Part shown: positions 1 through 64,000 of the stretch, piece after piece
Numbering within the stretch: position 1 is the first letter of the stretch
Layout of the letters: each line of letters starts with the position of its first letter
Source: Prinia subflava
Taxonomy: Eukaryota > Chordata > Aves > Passeriformes > Cisticolidae
Assembly (NCBI RefSeq): GCF_021018805.1
Contig: NW_026960608.1
Location: forward strand, 2,046,001-2,110,000
Direction: 5' to 3'
Length of the DNA: 64,000 bases
Made by a program: the position numbers and the translations under genes
Notes under the pieces: generated by a model
The model's input: only the letters and a program-made list of their open reading frames with translations
Told to the model about the DNA's origin: nothing
Database searches by the model: none

Positions 1-189
1 TTCTTGAGCACCATCACACTCTACACCCAGCCCTTCTGCCTGAGCCTTGCGAGCTTTGACTACTGCTTGGATCCCATCATCTATTTCTTCATGACTTCTG
101 AGTTCCAGGAACAGATTTCCATGCACAGCAGCATGGTCATCTGGAGCTGGCTCATGAACAAAGAGAGTGCCTTGTCGATGAAGGAATGA
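1..189 (+). CDS. P2RY10: P2RY10-like G-protein-coupled receptor, 3' end (partial)
   Basis: This is the last 62 codons of a rhodopsin-family receptor; the 5' part lies outside the window. The frame is open from base 1 to TGA at 187-189. It covers the end of transmembrane helix 7 with the (N/D)PxxY motif as DPIIY and a short Ser/Met-rich cytoplasmic tail ending near KESALSMKE. The helix 7 region closely resembles the second receptor at 27.1 kb (shared FMTSEFQ), so the two are tandem paralogues. P2RY10 family members are lysophosphatidylserine-type receptors of lymphoid cells (family knowledge). The short tail is the usual P2RY10 length, so this copy is probably the conventional gene. Nothing visible here is broken, but only the C-terminus can be judged. 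Confidence 0.8.
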   Translation, partial: FLSTITLYTQPFCLSLASFDYCLDPIIYFFMTSEFQEQISMHSSMVIWSWLMNKESALSMKE

Positions 190-2029
190 CAAGAAAGCCA
201 CTTGGAAAAAACGAAGGTATTTCATATGAAATCTGAGACGGGTCTGGGATACTCCATTACCAACTCAGTTGTGGAAGATCCTGCAGGTTTATCCAAGGGA
301 GTTTTGTGGCAGTGGAATGTTTTCAGTATATAGAAGATAAAACCCTGTCTAAGACTGGTATGTTGGAATCTGGTGAGTGACCCAATTAGTGTGACTCACC
401 CTGCCCTGTACAACCCCCACCTGATCTCAATGAACTAGAAAATACACAGGAGGGAGTGAAAAAACTTTTCCTGGGAAATGGTGGAAAAGTCCCAGACTTT
501 TCTTCTACTTTCCCAGTTGCAGATTCTATGATCAAGCCAGAGACAATCCCACATTCATACACTGACATCTGCTGAAGGATCTTCTCTGGGAAAACCACAC
601 AAGAACCTAAAACTGGCCAGTAGCAACCAAAGGACATTGTGGTTTGTGCAATGGGGGCTGTGGACATGTGAAGGTGGTTTCCATGTGCTTCTGGGTTTGG
701 TGCATCCCACTGGTCACCAGTGACCTCTGCTCCCCCTTTCCACACTCTCCTTCCTGCTCTGCTCCTCTTTTTCCTCCTCACCCAGCTCTGTTTGCTCCCT
801 AATTGCTGACATGTCCCAGAACTTGCACCTGCAGCTGGTGTGAGACCCTCTGCAAGACAAATTCTCCTCAAACATCCCGAGTGGCGCCTTCCCTTCCTCC
901 AGGTGACTTTCTTCCCCTCCAAACAGGCAAGGGGGACATGGGCTGGTGGCTTTTGCCTTTGGACACCTTGGGGCAGGACCGTGGTGGTCCTGGAGTCAGT
1001 GCAGGTGGGTTAGATGGTGCTGGTGATACCACTCAGGTTCTCACTCCCTTCTGTATGTGGTCCAGAGGTACCTGAGATGAATCTGCCCCAAAAAAGCTCA
1101 GCTCAGCCTATTCAGTTGATGCATCTTTTAAAAAAGAGAGGAGTCCTTGTCAAGGTGATTTCACTGATAGACCAGAAATTAAGTTCATAAATTATTGTGA
1201 TTTTTTTCCACCAGCTCCCGTCATCAGCCTAATGTTTACATTTTGGGTAGCTATGCAAAGCAGTGAGAAGTAAGGATTAACTTGCCCCTTACTTTTAATT
1301 AGTTACAGCTCTTCAGTCAAGTCCACCCACTCTGTGACTTCAAGGGTATCTCATGATACCTGGGGATGGATTTGGCTGAACAGTCACCAATTTATTGCCT
1401 TTGGAAATCAGTGTATTTTCAAAAGAATGTGAACAATTTGTACAGTCCTGCAACAGTTGCTACAAAACCAGAAGAAATACCAGAAACGCTTGCTATGTGT
1501 ATTTTAACTCCAACCACTCAGTTCCACTGAGTTAAAATGTGACTCAGCCAAATATTTCCTGTATATTGTGTTCTCCCACTTCTCTGTTTACAAAAAAAAA
1601 AAAAAAAAAAAAAAAGGGAAACGCCAAGAATTAGGGTTTAAACAACCATTTCCCTCTAAAAGGCAATGACACTGATTAAATACAATAAGCTCTTATGGTT
1701 CTTCTCCCAGGTGTGAGATGATGATTTTGGGCTGAGTAGGATACACTGGAGTCAATAGAAATGTTCTCTCTGATAAATGTTTACACACTGCAAGGAGTCC
1801 CTTCCAAAGGGGTGGATGCTCATGGGTAGAGTTGACCTCACACAATTGTTCATCAGTCTCTCATAAGCTACACTCTATATAAAGTTATCAGGAAAGAAGA
1901 ATTAAGTTTCAGTGCTTGTTTTGAGGATTTTTACAGACCTTGCTCAGCCTCCATGTGACTGGGAGCTGTTTCCTGTCCCTTCACTTTCACACCATTCTCC
2001 CTTGATCAGGTGAAGACAAGTGCAGTGGT
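190..2029. other. Intergenic, 3' flank of P2RY10
   Basis: No convincing gene. The ORFs in both strands are short, overlap each other and show no domain. It probably includes the receptor 3' UTR, but I see no certain AATAAA close to the stop codon. A 24-base A-run at 1592-1615 is a simple repeat. Confidence 0.5.
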
Positions 2030-2544
2030 TTGTGTCTTTTCTGCTGTGAGATAGGTTTAGGAGAAAAGCAAAGCAGGCTCAAACTTGAAGGGTATAAAGA
2101 TAGGTTTATTAACACACACTAAAAGAAGAGAATGAGAATCAAAATGAAACTTTCAAAAAAAACCACTGCTCCTCCCCACAAACTGTTCACTTTCCCACTA
2201 ACAACATAAAGAGACAAAACCTGTGATTTTCAGTCAATTTCACCATTTAAAAATAATCTTTCATCAGTTCATAGGGAGAGGAGTCTTTCTCAGAACTCGC
2301 ATGGAAACATCCCCACAAGAAAACAGTCCTCTGGTGGCTCCCATGTCACAAATCTGCAGCCGCCCGCAAAAAAATTCTGCAAACTGTGCATTCCCCTCCC
2401 ATTTAGCAACTTTCCCATTAGCTGCAGAGATGGGCCATATCAGTTTAGCTAGGGTACTATTTAAGGATACCTCTTCTAGCGTAAAACAAAGGTTCTCTTC
2501 CTCTATCTCCAAAATCCCATAAGAATGGCTGGATAAAATGTATC
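2030..2544 (-). repeat. LTR fragment, family 1 copy a
   Basis: It is alignable by eye with 4879-5430. Shared blocks include the CTGCTGTGAGATAGG segment, the GAGAAAAGCAAAGCAGGC segment, a GGGAGAGGAGTC block and the CATCTCTAGG/CTCTATCTCC end. A reversed polyadenylation-like TTTATTAA near 2106 suggests minus orientation. The left boundary is uncertain. The right end abuts another LTR that starts TGTCCTGG at 2545. Confidence 0.55.
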
Positions 2545-3213
2545 TGTCCTGGTTTAGGGCAAATTTGGGAGGAAACCTCCAAATGGGCTCCCTCTGGAAA
2601 AGCAAACTCTAATGGCCCCTCTCCCCAACTGGTCTGGGAAAAAAAATCTCCTTAGAGAAAAGTGGAAAAAACTATTTATTTAACAAAAAAAGTGCCCACA
2701 AACATAAAAAATGAACAATATCACAAAACAAAACCTCTTGCCACTCTGAAGAGACATGGCAAAGTTGAGAAAAGTCCTTGCCGTGGGTGTAGCTCAGCTC
2801 GCACAGTCTCTTATCAGTCCCAGTCCTTCTGGCGCTGGAAAATGCCATCCTGGGCCCCGGTGGGCCACAGGTGTGAGCTCCCGGTGCTCTTCTGGGTTTT
2901 CAGTCCAGAGCAGGTTCGAACAGTTCCAAGAAAAAGGAAAGGAAAAAAAAAAACTGTCCAGGGAACTTCTCTGCCTCAGCTAGCTAAAAACTAACTTAAA
3001 GCAAAGGAGATCTCTGTCCTGCTGTCTGTCTGTGCTGCAGACAACACAGTCCAGGAGCATAATGAGGAGGAGTGAGTGCAGTTTCTGCAAACAAACTGCT
3101 TGCTTCTTCCCCCCTTCGCTCTCAGATCCAGTCTTAAAGGTACAGAACATAATATCCAACATAAACCGAACAGACGACTGGGGATACAAGCAGCATAAAG
3201 TCACCGCAGGACA
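2545..3213 (-). repeat. Probable solo LTR beginning TGTCCTGG and ending AGGACA
   Basis: The segment starts TGTCCTGGTTTAGGGC and ends CCGCAGGACA, giving inverted TGTCC...GGACA ends like the LTR at 31470-32863. Internal TTTATTTAAC near 2674 would be a reversed AATAAA region. No matching target duplication is visible, so the ends are provisional. Confidence 0.45.
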
Positions 3214-4238
3214 CTTACGGGAACTCTGTAGCTCATTCTGTGGGTTTTACTTCCCAAGAACTGATGCTCACAAAGGAAATAGAGGCTGTTTTGCGAACTT
3301 CAGGTGAGTTTTGTAGTTATCACTGGTACCTGGAAAACTGCGTGGGATCAACTCCTCCTGGGATCAGGATTCAAGCAAAGGAGCGCAACTTTTATTATTC
3401 TTAAACAGATTTGTTGCTTGTTTTCACTCTGAATAGTGGTTATTTATTTAATTTCTGAATCTACCACACTTCTATTAGATTGAGAAGTATTTTGAGGATG
3501 ATCTTCCACAGGAAGGTGTCCTAGGTAGTGGAAGATGGACAAGGCATGGGAATACCTGCTCCAGCTGCTGAGTGTCCAGGAATGACAGTGGCTCTCCTGC
3601 CCATAACCTTAGCATGGATTTGGTGTCTCCATCAGGGATAACATTCTCCATCTCCATGATGGCATCCCCAAGCACCTCAGGTCCCCACATATTCCTGCCG
3701 CACTCACCCTCTGAACTCCCTTAGGTTGCCCCCAATGCTCCTTTTCCATACTGCAGCCCCAGCCTGTGAGGAAAGGTCACACACTCAACACTTTCAATCC
3801 TGTGGTGTGCAGGGGATCAGATAACTGTCTGAAAGTCTCTTCTGGTGTGGGGGAAAGTGTCCTGGCTTTGGTTGGGATAGAGCTAAACCCCTTCTGTGGG
3901 GTTCAGCTGCCAGATAGGGCTAAATTACCAGGGAAAGTCAGTCAGGATGGGCCAGCCTAGAGAGCAACAGCTCAGAGCAGAGAGAGATGAGGGAAAACTT
4001 GCAGTTTTATGAAAGTCCAAGACAATCCATTTGGCCTCCACAAACCCATGCGTGAAATTAATTCACACCTTCCAAAACCTCCGTGTGCATCTCAAGAGAA
4101 GAAAACAGGCATTCCAGTGAGGAGGAGAGTATTCCAGCTGCTTTCCCAGCTGGCTGGTGGTGGATCTGACCCAGGACTTGGGCTGCAGGGGCTGCTTTGC
4201 CTCACAGAGTCAGAGGCACAACAAGCCTGGCTGAGGCT
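3214..4238. other. Non-coding, with a short LTR-like start at 3858
   Basis: No gene is recognised. TGTCCTGGCTTTGGTTGGG at about 3858 resembles the start of songbird LTRs of the TGTCCTGG type, but the segment has no identifiable end. Confidence 0.35.
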
Positions 4239-4878
4239 TGTTATAAATACATATATTTGCTTTTTGCAAATATTAAAATAGATACTATATGTATAATATT
4301 AAAGTAACTTTGCTATAAAGATATAATTTTTATTTCTGCTATTAACGAAACTTAGACATAGTAGTAAAATAGCTAATATAGTTATGCTTTTAATGGAACT
4401 GTCTGCTTGGTTGGGATAACATCCAATGAACATATGACAAAGACCCCTGCTACTGATATGCCAACTATCAGCACCTGCCGTCTGAAGAAAGTACAGACCA
4501 AAACCCAAGCTGGAGGTGATAATAAAAATGGACTAAAACCACAGCCAAGAAATGCACATGCTCTAAAAAGGTGGACCTGAGGAGGAGTCATGCTAAACAG
4601 TTCTTGGAACATGTAAATTAGTTTGGGGGAAAGTTTGACTATGCATAATTGTTTATGAATATGCATTAGGCTGATCCAATAGAAAAGGTATATAAAGGGT
4701 GTCTCTGAAATAGCAGGTGTGCTCTTGGCTGAATGCCAAGCACCTGGCCGTTAAAAACTTTGCTTTGTTGTCTTTGTCTCCTATTGTCCTTTATTAAACT
4801 TTTAATTTTACCAGGAGAGTGGACCTCATTTTTTGCAGGTTCCTGTAATTCACCACATTTCCTGTGGCCAAAAAACAT
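4239..4878 (+). repeat. LTR-like segment with TATA box and polyadenylation-like site
   Basis: An AT-rich U3-like stretch is followed by a TATA element GTATATAAAGG near 4688 and by TTTATTAAAC near 4790, in the order expected of a plus-strand LTR. No target duplication could be found, so both boundaries are guesses. Confidence 0.35.
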
Positions 4879-5430
4879 GTTGTGGTGGGTTGGGCACCCA
4901 CTAGAATAATTTACCCTCTCCCTGCTGTGAGATAGGACCAGGAGAAGAGCAAAGCAGGCCCAAACTTTAAAGGGTATTAAGAAAGCTCTATCAACAAAAC
5001 CACAAGAGGGAAAAAAATAATAAGAATCAGAATGAAACCTTCTCCCCCTTCCCCAATCCTCTTTTCTTTCTCACTGACAACATGCAGAGACAAATCCTAG
5101 AACCCAGGTCAGTCTATCACCTCCAAAATAGTCCCCCCATCAGCTCTCCTAGGGAGAGGAGTCCCTTCTACCATGCCATGGAGACTTCTTACAAGAAAAA
5201 CAGTTCTCTCGTGGCTTTAATGTCACAGCAAACTAGCTGCCCGGGAAAGGAAAATCTGTTCACAGTGTGAAAAGTCCCTCCTATGCTTTGCAGCTTTCTC
5301 AAAGCTGCTCTCATGGGCCAAGTTAACTTATTGGGGTGCTATGTTAAGGATGAGCCATTTTAGCATAAAAAACAAAAGTTCTTTTCATCCATCTCTAGGA
5401 ACAGAGGTCCTGCCCTGTCGCTGTTTGCCA
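4879..5430 (-). repeat. LTR fragment, family 1 copy b
   Basis: It starts TGTTGTGGTGGGTTGGGC and then parallels 2030-2544 block by block (CTGCTGTGAGATAGG, AGCAAAGCAGGC, GGGAGAGGAGTC). A weaker resemblance to the start of the LTR at 31470 suggests one wider superfamily. The right end is approximate. Confidence 0.55.
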
Positions 5431-5836
5431 TGCTCAGATGACCACACGGAGACTTGGAACTTGTGAGACAGAGAGAGTAGGGCAGAGAAAAATCCCGCCC
5501 TTTGTTTATTACATCCTATTATATACGTTCAGAAAGGTGACCATGGATTGGAGGGTGGTATTCCCACCCCCATCCACAATTGGCCAAAAGGACTGTCAGA
5601 CAACCTCTCTTCTCTTGGAGAAGAATGCGAAAACAATGGCAATATTTACATAACACAATCTCCTGTTTACATGAAAGAGAGTGAGAAAGTGAGAACTACT
5701 TTAATATGAACGCTCAGAAAACTAGGAAATCTCATGGTGACACTCCCCCTTCATTCCCAGGGCAAGGTTTCTCCTTTCTCTCATCTCCCTCTTTTCTATT
5801 CAAGCTTCTCATTGAATCACAGCTACTTTAACATTT
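5431..5836. other. Non-coding
   Basis: Nothing recognised. It is AT-rich with short purine runs such as AGAGAGTGAGAAAGTGAGA. Confidence 0.4.
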
Positions 5837-5842
5837 GCTCAC

Positions 5843-6168
5843 TGTGGATGCTAACATCTTGGTCAAAGAAAAATATTTAGGCATCAGGCAACAGCAGAAC
5901 CTGTGGGAAAGCAAGTCAGATAGACTTTTGCAGGCAGTGCTCTGGAGGAAGACATTCCAGACAATTGCTAATCTTGCAGCTGCTGTTTTTGCAACTTGTT
6001 TACTTGCAAAGATGTTCATGAAAAAGTGTTGGTCTGAATGACCAATCATGTCCAATTATACTGGAACAGTGTATAAAAAGGATGTGCCTTTTAATAAACA
6101 TTGCTATATGCCCTCCAAGAAGATTGGAGCATATCATTATTTCAGCCATCCCAAATATAATAACAATA
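5843..6168 (+). mobile_element. Solo LTR, 326 bp, with 6-bp target duplication
   Basis: The hexamer GCTCAC occurs at 5837-5842 and again at 6169-6174, framing a segment that starts TGTGGATGC and ends AACAATA. Inside are a TATA box (GTGTATAAAAAGG near 6070) and AATAAA near 6092, in the order U3-R-U5. A 6-bp duplication fits betaretrovirus-like (class II) integration. The 3' terminus is TA rather than CA, as in the ERV-B LTRs at 17.6 and 21.6 kb. Confidence 0.75.
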
Positions 6169-6174
6169 GCTCAC

Positions 6175-6690
6175 TGCAACACTGGTGCCTCTGCTCATGA
6201 CTGTAGGAAGAACGCTACATCCCTCCAGTGCATTACATGAATTTACAGGGAAAAAAACCCGAAGTCTGATATATCCAAAATATATCTTCAACATAGCTTT
6301 GTAAAAGAATTTCAGCTCAAGAACAAGGCATCTTCTCAATTCCCTCCCATCTAGAACCTGATTCCCTCTCTACTGACCTCAGTGTCCCATGCCATTCTCC
6401 CCACATGTCCTCCCCCCTTCCCCCTTCTGATTCGGAAGAGAACTGGTGTACGCAAGTCTATCTGTTCTCTAACTTTATCAGTTAAAACAGTCTTTATAGA
6501 GTTCTGCAACACTGAAAGGTCAATCTCATCCAGGCTCTGCAACAGAGAGATCGCTCACTGTGTCTCTCACTGCTGGTCACATGGTCTCTGCTGACACTGT
6601 ACCAGCTGTGCCGGCTGCTGGCTTTACTCAGTGCCTGCCTTCATGCGGAGTACCGAAAACAAGAAAAGCTGCTGCTTCTGTTTTTGTCCT
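6175..6690. other. Non-coding
   Basis: No gene or repeat recognised. The pyrimidine-rich stretch around 6405-6430 is a simple feature. Confidence 0.4.
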
Positions 6691-6699
6691 TCTGTCCGC

Positions 6700-7615
6700 C
6701 GCATAGCTGTCTAAAAATGGCTAAGCAAACAAAGTCCATTGCGAGTCATGCTGTTATGAACAAGCTTCCCGGATGGGAGGGGCTGGGCTGCTGTCCTGGC
6801 CCCGTGGAGGACAGTCGCCCAGTCCCCCCGGGGAAAGCGCAGAGCACGCATTGGCATGTTAAAAGAGCTCTGGGAGTGCAGCCCCCCTCCTCCCAATTTG
6901 TGCTTTCACCCAGCCTTTTGGAGGAATGGGGGTTTTTCCTGGTTGTAACCCCCACACCCTAGCAAGTTTGAAGACAGAGGGAAGCTGCCCCAAAGGGAAA
7001 GGCAGCATTCTTCTACCTCATTAAAATGTGAAAAGGAGCGGCTCTGGCCTTGGTGGCCCAGCCATTGTTTGCTGTAACTACCTCTTTCAGCCGGGATACC
7101 TCTGCTTTGACCATGACCAATGCATATGCATTTTTATATGCAAATAAAACTGCCCCTGTGAATCCTGGGAGAGGTTTTTTTTGGAGAAACTGCACCCCAA
7201 GACAAGAAACTAGATGTGTCAGAGGAGAATTAGATAGTGCCCTAGCCGAGCAAGAAGTAGATGCACCCCCTGGCCTAGTTTGAAGATTCACCATAACCTA
7301 TGAGGAGCTTAGATATAATGGGAACTGGCTAGCTGAATTGACTTAGTCAGAGAATGGAAAACTCTCGAAGCTTTTCCCTGAGGGCAAAGAGCTGACTGCC
7401 ACTGCTCTGCCATTTGATGGTTGACCAGAGAGAACTCCCAGCTGTTTCTATGGGAACAAAGACTCAGCATCCACTGGGACAGCACCTGCTCCTTCGGATG
7501 GCTGCAGCAGTGTGGAAAACTCTGATCGGACTGCAATCCTGCTGATGACTTTAATAATGAGCTGAACACTAACAAAGAGCTGAATATTAATAAAGGCATA
7601 TGCCTTGTCTTTTTC
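6700..7615 (+). repeat. LTR-like repeat, copy 1 (inverted partner at 62955-64000)
   Basis: It matches the reverse complement of the right end of the window over about 900 bp, including ATTAAAATGTGAAAAGGAGC, a TTTATATGCAAATAAAAC TATA/polyadenylation block, GCACCCCCTGGCCT and GAATATTAATAAAGGCATA. The tandem AATAAAG-containing segments near the right end look like an R region. Its plus orientation is inferred from those signals. The exact ends are not determined. Confidence 0.6.
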
Positions 7616-8329
7616 AATGCCGAGGCAGTTGTGATTGCACAGTCCTGGCCACATGGCTGCTCCCAGTCTGGGATGGTGGCGGCCACTCCCAGCGCCAGCT
7701 GCTCCTCTTGGCGCTGGTCCTGGCTGCATGATTGCTCTTAGCACTGGTAAATCCCTCCGGCCAGCATGGACCAGCGGGCTCTGCCAGGAAGGGGCCAGCA
7801 CCGCAGCAGAGCCCAGTGCAGCCTGGCTCAGGCCCAGCCGCGGGGGCTGCACGGGCCCGGCCCGGGCTGACCTGTTTGAAGGCCAGAAGCTAAGAGAGTT
7901 TTTCCCGGGGTTTGTTTGATTTCAAATGTGTGTTCGCAGAGGCATATTCAGCTCTTTAATTGGTTTAACAGGTTGTCAGTATTCAAACTAGCCACTGATT
8001 GGTTTTTTCAGGCATGGAGGAAGCTGTTATCAGCTTCTTCTCTGCTTACTAAATGTCAATCAATGCAAAAACAGCACACGTTTATTATTTTGACAAGAGG
8101 ACATATAATTTCATTATGTTGCTCCTGGATTATCTCTTGTGCTGGTCCTGCTGCTCAGATTCATGAGTACAAAAAGACTTTTCCTCCTTGTGCAGACAAA
8201 AAAGCTGTTTTAACAGACATTCCACAGAAAGGTAGAATTGAACCAAATCATAAGGTTTGGTACAACTCCACAGGGGTGTGAAAGTCGGATCTGAAGGGCT
8301 CCTGGGGTTGGAGCATCTCACCCTGAAGG
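7616..8329. other. Non-coding flank of ERV-A, with a weak env-like ORF
   Basis: 7616-7900 is GC-rich with no gene. 7916-8281 (+) is open for 121 codons; the second half has a hydrophobic stretch (SLCCSWIISCAG) followed by a Cys/Lys-rich part ending in an N-glycosylation site (NST), which is reminiscent of a retroviral envelope N-terminus, but I do not recognise it. The last four bases, AAGG at 8326-8329, are the left target duplication of ERV-A. Confidence 0.35.
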
Positions 8330-8721
8330 TGTTGGTGGAGGGTTAAAAAATATAATTTCTAAATTGAGCAATGTGTAGAGGGAGGAAAGTAGAGAACGTA
8401 CAACTGGAACTTGACGCAGCTAGCTGGGAACAAGCGTCAGCTTCGGTAAACAGCTCCATGCTATTGTTTTAACCAAATCAAGTGTGGATCAGGGTAGAAG
8501 CGTAGGTATGATTTAAGATAGTAACTAAGGAATAGGATAATCAGTATCTAGGGGTGGGGGTTAGTTAACATGTGTATAATTTAAACTATAAAAATCACGA
8601 ATCGACTCTGTATGCTTTGGACATCAGATTTGGGTGTATTATCACCCCTGTGTCCCGCGCGCTTGAATAAAGAACCGCATATGATCGCCTTCGTGTGGTT
8701 ATATGTTTTCCTACGCTAACA
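8330..8721 (+). repeat. ERV-A 5' LTR (392 bp)
   Basis: It starts TGTTGGTGGAGGG and ends CTACGCTAACA. The TATA box TATAAAAA is at 8587-8594 and AATAAA at 8666-8671, so U3, R and U5 are in normal order. It differs from the 3' copy at about four positions (for example GCTTTGGAC versus GCTTTAGAC). Confidence 0.93.
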
Positions 8722-8725
8722 TTTT

Positions 8726-8743
8726 TGGCGACCCAGGACGGGA
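8726..8743 (+). promoter_or_regulatory. ERV-A primer binding site
   Basis: TGGCGACCCAGGACGGGA begins four bases after the LTR and is identical in ERV-E. It has the TGG start expected for pairing with a tRNA CCA end. I could not match it with confidence to a particular tRNA; an arginine tRNA ending in TCGCCA is only a guess. Confidence 0.7.
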
Positions 8744-8857
8744 CCTTGTGGGCGCAGCCAGGACCCCGCGACCCGATCACGCTCCAGCCGGCACCGGGTG
8801 ATTTCTCGGGGAGCCCATCGGCGCCGCGACCCTCGCCGCTCACAACGACCCCTGGTG

Positions 8858-8868
8858 AGAGGTAAGGT
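8858..8868 (+). promoter_or_regulatory. ERV-A leader splice donor candidate
   Basis: The sequence AGAGGTAAGG has GT at 8862-8863. It sits between primer site and gag, where a gammaretrovirus would have the major splice donor used to make env mRNA. It is inferred from consensus only. Confidence 0.45.
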
Positions 8869-9026
8869 TCTTTATTCTCTGGTCTGGGGGCCTGCCATTA
8901 AGACGCAGCGAAAGCTACGCTTGGTTGGGCAAAAGGAATTCCTGGTGGTATTGCCTAGGCAGCCGTCCGTCAGACATCGCGAAAGCGTTGCAAGTTCGGC
9001 ATCTGTGGTTTTTATGTATCTGTAAT

Positions 9027-10079
9027 ATGGAGAAACTAAAAGGGTTAAAAGAGGTTTTGGGCAGCAATAATGCCTCTATACCAAGTTGATTGAATATTGT
9101 AATGTTCACTGGCCAAAATACGCTTTGCCTGAAAATCAGAGGTGGCCGAAAAATGGGTCTTTTGATGTAAAGGTTATTATGCAACTTAGATTGCTTTGTA
9201 CACAAGATAGAAAGGTAGAACAATTACCATATATTGACTTATTTCTGTGCTTGCTTGAGAAACCAGTTTTGTGGCTTGACAAAATGAAAGCAATGAAGCT
9301 TGAGAATAATAAGTGTCTGGCTTGCGTCCAAAATAAGCATTGTACGGAACATGCAGTTTTAAGTGAAATTTTAGGGGGAAAAAGAGACGAACTGGAATCG
9401 GAATTATTAGTATCTCCCATGGCTCCCGGAACCACCACGGCCCCCTCAACACCAAGTTCTACCCCGCTCACCCTGACCCCACCTGATTCTCTTACACCCC
9501 CCTCGCTCGCGCCAGCACAATATGTTTCACCCCCACCTTTGTCTGCTGAAGGTGATTATCCTCCTCTGCCTGTGCCAGCCGCTCCTCCGCTTGCCCCTCC
9601 TCTGGCTGCTCAGAGAACCCCCCCTTCTCCACATACACCTGCTCAAAGCTATCCTGCTCCCCCGCCCACACCCGCTGAAAGAAAATATACTGATCTTCAA
9701 GTAGACAGTGAGCAAGGAAGAACTCAGCTTGCCTTTATTTTTCTGGGTCAGGCACAGGAAGATATTAGGAAAAAGCTACAGAAACTGGAAGGTGAAGAGT
9801 TAAGAAACTTGGATAAACTCCTAGAGGTTGCCTGGAAAGTTTATAATAACAGGGACAGAGAAATTGTCAAGAAACAGGGGCAAAGCCTTTTGGCAGTTTT
9901 ACAGAGACAGGGGCGGGGACGTGGTAGAGGTGGTCGTGGCGTTAATAGAGGTGGCTTTGGCAGAAGTTCTAGTCATGGTAGATTAGGTCTGAATCAGTGT
10001 GCATATTGTCGGGTGGAGGGACACTGAAAAAGGGAGTGTCCAAACCGGTTTAGCCAGAATGGTCAGCCTCAGTAAGACA
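9027..10079 (+). pseudogene. gag: ERV-A gag (matrix, Pro-rich region, capsid C-terminus, one zinc knuckle)
   Basis: An ATG at 9027 opens a matrix-like region as in ERV-E (MEKLKG...). A 73-bp deletion across an AAGTT direct repeat near 9083-9089 then shifts the frame. From 9086 the frame is open for 313 codons: matrix C-terminal part, a long Pro/Thr/Ser-rich stretch, then abruptly only the last part of capsid (FIFLGQAQEDIRKKL) and an Arg/Gly-rich nucleocapsid with CAYCRVEGH. The next codon, Trp in ERV-E, is TGA here. Most of the capsid domain seen in ERV-D gag is absent, as in ERV-E. A TAA at 10073-10075 separates gag from pol where ERV-E has a Leu codon. It cannot make a working core. Confidence 0.85.
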
Positions 10080-10081
10080 GT

Positions 10082-10594
10082 ATGTTTAATCAAAGTCGTG
10101 AGCATCAGCTAGATGGTGTAGCCAGGGTCATGGTTTTACATGAGAGGGAGCCAGGATCAAGAGAGCCCATAGTGACTTTGCATTTAGAAGGAAAAGACGT
10201 AGATTTTCTCATTGACACGGGGGCCACACATTCTGTACTAAATTATCTTGAGGGGCAAATCGGGAACAAGTCAGCAGCAGTCATTGGAGCCACAGGGAAG
10301 GAAGAGGTACGGCCATTCTTGCAACCCCTAGAATTGAGCTTTGAAGATAAGATCTTGACCCATGAATTCTTATACATGCCAGACTGCCCAACTCCGCTCT
10401 TAGGGCGCGATCTACTGGCAGCACTGGAGGCAGTAATTACTTTTGAGAATGGTGAACTCGTAATGAAAATTCCGGAGTCTAAGACAGGAAAGATTTTGAT
10501 GATAAAAGAAAAACCAATTTCTAATATTCCTAAAGAAGTAGAAGATGCAGTAATTCCCTCTGTCTGAGAAACAGATGTACCTGGAAAATCTAAA
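10082..10594 (+). pseudogene. pol: ERV-A pol: protease region
   Basis: The open stretch 10082-10567 encodes a retroviral aspartic protease. The catalytic motif is LIDTGATHS, with the Asp codon at 10214-10216, and the C-terminal LLGRDLL motif follows. The frame ends in TGA at 10565-10567 where ERV-E reads Trp (TGGG to TGAG). Protease and reverse transcriptase remain in the same frame after that stop, as in gammaretroviral Pol. Confidence 0.85.
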
Positions 10595-11416
10595 TTGGCA
10601 CAACCGGTACATGTAGAGTTAAAAGAAGGAACAAAGGCTGTACGAATCAAACAATACCCTATAAAACCAGAAGCACGACAGGGAATAGCAAAGACCATTG
10701 ATAAATTTTTAAAATATCGAATTCTAGAGGAATGTAAATCGGAATACAACACCCCAATTTTCCCAGTGAAGAAACCCAATGGTGAGTATAGACTTGTACA
10801 GGATTTAAGAGGTATAAATGAAATAACAAAAGACATTCATCCAGTGGTTGCCAATCCCTATACATTGTTAGCATCCGTAAAAGAGATATATAAATAGTTT
10901 ACTGTAATTGACTTAAAAGATGCTTTCTTCTGTATACCCCTTGACCAAGAAAGTAGGAAACTATTTGCCTTTGAGTGGGAACATCCAGAAAGTGGAAGAA
11001 AAACTCAGCTCACCTGGAGTCGATTACCGATGGGGTACAAGGGGTCGCCCACTCTCTTTAGAAGTCAACTGGCAAAAGAACTGGAAATCTGGACCAGAGA
11101 AGGGCAAGTACCAAGAGACCAATATTTATTACTCCAGTATGTAGATGACATTTTGATTACAACAGAGGAAGAAATGACCTGCATAAAGGTAACCATTGAG
11201 ATCTTAAATTCATTAGGAATGGGAGGGTATAAGGTATCCAGAGAAAAAGCACAAATTGCCCAACAGACTGTGATTTACCTGGGATGTGAAATCTCACAAG
11301 GGCAGAGAAAACTGGGTGCTAATCGTATTCAAGCTATCTGTGCTATTCCAGAGCCCCAGAATCTACACGAGCTGCGGATCTTCCTCGGAATGACAGGGTA
11401 GTGTCGCCTGTGGATC
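10595..11416 (+). pseudogene. pol: ERV-A pol: reverse transcriptase
   Basis: Reverse-transcriptase blocks follow in order: PVKKPNGEYRLVQDLR, the VIDLKDAFF block, a LPMGYKGSPTLF block and the YVDD catalytic box at 11138-11149, then the connecting FLGMTG block. Two stops interrupt it, TAG at 10895-10897 and TAG at 11399-11401, both where ERV-E has TGG. Between the stops the sequence is otherwise almost identical to ERV-E, including a stretch of about 125 bp around YVDD with one difference. Confidence 0.88.
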
Positions 11417-12681
11417 ATGGACTATGGACTGATTGCAAAACCCTTGTACGAGGCTCAGAAGACGCAGCCGTTCACCTGGGGCAAACCACAGAAAGAGGCC
11501 TTCCAGAAGTTAAAGGAAGCACTGACAACTGCTCCTGCTTTGGGATTACCTGATCTGTCTAAAGACTTTCAGCTGTACGTGCATGAAAGGCAGCGACTAG
11601 CACTGGGAGTCCTGACCCAACGACTGGGAAACTGGAAAAGGCCGGTGGGTTACTTTTCCAAACAACTCGACAACGTAAGTGCCGGATGGCCTTCATGTCT
11701 GCGGGCAGTGGCAGCTACCGTGCTGCTGATACAGGAAGCCAGGAAGCTCACAATGGGAAGACACATAGATGTCTATGTGCCACACATAGTAACTACAGTC
11801 CTAGAACAAAAAGAGGGCCATTGGCTCTCTCCAAGCCGGATGATGAAGTTTCAAGTAACCCTGACTAAGCAAGATGATGTTGCACTAAAAACAACTAACC
11901 TCTTGAATCCAGCTCTATTTCTAGGTGCCACAGCTGAAGAAAGTCCATTAGAGCATGACTGTCTAGAAGTCATCGAGCACACATATTCAGCAAGGACAGA
12001 TCTGAAGGATGTCCCCCTGGAGCAACCAGAGTGAGAACTCTTTACAGATGGAAGCAGCTTCATGGAGAACAGAGCCAGATACGCAGATATGCGGTAACTA
12101 CAACTGATGTAGTAATAGAGGCAAAATCACTACCACCTAACACGTCTGCACAAAGGGCAGAACTAATCGCATTAACCAGAGCACTCGAGCTGAGTGAAGG
12201 GAAGACAGTAAATATTTGGACTGACTCCAAATATGCCTTCAGAGTAGTGCATGTACACAGAGCTTTATGGAAAGAAAGAGGACTGCTGTCCTCCCAAGGG
12301 ACGAATATTAAACATCAAGATGCAGTCCTACAATTGATAGATGCAGTACAAAAACCTGAACAAGTAGCAATCATGCACTGCAAGGCACATCAATCAGGCA
12401 ACTCCAAAATTTGTGAAGAAAATCAAAAAGCAGATTGGGCAGCCCGTCAGGTAGCACGAGAGGTGCAGAAAACAATGGCATTGATACCATCAAGACTTAA
12501 TATCTCTCAATTTAATTTGCCTACGAAGCCAAACTATACAATCGAAGATGACAGACTAGCACAACTGCTGAAGGCACAGAAGAACGCAGAAAGGTGGTAT
12601 GTAACCGCACAAGGGCAAATAGTAGTACCTCCTTTGGTAATGAGAGAAATTTTACAGGTAAAACATAATGAGTGTCACTAG
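11417..12681 (+). pseudogene. pol: ERV-A pol: connection and RNase H
   Basis: 11417-12034 is the thumb/connection and 12031-12681 the RNase H region (FTDGSS start, IWTDSKYAF box, ending in a tether toward integrase). TGA at 12032-12034 replaces Trp, and a lost G near 12082 shifts the frame. The TAG at 12679-12681 is shared with ERV-E, so it predates the split of the two copies. Confidence 0.82.
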
Positions 12682-13675
12682 GGTGCAGAGGCGTTAGTAA
12701 AGTGGCTAAGACAATACCTAATCTCAGTACAGATGCAAACAATGGCCAAGTCAGTAATGTCTAAATGTGAAATCTGTCTGAAAAACAATCCCGTAGCTAG
12801 ACGACAAGCACAGTTAGGCAGAATTCAGATAGGAATAGAACCAGGAGACTATTAGCAAGTAGATTTTGCAGAACTGCCAAAAACTCGGGGATACAAATAC
12901 CTGTTAGTAAGAGTTGACACGTTTTCTAGATGGCCAGAAGCCCTTCCCTGTCGCACAAACCAAGCAAAGGAAACAGTTAAGTAGTTATTACACGAGATCA
13001 TTCCCAGGTTTAGAGTGCCCCTAGAGATATCATCAGACAGAGGCCCACACTTCATAGCCACGGTGGTACAAGAGGTAAGCAAGTTATTGGGAATATCTTG
13101 GGACCTCCACACACCATGGAGACCCCAGTCAAGTAAGCAAGTAGAAAAAATGAACCAGACACTGAAGAGGCAGATCAGTAAAATATGCCAGGAAGCCAAA
13201 CTGCAGTGGCCACAGGCTTTGCCGATCGCATTGCTGAGAGTTCAGATAAAGCCTAAGAGTGAGATGTCAGTTAGTCCTTATGAAATATTTTATGGGAAAC
13301 CATATGAATCTCCTAACCCCAATCCAAATGTTCATGTCACAGGGAAACAAGATGTGTATAATTATGTTCTGTCCCTCGGAAAACTCTAGCTCAGCTTCGA
13401 AGTGTTCTCGTGTAGAACAGACCACTGGCCCTGGAGAATCCAGTCCACAATATCGAACCAGGAGATGAAGTATACATCAAAACCTAGAACGAAAAACCAC
13501 TAAAAGAGAAGTGGACTGGTCCCCATCAGGTACTGCTAACCACCTTTACAGCAGTCAAAGTGGCTAGAGTAGAACCCTAGATACACTACACGCGTGTGAA
13601 GAAGGTCCCTCGTAGAGTCCAGTCGTGGGCTGTAGAAACTTTTAGACCAACAAAGCTGAAGCTGAAACTTCTGTA
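12682..13675 (+). pseudogene. pol: ERV-A pol: integrase
   Basis: Integrase zinc-binding Cys residues (CEICLKNN), the first catalytic Asp in DFAELP, the second in SSDRGPHF and the Glu of the third box can be placed. Stops (for example TAG in the GDY-Q and TVK-LL positions and near IKT) break the frame. Over about 235 bp (12820-13050) I counted ten G-to-A changes relative to ERV-E, all at GpG, against two other substitutions. Confidence 0.83.
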
Positions 13676-13684
13676 ACTGTTCAA

Positions 13685-15426
13685 ATGGTATTAGTAACTG
13701 TGCTCATGCTCTTCCTGTGGGTAATGTTAATTTCATAGATACTAATGTCACCTGTAGAGATTGCTGTTACTTTAGGATATGAGATACAGAAGGGTCAACT
13801 AACAACTCTTCATTCTAGAATGAAGAGAGAGATACAGGCAAAAACACAAGTAATAGAAATTTCTAATGAAATTCGGGCTGAGAATGTAATGATTAGATTA
13901 GTCAGAGACTTTGCCAAAATGCATAATACCAGCAGAATAACGGCCTGTCTGCCAATACCAAAGGCAGCAGGAGACCCAGTAAGCTGGGGAATAATGTCAA
14001 AATTACCTGAAATAGGAGAGAACAAAACAATTAACTGTAAACAAGTACCAGAGTCAAGGGTGGTGGTCAGAGAATACTAGAAAATAACAGAAGATTCTTA
14101 TATGCAACCCATGAGAAAGTCAGAGTGCATTCTTAGTAATAGCAAATTGAGACAAATCATAGAGTAGTGGGTTAAAGACCAAGACCTTGCAAAATAGCAA
14201 TGTTGGTTTCTACGCTGTCAAAAGATCAAGGACAACGCTACAGAAAGTGTTGTGGTGTAGAAATGTGAAGAGAAAGATTAGAAAAGACTAGAACCTTAAG
14301 ACAGTGCATAGTCTGTGAGCATCCTCCAGAAATTCCAATATATAGAAAGCACACCCTGGTGCATTAAATGGAAAGGCTCTGAAAATGAGACAGATCCCAC
14401 AGTGACGAATACTGATACTAGTAGTCAGAAAGAGGCAAATAAAGTAAGTTAGTGAGTATGTAAGAAAATTTATGATTGCACCTCTGATAATCTAGAAATG
14501 AAACAGTGGTCACCATTGGCAATAGCCTTACGAATTAGTTGTGCCTGCAAGAAAATTAAACACAAACAAGGCAAAATAGATTCTAAGATTATAGTAAGAT
14601 GTAGCAAGAGTACAATTCGAAGTCCAGGACCATTTGTATGAGCAATGAGTGATAGCACATAGACAACACACTTGCCTATAGACGGGAAAGTAAGAGAAAT
14701 CACCCTGGGCCTTCCCACTTTATGTCCAATTTGGAAGAAATCCCCATTTAACAGGAGCAGTGAAGCCTTGCAAATAAAAGCAAAGCGAGACGTCTCAGAA
14801 GACAAGAACCCAGATGACACTTAGAAGGAACCCTCTAGTAGAGTAAAGATTGGGTAGGCCCTAGAATCCTTGTTTGGTCCCATTACAAATTATCGAAATA
14901 GAAAAATGCTATATAGACTCACAGGTCAAGTAGACAGATTAGCAAGAATCACACGAGAGAGATTTAAAGAACTCAATGTGCAATTACAAGCCACCACCAA
15001 AATGACCCTGCAAAATCGTTTAGCTTTAAATATGTTACTTTTGAAAGAACACAGAGTGTGTAGATATTTAAAGAGACAAATCAACCATTGCTGCATCCAC
15101 ATCCCAAATGTAACTGCAGATGTAGAACATGACATCAGTCAGTTAAAACAAATAGAGCATGAGGCACAAAAGGAACAAAAGGATTTAGCTACTAGCTAGT
15201 TAGGTAAAATCTTTGAAAGATTAAGATAGAATGTGAGTGCATAGATAAAGTCTATCCTTGAAAATCTGATAATTTTACTGATTATATTTTTAGTGATTTG
15301 GTCAGTTTACAGAATCCTGAAGAGAGAGATACAGAAAAAAGCATCTTAGAACAAAACCATAATGAAGGCATTAGCACAGAACCCAGCACCTTCAATCCGC
15401 AACAACATCCCGGACAAAGCCTATGA
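13685..15426 (+). pseudogene. env: ERV-A env
   Basis: ATG at 13685 opens a hydrophobic signal-peptide-like start equivalent to the ERV-E env start at 45834. The surface part is open at 13745-14080, then many TAG/TAA codons follow. The transmembrane subunit is open at 14870-15199 with the conserved LQNRLAL block and a Cys...CysCys motif spaced by nine residues. Stops lie where ERV-E has Trp in the membrane-proximal part. A hydrophobic anchor near 15265-15310 and a short tail finish the gene. It cannot produce envelope. Confidence 0.85.
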
Positions 15427-15526
15427 CAACAGAAGATTTAAAGATGAACATCCAGTATGAACTCTGAAGCCTAATAGACTGTATTAAGTGAAAGCATTTA
15501 CACTTAGTATATTAGAGTGAAAATAC

Positions 15527-15541
15527 TTTCAAAGGGAGGAA
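15527..15541 (+). promoter_or_regulatory. ERV-A polypurine tract
   Basis: The purine run AAAGGGAGGAA directly precedes the 3' LTR, where plus-strand DNA synthesis starts. ERV-E has the same site with an all-G centre. Confidence 0.8.
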
Positions 15542-15933
15542 TGTTGGTGGAGGGTTAAAAAATATAATTTCTAAATTGAGCAATGTGTAGAGGGAGGAAA
15601 GTAGAGAACGTACAACTGGAACTTGACGCAGCTAGCTGGGAACAAGCGTCAGCTTCGGTAAACAGCTCCATGCTATTGTTTTAACCAAATCAAGTGTGGA
15701 TCAGGGTAGAAGCGTAGGTATGATTTAAGATAGTAACTAAGGAATAGGATAATCAGTATCTAGGGGTGGGGGTTAGTTAACATGTGTATAATTTAAACTA
15801 TAAAAATCACGAATCGACTCTGTATGCTTTAGACATCAGATTTGGGTGTATTATCACCCCTGTGTCCCGCACGCTTGAATAAAGAACCGCATATGATCGC
15901 CTCTGTGTGGTTATATGTTTTCCTACGCTAACA
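15542..15933 (+). repeat. ERV-A 3' LTR (392 bp)
   Basis: Same length and ends as the 5' copy, with about four differences, including one GG-to-AG and one in a CpG. It is followed directly by the right target duplication AAGG. Confidence 0.93.
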
Positions 15934-15937
15934 AAGG

Positions 15938-17579
15938 GAACTGTTCAGGATGGAGATGTGGTGAGGTCTCCAAGCCACTTGCACTGGCACAGTGCGCATC
16001 TTCAAGGCACAGCCCTGGGCAAACACATTTCTTTTCCTCTAGAACATGAGCCATTCAGCTTTTAGCAAAAGCAAATGTGTTTCTCTGCAGTGCTACCCCA
16101 TCCTAACCAGGAGCAGATGTCTGGTACCTCCTCTCCTGCTTGAAAGGGCCCTCCTGTGCATAAGAACAAACATATTTGGAAAAAACTCCTGTGGTATTTA
16201 AAGCCTTTCTGCAGCTTCAGGTTCTGAGTTGCAGAATCTTGCAGAACCTCTTGCTTCCCTTGAATGAAATTACTAGCTCTGTGCCCAGAGAAAAAACAAA
16301 ATATGCTTGAAATGCAGGATAACAACTCCACAGTTCAAAAACATGAAACCACTTTGTTGCACTTAAAAGATTTTGGGGGTGACTGGCGCATTTTAACCAA
16401 AAATGCTGGGTTTGTGGATTAGACAAAGGCTTAGCCCAAAAAGTAAGGGAGGCACTGACAATTATTTGCTGTAAAATAAATCAGAACTTCCCAAAATGCT
16501 GTCCCTGCAGAGAGCTCTGTGTGACAGCAAGAGGGACAATGAGCTGGGGGATTATCCAGCCCCACTCAGCTCCCTGCACAAGGGTGAAGCTGCTTTGTGT
16601 GAACAAACCTCCTCCTACCCCTGCTTTTCATACATCCTTCAGATGCATCCTGTCAGATAGTCTCTATGCTGAGCACTTGAGAGACGCTGATCATCTGCAT
16701 TTGGCCCCCTGCCCACAGGATACCAGGCTGCAGAAGAGACCTTTATCTGGAGGCCTTAAAATCTCACAGTTATTTAAAAAGTTATTTTAAAAGTTCCTTT
16801 GTGTCTTCTGCCTTTGAAAGCAGAATGTTGCCAAGTGTGAAAGGCATGTTAGCATTAGGGATGAGCCACAGAAACAGAAATGCTAAACAAAAACATGCTC
16901 AAGTTGAAAGAAGAATGGAGAGGTTGATCCATGTGTGTTGAAGGATGAGGCCTGAGGTTTGTCAATCCCTCAGTTTTTCATGGCCAAGAATGTTGTGATT
17001 TTCTGCAAAAGTTCTCCAAAAAGCCAAGGAGCAGAGGAAGGGCTCAGCTTGGTTACAAAGCCCTGACTTGAGTCTGACATCCACTGATCTCTCCTTCCCC
17101 AGCAGCAGAGCTGGAAACAAACACCTAAAAATAGAGCTCAGGGATGGCTGGATACGCTGCTGCAGACACAGAAATAGGATGTTCCAGGCAGGATATCCTG
17201 ATAAAACTGCCACTTCACTTTGGGATTAACCTCACTCTCAGATTTCATGATTTCTTGGCACAAGGAGACCTGGTAGCTGAGTGGGTGGCAGAGCTCTGGT
17301 GCACTCCTGATCCCAGCCCCAGAACTGGTAACTAAAGTTTATAAGATCTTCCTCCTTTCATTTCCCTTCCACAGTTCTGTTCCCATCAATTTTGTGAGGT
17401 CACAGAACCATTTACAAAAAAAAGGGTAAGAATATTTCTATTTTTACGTTACCTCCAGGAAGGGAAAGTTGCCAACAACCAAATTATCTGTAGAAGCCCT
17501 GGGCCATGAGCTGTGACCCTGGATATCAGGTAAAATTGCTCAGCTGGAAAAGAGGCAGCTCAGAAGTCACACCATGAAG
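15938..17579. other. Non-coding between ERV-A and ERV-B
   Basis: No gene or clear repeat is seen. ORFs on both strands are short and mutually overlapping. The last bases are the left target duplication of ERV-B (TTACAC, 17580-17585). Confidence 0.5.
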
Positions 17580-17585
17580 TTACAC

Positions 17586-18010
17586 TGTAGTCGTGCATTT
17601 CTGTACCCGAGCAGGTGTTTCCATATAAGGAAGTGAAGCTAGAATTTTCTATAGCCTGCTCGCTGTAATTGGCTTGGTCCCAGCACAGACACAGTGATAG
17701 GACTTTAGAAGTGCACCTCAAAGTCTAGTGTCCATCTCATTGGGCCAAGAGCCAAAAAAGCCCACCTAGACCATCGAGTACTAAAGGGCCTGCATAAGGG
17801 TACACGAGGCTTTTTGGGAGTGCCTTAGCCTGTGTAGCTGTGCTTGGTACACTGTGCTCGGCTTATCTCTTTTCATTTTGTAACGTTTATTATTTTTCCT
17901 GTTATTAAAACTTTATTTTACAAAGCATATCCTGGGAAGCCGTCTCGCTATTTTATTAAGCCATTACTCCGCTGGCTGGACCCTCGGAGTTATTGGGAGA
18001 AATCTCGATA
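17586..18010 (+). repeat. ERV-B 5' LTR (425 bp)
   Basis: It starts TGTAGTCGTGC and ends CTCGATA. The same ends and length occur in the 3' copy. The ATTAAAAC and TTTATTTTAC segments lie toward the 3' end. The terminus is TA, not the usual CA. Confidence 0.9.
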
Positions 18011-18012
18011 AA

Positions 18013-18030
18013 TGGCGCCTTCGAACACGG
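18013..18030 (+). promoter_or_regulatory. ERV-B primer binding site
   Basis: TGGCGCCTTCGAACACGG starts two bases after the LTR. The first seven bases match the lysine-tRNA type used by many retroviruses; the remainder diverges. Confidence 0.65.
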
Positions 18031-18375
18031 ACCCTACATTAGGGTAACTGAATCGAAGTTTGCTGACAGAGAGCCCTCACGTTCAGCTAGGCCATTTTGC
18101 TCTTGGTTTCGTTTTTTTAAAAGCGAGCTCGTGGTGGTTTTTTTGGTCGTGAAAATAAAACCACATTTTTGGGTCAAAAAGGCTGAGAGGGAGCCTTTTG
18201 ACTGAACCCCTATACCGGTGAGAGGGGGTCTTTGCCGGACACCGATTCTGGTACAAGGTGGATTACTCTTTAGAAGAGAGAAGCTGCAGTCTAGCAGAGC
18301 TGGAGAACAGCTAATCACCGAGTGACCTGAGAGAGTCGGAGACAACCAAGAGCTGCCGGGAGATCACAAGAGCCA

Positions 18376-18388
18376 TTCTGGTGAGTGA
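18376..18388 (+). promoter_or_regulatory. ERV-B splice donor candidate before gag
   Basis: TTCTGGTGAGTGAC matches the donor consensus and lies just upstream of the gag ATG at 18391. It is based on consensus only. Confidence 0.4.
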
Positions 18389-18390
18389 CA

Positions 18391-19712
18391 ATGGGGACCC
18401 GGCAATCCGTAGAACAGCGAGACACCTTTTGTTATTTTAATTATAAACTGACTATTCAAGACTATAAGTTTGAGAGGAAAGAACTTAAAAAACTTGTGAA
18501 ATGGGTCTATAAGAAGTATCCGGACACTATACAGCTGAAACAGTAACAGTGGAATTTTGGGACAAAATAGGATTGAAGTTGTATAATTCAAAGAAAAAAT
18601 CTGTGTTAAAATTAAGACCCATCTTTAAAACTGTGTTAGACTTTGTAACAGAAGAAGGCGAAAGGCTCAGCAGTGAAAAAACACTTGAAACTGCAGAAAG
18701 AGAAACCTTGGGAAAAGCCTCTAAAAGCAACCATAAAAAAGGAGCCCAGAAAGTAAAATGCAAAAAGGCTCCTGCTCACCTTAGACATGAAGATAAAAAT
18801 CCAAGTTCTGATGCCCCAAGTCCCAGAAAAAACCGGTTTGATTTACTCCCGAGGAGAAGGCACGGGGCGGCTCAAAGCCCTCCCCCGAGCCGTCCTCAGA
18901 CCCCCGGAGTGGGACCTGTGCCAGCCGTGGCCAAGCAGGCAAGGGTTCCATTCCAACCGCCCTCCCCACCCCCTCAGTCACCCAGTACGAGATTCGGGCG
19001 ATCCCGGTCCGTTAATTTTGAGCGCGCGAGTTTTGAACAAAGCCCTGAAAGCGCGGGCTCACAGAACAATGAAAAACGTGGAATTCTCCCCATCTCTGAG
19101 GCAGAAACTGTAGCTCCACGTGGGCGGGCTCAGTACAGCCCGACCCTGCGGCACGCCCCATCTGATGTGTCGCTCAGCTCCTCCCATTCCAGCACGGGAG
19201 GCTCCCCCTCCATGGGCAGTCCCAAGCCTCGGGCACCGCCCTGGGTTGCCACCCACAGCCTGGACAGACACGCCCTGGCTGTGAGGAGCGTGGGAACCGG
19301 ATGTGACATCCCGGAACTTGCCCTCCCCAAGATGGCGGCGCCCATGCCGGAGAAATGTAAACAAACTCCGATGAAAAATCAGAAGGTTTCCCACACGTCC
19401 TGCAGTTTCTCTGATGATTCAGAGGATTCATCAGCCAGCATAGATCCCTGGCACAACATAAGGAAAGAAACCAGCACCCCAGAGCCAGCCCGGCTCTGGC
19501 GACAGGAGACCAAAACAAAACAAAAACAAGGACAGAGCAAGACTGAAGCAGTGAAAGTTTATCATCGTCTAAAACCCTCCAAGAAAACAGAACAGAAACA
19601 GCTAACAGTTCAATTCCAGCAGCCAAGATACAAAGTAGACTTCGTCCAAAAGAAGACTGTCATGAAAACCACCACAAGAATCCACCAAAGCAGCAGGCTC
19701 AAAATACCTTAA
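18391..19712 (+). pseudogene. gag: ERV-B gag-like gene (matrix plus basic/Pro-rich region), frameshifted
   Basis: ATG at 18391 gives MGTRQS, a myristoylation-type matrix start, followed by a Lys-rich helical segment, and ends in TAA at 18544-18546. A second frame, open from before 18549 to 19712 (387 codons from 18549), continues naturally (EFWDKIGLKL...), so a one-base shift near 18530 probably splits one gene. The rest is rich in Ser, Pro, Lys and Arg with PPSPPP and many RS/SP dipeptides. No capsid homology region, zinc knuckle, protease or reverse transcriptase is seen. The length is well short of a full Gag. It may still carry a packaging or localisation role, but that is inference. Confidence 0.65.
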
Positions 19713-21635
19713 AACCCTGACCTATTCTTTTATTTTGCAGTTTTAACAAGAAACCCAGAACTTTGTAAGTTAATTTTTTCATTAAGATCTGAAAAAGACT
19801 ACCAAGTAATTCCAATACAAAAAGTTTTTCTTTTCTGTTTTGTCAATTAAGCAAGAAGATTGTAATAACTTGCCCAAAAAATTTATATTCCAAACTAATT
19901 ATAAAAGCGAATTCCTAAATAATTTTTCCTTTACAGGAAAAGATTCTGCAAAAATATTTTGCTTGCTCATATCTTTAATTGAAATAGTTAATTCAAAATT
20001 CAAAAGTTTTTAAAAATAGCCCGTATAAATATTACAAAAAAAAATTATTAAATTCATCTCTATAATTAAATTGAAAACCTTTCAAAATTCATACTCCTCT
20101 AAAAACAATTCGTTTTATAAATAAGTCAAGAAAATCTAAAATCTCATAACCATGTAGTAGAATCCTAACACCAAAAAATAAAAATCAGATTTTAAGAAAG
20201 TCTAAAAACTATATCTCAAAACCAAAAAAGAACAACTGTCTACATGTTTTTCAAAGTTCATATTTTATGTTTACAAATTTTTATGTTGCAAGTTTGGTAG
20301 AGGGAACAGAGACCTCTCAAGAAAAAGTTCTAATCAATTGTAAAATTCACATTAAAATACTAATCTTTTTCCTTTTTTCTCAACAGCAACTGTATTGTGT
20401 CACATGTTAAAGCAAACACTAAACTCCTAAGTTTTATAGCAAATAGCAAGGTAACAGCAAACTTTTAACCATACATCAAAATACATCAGCTCTTGTAAAA
20501 AGTGTCGCATATATCTCAAAGTCAAATTAAGACAATTGTGCAACCATGCCCAAACTACCAAACACTAACTACACCATCAATAGCAGCAAAAGTTAACCCT
20601 CAAAATTAAAAACAAGTATCATGCAATATCAACCATTTAAACAATTCAAACAAATTCACTTGTCTAACCACACACTTTTTAAAGTATGTTCTACCTCAAC
20701 ACATAAAGGAGAAAAAGACCAAAAAAGACAATTAAAACATCTCTTGTAAACATTTCTCATTCCTAAATGTACAGTTCTTAAAATTACAGAAGTTTTTCAA
20801 CATATCAAATCTACCACATATTATAACTAATTCATTCAAAAGCCAATCTATTGTTAAAAAGCACACAAATAGCTAAAAATGCTCTTTAAAAGATAAAAAT
20901 GGGAAAAGGTGTAGTGCTTTCTATTATAGAAAGGTTGAACAAAGTTATATATATGTTTTTTAATCTCTCATATTCATAAAAATTCTGAAAACAAGACAAA
21001 TTTTAGAGCCTGTCCTTTATGGCAGGGAGAGAGGTTTTGTTTGTCTCCACAGGTACACTCTAAGAAAGTTCCTGCAAAAGAAGTTGAGTCACAACTACAA
21101 AAGAAGGAAGGAGAGCAGAACACACCTCAAGAAGAGCATGCAAAAGGACCCAGAGTGACCACAGACTGTGTCTTCAAAAAGACTTCTGCATTTTAACACA
21201 GCCCAGCACTATAGACACTGAAATACGTTTGAAGCAGAGACTTAAGTTTTATAAAAGTTGCACTGTTAAAATTTTTGAAGTTATTATTGTCATGTCAAAA
21301 TTGTTCGTTGTTGTATGTTAAAAGTTATTGTCAAATCTTTATGCAAAAGAAAAAGAAAATATAGTTCACTTGAAAAAATCTCCCCAAACAAAAAGTAAAA
21401 TAAGATTCATATGTAATTTGAGACTAAATATTAAATTTAAAAGATTGGCTAATAAAAAGAAAGTACCAAATTTAAAATTTTGTAATCCATAAAACTACAG
21501 CTTAACTATAAACCAACTTGTTAAATAACAATAAGTTATTGACACAACCACAATTATGAACAAAAGTGAGAATTTTTTCAAAGTAACTATTTCTCTTTTT
21601 TTTTCTTTTTTTTAATATGATTTTACAGGGTGAGA
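19713..21635 (+). other. ERV-B AT-rich non-coding interior
   Basis: Between the gag-like ORF and the 3' LTR there is no ORF of note. Base composition is strongly A/T-biased, unlike the GC-rich gag part. Acceptor-like sites follow pyrimidine tracts at about 19738 (TTTTATTTTGCAG), 20386 and 21629. I recognise no homology. There is no clear polypurine tract next to the 3' LTR. Confidence 0.6.
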
Positions 21636-22060
21636 TGTAGTCGTGCATTTCTGTACCCGAGCAGGTGTTTCCATATAAGGAAGTGAAGCTAGAATTTTCT
21701 ATAGCCTGCTCGCTGTAATTGGCTTGGTCCCAACACAGACACAGTGATAGGACTTTAGAAGTGCACCTCAAAGTCTAGTGTCCATCTCATTGGGCCAAGA
21801 GCCAAAAAAGCCCACCTAGACCATCGAGTACTAAAGGGCCTGCATAAGGGTACACGAGGCTTTTTGGGAGTGCCTTAGCCTGTGTAGCTGTGCTTGGTAC
21901 ACTGTGCTCGGCTTATCTCTTTTCATTTTGTAACGTTTATTATTTTTCCTGTTATTAAAACTTTATTTTACAAAGCATATCCTGGGAAGCCGTCTCGCTA
22001 TTTTATTAAGCCATTACTCCGCTGGCTGGACCCTCGGAGTTATCGGGAGAAACCCCGATA
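21636..22060 (+). repeat. ERV-B 3' LTR (425 bp)
   Basis: It matches the 5' copy apart from about four substitutions (for example CAGCACAG versus CAACACAG), and is followed by TTACAC. Confidence 0.9.
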
Positions 22061-22066
22061 TTACAC

Positions 22067-24814
22067 CACTTCTTCAGCCATGCAGAAAGAAGGTCATGCT
22101 CAGCAGGCAGAAAAATAGCTTAAAACTCTCTATATGTGCATATATATAAGAAGGGAATTAAAGGAATTAAAGGAATTAAAGAAGAAGATTGGGAACGATG
22201 CATGTTATGGATTTTTAAAACAACAGTATTTTGGGAAAATCTCCACCTTAAACCATCACATTATTTCAGGAATAAAGTCCAAACCCTCCAGCTTTAGCCT
22301 GCAGCCTTGATAATCTGAGGCTAACCAAGCTTCCAAGAAAATGAGGGAAAATTACTCCCTTCCAGTAACTTACACTGGCAGAGTGCTCAGTTTTCCTTCA
22401 GCAAGCGCTTATTGGGAGGTTGCTTCTGTATTTTACAGCTCTTCCCAGGCAAAGTGACTGTGGAGAGGAGCAGGAGCAGCTGGAGGGAAGGGCACCATGC
22501 CCTCCCACAGCCCCTGTGCCCAGACAGGACAGAAATCTGTAGTCTCCATCTCAGGGCACTGGCACCAAAAGACGTCATTGCCTTCCCAGTGGCTTTGATG
22601 TCATTAACTGCACACATTCAGTGTGGAGAAGAGAAACAAAATACAGGATTTTCTGTTCTGCAGACACCGGATGGGGCTGCAGATGCTGGCAAGATTCCAG
22701 CACTCTGAAAACATGTGGAAGTTAAACGAGGAGGCGCTGGGATTGCTGAGAAAATCAGCAAGAAATAAAATCAGGACGCTGGCTGCTCCTGCTTCCTAGC
22801 ACAGCTATGACCCCCCTGGAGCATGGGAAGCACAGGAAGGTGAGTGGCATTTCTGCTCTTTTCTTCAGGAGACTGAAACTGGTGCAGTTTTAGCAACTTT
22901 ATCACTTCTTTGTAGTTCTTCAAGAGATGGTATCAGGCAGGAGCTGGTGCAACATCCTCAGCCACTTCTGCTGTGCCCACAAATTTCTCTCTGAGGGTGG
23001 GTGAGGAGAGTCAGTGCCTGGGGCAGGGTGTGGTGTAGGGCTGTTTTAGCCAACAACCCTCAATTTTGTCCTTACTGACAGAGGCTGCCGTAACTGACCA
23101 GCTCTATTTACGCATTTCCTATTAGTGCCTAGATTAAACAAACAAAATTGTTGCTTACAACTTCAGTGCCAGAAAACTTCACTACTTAAACCAAGACCTC
23201 ATTTCAAGCCATAAGTAGATTTACTATGTTTTTTAAAATTATTTTCCCAAGCCTGCTTTTCCCTCCAGCATCCCAGCACTGAAGGGAGGCAGCTCTTCCC
23301 CCATGCCCCAGCTTGGAGGGCTCTCCCCAGCCATGCCTAGAGTTTAGCTTTAGCCTGAGTTGTCCAAGCAGCCCATGGAAAAGATGAGGGCGAGTTTGCC
23401 AATGGATCGGGAGCAGTAAATGCAGGAACAGCCCGGTGGTGTGAGGCTGGGTGGGGCACAGGCTGATTCACAGGAGCTGGGCGGTTTTCAGCACTGACAG
23501 CCATATTCGCCTCCAGGAACACTCCAAAAATCAACCCCGGGTGCCCTAAGAGCTGCTTTGGCTTCCTAATTATTGCAGAGTTATTTGATGTTTAATGAAT
23601 GGCAGGGCTGCATCCACATTCACGCTCTGACTCCTCAGGCACTGATATTTGGCTCCCTTCTGGAATTTCAGCTGATTAAAACTCAGCTTTGCAAAAAAAA
23701 AACACTCCCTGCTCCTGCCTGTGTTTAAATCCATGCATGGATGAAATGGGAAAATAATCAAAGAATGACAGGAATATTTTATAGAAGATTTATAGAGGCA
23801 CTGAACAAAACTCCAGACAGAGCCCACAGGAGCATCTCTGTCCTGACACCCCCAGCAAAGCAGGGGGAAGCTGGAGGGGCAAAGGGAAAACTGGAAAACA
23901 ATAAAAAAATTACAACTCCACCTTCCCAGGAATTGTAGTGAACAAGCCTGGCTTGACCCCAGCCCAAGTTGGGGATCTCTGCTGCTTTCCTACCAGTGCC
24001 CTCCAAAGTGCTGCCACCCAAAGCTGTGTCGGGTACTGGGAGTGCCACCCAGCCCTCCTGCCAGGAACAGGCACTCCTGTGTTCCCAGAGAAAGTCAAAA
24101 ACATGGAGAAAACCAGCAGGGACGCTCTCCATGGAAGAGGTGTAGGATTTGGGCTGAGTTGTGTGGCAGGGACACTCAGGGCTCTGTGACCCTTTCCATG
24201 AGCCCACACCAGGTGCCACCTCTGTTGCTGGACAGCTGTGACAGAAGGTGGGAACAGCTGCATTCCCCATGCTCCCTGGCAGTTTTCCCTGACTGTTTTC
24301 TGCAGAGATGTGAAGACAAGTCCTGCCACCCCTTTCTCTGGGTTAAACAGACTGAGTGCAAAGGACACAAGTCCCTCATGGATTTTTGGGCAGGTGAGGA
24401 GCACAGGGATACTGCAGAGACCAAGGAGCTGCTTCCCACTATTCCCTCAGCACAGATGTCCCCTCTCCCCTACCTTTCTCAACTCAGTGGGGTAATCACA
24501 AACCTCTGGCACAGTCGGCAACCAAGAGGTGCCCTCACTCAACAGCCCCAATTCCACTGGAAAAAGAAGGAAAAGCAAAAAGGCAGATTGGGAATGGCTC
24601 ATTTTGGAAAGCAGGGTGTGAGCACTGACGCTGCTTCATCAGAGGTGAGGGTGAGGGGCAGTCAGCTGAGAGGCTGGGGCTGTACTTTAGATATTTATCT
24701 TCACATAAATATATAAAATATCTAAGATGATGATTTCCTCCTGAACCTGAAAATGTGGTAACCCCACCAAAAAGCTGCCCAGGTGAGGAGAAGCAGGATG
24801 GAGGAAACTTCATC
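22067..24814. other. Non-coding
   Basis: No gene recognised. A short tandem repeat of GGAATTAAA (three units) is at 22153-22181. The longer ORFs around 23.8-24.7 kb overlap one another on both strands and lack domains. Confidence 0.5.
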
Positions 24815-24820
24815 CTGTAC

Positions 24821-25834
24821 TGCCTAGGCCGTTTCTACAGGTTAATATATCTTAAAGGTCCAAGAACATTTTTAAAGTCTTATGCAAAGTTGTTTATTAC
24901 ATAAAAGCATATATCTGAAGGTGCGAGAGTCCTAAATGAGCGGTCTTACAATTGGTTGTGAGCATAAAGTCTTAGAAAATAAAATACCAGAAAAGCAACA
25001 GTTTTGACACAGATTCTAACACAGCATCACAGCCTCCGGGTAAAACAACCTCCAACTCCCGACCAGGGTTCCCGGCCGCAGGGTCAGGGTGGCAGGAAGG
25101 GGTCCTGAGATCCCGAATCCGCGCAGAGTCCCCGGCTGCCCCGACCAGAGCTCTGGCGGCAAGAGCCGCAACGGGGAAGGAGAAAGGGACCTCAGGGCCC
25201 TGATCCCACGCAACAAAGACTACAATACATGGTACCTTTAGAATCCCGTTTCAGCGCCCTGGCACGGCTCTTTCCCCAGGCTGCAGAAGGTGGAGGTTGG
25301 ATTGATAGATCGGGTTGATCGATCGATACCTCCACTTCCAACCCAGAGGCTTTTTATCTATATGTTACAAATGCATATTCATACCTTTATCTACACACTA
25401 CCCAATTTAGGTGCAATTCTTAAAGTTCGTAAAACTACAAAAAACTATGAAAAGCAGTATCAAAAACCTACGCATATAGCATATCTATTAGTGCAAAAAC
25501 TCTACCTTGCTAACGTAAAAATTTTATCTTGTTATGCGTAAAAGACTCTAGCTTAGTATACGTGAGAAACTTTATCTTATTTGCGTAAAATTCATACTAA
25601 AAATTATAAACAGTACTCTATTTTTGTTATGTCTAAACTCTATCACTAAGCCTGAAGCTCTGTACTTTTACACTAACAATTAGGCACTTAGGGTATGTGA
25701 AGCTTAAAGCTGAAGCTTAAATCTCTACTTTATGTGTGTGTGGCTTTATATATTTTAATTTTTCTAAAAGTTTTAATTCAATTCTTGCACTTCTCACTCT
25801 CTGCGGAGTATCCATGGAAACATGGGCTCCAACA
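24821..25834 (-). mobile_element. Solo LTR, family 2 copy a (1014 bp), with 6-bp duplication
   Basis: CTGTAC at 24815-24820 is repeated at 25835-25840. On the plus strand it starts TGCCTAGGCC and ends GGGCTCCAACA. Minus orientation is inferred from a reversed TATA-like ATAAAAAGCC near 25350. It contains about one to two units of a 66-bp GC-rich repeat at 25060-25160 that is expanded in copy b. The 6-bp duplication indicates class II integration. Confidence 0.85.
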
Positions 25835-25840
25835 CTGTAC

Positions 25841-27067
25841 CTTGAAGCATTGGGATGGATTTGCTCCTGGAAATCCATCCCTGTGACAAACACCAGGCTC
25901 TGGAAAACAGCACTGTGGCTGCTTCTTAATTACCATTGATGAGGGGCTGGGTGACAGTGACAGGAGGTGCTGAGGGCTCTGTCAGCCCCAGCTCCAGGCA
26001 GGGAAGGGCAGGGCCAGCTGCCTACCTCTCACAGGCTCCATTTCCAAGGAGAAAATACTTGGATTTCCTTGGAAAATCCAGTCTTTACAGACAATGCTGC
26101 AGCCCCTGGGTTTGTATCCTGCTGCTGCCAAATCCCCTCTTCCCAAAAGAACAGATTCTTTCCCAAGGGATCTGCTCATGAATGGCAAAATCCATCACCT
26201 CTCCAGAGAGCAGCAGGAGCACCTGAACTCTCCATGACCTGCTAATAGATCCCTTCAGCACTGGGTGAGCTGGGATGGGTAGATGGAGGAGAATTTCTAC
26301 TTTAACTAGAAGGGAGTTTCATTTATCTCCCTGCATGTCCTGAGCAGTTGCTGAAGGATAATTCCTGCTGCTGAGGGATAATCCCTGCTGCTCCAGCATG
26401 ATGTCTGCACAATGAGCCAGGAGTGAGGGAATTTAATTAGCAGGACCATCAGAGCAACTGGAGTGTGTTTGGCCAGTTATTAACTTATAAATCCAACCTT
26501 AACTCTGGAGCCAGAGCTGATGGATCTGTCTGCAGCTCTCCCCTGGCCTCAGCTGCCTGGGCATGTTAATTACTGCCTTTGCTGCCAATTCACATTAGAT
26601 CCCTGCATGGATCTGCAAAGACTGCCTAAATCCATTTCAAACCCCTGTATATATACAGTTCAGCTGAAATTGCTTGTAGATGTAGAGCACCAATTTGAAA
26701 GAGTGTGATGGAAAACTTAATGAAATAAAAGTGGTCCTGGAAAACCCAAGGAGCTGCAGAAGCTCTCTGGCAATCAAGAGATGGATGTTACAGAGCTCAG
26801 GGTATTCACTGTAATTGGGGCATCTCACGAGATCCTGCAGAGCATCTCTGCAAGGAGAGGTTGGAGGATGCCTGGAATCACTCCCTGGGAGTGGGATCAC
26901 CCTTCCGACCACACACATTGACTTGCACACACACCTACACACAACTGACTTTATTGTCCTAAAGCACACTTACTCCATAGAGATTTTGTCTTTACAGCAT
27001 CTTTTTACCCACTCCAGAACCCCTCCCCCTGCCGTGACTGCCCCGTGAGTGAAGAGACCCGGCCAGG
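25841..27067. other. 5' flank of the P2RY10-like gene
   Basis: No separate gene. A good 3' splice site, TTTTGTCTTTACAG, ends at 26997, 70 bases before the receptor ATG, consistent with a 5' untranslated exon upstream and a single coding exon, as in P2RY10 genes. Confidence 0.5.
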
Positions 27068-28183
27068 ATGGAGAGCAACGTGTCCTCCAGGAACTGTTCT
27101 GACCTCCAGATGTCCTTCCAGTCCACCCTCTACACCACCACTTACACCCTCATCTTCATCCTGGGGCTCCTGGCCAACAGCACTGCCCTGTGGGTCCTGT
27201 GCTGGTTCCTCAGAAGGAAGAGCAAAGCTGTCATTTTCATGATCAGCCTGGCTGTGGCTGACCTGGCCCATGTCCTCTCACTGCCCCTGCGGACCTACTT
27301 CTACAGCAACCACACCTGGCCCTTTGGGAGCTTCCTGTGCCAGATATGCTTCTACCTGAAGTACCTCAACATGTATGCCAGCATCTGCCTCCTCAGTTGC
27401 ATCAGCATCCAGCAGTACCTGTTCCTGCTGCACCCCTTCTGAGCCAAGGGCTTGAAACGTCACAATGATATGACCATCAGTGCCCTGGTCTGGCTCTTGG
27501 AGGGGGCTGCCTGCCTGCCCCTCATCATCGTCAGGACCCCAGCCCTTTCCAACTCCATTAACAGCTGCTTTGCAGACCTGGGTGTGAAGCAGTTCAGCCC
27601 AGGGGTCGCCATCGCACTGGTGATGGTGGCAGAGCTGTTTGGCTTCGTCATTCCCTTTGGCACCATCGCCTGGTGCACGTGGAGGATGTGGCATTCCCTG
27701 TGGGAGGGCCCCAATGCACTGCAGGATGCCGGCGAGAAGCGGAAGGCCCTGAGGATGGTCCTCATGTGAGCTGTCATCTTCTTTATCTGCTTCACCCCCT
27801 ACCACACCAACTTCCCCTTCTTCATGATGGTGATCGAGAACGTCATCTGGGACTGCGCCATGCACTGGAGCACGCTGCGCTTCCACCCCATTTCCCTGTA
27901 CCTGACTAGCCTCAACTTCTGCCTGGACCCTGTCCTCTACTACTTCATGACCTCCGAGTTCCAGGCACAGCTGCTGTGCCATGGCTGCATGGCCCTGTGG
28001 GCCCAGCTCCTGCCCCACCAGAGCAGCACCTCTGGCACCGACACCACCCATGACATCCATGTCAGGAAGAGGAATCTCCCTTGCTTCAAGTTCTCGTCTC
28101 TTCCCAAGTTCTTCGGCCAAATAAACAGCATAGACATCCCCTCCACGCCACCCGATGAGCTGCAACTGAAATCCATCTTGTGA
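27068..28183 (+). pseudogene. P2RY10-like receptor with two in-frame TGA codons
   Basis: One frame runs 371 codons from ATG 27068 to TGA 28181-28183, interrupted only by TGA at 27440-27442 and 27767-27769. It has N-glycosylation sites at the N-terminus (NVS, NCS), seven hydrophobic helices, LLANSTALWVL in helix 1, SLAVADLAHVL in helix 2, FICFTPYH in helix 6 and DPVLYYF in helix 7. The first stop sits after HPF at the second intracellular loop where relatives have Arg (CGA to TGA is likely); the second is at the start of helix 6 where relatives have Cys. The Arg of the DRY-equivalent position is Gln (SIQQY). The tail is about 50 residues longer than in P2RY10. With no frameshift, decay looks recent, or the stops are assembly errors. 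Confidence 0.88.
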
Positions 28184-28641
28184 GCATCAGCCACCCCTGT
28201 CCATGCAGGGGCTTCTCAGAGCTGCAGTGAGGACTGCTCTACTCTCCAAATCTGTCTGGAATTGTCCTTGTGTGCTGCAGATGCCAGGACCTGATCCATA
28301 AGGACGTTATGATGCCAAAAGATTTGCTGGTTGGGTTGTTGCTCCTGGGGACTGTTGTCTTCCATCCCCTCAAAAACCATTGTTGATGCCGAAGTTTCTC
28401 CTATGCTGAACTGCAGTGGGTTCAGGTGCCTCATTTCAGGTGTTTCAGTGCTTCTGCATATTTGCCATTTTTGGGAATCCTTCTGAACCCCGGGCTGTGA
28501 GTGAGAGGCTCAGCCTTGGCACCGTTCTGGGGCTTTCAGCCCTGATCCTGGGTACCAACAGCTACCGTTACCTGGAGCATCCACCATGCTCACACGGGGC
28601 TCTGGATCAGGATAGTTCATTATCTTCATGTAAACGGAACC
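28184..28641. other. 3' flank of the P2RY10-like gene
   Basis: Presumed 3' UTR and flank; no polyadenylation signal can be fixed and no other gene is seen. Confidence 0.4.
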
Positions 28642-28921
28642 TTTTTCTGCCAAGGCCATTTCTACAGGTTAATAGGTCTTAAAGGTCTAAGAACATTTTA
28701 AGGTCTTACACAGTTGTTTATTACATGAAAGTATAAGTCTAAAGGTACGAAAGTTCTAAATGAGCAGTCTTACAATCTTACAATCGGTTATGAGTATAAA
28801 GTCTTAGCAAATAAAATTCCAGTAAAGCAATAGTCAAAACACAGAATTTAACATCACAGCCTCCAGGTAAAGCAACCTCCAATTTCCAGACCCCAAGCAG
28901 GGTTCTCGGCCATGGGGTCGC

Positions 28922-29359
28922 TGTTGTAGTTTAGATTTTGGGGGGTCCCCGGGGAAGGTTCCCCAGGAGCCCTCCGGGCTCTATGTTCTTTGGTATTTGC
29001 ATGCTGGCAGGCAAGGAGACTCTAGATGGCTGGTGAGGTGCTGATGAGATGAGGATTTATTTGGAGTTTGACCCTGGGAAGGCAGCATGGTCACTGAGGG
29101 AGAGGGGGAAGGAGAGGGAGAGAGGGAAGGGGAGAGGGAAGGGGAGAGGAGCGGAGCCTCCAGAGGCCTCCAGGGCAAAGAGGACTAGCCGTCTCCATTT
29201 GCACCTTTATCAGGGAGTTTCAAAATGGGCGCAGATATATTCTCAGGCCAATGAGGTTACAGATACACGATACTGCAGGGAGGTTACAGACTTGGGATAA
29301 ACCATACACTTTGCAGGGGTGAGCCAGAGCATACCATTTTAATAAAATGCAATTCCACA
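28922..29359. mobile_element. Nested solo LTR (438 bp) with 6-bp duplication
   Basis: GGTCGC at 28916-28921 is repeated at 29360-29365. The segment starts TGTTGTAGTTTAG and ends AATTCCACA. It is absent from family 2 copy a at the matching place. A purine-only GGGAGA-type tract occupies about 29095-29155. Orientation is uncertain because AATAAA-like signals occur on both strands. Confidence 0.82.
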
Positions 29360-29660
29360 GGTCGCGATAACAGAAAGGGGTCCTGAGATCACGAATCCCA
29401 GACAGGGTTCCCGGCTGTGGGGTCACGATAACAGAAAGGGGTCCCAGGATCACGGATCTCAGACAAGGTTCCCAGCCGTGGGGATCGCAGTGACAGAAAA
29501 GGCTCCCGAGGTTCAGAACCCACACAGAGTCCCCGGCTGGAGGGTCCCGATGGCAATGAGGGATCCCAAACCTGGCAGAGTTCCTGGCCGCAGGGCCACA
29601 ATGGCAGGAAGGGGTCCCGGGGTCCCAAACCCGTGCAGAGTCCCTGGCGGCCCCAACCAG
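29360..29660. repeat. 66-bp tandem repeat inside family 2 LTR
   Basis: About four to five diverged units, each with AGAAAGGGGTCC- and GGTTCCCGGC-like cores, occur in succession. Copy a has only one to two. This explains part of the length difference between the copies. A 12-14 base G-run follows at about 29690-29703. Confidence 0.7.
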
Positions 29661-30353
29661 AGCTCCGGCGGCATGCGCAGCAAGGGGGAAAGGGGGGGGG
29701 GGGGACCCTGGGGCCCTGATCCCAAGCAACAAAGACTACAATAGATGGTACCTTTAAAATCCCTTTTCAGCTCCCCGGCAAGGACCGTTCCTCAGGCTGC
29801 AGAAGGTGGAGGTTGGATCAATGGATGGGATTGATCAATCAATACCTCCACCTTCAACCCAAAGGCTTTTTATCCAAAAATTACAAAAGCATATTCATAT
29901 TTTTATCTACACACTGGCCAATCTAGGTACAATTTTTTAAGTTCATAAAACTATGAAAAACTACAAAAAGCAGTATCAAAAAACCTACGCATATAGTATA
30001 TCTATTAGCGCAAAAAACTCTATCTTGCTAGCGTAAAAGTTCTATCTTGTTATGTGAAAAATTTTATCTTAACATACGTGAAAAACTTTGTCTTATTTGC
30101 ACAAAATTCATACCAAAAATTATAAGCAGTACTCTACTCTATTTTTGTTATGTCTAAACTCTATTACTAGGCCTGAAGCTCTGTACCCCTACACTAACAA
30201 TTAGGCACTTAGGAAAGCTTAAAACTGAGGCTTAAATTTATACTTCATGTGTGTGGCTTTATATATTTTAATTTTTCCAAAGGTTTTATTTCAATTCCTT
30301 CACCTTTCACTCTCTGCAGAGGATCCATGGGAACATGGGCTCCAACATTTTTG

Positions 30354-30934
30354 CACTACAAAATTCTATCACCTGGGTCGAATCCAGCCTAATCTGGACT
30401 GCAAGACTATAACCAAGCAGAATATTAACCTATATCACATCAGTGTTATAAGAGAGGGTTCAAACAAACTGGGCTCAGCTCATGCTGCTGGAAAAGGCAC
30501 TCAGAGCCAAGCAGAAGGATCCACCTGGCTCCTGGGAGCTTCAGGTGCTCAGCTGATTATGGAGGATCAATATTTGGAAGACAAATTATGATAGCTATGC
30601 CACAAGCAAAGAGGGAGATATGACACCTCCCAGGGCACAATGACTCACAGAGCTCTGGTGTGAGCTGCAAAAACAGGGACTTGTCGTTGGTGTCTCTTGT
30701 GTTGTTATTGGGAGTCTTGTGTTATTTGTCATGTTGCTGATGTGTGTGGTTGCACATGAAGATCCTATCCAAACCAGTTTTGCTTTGAACAACAAAAACC
30801 ATCCCAACTGTCACTGGGTACTGAGAAAATTTTTTGCTGGGTTTTCTGTAAATCAATCCCTGAAGAAACATCCTTTTCCAATACAAACTGGTGCTTCCTG
30901 CTCTTCCAGTGCCTGCCAGCCTCCTGTTTTATCA
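30354..30934. other. Non-coding
   Basis: No gene or repeat recognised. Confidence 0.45.
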
Positions 30935-31190
30935 GTTGTGGGATCATCATGGAACAGTTTGGGTTGAAAAGGACCTTAAAACTCATACCACCCCTGAATG
31001 GACAAGGACACCTTCCCCTGTCCCAAGTTGCTCCAAGCCCCATCCAACCCAGCCTTGGACACTTCCAGGGATCCAGGGTCAGCCATAGCTGCTCTGAGCA
31101 ACCTGTGCCAGGGCCTCCCCACCCTCAGAGGGAACATTTTTTTCCCAAGATCCCATCTAAACCTACACTTACATATCCCTAAAATTATGC
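30935..31190 (-). mobile_element. CR1 LINE 3' fragment
   Basis: The text GTTTGGGTTGAAAAGGACCTTAAA, then CATCCAACCCAGCCTTGGACACTTCCAGGGAT, CTCTGAGCAACCTGTGCCAGGGCCT and a run before CCATCTAAACCTAC are the familiar reverse complement of the CR1 3' end (core pieces quoted separately here). Only the tail is present, as in most avian CR1 copies, which are 5'-truncated. Confidence 0.85.
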
Positions 31191-31469
31191 AGTACTTGGG
31201 AGTATCCAAGCTGTCCCTTGCACGATACTTTTTAGGGCCCCACAGGGAGGGAGGGCAGCTGCTTTTCTGCTTGCTAAAAATACCTTTTATCCTCCCTCCA
31301 TGACCACATGCTCCCAGTCCAGCCCCAAAGTGACTTTGCCTCTGAAAAACCACTCAGCCTCTGTGGAGCCCTCATAATCGAGCCTCTCCTGATTTTTGGC
31401 ACCACTGCTGGCAAGGGGCAACTTCTCCACCCACCCACCTCGTGCTGGAGAGGGGAAGTGCTGTCCCTG

Positions 31470-32863
31470 TGTCATGGGTTGACGCTAGCCAAATGCCAGT
31501 GCACACATGAGTGTTTTTCCTAATGAGCTACTGTGAGATGTGGTCAGGAACAGAGCAGAGCAGGCCTAAAACTTGAAATAGAAGGACAACTTTATTAAAC
31601 TACATAACAACAGACAATAGAAAAGAAAAGAAGACCCAAACACCCAGAAATAGAAATGAAAACCTTCCAGAACATTTCTTCTCCTCCCCCCAATTTCCAT
31701 CCCTTAAATGCTCAAATGGTTAACACTTGCACATTACCCTCATCTTACTTGCTTAAACCTTCCACAACCCTGGGTTCCCCATCAAAGTCATCATCACTTA
31801 AAAAAACAATCTTCAATCCATCCAGGGAGAGAGGAGTCTCTCTCGCACCACAGACCCCCCATAGGAAACAGGTCCATCCTCCCGTGTTCCCATGTCACCC
31901 ATGGCACCACCCAGAGAAGTCTGCCAGGGTGACACCCTCCTTTCCATGTCCAGTGCTCTCACCATTGTCCATGGACCAAAACCGCATATAGGGCTCTTTC
32001 AAGGATGTTTGGACAAGTACCAAAAACCAGCCATCTTCTCATATTGGGACAAGCAGTCCACCCCCCATTTACCCCTGGGGCCAAGGGTTCCAAGAATAGG
32101 CCACAAAGTCTTTGGTTTTGAGCCAAAAAGCATCCACCCAAATACAGTCTTATTTATGTTCAGGAGAGTTCAGGGTCTGTCTATGGCTAACATTATGCAA
32201 GAAAAGTCCAGCTCAGAAGCCACTCCTCTTCATCTCTAGCCGATCGAGGGGGTCCTTTCCATCGTGCTTTATCATCTCGGTCCCAGGCTGTCCCTTTCTC
32301 TTCTGAAACCATCAGCCATGAGAATCAATGTCTGGGAAAAGTTTTCTTCTGCCTCAGAAAGAGTTAAAAGCTTTTGTCTCCCAGCAAGGCCACAGGCTCA
32401 GGCACTCGCAGGCTCCGGCAACTCCCACACGCAGCAGCAGCTCGGCACCTTCTCCCTGGGGGGGGGCGCGACGAGACGAGACGGGGGGGACGGGACGGCG
32501 GTGGGGACAGAAGACACCTCCAAAGTTCTCCACCCCTCCATCCTGGATGGGGCTGGCCCAGCTCCAGTCCCGTTCTCTCTCTTTCCCCCCCTGGGCCCGA
32601 GGCCTACCTCAGCCTGACCACCTGGCCCCCCTCCCCCACCCAGCCTGGTCAGCTGGGCAGGGGAAGAGGGAAAAGATGCTCCTCTCCTGAAAGCGGAGCC
32701 AGAAAGAGGAAGTCCTTCTGGGAGTCCTTGCTTTTAACCCGTTGTGTCCTCAGATGCATGTCCAACCCCTCAGTGGCCACTCTAGGTGCCAACATTCAAA
32801 CCTGACCACTGACTGGTTTGACCTCAGCTTCCAGAAAAACTCACTTCCCCTCAAACCAGGACA
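31470..32863 (-). mobile_element. Long solo LTR (1394 bp)
   Basis: It starts TGTCATGGGTTGACG and ends AAACCAGGACA, with complementary TGTC...GACA termini. Flanks are CCCTG (31465-31469) and CCCTA (32864-32868), a 5-bp duplication with one mismatch, as expected of ERVL-type elements. Reversed polyadenylation-like TTTATTAAAC near 31592 supports minus orientation. A CpG-rich GACGAGACGAGACGG segment lies near 32470. Many short ORFs inside it are not genes. Confidence 0.7.
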
Positions 32864-32868
32864 CCCTA

Positions 32869-35800
32869 GTAAAGGAACAAACACCAACAACTCCAATCCT
32901 GAGCACAACTCCAAGACACTGAAAGAGAATTTTGCTGCTTCAAACCCAGGTGAACCAGGGAGTCATTCTCCAAGCCAGGGAGCCGTTTTCCAAGCCAGGG
33001 AGCTGTTTTCCAGACAGCCATGATTTCATCAGACCCCAATCCAATTTTTTGATTCATGTGCTCTGCCAGCAACACCCTGCAAAAGCCCAAGTTTGGGGTG
33101 TGGTAGGACAGCACCGTGGGACAGCCCCAGGTGTTTCCATCACCTCTCCCGTGCTCCAGGGTCCTGTTCAGGGCACAGGGGAGAGGATTTGGGAATTCTG
33201 TGTGGATACCATGGCAGCGTTCAGCACTGGGAAGGTGCTCAGCATTCCAGCCAAAGCCTCATCCCTGCACAGCCAGTATATCCTTCCTGGCAGACGCTGC
33301 CATGCCATCAACCAGCTCTGCTCCTTTTGCAGGGATTTTTTGTTTTTTAAAGAGAATTCTCTGCTGCAGGCACACAGGGCTGAGAAATCCAGCAGTTTTT
33401 AGCCCTCAGCCTGGTGTCAGCGCAATGGCTGCATCCCCGGTTCCACGTGAGCCCTGTTGATGCTGGGAGCTGCATCCATGGACCTGCATCTGCTTCCCCT
33501 TTCCAGACACACTCCTTTCCCCTGGGATAGCTCCAGCTGTGTGGAGAGCAGACAGACAACCTCTTCCCAGGAATTATTTTTATTAAAGACAGGCAGTGCA
33601 GATCAGAAAGATGTCAGCTGGTTCTCTCTGAGGAGCTCCTACAAGGTCATGAAGCACAAGCTTAGATAAACTGAGACCTTCCAGTTCTTATAAGATAGAA
33701 ATGTAAGTAAAGAAAAAAAAAATCAATACAAGAGAAAAATACAATTTAAAATTTTTATTTGATGCTGTAAAATAATTGCTTTGTGATTTGATGCCCAGCT
33801 CCAAGACCTCCTGATTTTTGTTGGCCTCAACCACAGCAAGATTGGAAGGTCCAGCCAGAGTTTTCCCTGGGGACAGCAGAACTCAGAGACCGGCACTTGC
33901 CTGCTGGTAAAGGACCCCTCAATTCTTACCCCACATCCCAGGAATGCTCCTGGAGTGATGGGAAATGGGATGGGTGTCAGTGGCAATGCACTCAGAGCAC
34001 AGCTCCAGCAAAACAAAATTTGAGGGTGCTCTGCAAGGTGGTTTTGAAATAAAACCTCCCTCAGTACCCTACATCCATTCCCTGCCCTGAGCTCAGGCTC
34101 TGCCTTATCATAACCAGGCTGACTGCTGTGGAAATGGCAGTGAAACTGAGAATCCATCACATGCTGGAGTGGGAAAAGCAAAGGATCCCATCCTCAATCC
34201 CAGGCACTGCTCAGCCACAAGGGATTGGTGATTACTGGGACTGGCCTCAATTTTATTGTCTATTAAAGTCACCTCCAAACCATTCCCCTCAATCCTTGTG
34301 GGAGGCGGGGAGGTGCCAGGGTCACACAGGGAAATGCTGGTGGAGCGGGGGCAGAGCCTGGGGACCCCTGGGTGTCACATCACAGAATTTTGGGGAGAGG
34401 GAGAGGAAATAAATGAGAGCATGGCAGAGGTAGCTGGTGGGAGGTGCTGGGAAAGTTTCACATCTCAGATGCTGCTGAAATTAGGGAAACACCCCAGGAC
34501 TGACATGAACTGAGGCAGCACCCTCTGTTGAGGGCTCAGTGAGACCACAGCAACAAGGAGCTGCCTTTCAGCACTAAACTCCAACCCCCATCTCTGCCAA
34601 TGCAAAAACATCAGTCCAAAACCCAGCCCTGCACTACAGGGACAAGTCTGCAGAGAAGATCCCACAGTGCTGAAAGCTCTGGCTCCCGCATTAATTAAAG
34701 CCCATCAAGTCATCAGCAGCTTCAGAATAAAGCTGAAAGCTTTAACCAGCAGGAGCATCAGCTGCTGGAACAGGCACACAGCTGCATTTTTGGGAGTTGT
34801 AGTCCAGAGCCTTAGAGAGCGGCTGGGCCACCACAGGGTGACAAACCCTGTGCCTTGTGAAGCTGTAAGAGCCATTAATCTCCTGTAAACCACCATAAGA
34901 AGGAGTCTAGAGAGCTACAAACCCTAAGTTGGAATTGTGATAAGAGTAAATTGATGGTGCTTTAAAGGAGCGGGTGTAATATATATATGTATGCTGTTCT
35001 CTTGGGAAGATGTGTAAGAAAAATGAATAAATGCAAATTGAAAAGTTGTAAATCTCTGCAGAACTTCTCTGGAAATGATTAGCAAAGTCACTTTCAAATT
35101 AACCAACTGAATCATTGCTCCCTTAACAAGAATTCTTGTTGATGTTCCTTGAGCTGGAGTCCTCCACTGGATAAGCAGGGAAGTGCTGCTTTTCAAACTC
35201 AAAGCGCAGCCAGCTCTGCCCTCTGCCGATGGCTGGGGACCATGATGGCTCAGGAATGTGGCTATAGGTGACACCACTTCATGGCATGCTTGGAAAAGAA
35301 GAGCCTTTGGCTCTCACCCTGGTTTGCTCCATGAGAGCTGTGGGGATCCCCTGAATGAGATAATAATGACCACAGAGAATTCGCTGCTTTTGGAGGGCCC
35401 AAATCTGCCCACGATCAGCTTCAGGGGGACCCTAAAGTCCCCCAAATCACTGGGAGCAAGGACTGCAGCACAGGGGTGCAAACATCCAGGTGAGAGGGAA
35501 GGATTATTTCCCAGAAAGCTGGGGAAGGAAAATAGTTGATGAATCCTCATTCACTCACACTCAGCTCTGCACCTGTCACAGAGGGGCTCTGACAGTGGGT
35601 CCGTGTCCCCAGGAGCTGAGGAGTCCTAACTCCTACCCCTGGCAGCAGGAACAGCTACTGGGGTGACACCAACCTCACCGGGACAGCTCCCAAAACACCC
35701 TGAGACTGCGACAGCAACCAAAACACCCCAGGACCATCAGCACACTTACAAACATCTGTAAAAACCACCAAAAGAGAAAGAAAGTGGGTGAGTCCAGGCA

Positions 35801-37128
35801 GGATCCAGGGCAGGGACACCCCAAAGTGGTGTCATGGGGCCCTGCCATGCCCATCTTGCTCCCCACGGTGCAGCCACTCCCCACCAGCTGCGCTTTTGCT
35901 TTGCTCAGCGAGGGAGGGATCTGCCGTTCGGACCTCTGCAGCCCCACGGGGACACACCGGGCAGCCTCTGGGCCAGCAAAGATAAGCTGGAATTCCTCTG
36001 TCACGGTTACCTTCCGGTCAGGCTGAGGGGGTTCAATTGGGCTGTTTTTCATTGTTGTGCCTTAGATTTGGTGCAGCTCTGCCGGGAGTGATGAGAGGGG
36101 ATGGGACAGTCCAGGGACAGCCAAGGGGGTCCTGCCTTCACCACAGATCTGGTGTAACTCCCACAGTAAATAGGTAGAAGGGAGGAGATGTAGAGTAAGC
36201 CCAGCTATAGGTAAGGAGATAATACTTCATTTATTGAAGAGCTCCTGTGTGTGCCCATGGGATGCTCTGAGCATCTGAGTGAGAGGAGGAGGATAGCTGA
36301 AGCTAAAATACCCAGCCTTGAAGTTTCAAGCTGTGTTTTCTGCTATGGAGTGAGCGGCTGAATTTAAGGATTAACCGCAACTCCAGCGGTTCTCAGCCCC
36401 TGCAAATCCAGCACTACCTGGAATGGGACTCTTCTGTAAGGGGCCTTTGAGGCCACACAGCCCCATTCCCCCTGCACAGGGATAACTGAACCGATTCCTA
36501 CTGCTCCACATTTTCCTTGGGTTTGTCTCCTTCTATTTGTCCCATGAATTTTCCCAAGTGGTCTGTTCCTCACAAGTGGCACCATGCTGATTTTCCATGG
36601 GCCAATTTCCATTTGATGGCAAGAACCAGGGAGGAAGAGGAGAGGGTTAACACAGCACAGGGACATGGCTGTGCATCCCTGGGGGCTGTGTGTTGATGGT
36701 TTGGGGGGATAACTCACAACTTTTGTGCCAGAAACATCTCCCAGGGACATCAGGGTGTGCCAGGAAGGGAGAAGGAGGGTGGGGGATTAAACTGACACAC
36801 AGCACTGCTCCTCTGGGTTATTTTCCCTTCTTAACCAGGATAAATATTAACAAAGGAGGACAAGAGCTTTTGCAAGGATTAAAAGGCAAAAGCAGAGTAT
36901 TTCTCACGGCATTAAACCACAGCATTTATGTTTTTCCCTTCATATTCTTGGAATTTAGTTAGCACAGCAAGGAGCAACATCGCTCTGATGGAGAAAGACA
37001 CCAATCCCAAATGTCTACCAGGAAACAAGGCAGAGAAGTCTTTTTTGTGATTTGTTAAAAGAACAAAAAACCAACCCTATACAACATTTAGTTTCTGGGT
37101 TTAGCATTTCTATTTTCAGTTAATACCT
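32869..37128. other. Intergenic, no gene recognised
   Basis: ORFs on both strands are below 160 codons, overlap and show no domain. There is a short imperfect repeat of CCAAGCCAGGGAG at about 32970-33012. Composition is ordinary. Confidence 0.5.
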
Positions 37129-38207
37129 TGTTGGGATGGTGGGTTTTGGTTAAGCTGTTTGGAGTTCTGTATTTCAATGGTTCCTCCCTGTTTCCCCCCC
37201 CACTTGAAGGGTCGGGTGCTGCCCAGGCATGTACCCCTCTTTATCTACCTCTCCTACCCCTCCCCTGTTCCTAGAAGCTTCAGTTAGCTGTCCATCTCTC
37301 CCCTGACCCTGCCCTATGTTATGGAAAATCCCCTGTCCATCTGTCCTGGGACCAATCACCTGCTTGTTCCACACTCCCCCAACCCTTGGGTTTAAAAGTG
37401 GGCACGGGCTTTGTTCTTGGCTCATTTTCGTACCACTGTCTCGGGGAATAAAGATCTCTGAGAAACTGTACGAAAAGGAGTCTTCTCTAGTTCTTGCTCT
37501 GAAGTCTAGGCTCTGCCGCCATGTGCCCATGCAAACCGCGTGCGCTGTCACCCCTGAGGGCAGCCCGCGTTGCGCTCTGCTGCATGTGACCACGGCTGCC
37601 ATGGTGGCTGCCAAGAGCACGGACTGCACCACTCATGTGCTCACGTGTGCTGGCCTGCACTGTTTGAGCAGCCTGCGAGACACGTGCTTGCCCATGCTGC
37701 CTGCCCGCCGTGCTGGACGGTCACTGCCGGTCTCTCGCCGCTTGCCGCTGACTGTGGCACCGAAAATTTACAGTTTGTGGAACGTCAGTGCCTTTGTGGA
37801 GCAAGCCCGCTTTTTGGTCACGGCAGCCCACAGGGGAAGGAGAGGCAGCCCTGCAGGAGCTCTCACAGGGTGTGTCCCGGCTTCGGGGACCTAACTTGCA
37901 GCTTTTATTTCCAGGATCGTCAGTTGGTGAGTTGCCTGACCGCACAGTAGACAGGGGTACGGGTGTCGTCCCCGGGGGAAGGGGGGGCACAGGGCTCACC
38001 TGGCGGACTCGCCGTGGGCTGCCCAGAAAGCTGCAGAGCCAGCATTCCTTTTGCTTTTGCGTTCTCATTTTACTGCAAGGGAGGGAGAACCAGTGATTCT
38101 GTAGATGCAATGGGAGCCAAACCCTCTGCAGAATCCAGAGAAGTGTTTGTCCAAGTTAAAGATTCCCTGGTGGTGGGAAAAATGCATTTTTCTCATTCTA
38201 TTAGAAA
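37129..38207 (+). mobile_element. ERV-C: 5' remnant of a provirus (LTR, leader, gag start), cut by ERV-D
   Basis: TGTTGGGATGG at 37129 begins an LTR-like segment with TTTAAAAGTGGG as TATA equivalent near 37390 and GGGAATAAAG near 37446; it may end at CCGCCA near 37521. A roughly 590-bp GC-rich leader follows, with a donor-like TTGGTGAGTTG near 37925. ATG at 38110 starts MGAKPSAESREVF, a myristoylation-type matrix start, which is lost after about 33 codons at the ERV-D LTR. The rest of the element would lie beyond the right edge. I could not identify a primer site. Confidence 0.55.
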
Positions 38208-39477
38208 TGAGACGCTTGACGCAGCCGATATATCAAGCAGCAATTCAATTTAATAATTAATTAATTAGCATGGTAAAGTGTGAGCAAAGGCAGCTCTGGG
38301 TACAGTGGTAGGGGTTTTCCCTTCCGACTGCACACCGATTGCTGGACTTGCTGGGATTTTATTTGCTATAGTCATACATATTCATAAGCTTTTCTCAGCA
38401 GAGTCTATTTCCAATTTTTAACGTCATTATTCAATACCTATTGTAGTCCATTTTAGATTTCAATATTTTAGGATGTACATGCAGGATATGTCTCCCAGAT
38501 GGTGGGGTCCCGTTTCCAGAAGTGGGGGTCCAGTTTCTATTTTCCAGGTTCATCAGTCTTCGATAGTGATTTTTCAGTTTCCCTCTTCAGGAGCCATAAA
38601 AGAGTGAGCTTAAATCTTTCTTTCATGTCTCGGATGTTTTCCCACCTTCTGTGAAAGGCCTGGGCCCCCTTCTTATTTCCTTCTTTTGTCTAAAAACCTT
38701 TTTACATTCTAAAACTACAGTTAAAAATTCTTTAATACAAAGCAAGCTTCTAAAGTTATAATTAAAAGACACTTATTAAAGAATAGCTTGAGACTTATAA
38801 TACGTAATGATTTATTAAAATATGAATATAGATCTAATATCAATATCCAACTGTGACGGACAAAAGACCCTCTAACAGTTAAAGTTAGAAAGTGTATGTT
38901 TATTGCGACGCCGGGCAGCGCGTGGGATAGCTCCCTAATGCGCACTGAAAAGATCACAGGTAATTACAAAGCCTTTTATTTACAAAAATGTTGAATACAC
39001 AAAATACAAATGCATATTCATACCCCTCTCACTTCCTCTTCTCCGCTTCGTATGCTAATTGACAAAAAAGGCTATTAAGCATGCGTAGTTTGTTCCCTGA
39101 AATGGGTCGGTGGTTCTTTTGTGAGGAGTGGTCACCAAAAGGAGGAAGTAAAACGAGTCTTCCTCGTTCTAAACTTTCAACCTTTTCAATGCAGATGTGA
39201 TTAATGGATGGTAGAACTCCCTGTTTCCTGTTTTCCAGGACTATTTCAGTGGGTTTCTGGAAACAGGAGGTCTGGTGTTGTATTGATTAGTTTCTCTGCT
39301 TGACAAGCAATGAGATATTAGATCTGGGGTAGCTTATCTTTAATCCGGTTTCTTTGAACCATCCTCTAACTTTTAACTGATTTCAGCAAAGCTTATCTAT
39401 TCATTTCAGCTAAATCAGCAACATCTATTGTTAACTGTAACCGTAGCTTTTCTCAATGCTTCAAAATTAGTGTCTCA
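38208..39477 (-). repeat. ERV-D 3' LTR (about 1270 bp)
   Basis: The plus-strand text starts TGAGACGC and ends GTGTCTCA, perfect complementary LTR termini. A polypurine tract directly abuts the minus-strand start. Minus-strand AATAAA is present near 38365 and another near 38905. It is long for a gammaretrovirus-like LTR. I considered whether it was two LTRs joined near 38851, but the matching outer termini favour one. Confidence 0.65.
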
Positions 39478-39492
39478 TTTCCCCACTTCTTT
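39478..39492 (-). promoter_or_regulatory. ERV-D polypurine tract
   Basis: On the minus strand AAAGAAGTGGGGAAA lies immediately before the 3' LTR. Confidence 0.7.
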
Positions 39493-39513
39493 GAAATGAG
39501 TAAATTCTTTTGC

Positions 39514-40981
39514 TCAGTATACAGCGTCTTCTTCATCTATCCAAGCCATACGGCTGGTGTCTCTCAAGACCAAGCCATACGCCTTTGATAGTGATGTTAA
39601 AGCTGCCACTCGTAGTAGCATCCTCCAATTCCAAACAAGTATTACAACAGATAATACTAAACTTATGCTGACTAAAATAAGCAACACAATTATAGGGTGG
39701 ACTAAGGCATTCAGTATACCAGTTGCTGTTGGTGACCATCCAAAAAGCACATCCCACCAATGATGAGACAAATGTTAAGGGGACTATTGGATGTATTAGG
39801 TCTACTGAGGCGTTGTGTATAGTTCAAACAAAGGCTGTCACCATACTAGTCACAGGGTTATAGGTGAAATTGACCAACATCCACCAAGACTGAAGTTCCC
39901 TCTCCATATCAGAGGCATTGTCCCAAACAGTCTTGTGAATTTCAGCAGGGAATGTCTCCTCTCCACCTTCCCTGATAACTGCAGCAGCCACTGATTGCAT
40001 CCACAGTTGTGCTTGAGTACACCCTAGAGCCAGCAAGATGTTTTCACTAGCTGTGCCTAGCGCATTAATTATTACCTCATGATCTCGCTCCTCTGTATTT
40101 TCCCATTCTGGTAATATTTGGGTCAATTTCCAATGATGGTTACCCAGTGCTAGTAGAGAGGTTTGCAAAGGTTGTTGTAGTTTGACTAAATCGCTCCTTA
40201 CTGAGGTTAATTTATTCATCAGCACTTCTGAATCTATTGTGTTCAGCACTCCCAGTCCTGTCCCTAGCAACCCAGTGAGATCCCTCTTACTCCTAAAATT
40301 AGGAAGCATACTTTTTTGGAGTCAAGTGATCCAGTCCATAAAGGAGTTCCTGAGAAATGGGGCACATTCTGGCCGAACGTGAGAAGCATTTACCTGTACT
40401 CCCATTTCTACTCGTTTCAAAGACAACTTTGGGTTAACTATCAGCTTTTGAACTCCTGTCTTCTTAATAGCATATGGCTCAATTCTGGTAATTACAGGAG
40501 TTATTTGTTCCTCTACTTCTGGAATAGCTGGCATCTGGGTGACCACAGCCTTTCTTGGCACTGGTGGAGCAATCTCAGTCTGGTCCTCATGGAGCTCAGT
40601 ACATACCTGGGTGATGTTAAAGTCAATATCATACCCTCTTATTGCACACCCCTCTGTTTTGAGTCTAAACTGAGGACATTTACTCAAGCATTTGTCACAG
40701 CATTCAGGACTAATCCGGATGGGTCTCATGGGTGGGTGGTAAGCCTCATGGAACCCATCCTGGACGAATGCATATTTAGATCCCCAAACATTTCTTCCTT
40801 CCCACAAGCTTGCATTCGTGACTTTTAGCATCTTGTTTAAAGCCTTACAAGAGTAAGGGTCATAAGCTCTTCTTTGGCACCAGTATATCCCAGTCACATT
40901 ATACCTACGTGGTATTGCGTTGACTCTTGTTATGGCTAAGGTAATTACTACAATAGCTCTAACTTTCCACATAATGTCCAT
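39514..40981 (-). pseudogene. env: ERV-D env, unusual type
   Basis: ATG at 40981 starts a short hydrophobic signal peptide. The surface part has about a dozen Cys residues and N-glycosylation sites (NVT, NAS, NIT). A TGA at 40322-40324 interrupts it just before a furin-type RSKR and a Gly/Leu-rich fusion-peptide-like stretch (LTGLLGTGLGVLN). A second TGA lies at 39824-39826. A frameshift near 39780 moves the membrane anchor (IIVLLILVSISLVL) to another frame ending at 39514. I see no immunosuppressive-domain block and no CysX6CysCys, unlike ERV-E and ERV-F env. The gene is a retroviral envelope by position and architecture, but I cannot name its subgroup. Confidence 0.7.
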
Positions 40982-40998
40982 AATAATTATTAGTCTAT

Positions 40999-43572
40999 TT
41001 ATTCGTGGTCCTGAGTGAGCTTCAGCTTCAGTTCGTTATCGCCTGGTGTGACCTTCCAAATTCCCTCTGGGGCTTTCTTCACTCGGGAGTGATGGATCCA
41101 GGACTTCTGTTCCTTGGTCTTGATTGCAGTGAAGGTAGTGAAGAGCACCTGGATTGGTCCTTCCCACTGCTGTTCCAAGGTCTTTTCTGCAAAAGACTTA
41201 ATGTACACATAATCCCCAGGTTGTACATCATGTACTGGCCCATCTAATTCCCTGTTTTGAGCTCCAGCCACATTTCTCTCAATTTCTCTGAGTAGTTTAT
41301 TTAGGGCCACCATATATCTATGTAGGGTTTCTTCCCCTACTTGAATGGGTGTTTTTCCCTCCTGAACTGCATATGACCTCCCATACAATATTTCAAAAGG
41401 GCTTAGTTTCTCCTTTGCCCTTGGTTTTGTCCGAATTTGCAATGATGCCTATGGGAGAGCCTGGGGCCAGGGCAAATTTGCTTCTTGCCCCAATCTCACA
41501 ATTTGTTGTTTAATCAAATGGTTCATTTTCTCTACTTGCCCACTAGACTGAGGGTGGTATGGGGTATGCAATTCCCAGTCTATTCCCAGGTGGTGACTTA
41601 TTTGCTGTACAATTTTTGAAATAAAGTGTGGCCCCCTATCTGAGGATATGGTGGCTGGAACTCCAAATCATAGTATTATTTCTTGCAACAATTTTTTGGT
41701 CACTTCTCGGGCCTTAGCTGTCCTGGCAGGAAAGGCTTCTGGCCATCCTGAAAAGGTATCAGTTAGCACCAATAGGTAACAATACCCTCCCTTCCTGGGC
41801 AGTTCTGTAAAATCAATTTGCCATTGTTGCCTAGGCCCACAACCTTTCCCAGTTTGTCCCACTTTAGGCTTTGGGGTATTTTTACGGTTAGTTCGGAGGC
41901 AAAGGCTACACTGACGAGTTACTTGTATCACTGTGCCCTGCAATTTCCTGGCCATAATTCTTTCTTTCAAATGGTTATACAGGGCATCTATTCCCCAGTG
42001 TGTTTTCTCATGTTCCCTCTGTACTAATGACCACAACAAATAAGAGGGTACTACAAGTTTGCCTTCTTCTGTTACAGCCCATCCCTCCTGGTTATAACTT
42101 GCCTTTTCTACCTTAATAAATTCCTTATCCTTTTTATTGTATATTGGTTTACCCTCAATAGAAATTTTTCCATCTGGAATCAATGCTGCCTCAGTTGTCT
42201 CATCAGGTATGTTACCTTTTGCTGCTTCTTTTGCCTCCCTATCCGCCAGTATATTCCCTTCCTCCAATTCATAGCTCACTTTTTGGTGCACTTTAATGTG
42301 AATGATGGCTACCTTTTCAGGTAATTGTACTGCATCCAATAGTCTCAGTATTTCTTGGGCATATTTAATATTCTTCCCTTATGAGTTCAACAGTCCTCTC
42401 TCCTTCCAAATGGCTCCATGTGCATGAACTACTCCAATTCCATACCTGGAATCCGTATAGATATTCATTCCTTTTCTTTTTGCCAACTCTAGGGCTCAAT
42501 TTAAGGCAGTTATTTCAGCCTTCTGCGCAGAGGTATTTGTTAGTAATGGTCCAGACTCTATTACCTCTCTGCTTGTGGTGACTGCATACCCAGCATGCCT
42601 CTTTCCACTGATGACATAGCTGCTCCCATCAGTAAACCAGGTCTCAGCATTCTCAAGTAGGGTATCCTTCAGATCCGGGTGACTGGAGTAGGTGGCTTCG
42701 ATGGTCTCCAGGCAATCATGGATCACTGGTTCTCCCATACTTCCACTGAGGAAGGAGCATGGGTTCACAATGTTAGTTACCACAATCTCAACATCATCTT
42801 GTTCTACCAGTATAGTTTGGTACTTCAGGAATCTCTGTGGGGAAAGCCATTGCCTCCCTTTCGCTTCCAGGACCGTAGACACTGTGTGGGACACTGGCAC
42901 AGTCATCTTCTGGTCCAGGGTGAACTTGTGTGCCTCTTGGATGTTCACTGCTACTGCTGCAATGGCTCTGAGACACCCTGGCCACCCCTTAGCTGCTGTA
43001 TCCAGCTGTTTGGAGAGGTAGGCAACTACCCTTCGGTATGGGGCCAGATTTTGTGCTAGTATTCCTAAAGCAATTCCCTGCTTCTCGTGAGAAAACAAAA
43101 AGAACGGCTTATCCACGTCTGGAAGTCCCAAGGTTGGTGCTGACATGAGGGCCTTCTTTAGAATGTCGAAGGCTCGAGTTGCTTCTTTTGTCCATTGAAG
43201 ATCTCTGCTCCCTTCCGTGATCAAGGCATACAGAGGTTTAACAAGCAATCCATAATTATAAATCCACAGTCAGCACCACCCTGTCATGCCTAGAAAGGTT
43301 CTCAGTTCTTTCACTGTCTGAGGCTTTGGAGTCTGGCATATTGCCTCCTTGCGATCTTGTCCCAAGGTTCTTTGTCCAGCACTTACTTCATAGCCCAGGT
43401 AAATAACTGTCTGCTTTTCCATCTGAGCCTTCTTTTGGGATACTTGATACCCTTGCAGGCCCAGAGAGTTTAGGAGGCTTACCGTCCAGTCCACGCATGT
43501 TTCCTGAGTCTGAGTGGCTAATAAGAGGTCATCCACATACTGGAGGAGCTGTCCTTCTCCTGGAGGTGGTTC
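40999..43572 (-). pseudogene. pol: ERV-D pol, 3' half (end of RT, RNase H, integrase)
   Basis: The first codons after the ERV-E insertion carry the reverse-transcriptase YVDD box. TGA at 43270-43272 follows the FLGMTGWC block. 43248-42496 is connection and RNase H (FTDGSS). 42339-41668 carries the RNase H end, the integrase zinc motif (CSLCLRTN) and the first catalytic Asp (QIDFTELP). The second Asp (SSDRGPHF) lies in the broken part before 41442, and 41442-40999 is the integrase C-terminal domain. Several single stops split it, with no large deletion. Confidence 0.82.
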
Positions 43573-43576
43573 CCAG

Positions 43577-43973
43577 TGTTAGCGTAGGAAAACATATAAC
43601 CACACAGAGGCGATCATATGCGGTTCTTTATTCCAGCGCGCGGGACACCGGGGTGATAATACACCCAAATCTGATGTCCGAAGGATACAGAGTTGATTCA
43701 TGATTTTTATAGTTTAAATTATACACATGTTAACTAACCCCCACCCCTAGATACTGATTATCCTATTCCTTAGTTACTATCTTAAATCATACCTACGCTT
43801 CTACCCTGATCCACACTTGATTTGGTTAAAACAATAGCATGGAGCTGTTTACAAAAGCTGACGCTTGTTCCCAGCTAGCTGCGTCAAGTTCCAGTTGTAC
43901 GTTCTCTACTTTCCTCCCCCTGCACATTACTCAATCTAGAAATTACATTTTTTTTTTTAACCCTCCACCAACA
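43577..43973 (-). repeat. ERV-E 3' LTR (397 bp)
   Basis: Minus-strand TGTTGGTGGAGGG start and CTACGCTAACA end, with TATAAAAATC and AATAAAG as in ERV-A. It reads identical to the 5' copy, including an 11-base T-run. A purine tract (CAAAGGGGGGAA on the minus strand) adjoins at 43974-43987. Confidence 0.93.
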
Positions 43974-44088
43974 TTCCCCCCTTTGAAAGTATTTTCACTC
44001 TAATATACTAAGTGTAAATGCTTTCACTTAATACAGTCCATTAGGCTTCAGAGTTCATACTGGATGTTCATCTCCAAATCCTCTGTTG

Positions 44089-45834
44089 TCATAGGCTTTG
44101 TCCGGGATGTGGTTGCGGATTGAAGGTGCTGGGTTCCGTGCCAATGCCTTCATTATGGTCCTGTTCCAAGATGCCTTTTTCTGTATCTCTCTCTTCAGGA
44201 TTCTGTAAACTAACCAAATTACTAAAAAATATAATCAGTAAAATTATCAGATTTTCAAGGATAGACTTTATCCATGAACTCACATTCCATCCTAATCCTT
44301 CAAAGATTTTACCCAACCAGCTAGTAGCTAAATCTTTTTGTTCTTTTTGTGCCTCATGCTCTATTTGTTTTAACTGACTGATGTCATGTTCTACATCTGC
44401 AGTTACATTTGGGATGTGGATGCAGCAATGGTCGATTTGTCCCTTTAAATATCCACACACTCCGTGTTCTTTCAAAAGTAACATATCTAAAGCCAAACGA
44501 TTTTGCAGGGTCATTTTGGTGGTGGCCTGTAATTGCACATTGAGTTCCTTAAATCCCTCTCGTGTGATTTTTGCTAATCTGTCTACCTGACCTGTGAGTC
44601 TATATAGCATTTCTTTATTTCGATAATTTGCAATGGGACCAAACAAGGATTCTAGGGCCCACCCAATCTTTACTCCACTAGAGGGTTCCTTCTAAGTGTC
44701 ATCTGGGTTCTTGTCTTCTGAGACGTCTCGCTTTGCTTTTATTTGCAAGGCTTCACTGCTCCTGTTAAATGGGGATTTCTTCCAAATTGGACATAAAGTG
44801 GGAAGGCCCAGGGTGATTTCTCTTACCTCCCCGTCCATAGGCAAGTGTGTTGTCCATGTGCCATCACTCATTGCCCATACAAATGGTCCTGGACTTCGAA
44901 TTGTACTCCTGCTACATCTTACTATAATCTTAGAATCTATTTTGCTTTGTTTGTGTTTAATTTTCCTGCAGGCACAACCAATTCGTAAGGCTATTGCCAA
45001 TGGTGACCACTGTTTCATTTCTAGATTGTCAGAGGTGCAATCATAAATTTTCTTACATACTCACCAACTTACCTTATTTGCCTCTTTCTGACTGCTAGTA
45101 TCAGTATTTGTCACTGTGGGATCTGTCTCATTTTCGGAGCCTTTCCATTTAATGCACCAGGGTGTGCTTTCCATATATTGGAATTTCTGGAGGATGCTCA
45201 CAGACCATGCACGGTCCCAAGGTTCCAGTCCTTTCCAATCCTTCTCTTCACATTTCCACACTACAACACTTTCTGTAGCGTTGTCCCTGATCTTTTGATA
45301 GCGTAGAAACCAACATTGCCATTTTGCAAGGTCTTGGTCCTTAACCCACCACTCTATGATTTGTCCCAATTTGCCAATTCTAAGAATGCACTCTGACTTT
45401 CTCATGGGTTGCATATAGGAATCCTCTGTTATCTTCCAGTATTCTCTGACCACCACCCTTGACTCTGGTACTTGTTTACAGTTAATTGTTTTGTTCCCTC
45501 CTATTTCAGGTAATTTTGATGTTATTATTCCCCAGCTTACTGGGTCCCCTGCTGCCTTTGGTATTGGCAGGCAGGCCGTTATTCTGCTGGTATTATGCAT
45601 TTTGGCAAAGTCTCTGACCAATCCAATCATTACATTCTCAGCCCGAATTTCATTAGAAATTTCTATTACTTGTGTTTTTGCCTGTATCTCTCTCTTCATT
45701 CTAGAATGAAGAGTTGTTAGTTGACCCTTCTGTATCCCATATCCCAAAGTAACAGCAATCCCTACTGGTGACATTAGTATCCATGAAATTAACATTACCC
45801 ACAGGAAGAGCATGAGCACAGTTACCAATACCAT
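44089..45834 (-). pseudogene. env: ERV-E env with two in-frame stops
   Basis: ATG at 45834 overlaps the integrase end and starts a strongly hydrophobic signal peptide. The frame runs unbroken in phase to TGA at 44089-44091 apart from TGA at 45061-45063 and TAG at 44692-44694. Both stops also occur in ERV-A. The surface subunit has many Trp and Cys residues; a KAKR furin-type site precedes the transmembrane part. That part has the LQNRLAL block, then Cys-X9-CysCys rather than the usual X6, a heptad-like helix and an Ile/Leu-rich membrane anchor. About 581 codons in all, a normal envelope length. Confidence 0.82.
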
Positions 45835-45842
45835 TTGAACAG

Positions 45843-46046
45843 TTACAGACGTTTCAGCCTCAGCTTTGTTGGTCCAAAAGTTTCTACAGCCCACGACTGG
45901 ACTCCACGAGGGACCTTCTTCACACGCGTGTAGTGTATCCAGGGTTCCACTCCAGCCACTTTGACTGCTGTAAAGGTGGTTAGCAGTACCTGATGGGGAC
46001 CAGTCCACTTCTCTTTTAGTGGTTCTTCGTTCCAGGTTTTGATGTA
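45843..46046 (-). pseudogene. pol: ERV-E integrase, C-terminal part beyond ERV-F
   Basis: This encodes the SH3-like end of integrase (EKWTGPHQVLLTTFTAVK, then HYTRVKKVP), matching the same part of ERV-A. It is separated from the main body at 54168 by the ERV-F insertion; GATGTA at 46041-46046 is one copy of the target duplication. Confidence 0.88.
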
Positions 46047-46446
46047 TGTGGCCGAGTTTCTCAGGTATCGTGGGCATGATATGCTCACAGATACCATTTG
46101 AGCTATTCCAGACTAGGCCAAACTAGGCCTCAGGCCTGGGCCTAGTAGGCCGCGGAACGTTCCGAGTACGTAGTAGCAGATAACCTTATCTCCTACTAGG
46201 TATGTGTTAAGGTATGGCCACTCGCAGCATGGAGGTAATGGCACTAGATCTCCGTAGCCACCTTAATCCTAGATTGCTTACATACTTCTGTATGCTCACT
46301 GCCTATCACAATGCACCTGCTACTGTAAACTATCTGCTCTGTACTTAACCGGCCATCTCGCGGAATAAAGCGGAGTTCGTGCTGGAAACCATACTGGTTT
46401 GGTCTCACGTTACTCTAGTCCCCAGTCTTTCCAGGGTTCGACAACA
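46047..46446 (+). repeat. ERV-F 5' LTR (400 bp)
   Basis: Starts TGTGGCCGAG, ends TTCGACAACA. GGAATAAAGCGG near 46361 gives the polyadenylation signal. It differs from the 3' copy at two sites: GCCGCGG versus GCCGTGG (a CpG) and TTTGGTC versus TTTTGTC. Confidence 0.93.
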
Positions 46447-46447
46447 G

Positions 46448-46465
46448 TGGCGCCCGAAACTTAGA
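46448..46465 (+). promoter_or_regulatory. ERV-F primer binding site
   Basis: TGGCGCCCGAAACTTAGA starts one base after the LTR. The first 11-12 bases agree with the lysine-tRNA (type 3) site; the rest does not. Confidence 0.75.
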
Positions 46466-46708
46466 GACAGAGCCCTGGATTTTATTGAAATATCAGGCTT
46501 CGATGCTGTGTGATATTTGGCTTCAATGCTGTGGATTATTTGGCTTTAATGCTGTGTATGATTTAGCTTAAATGCTGGAAGTCCTCGCTTGATTTCGGAC
46601 GTGTGTGTGTCGCTTGCGATCTACAGTCCGGAATTCCGAGGCAGGCTGGGGAGCGTCGGCTGATTGGTTTGATTAGAAGGCGACAGTGCCACCTGCTGTC
46701 CGTGGAAA

Positions 46709-46719
46709 GAAGGTAAGAG
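46709..46719 (+). promoter_or_regulatory. ERV-F major splice donor candidate
   Basis: GAAGGTAAGAG, with GT at 46713-46714, lies in the leader 18 bases before the gag ATG. It would supply the 5' exon of env mRNA. Consensus match only. Confidence 0.55.
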
Positions 46720-46730
46720 CAGCGGCGCGG

Positions 46731-48959
46731 ATGGATTCACTCACGGAACGCGACTATATAGCTGCCACGCAGCTATTAGCGTCCATTGTCTCGAAACGGG
46801 GCGAAAAGATCAGAGATTCTGATATAAATCAGCTGGCCCAATGGGCTAAAAAGAAAGGAAAGTTACAGCAGCCCTCGCTTTTGTTTAGCGAGACAGAATG
46901 GAAGGAGATCGGAGATTTACTTTGGGACTCGGTAGTTTCACAGGGAAAAGACGCAAAACTCTGTTCGGAGTTAGGCGTCACGTGGAAGAAAATTATAAAT
47001 ACGCTACAAACCTTTGCCGCGGAGCGCAGAGCTGCCCAAGCCGCGATTTCCGCATTGGAGAGAACGGCCCCTTGCTCTCCTGAACCGGAGACCGTTCCTT
47101 CCCAAGCGGAAGAGCGGAAAAAAGTATCCAGAGTTGCGAGATTTTTCGGAATTAATTCCACGCATCCGGTGAAAGGGAATGCGGCCCCCCTCTGTTCCTC
47201 CCTCCGTGACGTGGTAGACGTAGCCAGCCATGCGGTTGAGAGACCGAGCGAGAGGCCGGAAGTGTCCTTGCCGCGGTTCGGCGAGAAAGGCGTGGGGGAG
47301 GAGACGAGCCAGCCGCCAGACCCGAGGGGCGTGGCGAAAGAGGAGGCAGGCGGGACCGGCAGCGGCGCAGGGCGGGCACAAGTGACGCAGCAAGGAGGCG
47401 GACTCGGAGGCGGTGCCACCGGCGGAGCGGAGCCAAACCCCTCCCCACCGGAACGGGAGCTGACGTCAGCTGCCCACATGACAAAAACAAAAACAGAGAA
47501 CATGGCGGCGCCCATGGCCGGATCGGACAACGCGAGTTCGATTCAACCTGAGATCCCTGCGCCCCCACAGCCTGCATCAGTGGGACCCGCCACCCATCCA
47601 CAGGCGTCTCACTGTCCTCTGCCAGAATCTGACTCGGACGAGGAAGTTTTGGAATCGGATAACAGCTGTGCAACGCAAGCGCCGGAAAAGCCGCAGAGGT
47701 CAACGGAGCTGCAGCAAATTATAGCAGAGCTTGCTAAGCTCTCTAACCGGCAAAGTCAACTGGAACAAAAGACATTTGAATTATCCAAAACATTCCCACA
47801 GAAACCATGTACCATACAACCTCTGTCATCATTACAGAGCCAGCAGGCGTTGCCATCCAATGCCCAGCAGATGGCGCTGCCTGCCAACCAAACTGATCCG
47901 CTGCTGAACCGCTGGGCCGAAGTTAAAAAACATGCCATCCTTGATAAGGACTTTGAAGCAGCCAATGTTATAGCGTGTCCTGTGGTGATTGAGCAGAACG
48001 TTGCCAGATGGCAACCGCATGAATGGAAGGTACTGCAATCTGCAAAGCAGACAGTTAGTCAGTATGGAATTCGTGCGGAAGCTTCCAAAAGTATTATCCA
48101 ATACATCTTCACTGCTGACCTCTTGTGCCCTGCTGACAGTTCTAACATTGCAGCACTTCTGCTCACGCCATCTCAGTTTCTCATTTTTGAAAGAGAGTGG
48201 AGACGCCTGGCAACCGAGGAAGCCAACAGGCATCAAATAGTGGGAGATCCATTTTATGGGATTCAGCCGGACATGCTGACGGGCCAAGGAGCCTATGCCA
48301 CGACGAATGTACAGCTGACTTTTCCCATCGAAATCCATCAACTCTCCCAGTCACTAGCCTACAGAGCTTTGCTGTTGGTGCCAGACAAAAAGAAGCCTCC
48401 ATCCTATGCCAACGTCAAACAGGGAGCCACCGAATCGTTTGCTCAATTTATAGATCGTCTTTCTACGGCATTGAGAGATGCCCCAGATTTGCCTGACGAG
48501 GTGCGAGACCACCTGTTTCGTTCTCTTGCATTTGAGAACGCCAGCGCACGCATGAAAACCATCTTGGCCTCCCTCCCTCAAGGCTGTGGCGTGGACGAAA
48601 TGTTGGTGAGAGCAGCGAGAGCAGAACAGTCCAACCAAACAGCAGCTTTCACAGCGGCAATGCAAAACGCAATGCAGCAACAGGGACATGTTATCGCAGC
48701 TGCATTGACGGGAAAGCCCTTTAATCGTTTTACTAATAACAAAAAATCAGCGGCAAAGTCCCAGTGCAACCGCTGTGGTGAAATGGGTCATTTCAGGCGG
48801 ACCTGCCAAAAGCCTGTTTGGTGTCACCACTGCAATGTGGACACCCATGCCACAGAGATCTGCAGGAAACAGGGAAACTTCACGGCCAGCGCGCCGAGGC
48901 AGCGCGCCAAGACACAAATCAATGCCTCAGCCCACCAGACCCCAAACAAGACTCATTGA
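46731..48959 (+). CDS. gag: ERV-F Gag polyprotein (742 aa, intact)
   Basis: ATG 46731 is chosen over an upstream GTG because it follows the leader and starts a matrix-like sequence (MDSLTERDY). There is no N-terminal MG, so no myristoylation signal. A GC-rich Pro/Gly/Glu segment spans about residues 110-340. Capsid follows, with the major homology region at about 562-581 (QGATESFAQFIDRL). Two CCHC zinc knuckles lie at 679-692 (CNRCGEMGHFRRTC) and 698-711 (CHHC...C). Two knuckles and the -1 overlap with pro are class II traits. The frame is open to TGA at 48957-48959. Gag would form the particle core. Its large size partly reflects the Pro-rich region. Confidence 0.9.
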   Translation: MDSLTERDYIAATQLLASIVSKRGEKIRDSDINQLAQWAKKKGKLQQPSLLFSETEWKEIGDLLWDSVVSQGKDAKLCSELGVTWKKIINTLQTFAAERRAAQAAISALERTAPCSPEPETVPSQAEERKKVSRVARFFGINSTHPVKGNAAPLCSSLRDVVDVASHAVERPSERPEVSLPRFGEKGVGEETSQPPDPRGVAKEEAGGTGSGAGRAQVTQQGGGLGGGATGGAEPNPSPPERELTSAAHMTKTKTENMAAPMAGSDNASSIQPEIPAPPQPASVGPATHPQASHCPLPESDSDEEVLESDNSCATQAPEKPQRSTELQQIIAELAKLSNRQSQLEQKTFELSKTFPQKPCTIQPLSSLQSQQALPSNAQQMALPANQTDPLLNRWAEVKKHAILDKDFEAANVIACPVVIEQNVARWQPHEWKVLQSAKQTVSQYGIRAEASKSIIQYIFTADLLCPADSSNIAALLLTPSQFLIFEREWRRLATEEANRHQIVGDPFYGIQPDMLTGQGAYATTNVQLTFPIEIHQLSQSLAYRALLLVPDKKKPPSYANVKQGATESFAQFIDRLSTALRDAPDLPDEVRDHLFRSLAFENASARMKTILASLPQGCGVDEMLVRAARAEQSNQTAAFTAAMQNAMQQQGHVIAAALTGKPFNRFTNNKKSAAKSQCNRCGEMGHFRRTCQKPVWCHHCNVDTHATEICRKQGNFTASAPRQRAKTQINASAHQTPNKTH

Positions 48960-49708
48960 ACCAGACCAGACCTGCTGCGTGGAGAAGTGTTGGTGTGGAC
49001 ATAACAGCAGCAGAAGAAGTCACCTTGCAAGATAAGGAAGTCACTCTGATCCCGACTGATGTCTCTGAACCCATCTATAATACAGTTTCCTCAGCTGGAG
49101 GTTTGATATTAGGAGGAGCCTCCACGAGCAAACAGGGTATTATGGTGGTGCCAGGAGTCATCAATGCTAATTACACTGGACAGTTAAAAGTAATGGTTTA
49201 TGCCCTGCAGCCTCCTGTGACAATCCCAAAGGGGAGCAAGATTGCTCAGATCATCCCCTTTGAGAACATCCTGCCACGTCGTCAGTCCCAAAAGCAGCCT
49301 GCGGAAGCCGAAGGCGGAGCTGAGAGCTTTGGCTCTATGGGACACAGTGTTTTCCTTACAGTGGATTTACACGAGCGGCCACGGATTGCAGTGAAACTGC
49401 AACGAGGCGATGAAATTATCGGCATCGAACCACTTCCAGACACCGGCGCAGACATATCTTTAATTAACAAATTACATTGGCCTTCTCATTGGCCTTTGAC
49501 ATCCCCCTATACCCGCGTTGTGGGTGTAGGAGGCCTGACTGTTCCCTCAATAAGTGCAGATCCTATTCGGATCATCTTTGAAGATGGACAAGTGGTTGTG
49601 GCTCATCTATATGTTGTGCCAATGCATGAAGAGATTCTGGGGCTGCTAGGAAGAGATGTGCTTTCCCAAATAGGGATGGTTTTGACTACTGACCGGCATT
49701 TTCCTTAG
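48818..49708 (+). CDS. pro: ERV-F Pro: dUTPase-like domain plus aspartic protease
   Basis: The frame is -1 to gag and is entered by slippage at 48872, so the first part of the listed interval overlaps gag. After the junction comes a dUTPase-like fold (VGVDITAAE, then VVPGVINANYTGQ and IPKGSKIAQIIPF), as in betaretroviral Pro. The protease follows with catalytic DTGADISLI and C-terminal LLGRDVLSQIG. A G-patch is not obvious. Stop TAG at 49706-49708. The catalytic residues are present; dUTPase activity cannot be judged because not all five motifs are clear. Confidence 0.85.
   Translation: MVSPLQCGHPCHRDLQETGKLHGQRAEAARQDTNQCLSPPDPKQDSLNQTRPAAWRSVGVDITAAEEVTLQDKEVTLIPTDVSEPIYNTVSSAGGLILGGASTSKQGIMVVPGVINANYTGQLKVMVYALQPPVTIPKGSKIAQIIPFENILPRRQSQKQPAEAEGGAESFGSMGHSVFLTVDLHERPRIAVKLQRGDEIIGIEPLPDTGADISLINKLHWPSHWPLTSPYTRVVGVGGLTVPSISADPIRIIFEDGQVVVAHLYVVPMHEEILGLLGRDVLSQIGMVLTTDRHFP
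48872..48878 (+). promoter_or_regulatory. Gag-pro -1 frameshift site GGGAAAC
   Basis: GGGAAAC stands in the correct phase (G GGA AAC, coding for Gly-Asn in gag) within the gag/pro overlap. Slippage by one base enters the pro frame, which is open here. This heptamer is an established gag-pro slip site in type D betaretroviruses. GC-rich inverted segments follow within 20-40 bases and could form the stimulatory structure. Confidence 0.8.
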
Positions 49709-52401
49709 TGGCCACTGCAGAGCAGCCACCCATTTTAAAAATCACCTGGTTAACTGATACCCCTGTGTGGGTTGAGCAGTGGCCAATGACAGAGAAGAGG
49801 CTGCGAATTACCAAGCAATTGGTGCAGGAACAATTAGAAGCAGGTCACATTCGACCCTCAGTGAGTCCATGGAACACACCGATTTTTGTCATCCCTAAAA
49901 AATCAGGGAAATGGAGACTGCTACATGACCTTCGTAAGGTTAATGAGCAGATGCAAGCGATGGGTGCTCTGCAACCAGGCTTGCCAGCACCGACCATGAT
50001 TCCTCAAGGGTGGGACATTGTCATCATCGATTTGAAGGACTGTTTTTTCACGATCCCACTCCATCCTCAAGATACTCAGCGCTTTGCCTTCACTGTGCCA
50101 TCTATTAACAGAGCAGCGCCAGCACATCGGTATGAATGGGTAACTCTTCCTCAGGGAAGTCGTACCTCGCCTACCATGTGCCAGATATTCGTCAATTGGG
50201 CTTTGCAGCCGATTCGTCAGCGTTTTTCCAATGCAATGATTTATCACTACGTCGATGACATCCTTGTTGCTACTAAGGAGCCTCTGCCCACAGAGGACTT
50301 GGACTGGCTGATCACGCAATTAAAACATCGTGGTCTGACTGTGGCCCCGGAAAAAATACAACGATCAGCCCCGTGGAAGTACTTAGGATGGCTGATCACG
50401 AGTGCACAAGTCCGGCCACAGAAAATTACTTTACATACAAACATTTCAACGTTATATGATGCTCAGAGACTTTTTGGAGACCTGCAATGGGTTCGTCCCA
50501 TTGTAGGAATCACCAATGAGGACTTGCAACCGTTTCTACCATGGCTACACGGTAATGATGCCAGTAGCCTTCGACAATGTACCCCTGAACAGCAACGAGC
50601 CTAAGTCAAGGTGTCAGAGAAGCTGCAACGGGGTTGGAGCATTCGCCGCATAGAACACCTGCCACTGTCACTGTTCCTCTCCAACGCAGATGTCTGTCCG
50701 TTTGCCATCATCTTTCAATGGCAAAAGAAAAAGGGGGAACACCAGTCTGGGTTAAAATCGACAGCTGGGGTGATTGAATGGGTGTTCTTGCCGGTGCAGC
50801 CGAAGAGTCGTGTTATGACAAGAACAGAAGCCCTTGCCATGCTCATCAGAAAAGGGAGAGATAGGATTTTAGAGATCGATGGGGCAGAACCGGCAGATAT
50901 CAGTGTTCCGATCAGAAATGAAGATCTGGACTGGAAACTGAGACATTCTGTGGAGCTGCAAGAAGCATTGTTGGGTTTTACAGGTGTGGTTCACAACCGA
51001 CAGCCAAAAGGTCCGATGTGGACTCTGATTGCACGCCATCAGTGGCTGGAGAAGCCTTTGTGTTCCATGACACCTGTGGACGGCAGAACAGTTTATACGG
51101 ATGCCGGCCGAAAGACACAAAGAGCTGTGTGTGTGTGGAAACAGCAAGGAGAATGGAAGCAGCATTTAATCCACAGTGAAGCCGGAGACAGCTTGCAGAC
51201 CATGGAGCTGGGAGCAGTGTGTTGGGCTTTGCAAACCTGGAATAAGGAACCTCTTAATGTGGTGTCAGATTCTTTGTATGTGGTTGGAGTGGTACAAAGA
51301 ATCGAAGATGCACTCATTAAGACCACTCAGAATCAGCGCCTCGGAGAACTATTTCTGCGACTGAGGAGCATACTCAAACAGCGTCAGCATGCCTTTTGCG
51401 TGATGCACATTCGTAGTCATCAGTGCAACAATGGTTTGGGAGAAGGCAATGCACGGGCAGATGCTGCAGTCAGTTGCGTTGCCCATGTCCCTCCTGAAAG
51501 CAAATTTGTCAGAGCTCGCAACAGCCACGAGAACTTCCATCAGAATGCTAGAGCTTTGCGTCGTCAATTTCAAATATCTATGAACGATGCACAGGGGATT
51601 GTGCGTGCCTGCCCTCAATGCAGTCATCACGGGCCAGGTCTTGGCCTAGGCACGAATCCTCGAGGAATGAAAGCCCTGGAACTGTGGCAAATGGATGTAA
51701 CACACATCCCAGAGTTTGGAAGGTTGAAATATGTTCATGTCACTATTGACACCTACTCCAAATTCATTTGGGCCACAGCACAGACTGGGGAAAGAGCTCT
51801 GCACGTTGAGAGACATTTGACTGTTTGCTTTTCAGTGATGGGAGTGCCTGCAGAAATCAAAACTGACAATGGTCCAGCTTATGTGGGACAACGAGTTGCT
51901 AGGTTTCTGCAAAAGTGGGGAGTCAAACATACTACCGGGATTCCTCACTCTCCTACTGGCCAAGCCATTGTGGAACGGGCTCATCGGACGCTGAAAGAGT
52001 ATCTCGCAAAGCAGAAGCAAAATAATGACCTAGATGTGACCAATCGTTTATCTAAAGTACTGTTCACTTTAAATTACTTATGCCTAGCAGAAGGGCGAGA
52101 AGAGCCTGCAGTTGTCATCCACCACCAGGCTGTGAAAGAAGGGAGACCACAAGCAATTCCAGGACTTTACGTATATCATAAGGACATGCGAACGGGTGAA
52201 TGGCAGGGACCCAGTCCAGTCTTGTTTAATGGTCGCGGTTATATGTGTGTTTCTGCAGGAGAAGCAGGACCTGTCTGGGTGCCGAGTCGCTTTACCCGTG
52301 CGTGTCCACAAGAAAAGATACCAACCGGCGGTGACACTCACAGAGACAGCGACGACTTACCTGAAGCACCTCAAGAAGACGCGGAGAGTGCTGAAAATTG
52401 A
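49693..52401 (+). pseudogene. pol: ERV-F Pol (RT, RNase H, integrase) with one in-frame TAA
   Basis: The frame is -1 to pro and open from 49693, so it overlaps pro by about 16 bases. Reverse-transcriptase blocks include IPKKSGKWRLLHDLR, VIIDLKDCFF, LPQGSRTSPT and YVDD (50248-50259). TAA at 50602-50604 is the only break; the same phase continues from 50605. RNase H has VYTDAG, METELGA-like and SDSLYVV segments. Integrase has the HHCC finger (HENFH ... CPQCSHHG), Asp in LWQMDVTH, Asp in KTDNGPAY and Glu in AIVERAHRTLK. The end at 52401 leaves a normal-length integrase tail. A single nonsense change separates it from an open frame, so it is counted as defective. Confidence 0.88.
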
Positions 52402-52514
52402 CTGTTTTAATACTATATCATTGCACTGTTGTTGTGTGACACTTAGAGGCACGATAAGTTATTGGTTAGGGTTTTAGGTTGATAGCCTGTGTGCTACACT
52501 GTGTGCTTGTCACA

Positions 52515-53822
52515 ATGGGTGAAATGTTAAGCATGAGGGTGTTGGTTTTAATCAGTGTGGTAGTAAAAATAAGAGCAGGGATGTTTGACATTGACACAAG
52601 GGAGAACATGTGGGTTACTTGGGCCAAACAAACTAAACAGGATTCCTTTTGTTTATCTCTAGCGACGCCATCCAATCCTTTTAGAACCTGCTTGATTGGA
52701 GTTCCACTGACCTCCATGGCAGAGTTCAAGTCTTTAACCCCTGTCAGGATTGACCCAAAAGGTGATTTAGGGCCACAAGCTGCTGCCATAGCGCGAAACC
52801 TTCGAGCGGCTGGTCCAGAACCTCAGGAGCTTGATCTTTTAGGTTCTGTGCCAGGAAACTATTGTCTTGTCTTTGGGCGCTTTGCAGTGAATTCTAGTCT
52901 ATTAATCATAGATGAGCAGCAATTGAAAGGCCACGCTACGTGGCTGTCCCCTCATTCACTTTTGTATTACAATTACTCTGAGTATTGTAATAGTTGGGTC
53001 AGATCTGTCACGCAATTGACAACAGCTGCTAAGAGATTGCCACCAGGAATCTTTTTAGTTTGCGGAGATAGAGCATGGTCCACAGTACCTCCAAACAGTG
53101 TCGGAGGACCGTGTTATTTTGGCAAACTAACTCTGTTCGCACCTAGTATTCACCAGGTTCTAGGCTTGCCAAAGAAGGCTCAACGAGTCAAGCGCAGTAT
53201 GTCTCAACTAGGTCCCAACTGCAAAGATCAAGTTACCCTATGGCAGCCTCCAGCCGTGATCTCAGCATCCATTTTTGCCCCAGGAGTTGCTTCAGCACAA
53301 GCCCTCACACAACTGAAACATTTAGCCTGCTGGACAGGAAAACAGATTAACATAACGACGAAGTTGTTGAGTGAGCTTGCTGAAGATGTTAGTGGCATTC
53401 GCCATTCAGTGCTCCAGAACCGAGCCGCGATTGACTTCCTTCTTTTGGCTCAGGGGCATGGATGCGAAGAGTTTGAAGGCATGTGCTGCATGAATTTATC
53501 AGACCACTCACGATCGATACATCAGCAGTTAGCGCAGTTCAGGGACAACATGAAACATCTTGTAGTTGAGAACACTCCGTTTGACACTTGGCTGAAGTCT
53601 TGGAATCTCACCGGGTGGATTGTAGATTTAGTTCGTTTTGGTATAATGATCCTTATTGCTGTCATAGTAGTTTTGACAATAGTGCCTTGCTTGATACAAT
53701 GCATGCGCAAATTAGCTGACCGTGCCTTAACGTCAGTTTGGATAGCCCAAAAAGAAAAAGGGGGAACTGTGGCCGAGTTTCTCAGGTATCGTGGGCATGA
53801 TATGCTCACAGATACCATTTGA
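52515..53822 (+). CDS. env: ERV-F Env (435 aa, intact frame), alpharetrovirus-like
   Basis: ATG 52515 is preferred to the upstream TTG; it starts a hydrophobic signal peptide. The surface subunit is short, Cys-rich and has N-glycosylation sites such as NSS and NYS. A furin-type RVKR site lies near residue 230. The transmembrane subunit has LQNRAAIDFLL and a Cys-X6-CysCys motif (CEEFEGMCC), very like avian alpharetroviral TM, then a 25-residue hydrophobic anchor (GIMILIAVIVVLTIV) and a tail. The last 18 codons run into the 3' LTR, with TGA at 53820-53822. It is open throughout. Pairing with a betaretrovirus-like pol suggests an env swap in its ancestry. Confidence 0.87.
   Translation: MGEMLSMRVLVLISVVVKIRAGMFDIDTRENMWVTWAKQTKQDSFCLSLATPSNPFRTCLIGVPLTSMAEFKSLTPVRIDPKGDLGPQAAAIARNLRAAGPEPQELDLLGSVPGNYCLVFGRFAVNSSLLIIDEQQLKGHATWLSPHSLLYYNYSEYCNSWVRSVTQLTTAAKRLPPGIFLVCGDRAWSTVPPNSVGGPCYFGKLTLFAPSIHQVLGLPKKAQRVKRSMSQLGPNCKDQVTLWQPPAVISASIFAPGVASAQALTQLKHLACWTGKQINITTKLLSELAEDVSGIRHSVLQNRAAIDFLLLAQGHGCEEFEGMCCMNLSDHSRSIHQQLAQFRDNMKHLVVENTPFDTWLKSWNLTGWIVDLVRFGIMILIAVIVVLTIVPCLIQCMRKLADRALTSVWIAQKEKGGTVAEFLRYRGHDMLTDTI
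53748..53767 (+). promoter_or_regulatory. ERV-F polypurine tract
   Basis: AAAAAGAAAAAGGGGGAA lies directly before the 3' LTR and inside the env frame. Confidence 0.85.
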
Positions 53823-54167
53823 GCTATTCCAGACTAGGCCAAACTAGGCCTCAGGCCTGGGCCTAGTAGGCCGTGGAACGTTCCGAGTACGTAGTAGCAG
53901 ATAACCTTATCTCCTACTAGGTATGTGTTAAGGTATGGCCACTCGCAGCATGGAGGTAATGGCACTAGATCTCCGTAGCCACCTTAATCCTAGATTGCTT
54001 ACATACTTCTGTATGCTCACTGCCTATCACAATGCACCTGCTACTGTAAACTATCTGCTCTGTACTTAACCGGCCATCTCGCGGAATAAAGCGGAGTTCG
54101 TGCTGGAAACCATACTGGTTTTGTCTCACGTTACTCTAGTCCCCAGTCTTTCCAGGGTTCGACAACA
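53768..54167 (+). repeat. ERV-F 3' LTR (400 bp)
   Basis: Same ends as the 5' copy and about two differences. GATGTA follows at 54168. Confidence 0.93.
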
Positions 54168-54953
54168 GATGTATACCTCATCTCCTGGTTCGATATTGTG
54201 GACTGGATTCTCCAGGGCCAGTGGTCTGTTCCACACGAGAACACTTCGGAGCCGAGCTAGAGTTTTCCCGAGGGACAGAACATAATTATACACATCTTGT
54301 TTCCCTGTGACATGAACATTTGGATTGGGGTTAGGAGATTCATATGGTTTCCCATACAATATTTCATAAGGACTAACTGACATCTCACTCTTAGGCTTTA
54401 TCCGAACTCTCAGCAATGCGATCGGCAAAGCCTGTGGCCACTGCAGTTTGGCTTCCTGGCATATTTTACTGATCTGCCTCTTCAGTGTCTGGTTCATTCT
54501 TTCTACTTGCCCACTTGACTGGGGTCTCCATGGTGTGTGGAGGTCCCAAGATAATCCCAATAACTTGCTTACCTCTTGTACCACCGTGGCTATGAAGTGT
54601 GGGCCTCTGTCTGATGATATCCCTAGGGGCACCCCAAACCTGGGAATGATCTCCTGTAATAACCACTTAACTGTTTCCTTTGCTTGGTTTGTGCGACAGG
54701 GAAGGGCTTCTGGCCATCCAGAAAACGTGTCAACCCCTACTAACAGGTATTTGTATCCCCGAGTTTTTGGCAGTTCTGCAAAATCCACTTGCCAATAGTC
54801 TCCTGGTTCTATTCTTATCCGAATTCTGCCTAACTGTGCCTGTTGTCTAGCTACGGGATTGTTTTTCAGACAGATTTCACATTTAGACATTACTGACTTG
54901 GCCATTGTTTGCATCCGTACTGAGATTAGGTATTGTCTTAACCACTTTACCAA
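54168..54953 (-). pseudogene. pol: ERV-E integrase, main part
   Basis: The open frame starts near 54953 and covers the zinc finger Cys pair (CEICLKNN), Asp in QVDFAELP, Asp in SSDRGPHF and Glu in SGQVERMN, all present. It is cut at 54168 by ERV-F within the C-terminal domain (GDEVY). Many positions that are stops in ERV-A are Trp or Gly here. Confidence 0.88.
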
Positions 54954-54965
54954 CGCCTCTGCACC

Positions 54966-56012
54966 CTAGTGACACTCATTATGTTTTACCTGTAAAATTT
55001 CTCTCATTACCAAAGGAGGTACCACTATTTGCCCTTGTGCGGTTACATACCACCCTTCTGCGTTCTTCTGTGCCTTCAGCAGTTGTGCTAGTCTGTCATC
55101 TTCGATTGTATAGTTTGGCTTCGTAGGCAAATTAAATTGAGAGATATTAAGTCTTGATGGTATCAATGCCATTGTTTTCTGCACCTCTCGCGCTACCTGA
55201 CGGGCTGCCCAATCTGCTTTTCGATTTCCTTCACAAATTTTGGAGTTGCCTGATTGATGTGCCTTGCAGTGCATGATTGCTACTTGTTCAGGTTTTTGTA
55301 CTGCATCTATCAATTGTAGGACTGCATCTTGATGTTTAATATTTGTCCCTTGGGAGGACAGCAGTCCTCTTTCTTTCCATAAAGCTCCGTGTACATGCAC
55401 TACTCCAAAGGCATATTTGGAATCAGTCCAAATATTCACTGTCTTCTCTTCACTCAGCTCGAGTGCTCTGGTTAATGCGATTAGTTCTGCCCTTTGTGCA
55501 GACGTGTTAGGTGGTAGTGATTTTGCCTCTATTACTACATCAATTGTGGTTACCGCATATCCCGCGTATCTGGCTCCGTTCTCCATGAAGCTGCTTCCAT
55601 CTGTAAAGAGTTCCCACTCTGGTTGCTCCAGGGGGACATCCTTCAGATCTGTTCTTGCTGAATAAGTGTGCTCGATGACTTCTAGACAGTCATGCTCTAA
55701 TGGACCTTCCTCAGCTGTGGCACCTAGAAATAGAGCTGGATTCAAGAGGTTAGTTGTTTTTAGTGCAACATCATCCTGCTCAGTCAGGGTTACCTGAAAC
55801 TTCATCATCCGGCTTGGAGAGAGCCAATGGCCCCCCTTTTGTTCCAGGACTGTAGTTACCATGTGTGGCACATAGACATCTATGTGTCTTCCCATTGTGA
55901 GCTTCCTGGCTTCCTGTATCAGCAGCACGGTAGCTGCCACTGCTCACAGACATGAAGGCCATCCGGCACTTACGTTGTCGAGTTGTTTGGAAAAGTAACC
56001 CACCTGCCTTTT
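54966..56012 (-). pseudogene. pol: ERV-E connection and RNase H
   Basis: 55940-54966 is open for 324 codons, with LFTDGSSF and IWTDSKYAF motifs of RNase H. TAG at its lower end (54963-54968 region, in the ECH-GAEAL position) is shared with ERV-A. Upstream, 55941-56012 contains a TGA (CGG to TGA) and the TAG that closes the RT frame at 56013 where ERV-A has TGG. Confidence 0.85.
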
Positions 56013-57635
56013 CTAGCTTCCCAGTCGTTGGGTCAGGACTCCCAGTGCCAGTCGCTGCCTTTCATGCACGTACAGCTGAAAGTCTTTAGACAGATCAGGT
56101 AACCCCAAAGCGGGAGCAGTTGTCAGTGCTTCCTTTAATTTCTGGAAGGCCTCTTTCTGTGGTTTGCCCCAGGTGAACGGCTGCTTCTTCTGAGCCTCGT
56201 ACAAGGGTTTTGCAATCAGTCCATAGTCCATGATCCACAGGCGACACCACCCTGTCATTCCGAGGAAGATCCGCAGCTCGTGTAGATTCTGAGGCTCTGG
56301 AATAGCACAGATAGCTTGAATACGATTAGTACCCAGTTTTCTCTGCCCTTGTGAGATTTCACATCCCAGGTAAATCACAGTCTGTTGGGCAATTTGTGCT
56401 TTTTCTCTGGATACCTTATACCCTCCCATTCCTAGTGAATTTAAGATCTCAATGGTTACTTTTATGCAGGTCATTTCTTCCTCTGTTGCAATCAAAATGT
56501 CATCTACATACTGGAGTAATAAATATTGGTCTCTTGGTACTTGCCCTTCTCTGGTCCAGATTTCCAGTTCTTTTGCCAGTTGACTTCTAAAGAGAGTGGG
56601 CGACCCCTTGTACCCCATCGGTAATCGAGTCCAGGTGAGCTGAGTTTTTCTTCCACTTTCTGGATGTTCCCGCTCAAAGGCAAATAGTTTCCTAATTTCT
56701 TGGTCAAGGGGTATACAGAAGAAAGCATCTTTTAAGTCAATTACAGTAAACCATTTATATATCTCTTTTACGGATGCTAACAATGTATAGGGATTGGCAA
56801 CCACTGGATGAATGTCTTTTGTTATTTCATTTATACCTCTTAAATCCTGTACAAGTCTATACTCACCATTGGGTTTCTTCACTGGGAAAATTGGGGTGTT
56901 GTATTCCGATTTACATTCCTCTAGAATTCGATATTTTAAAAATTTATCAATGGTCTTTGCTATTCCCTGTCGTGCTTCTGGTTTTATAGGGTATTGTTTA
57001 ATTCGTACAGCCTTTGCTCCTTCTTTTAACTCTACATGTACCGGTTGTGCCAATTTAGATTTTCCAGGTACATCTGTTTCCCAGACAGAGGGAATTACTG
57101 CATCTTCTACTTCTTTAGGAATATTAGAAATTGGTTTTTCTTTTATCATCAAAATCTTTCCTGTCTTAGACTCCGGAATTTTCATTACGAGTTCACCATT
57201 CTCAAAAGTAATTACTGCCTCCAGTGCTGCCAGTAGATCGCGCCCTAAGAGCGGAGTTGGGCAGTCTGGCATGTATAAGAATTCATGGGTCAAGATCTTA
57301 TCTTCAAAGCTCAATTCTAGGGGTTGCAAGAATGGCCGTACCTCTTCCTTCCCTGTGGCTCCAATGACTGCTGCTGACTTGTTCCCGATTTGCCCCTCAA
57401 GATAATTTAGTACAGAATGTGTGGCCCCCGTGTCAATGAGAAAATCTACGTCTTTTCCTTCTAAATGCAAAGTCACCATGGGCTCTCTTGATCCTGGCTC
57501 CCTCTCATGTAAAACCATGACCCTGGCTACACCATCCAGCTGATGCTCACTACTTTGATTAAACATACTGTCTAACTGAGGCTGACCATTCTGGCTAAAC
57601 CGGTTTGGACACTCCCTTTTCCAGTGTCCCTCCAT
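56013..57635 (-). pseudogene. pol: ERV-E nucleocapsid end, protease and reverse transcriptase (540-codon open frame)
   Basis: The frame begins inside the zinc knuckle (GHWKRECPN) and passes without a stop through the gag-pol junction, where ERV-A has TAA. It then has the protease (LIDTGATHS, LLGRDLL) and the complete reverse-transcriptase palm: PVKKPNGEYRLVQDLR, VIDLKDAFF, LPMGYKGSPTLF and YVDD. It ends in TAG at 56013-56015, a Trp codon in ERV-A. As a fragment of Pol it is the longest intact part of this family here. Confidence 0.88.
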
Positions 57636-58705
57636 CCGACAATATGCACACTGATTCAGACCTAATCTACCATGACCAGAACCTCTGCCAAAGCCACCTC
57701 TATTAACGCCACGACCACCTCTACCACGTCCCCGCCCCGTCTCTGTAAGACTGCCAAAAGGCTTTGCCCCTGTTTCTTGATAATTTCTCTGTCCCTGTTA
57801 TTATAAACTTTCTAGGCAACCTCTAGGAGTTTATCCAAGTTTCTTAACTCTTCACCTTCCAGTTTCTGTAGCTTTTTCCTAATATCTTCCTGTGCCTGAC
57901 CCAGAAAAATAAAGGCAAGCTGAGTCCTTCCTTGCTCACTGTCTACTTGAAGATTAGTATATCTTCTTTCAGCGGGTGTGGGCGGGGGAGCAGGATAGCT
58001 TTGAGCAGGTGTATGTGGAGAAGGGGGGGGTTCTCTGAGCAGGCGGAGGAGGGACAGGCGCCTGGGCAGCGGAGGAGCGGCTGGCACAGGCAGAGGAGGA
58101 TAATTACCTTCAGCAGACAAAGGTGGGGATGAAACATATTGTGCTGGCGCGAGCGAGGGGGGTGTAAGAGAATCAGGTGGGGTCAGGGTGAGCGGGGTAG
58201 AACTTGGTGTTGAGGGGGCCGTGGTGGTTCCGGGAGCCATGGGAGATACCAATAATTCCGATTCCAGTTCATCTCTTTTTCCTCCCAAAATTTCACTTAA
58301 AACTGCATGTTCCATACAATGCTTATTTTGGATGCAAGCCAGACACTTATTATTCTCAAGCTTCATTGCTTTCATTTTGTCAAGCCACAAAACCGGTTTC
58401 TCAAGCAAGCACAGAAATAAGTCAATATATGGTAATTGTTCTACCCTTCCATCTTGTGTACAAAGCGATCTAAGTTGCATAATAACCTTCACATCAAAAG
58501 ACCCGTTTTTCGGCCACCTCTGATTTTCAGGCAAAGCGTATTTTGGCCAGTGAACATTACAATATTCAATCAACTTATCTTTTCGTAATTCCTGACCGAA
58601 GTTCCCCTTTTTCCAATGTGCCAACAAACAACCCAAAGGAGAAGAACTTGGTATAGAGGCATTATTGCTGCCCAAAACCTCTTTTAACCCTTTTAGTTTC
58701 TCCAT
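57636..58705 (-). pseudogene. gag: ERV-E gag, lacking most of capsid
   Basis: ATG 58705 (MEKLKGLKE) starts a gammaretroviral matrix-like domain (LAHWKKG, YCNVHWPKYALP). The N-terminus has no MG. A Pro-rich region follows. The sequence then jumps to the final part of capsid (FIFLGQAQEDIRKKL) with no capsid N-terminal domain or major homology region; ERV-D Gag has about 200 more residues here. TAG near 57812 (Trp in ERV-A) breaks the frame before the Arg/Gly-rich nucleocapsid and zinc knuckle (CAYCRMEGH). Relative to ERV-A, the Pro-rich part also has a small insertion. Confidence 0.85.
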
Positions 58706-58988
58706 ATTACAGATACATAAAAACCACAGATGCCGAACCTGCAACGCTTTCGCGATGTCTGACGGACGGCTGCCTAGGCAATACCACCAGGAATTCCTTT
58801 TGCCCAACCAAGCGTAGCTTTCGCTGCGTCTTAATGGCAGGCCCCCAGACCAGAGAATAAAGAACCTTACCTCTCACCAGGGGTCGTTGTGAGCGGCGAG
58901 GGTCGCGGCTCTGATGGGCTCCCCGAGAAATCACCCGGTGCCGGCTGGAGCGTGATCGGGTCGCGGGGTCCTGGCTGCGCCCACAAGG

Positions 58989-59006
58989 TCCCGTCCTGGG
59001 TCGCCA
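58989..59006 (-). promoter_or_regulatory. ERV-E primer binding site
   Basis: On the minus strand the same 18 bases as in ERV-A, four bases after the LTR. Confidence 0.7.
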
Positions 59007-59010
59007 AAAA

Positions 59011-59407
59011 TGTTAGCGTAGGAAAACATATAACCACACAGAGGCGATCATATGCGGTTCTTTATTCCAGCGCGCGGGACACCGGGGTGATAATACACCC
59101 AAATCTGATGTCCGAAGGATACAGAGTTGATTCATGATTTTTATAGTTTAAATTATACACATGTTAACTAACCCCCACCCCTAGATACTGATTATCCTAT
59201 TCCTTAGTTACTATCTTAAATCATACCTACGCTTCTACCCTGATCCACACTTGATTTGGTTAAAACAATAGCATGGAGCTGTTTACAAAAGCTGACGCTT
59301 GTTCCCAGCTAGCTGCGTCAAGTTCCAGTTGTACGTTCTCTACTTTCCTCCCCCTGCACATTACTCAATCTAGAAATTACATTTTTTTTTTTAACCCTCC
59401 ACCAACA
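59011..59407 (-). repeat. ERV-E 5' LTR (397 bp)
   Basis: Reads identical to the 3' copy at 43577-43973. CCAG follows at 59408. Confidence 0.93.
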
Positions 59408-60322
59408 CCAGGACTCCAAATCCTTTGCAAGCTGCTCCCCAAATAGGGTAGGAGAGTTCTTATACCCTTGCAGTAGTATGCACCATGTGAGCTGAGTTTT
59501 ACTTCCAGATCTAGGGCTTTCCCATTGAAATGCAAAAATTTTCTGACTGGCTTCATGAGGAGGTAGGCAAAAGAAAGCATCCTTCAAATCTAAAATGGTA
59601 AACCAGGTTAATTCAGGTGTTAAATGGGTTAACAGGGTGTAAGGATTGGCAGCTACTGGGTACAAGTCCTCAGTTACTTTGTTAACAGCTCTTAAATCTT
59701 GTACCAGCCTGTATGACCCATCAGGCTTCTTCACTGGCAAAATAGGAGTGTTGAAACCAGACTGACACTCCCTCAGTAGTCCTATCTTCAAAAAGTTTTC
59801 AATAATTGGACTAATCCCTTCTCTATCTTCTTTATTTAGGGGGTATTGTTTAACCCTTACTGGCTGTCCTCCTTCTTTAAGTTTAATCTTCACTGGTAGT
59901 GCATTCCTTGCCCTTCCTGGTGTATCAGAAGCCCACACTCCAGGAAATACCTGATGTATTATTTTCCTAAAATTTTCCTCTTTATTTGCAACTTCGATTT
60001 CTTTGGTTATCATCATTAAACTTAATAGTTCTACATATTGTTGATCTTTTACCTCCAAAATAATGTCCCCATTCTTAAATGTTATTTTTGCCTCCAGCTG
60101 CTCTAGCAGGTCTCTGCCCAAAAGTGCAGATGGAGCTTTAGGCATGTATAAAAATCGGTGAATTCCCCACTGTTTCCCCAATTTATACTTCAATGGTTTG
60201 CAAAAATAAGCTCTTTCAGATTGGCCAGTCGCCCCTCTTACCATAACATAGTCACTGGTTACAGGTACTAGGGCCTTATTCAGCACTGAAAATGTTGCCC
60301 CTGGGTCTATCAAAAATTTCAC
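59408..60322 (-). pseudogene. pol: ERV-D protease and first half of RT
   Basis: The open frame from 60322 covers protease and RT up to the insertion point, then runs into ERV-E LTR. The protease motif reads LIDPGAT: the Thr of Asp-Thr-Gly is Pro, which should abolish activity. LLGRDLL is kept. RT blocks are PVKKPDGSYRLVQDLR, ILDLKDAFF and LLQGYKNSPTLF, where the usual Pro of LP(M/Q)G is changed. The YVDD box lies across the insertion at 43.5 kb. Confidence 0.85.
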
Positions 60323-61560
60323 CTTTGTTTCTTTGTTCTCCAGTTTGACTATAACCAGAGGGTCCTCTAGGGTAGGGCGCTCTGGTCCCCCTCAGTCCTC
60401 TTTTACATGAGCAACTACATTTTCCCCTTTCTGACCACCTTTTCTATGTTCATCACCCTTTCTTAGTTCTGGACACTGGTTTTTCTAGTGACCAAATCTT
60501 TTGCAAAATGCACATTGATCTTTTCCCAGTCGGGGTGGTCCCTGTTTGGGTGGACCTTGCCAACGTTTCCCTTTTTCTCCCTCTTTTACTACTGCTACTA
60601 ATTTCTTCATCCCTTGTTTATATCCTTCTTCCAGGTTACTAAAAACTTTCTAGGCCTCATCCAGTAAAGCTTCTGAATTCTGGCTGTTTGGACCCTGAAT
60701 CTTCTGGAGTTTCTGCCTGATGTCTCCTGTAGACTGTCCTAAAAATAAATTTATTAATTGCTGCATCCCTTCATCAGATCCAGCATCCAGGGTGGTGTGT
60801 GGGCGCATTGCGTCTCGCAGGTGATCTAGAAATTCAGAAGGTGTTTTAGAAGAGCCCTGTTTGATAGCATATAAGGCTGACCAGTTTATGGTTTTGGGGA
60901 TTGCTCTTTCCAGACCTTTTACTATCAATTCCTGGTATCTCTTTAACTGTCCAAATCCCTCATCACTTTTAGGATCCAAACTTGGGTCTTGGAGGGGATA
61001 TATATCCTTAACATCCTCCTGTGTTGTTCTACAATCATCCTCAGCCAGATCCTTAGCTACTTTCAAAACTAATTGCTTCTCAGTTTCTGTTAGGGCATCA
61101 AGCAGCAGTTGGAGTTCTGCCCAATCAGGTAAATGCTGCTTAATCATAAACTTCATTTTCTTAGCAACCCCTATTGGATCACTTCGACACCCCTTAGCAC
61201 TCTTCTCCCAAATTTCTAAATCAGTCGAGGAAATGGGAACCTTAATCCGTTTTGTTTCTCCATCAGAGTTCATTGCTTGTCTTAGAGATGCTTGCATGAC
61301 CTCTCTGGTTTGTTTTCGGGTCCTTAATGGTATGGGTCCTTGTGGGGGAAGTTTGGGAACTGGTGGGGGAGGTTCAGGTTCATCCCACTCACTGTCACTG
61401 CTAGGCAGTGGTGGATAAAATTTGCATGGTTCCCTGGGTTCAGGAGTGGATGGAGAAACCCCTACCTCAGCTGCTGTCCTTCTAAAGGAAGATGAAGCTA
61501 GAGATGAAGCGGGGGAGGTTGGAGTTAATGATTGTGAAAAACGTGAGATGATTAATTCAT
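60323..61560 (-). pseudogene. gag: ERV-D gag: Pro-rich part, capsid, nucleocapsid
   Basis: 61297-60650 is open for 215 codons and spans a full gammaretroviral-type capsid: a WEKSAKG-like start, the LKRYQELIVKGLE helix, the major homology region-like QGSSKTPSEFLDHLRDAM and the LFLGQSTGDIRQKL end. TAG replaces Trp in DEA-KVF, the same codon that is TAG in ERV-E. A zinc knuckle (CAFCKRFGH) is followed by TAG in place of Trp. 61297-61560 is Pro/Ser-rich. This full-length capsid is the reference for what ERV-A and ERV-E lack. Confidence 0.8.
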
Positions 61561-62195
61561 GTTCATATGGTAAATTGGAAAATTATAAATCTGTATAAAT
61601 TTATATCAGGTAAAAGTCTATGTTTTAGGAGGTTTCTTCATTCAGAAGGGAACAAAAGACTTTGCAGCTTTCTCAAGTATTGGGAGGGGACCTGTTGAGA
61701 TGAGCCGGTATCAGCAACTCACACCTCAGGAGCCACCTTCACAGACCATCAAGCAATATCACCCATATCTCGAACATTCATCAACTATAAGGATCCATAG
61801 AAACTGAACATTAACACATAGACTTGGGAGGGGAGCTCTTTTCAATCCGACCGGAGATGGATTTGGGTTTGAATAGCTAACCAAGAAACAAAGGGAAATA
61901 TGGGGAAATATTGCCAGAGGCAGAATAAAGAGTATAAAAACCAAGCCTCGAACATGGCAAATTTGTGTACCCAGCTAGAGACACAGACGGCCAGGGTCTA
62001 TGTCTATAGGTCACCCTTAGCTCTCTTTTTCCCAGGAGAAACTCTGTCAAGTAAGTGTCGCTGTTTGTGGGGGGGGGGGGGGGGGGGGGGGTTTATTTCT
62101 TAAAATTCTGTAATTTGATTCCAAATTTTGTGATTTGAATTTTTAATAAACCAAATTATTGAATTTGGTAATAAATTGTCCTGGCATTTATAATA
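61552..62195 (+). mobile_element. Probable solo LTR inserted in ERV-D gag
   Basis: Gag coding content stops on either side and ATGAT occurs at 61547-61551 and 62196-62200, a possible 5-bp duplication. Inside are GTATAAAAACC near 61931, a donor-like AAGTAAGTG near 62049, a 23-base G-run (62069-62091) and AATAAACC near 62142. The order fits a plus-strand LTR, but the ends are not TG...CA and the gag phase is not restored by removing it, so boundaries are uncertain. Confidence 0.45.
62069..62091 (+). repeat. G23 homopolymer
   Basis: A run of 23 G residues. It could form a G-quadruplex and is a likely site of sequencing length error. Confidence 0.9.
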
Positions 62196-62730
62196 ATGAT
62201 GGTTCTGAATCTGCATCCCCCACCACCCTCCTCCTTTCCTGCCTTTTAGGGGGTGGTTTAAGTATGTCTTGTGTCTCTTGTTCCAAAGCCTCTGCTTGGT
62301 ATACCTTGTCAGGATGTGTGCACCTCTGATTTATTGAGCAGGTGCTACAACACCGTTTGGGCTTTCCCTTAGTAACTTTATGGTCCTTTTCAAGGGCCAA
62401 CACTAAAGGATCAGATGGTGGCCTCATTCCACAATCCCTTTGCCACTCAGGGTGATCCCTAAGAGTAAAAAACATATCAGCATAAGCCACTTCCTGCCAC
62501 TTGTTCACGGCATAGGAAGAGCATTAGCTGCAAGTCTCATAGTGCAGTGTACCATTTGCTGGCCACTTCACCCCCTCTTCCAGCCTATACAGTGGGCACC
62601 ACTCTGTACAAAACTTGACAAGCTGCCTTTTTGTTTCTGTACCCCCATAGCCCACCAATTCTTTCCAATGTGTTAAAATACATCCCAGAGGACTGCCTTT
62701 AGGAATCTCTTGACTTTCACTTGCTCCCAT
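62196..62730 (-). pseudogene. gag: ERV-D gag: matrix
   Basis: ATG 62730 starts MGASESQ, a myristoylation-type matrix N-terminus, followed by a gammaretroviral matrix pattern (LGCILTHWKEL, FCTEWCPLY, WPANGTL). TAA at 62524-62526 interrupts it and the same phase goes on to about 62196, with a Cys-rich CCSTCSINQRC segment and an Arg-rich end. Matrix would target Gag to the membrane. Confidence 0.78.
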
Positions 62731-62954
62731 CCTTAATATTCCTCTGGTATAAAGATATACTGGGCACTCTTCACCCTAAATATTTCCACTGGCTTCCCTA
62801 TATCTCCTGCTCCTGGGCATATACTTTTACTGAAGAAAGAAGCAGGGTTTACACGTACACACACCCACACACCACGGGAAGGGAAAAGCTCTTTTTTATT
62901 TTAATCTAAAAGGAAACAACACAGCACAGTCAAACAAATTGACAACACACAGAC
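62731..62954 (-). other. ERV-D leader remnant
   Basis: The sequence upstream of gag on the minus strand. It includes an acceptor-like TTGTTTCCTTTTAG near 62905. No primer site or LTR end was found before it meets the LTR-like repeat. Confidence 0.4.
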
Positions 62955-64000
62955 TTGAAAAGAACAGGGCATATGCCTTTATTAATATTCAGCTCTTTAT
63001 TGAAGTTATCAGCTCTTTATTAAAGTTATCAGCAGGATTGTAGAGTCCAACAGGAACTTCTCAAGCTCCTGTGGAAATCCGAAGGAGTAGGTGCTGTTGC
63101 AGCTCTTCACTCAGGTGCCCGCAGTTGGTGCCGAGTCCTTGTCTCCACAGGAACAGCTAGAAGCTCTCTCTGGTAAACCATCAGAAGGCAGAGCGGTGAG
63201 GGGTCTGTCACTGGAGTGCAGAGTAGCACACGTCAGCTCTTTACCCTCAGGGAAAATCCTCGAGAGTTTCCTGTTCTCTGTATCAGTCACTTCAGCTGGC
63301 CGGCTCCCATTCCATTTAGACTCCTCATAGGTTATGGTGAGTCTTCAAACCAGGCCAGGGGGTGCATCCACTCTTTCCTCGGCCAGGGCACTATCTAATT
63401 CTCCTCTGATGCATCTAGCTTCCCATCTTGGGGTGCAGTTCCTCTCAAAAAAATCCTCCCAGGATTCCCAGGGTCGGTTTTATTTGCATATACAAATGCA
63501 TATGCATTTGTCCTGGTCACCCACAGGGGTATCCCTGCTGCAAAAGGTAGTTACAGCTAACAATGACAGGGCCATTTAGACAGGAGCCGCTCCTTTTCAC
63601 ATTTTAATGAGGTAGGAGAATGCCACAGGGCAGCCTCTTTTACGAACAGCAGCATCACCCCAGCTATGGGGTTGTCTGCAAAAAAGGAAAAACCCCCATT
63701 TTTCTAAAAGGCTGCATGATGGCACAAATTGGGAAGAGGGGGTTGCATGTTGAGTACTCAGAAACTCTTTTAATATGCTAATGGCTGGTCCACATTTTCC
63801 TGTGGGGTGATGGTGCAGCTGTCTAGCTAGGACAGGGATGGCACAACCCCTCCAGACTGGGAAATGCTGGGGGTTCCAGTGCTCCCCCCCCCCCCATCCA
63901 CTCTGCCCAGAGCTCGGCCGTGGGTCCTGCCAGCAGCAGCTGCGCCTGTCAGGGCCACACAGAGCTGCCGTGGCTGCCTGGCGGCTGGTGCTCCAGAGAC
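62955..64000 (-). repeat. LTR-like repeat, copy 2, running off the window
   Basis: Reverse-complement partner of 6700-7615, with the tandem AATAAAGAGCTGA-type segments near 62980-63040, the CTGCAAAAGGTAGTTACAGC block and ATTTTAATGAGGTAGGAG near 63600. Similarity fades beyond about 63830. It stands where ERV-D's 5' LTR would be expected but is unlike the ERV-D 3' LTR. Confidence 0.6.

Follow-up and report, generated by a model that had tools for sequence, protein, structure and literature searches.

How did a provirus in a songbird genome come to carry so many G-to-A changes, most of them directly before another G? The question is raised by ERV-A, one of the elements in the window, i.e. the whole stretch of 64,000 nucleotides of Prinia subflava DNA that was analysed. 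The earlier note had ascribed the pattern to deamination of CC on minus-strand DNA. According to the analysis below, the changes almost certainly go back to a host enzyme of AID/APOBEC type that prefers CC and turned C into U on the minus-strand cDNA of this provirus. Its coordinates, including those of both LTRs, proved correct: the element ends in TG...CA, the 4-bp repeat AAGG lies at either side, and the two LTRs differ at 4 of 392 sites. The relevant features of the window are as follows, the fractions giving edited over total GG sites.

8330..15933, plus strand: ERV-A, gammaretrovirus-like (ERV1) provirus, G-to-A hypermutated at GG, with the 4-bp AAGG flanking repeat
8330..8721, plus strand: ERV-A 5' LTR, almost unedited (1/31)
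8722..11199, plus strand: ERV-A leader, gag and start of pol, little edited (12/169, i.e. 1/43 + 9/70 + 2/56)
11200..15541, plus strand: ERV-A pol to env, editing rising from 13/72 to 19/29 in the final 0.54 kb
15542..15933, plus strand: ERV-A 3' LTR, editing down to 2/31
43577..46040, minus strand: ERV-E env side and 3' LTR, the less-edited sister that serves as comparison
46047..54168, plus strand: ERV-F, an alpha/beta-type element nested inside ERV-E and outside the edited family
54169..59407, minus strand: ERV-E 5' LTR, gag and pol side, itself lightly edited

No Rfam match at the gathering threshold and no tRNA were found in the window. The ERV-E pol piece had no match in viral_contigs and five pattern matches in genome_contigs, none of which was a relative.

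ERV-A was aligned piecewise with ERV-E (43577-59407, minus strand, split by the nested ERV-F). The 244 substitutions comprise 147 G-to-A, 19 C-to-T, 30 A-to-G and 19 T-to-C changes and 29 transversions. Sorted by the next base, the G-to-A changes affect 119 of 525 G followed by G, 19/592 followed by A, 6/343 followed by C and 3/404 followed by T, that is, a rate of 0.227 at GG and of 0.007-0.032 at the other G. The excess at GG over the remaining G (28/1339) is overwhelming (Fisher 4.7e-44, odds 13.7) and stronger than the hand comparison of the earlier note could show. That comparison had counted 35 G-to-A differences, 33 of them before G, against 11 of other kinds; the excess stands and the purity does not, as 81% of the G-to-A changes in the whole element precede G and 97 other differences accompany them. 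The claim that Trp codons were turned into stops is also borne out, 23 of the 51 Trp codons of the ERV-E frames being stops in ERV-A.

The direction of the changes can be read from the rest of the family. Of seven other loci, four or more cover 73 of the GG-to-AG sites; all covering copies have the G of ERV-E at 57 of these and are mixed at 16, while at none do they unanimously share the state of ERV-A. The changes private to ERV-A include 71 G-to-A (53 at GG, 14 at GA and 4 at GC or GT) and a single C-to-T. G is the ancestral state, as had been claimed, and the A residues are derived. The full alignment, the C-to-T count and the family state, on which the earlier note had staked its claim, all fail to refute it. 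These counts also bear on the possibility that slow mutation after integration, whether CpG decay or a general G:C-to-A:T bias, made the pattern. CpG-type changes do occur in the alignment (8 of the 19 C-to-T changes are at CpG), yet slow mutation would hit both strands, contrary to the private changes, and the LTRs would not be expected to differ at so few sites, nor would a rise toward the polypurine tract result. Moreover, G preceded by C and followed by a base other than G was changed at only 3 of 109 sites, which excludes CpG decay as the source of the GG pattern. The probability of slow mutation is practically nil.

The bases around the edited G discriminate further among possible agents. 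The best site in the family is TGGA, TCCA on the cDNA (86/162 edited), TGGG is the poorest TGG site (20/90) and GGGG is the worst context; the +2 base affects editing with position included in the model (p 1.1e-5). AID prefers WRC. It is present in this genome and belongs to the same family as the APOBEC1-like proteins discussed below, yet the complement of its target, GYW, was changed at 5 of 406 sites as against 136 of 1347 other G. AID is therefore very improbable as the editor of the cDNA in place of an APOBEC1-like enzyme, in agreement with the earlier note. Reverse-transcriptase error under skewed nucleotide pools has also been proposed as a route to retroviral G-to-A hypermutation, and this route, which requires no enzyme, would likewise yield one-sided changes. 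Nevertheless, the strength of the GG preference, with TGGA as best and GGGG as worst context, resembles the preference of an enzyme rather than such error, and we know of no reason why the latter should slacken in the LTR or intensify toward the polypurine tract. This explanation is scarcely credible.

Editing is unevenly distributed along ERV-A. The edited fraction of GG sites climbs from 1/43 in the leader to 19/29 next to the 3' LTR, inside which it is down to 2/31 (gradient, p 4.1e-18; 3' LTR against the last 1.5 kb, p 2.8e-7). Position still has a significant effect once context is entered in the model (p 1.2e-14). The few edited GG sites in the LTRs comprise one common to both and one in the 3' LTR only. 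Such a gradient is expected if the minus-strand cDNA was deaminated before plus-strand synthesis. It is clear in ERV-A and not universal among the sister copies: a 3' rise at p<0.05 is found in 6 of the 11 significantly edited copies, and after Bonferroni correction over these 11 in four, namely ERV-A, L022, L031 and L037. The other five of the 11 have no 3' rise (ERV-E, p 0.14; L021, 0.79; L026, 0.45; L032, 0.99; L036, 0.68). Copies without the rise hold few edits, and L026 has 5 of 31 GG sites edited in its 5' LTR.

The same GG editing recurs in other family members of this genome. Eleven of 22 copies (ERV-A, ERV-E and 20 others) have a GG excess after Bonferroni correction; ERV-E itself is lightly edited (GG 20/469, other G 7/1193, its 3' LTR being outside the count). 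Among the 53 copies compared in the 3' env segment, 19 are significant at the 0.05/53 threshold and 15 have none of 55 GG sites edited, the dose per copy ranging from 0/55 to 28/54; the second genome query was ERV-A's own edited stretch, which biases the search toward edited copies. Since many edits of ERV-A recur in other copies, ERV-A could in principle descend from an edited subfamily that was copied with its edits. When the strata are coarse, 4 of 28 pairs of copies overlap above expectation at p<0.05, among them ERV-A and L037 (27 shared against 20.4, p 0.022). Once site propensities are taken into account, 5 of 153 pairs have p<0.05, none of the 153 shares nearly all of its edits, and the overlap of ERV-A with the five most heavily edited other copies equals expectation (e.g. 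18 against 16.8 for L042 and 16 against 16.7 for L056, both of which, like L040, were profiled in the 3' env segment only). Besides, the edits of ERV-A put stops in pol and env, which speaks against a copied lineage. Inheritance of the edits is extremely unlikely. The sister copies were edited independently at common hotspots, from not at all to as heavily as ERV-A.

Sequence context, strand bias, the gradient of ERV-A and the independent editing of its sisters all support deamination of CC on the minus strand. The deamination would have taken place on minus-strand cDNA during the reverse transcription that gave the ERV-A insertion; plus-strand synthesis would then have turned the uracils into permanent G-to-A changes of the coding strand, and the copy so damaged would have integrated in the germline. 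The dose would be set by exposure time: the cDNA immediately upstream of the polypurine tract would stay single-stranded longest and be edited most, and the 5' end least. The scant editing of the LTR may reflect its early cover by plus-strand strong-stop DNA. The sister copies would have been edited to their very different degrees in distinct rounds within the same lineage.

Which enzyme could be responsible? AID/APOBEC genes were sought in the genome with one family model (PF08210), a search that may have overlooked APOBEC4 or a gene that has diverged. The six exon matches correspond to four genes: AID (L018; best solved-structure match AID, E 3.2e-53), APOBEC2 and two APOBEC1-like genes, both encoded near AID. 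The earlier note could name no CC-preferring deaminase in birds; these two genes are candidates, and songbirds had already been reported as the strongest LTR editors, which makes the biology less surprising than it seemed in that note. Human APOBEC1 is the best solved match of both products, and the first gene is named APOBEC-1-like in the Prinia record. In Pfam, APOBEC1 comes fourth for the first product (95 bits, against 118 for SNAD4) and second for the second one (144.0, against 146.0 for APOBEC4_like). The AID/APOBEC fold with the HxE and PCxxC zinc site was found in an APOBEC1-like candidate; for one of the products a deaminase fold is predicted (pLDDT 86), and the zinc and catalytic residues of this product do not vary across a 28-row alignment. 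The editing enzyme was probably one of these two proteins, as their presence, annotation and family suggest. Alternatively, the mechanism could be right and the enzyme another AID/APOBEC-type protein, be it APOBEC4, a diverged protein, one missing from the assembly, or the enzyme of an earlier host from which the virus came into this lineage. The use of a single family model leaves room for this, as do the Pfam rankings, which put APOBEC1 first for neither gene, and the CC preference of bird APOBEC1, which is putative here. Yet the six exon matches fall into only four genes, and a resident enzyme is suggested by the many separate editing events within one genome. Another protein is the less probable option, and it concerns the enzyme step only. 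Loop 7 has a role in CC preference, and the first Prinia APOBEC1-like protein may owe such a preference to an acidic loop 7, which is only a lead: HMMER aligns 'yaddgk' of that protein to 'yddkg'/'yddqg' in two APOBEC3G chains, within their second domain, but this stretch varies in the proteins of other birds.

In the parts of the literature consulted, G-to-A editing of LTR elements in birds, with finches showing the most, is credited to Knisbacher and Levanon 2016 (via PMC6523648, PMC6497032, PMC12548423), songbirds are given as the vertebrates with the strongest LTR editing (PMC6523648, PMC6497032), and 392/475 and 353/440 mismatches of zebra finch elements are G-to-A (table of PMC12548423). 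The hypermutation of ERV-A is of the same kind; it differs from the earlier survey in concerning Cisticolidae, in the anatomy of a single provirus with its rise toward the polypurine tract, and in the TCCA preference. The literature listings and passages searched, Knisbacher and Levanon 2016 itself lying outside their scope, hold no statement of a GG or TCCA motif in birds. APOBEC3 genes are described as specific to eutherian mammals in a passage of PMC5399452. It is an even question whether songbirds, devoid of APOBEC3, have by a route of their own turned a fast-changing APOBEC1-like gene near AID into an antiretroviral deaminase that acts specifically on CC of cDNA, a putative equivalent of APOBEC3G in function that prefers TCCA instead. 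If a songbird APOBEC1-like protein does deaminate TCC(A), birds would have reached an APOBEC3G-like defence via another gene. One bird genome with sister proviruses edited to very different degrees turns a survey statistic into a readable record, in which the target preference of the enzyme, the influence of exposure time and the chronology of the contest between host and virus are measurable without any infection.

Mtv61, an endogenous MMTV of mice, is a betaretrovirus. As in ERV-A, its editing drops sharply in the 5' half; it was edited by mouse APOBEC3, and its authors describe the gradient as unlike that of APOBEC3G in HIV-1 (passages of PMC12548423). Outside eutherians, APOBEC1 of lizard and opossum is described as a DNA mutator directed against retroelements (PMC3880073, PMC5399452), which the lizard protein inhibits (PMC3880073). 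The bird candidates are annotated as or resemble this family; in contrast to lizard and opossum, the bird case is known here from a genomic footprint and gene presence. With human APOBEC3G on HIV-1, as portrayed in parts of PMC3909203 and PMC3310730, ERV-A and its family share the GG-to-AG changes on the plus strand, the favoured TGG and the poor GGGG, the reduced editing just downstream of polypurine tracts and the 'all or nothing' dose between copies. The human enzyme favours TGGG, whereas in the ERV-A family this is the poorest TGG site and TGGA the best. ERV-A adds a new and finely resolved example of a process already known, and the TCCA preference and the candidate genes are its leads.

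The window belongs to contig C39 of the 1.12-Gb genome of the songbird Prinia subflava (Cisticolidae), and the elements that concern us are:

8330-15933, plus strand: ERV-A, the gammaretrovirus-like (ERV1) provirus under study, with 392-bp LTRs
43577-59407, minus strand: ERV-E, its sister, used for comparison and split by ERV-F
46047-54168, plus strand: ERV-F, inserted inside ERV-E and outside the edited family

Since ERV-A has TG...CA ends and an AAGG 4-bp repeat on each flank, both of its LTRs are assigned to a single insertion. The ERV-E pieces match Gag_MA, RVP, RVT_1, RNase_H, rve and TLV_coat (Pfam), and the best solved-structure matches of its RT are RT/RNase H p80 chains, which we take to be of the MMLV or XMRV type, followed by a named MMLV RT. 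The ERV-E LTRs are identical and a CTGG repeat flanks the element. Retroviral gag and pol fragments lie on either side of it on the same strand (41668-43248 and 59318-61297), which suggests that ERV-E is seated within an older ERV and that, with ERV-F, the nest is three deep. ERV-F is an alpha/beta-type element matching Gag_p24 and Avian_gp85, with long open frames and LTRs that mismatch at 2/401 sites. A further LTR element at 17586-22060 has 425-bp LTRs with 4 differences between them; its 387-aa internal frame has no Pfam match.

When ERV-A was aligned piecewise with ERV-E, 147 of the 244 differences were G>A and 19 were C>T. The G>A changes depended on the next base (GG 119/525, GA 19/592, GC 6/343, GT 3/404; odds ratio for GG against other G 13.7, p = 4.7e-44), and the mirrored C>T contexts were flat (0.7-1.8%). 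The whole alignment upholds the GG-specific change, read as deamination of CC in minus-strand cDNA, that the earlier note had seen in five hand-made segments; these gave the right direction but a cleaner pattern than the whole element. No matching C>T accompanies it: among changes that occur in one copy alone out of 22, over the 6853 columns in which 12 or more copies are represented, those of ERV-A comprise 71 G>A (53 GG, 14 GA, 4 GC/GT) against 1 C>T, alongside 6 A>G, 6 transversions and 1 T>C. Nor is the A of ERV-A the family state. Judged with seven other loci (L002-L008), sites with fewer than four covering copies being dropped, the 73 testable GG>AG sites comprise 57 with the G of ERV-E in every covering copy, 16 mixed and none at which all copies resemble ERV-A. 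The claim that Trp codons become stops also held: setting aside codons with a gap or without alignment, 23 of the 51 Trp codons of the ERV-E open frames are stops in ERV-A (gag 0/7, PR-RT 4/8, RNase H 1/6, IN 3/8, SU side of env 12/19, TM side 3/3), which has 24 new stops in total.

Edited GG sites in ERV-A lie more 3' than unedited ones (p = 4.1e-18): 1/31 are edited in the 5' LTR, 1/43 in the leader, 9/70, 2/56, 13/72, 19/67 and 27/71 in the successive kilobases that follow, 26/50 at 14200-14999 and 19/29 at 15000-15541. Non-GG G>A hardly rises (1.1-4.5%). The 3' LTR has 2/31; counting two GG sites just beyond it, editing there is below that of the preceding 1.5 kb (2/33 vs 52/93, p = 2.8e-7). 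This gradient follows how long each part of the minus-strand cDNA remains single-stranded when a retrovirus has a single polypurine tract, which is established retroviral biology. The HIV-1 twin-gradient idea and its exceptions are among the matters discussed in PMC3310730.

The first family search scored the best 40 of 324 candidates, ERV-A and ERV-E included, and 20 of the 38 others were taken at length. In the 22-copy comparison, with polarity accepted where at least 75% of copies had G, a GG excess was found after Bonferroni correction in 11 copies, among them ERV-E, which is itself lightly edited (GG 20/469, other G 7/1193) with no clear gradient (p = 0.14). The 3' gradient is not universal among these 11 copies. 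Six rise at p < 0.05, namely ERV-A (5.9e-16), L037 (0.0002), L031 (0.0009), L022 (0.0033), L027 (0.0046) and L024 (0.0135), the first four also after Bonferroni correction; five (ERV-E, L021, L026, L032, L036) have no 3' rise. Because these five have only 9-31 internal edits each, their gradient may be masked by low dose; alternatively, part of their edits may be of other history. L026, significantly edited, has an unusually edited 5' LTR (5/31 GG), unlike ERV-A.

The edited env stretch of ERV-A served as a second query, biased toward edited copies; the best 40 of 251 candidates gave 32 further short stretches, 7 others being already in the set and 1 being ERV-A. Among the 53 copies compared in this segment (L020 was excluded for too few aligned columns), 19 fell below 0.05/53 and 15 had no GG edit. 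Three were as heavily edited as ERV-A (28/55 GG): L042 (28/54), L040 (27/54) and L056 (27/55). Without ERV-A, the 52 pooled copies gave GG 350/2852, other G 99/8112 and C>T 35/8840. Overlap of edited sites was tested with shared site propensities in 18 of the 19 passing copies (L053 omitted): 5 of 153 pairs had p < 0.05 and one p < 0.01, and ERV-A shared 13-18 sites with the five heaviest other copies (expected 12.4-16.8), which fits independent editing with common site propensities. An earlier eight-copy test with coarser strata gave 4/28 pairs below 0.05, a mild excess that we read as hotspots missed by those strata. Eight copies compared in the env segment differ by just 2-7 non-G/A changes per pair, which suggests a recent burst.

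In a site model of ERV-A including position, editing depended on -1 (T best, p = 0.0013) and +2 (A best, G worst, p = 1.1e-5), weakly on +3 (p = 0.03) and not on -2 (p = 0.68). In the 18 edited copies, the TGG sites ranked TGGA 86/162, TGGT 24/54, TGGC 17/54 and TGGG 20/90; AGGG (3/54) and GGGG (2/64) were poor, figures partly confounded because the segment reaches the 3' LTR and includes the protected G runs of the polypurine tract. Hot sites are if anything undercounted, as the rule of G in 70% of copies removed 7/62 GG columns, at least two being TGGA sites. According to PMC3909203, human APOBEC3G favours TGGG and disfavours GGGG, whereas in the ERV-A family TGGA is best and TGGG poor. The cDNA target is therefore TCCA, CC-specific and distinct from the APOBEC3G pattern.

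A PF08210 search of the whole genome gave six exon matches, grouped by place into four genes:

C3, 20.407 Mb: first APOBEC1-like gene, to which the Prinia record (P0121) gives the name C->U-editing enzyme APOBEC-1-like
C3, 20.419 Mb: second APOBEC1-like gene, best solved match human APOBEC1
C3, 20.430 Mb: AID, best solved match AID
C23: APOBEC2

The overlapping Pfam models leave the branch of both APOBEC1-like genes unsettled (first, SNAD4 118 and APOBEC1 95 bits; second, APOBEC4_like 146.0 and APOBEC1 144.0 bits). The first protein is 51-66% identical to 20 relatives, those named being bird proteins. Its 28-row alignment shows no variation at HxE and PCxxC; the stretch that follows the catalytic core's fourth strand, loop 7, is variable. 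Its predicted fold is that of AID/APOBEC (mean pLDDT 86), with APOBEC3H, APOBEC3F and AID as best PDB matches and human APOBEC1 at rank 16. By inference, this first gene is a candidate for the source of the editing enzyme. Between it and the second APOBEC1-like gene (L016:9193-9459), a weak tblastn match to a shorebird APOBEC1-like protein (30% identity) is possibly a third, decayed copy.

The process is already known, since G>A editing of bird LTR elements, to which zebra finch and other oscines are the strongest contributors, was published by Knisbacher and Levanon 2016, as cited in PMC6523648, PMC6497032 and PMC12548423. The additions here are the species and the provirus-level anatomy and, with reservation, relative to the account of that study in the citing papers, the TCCA preference. 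In number of edits, ERV-A is exceeded by the zebra finch elements listed in PMC12548423.
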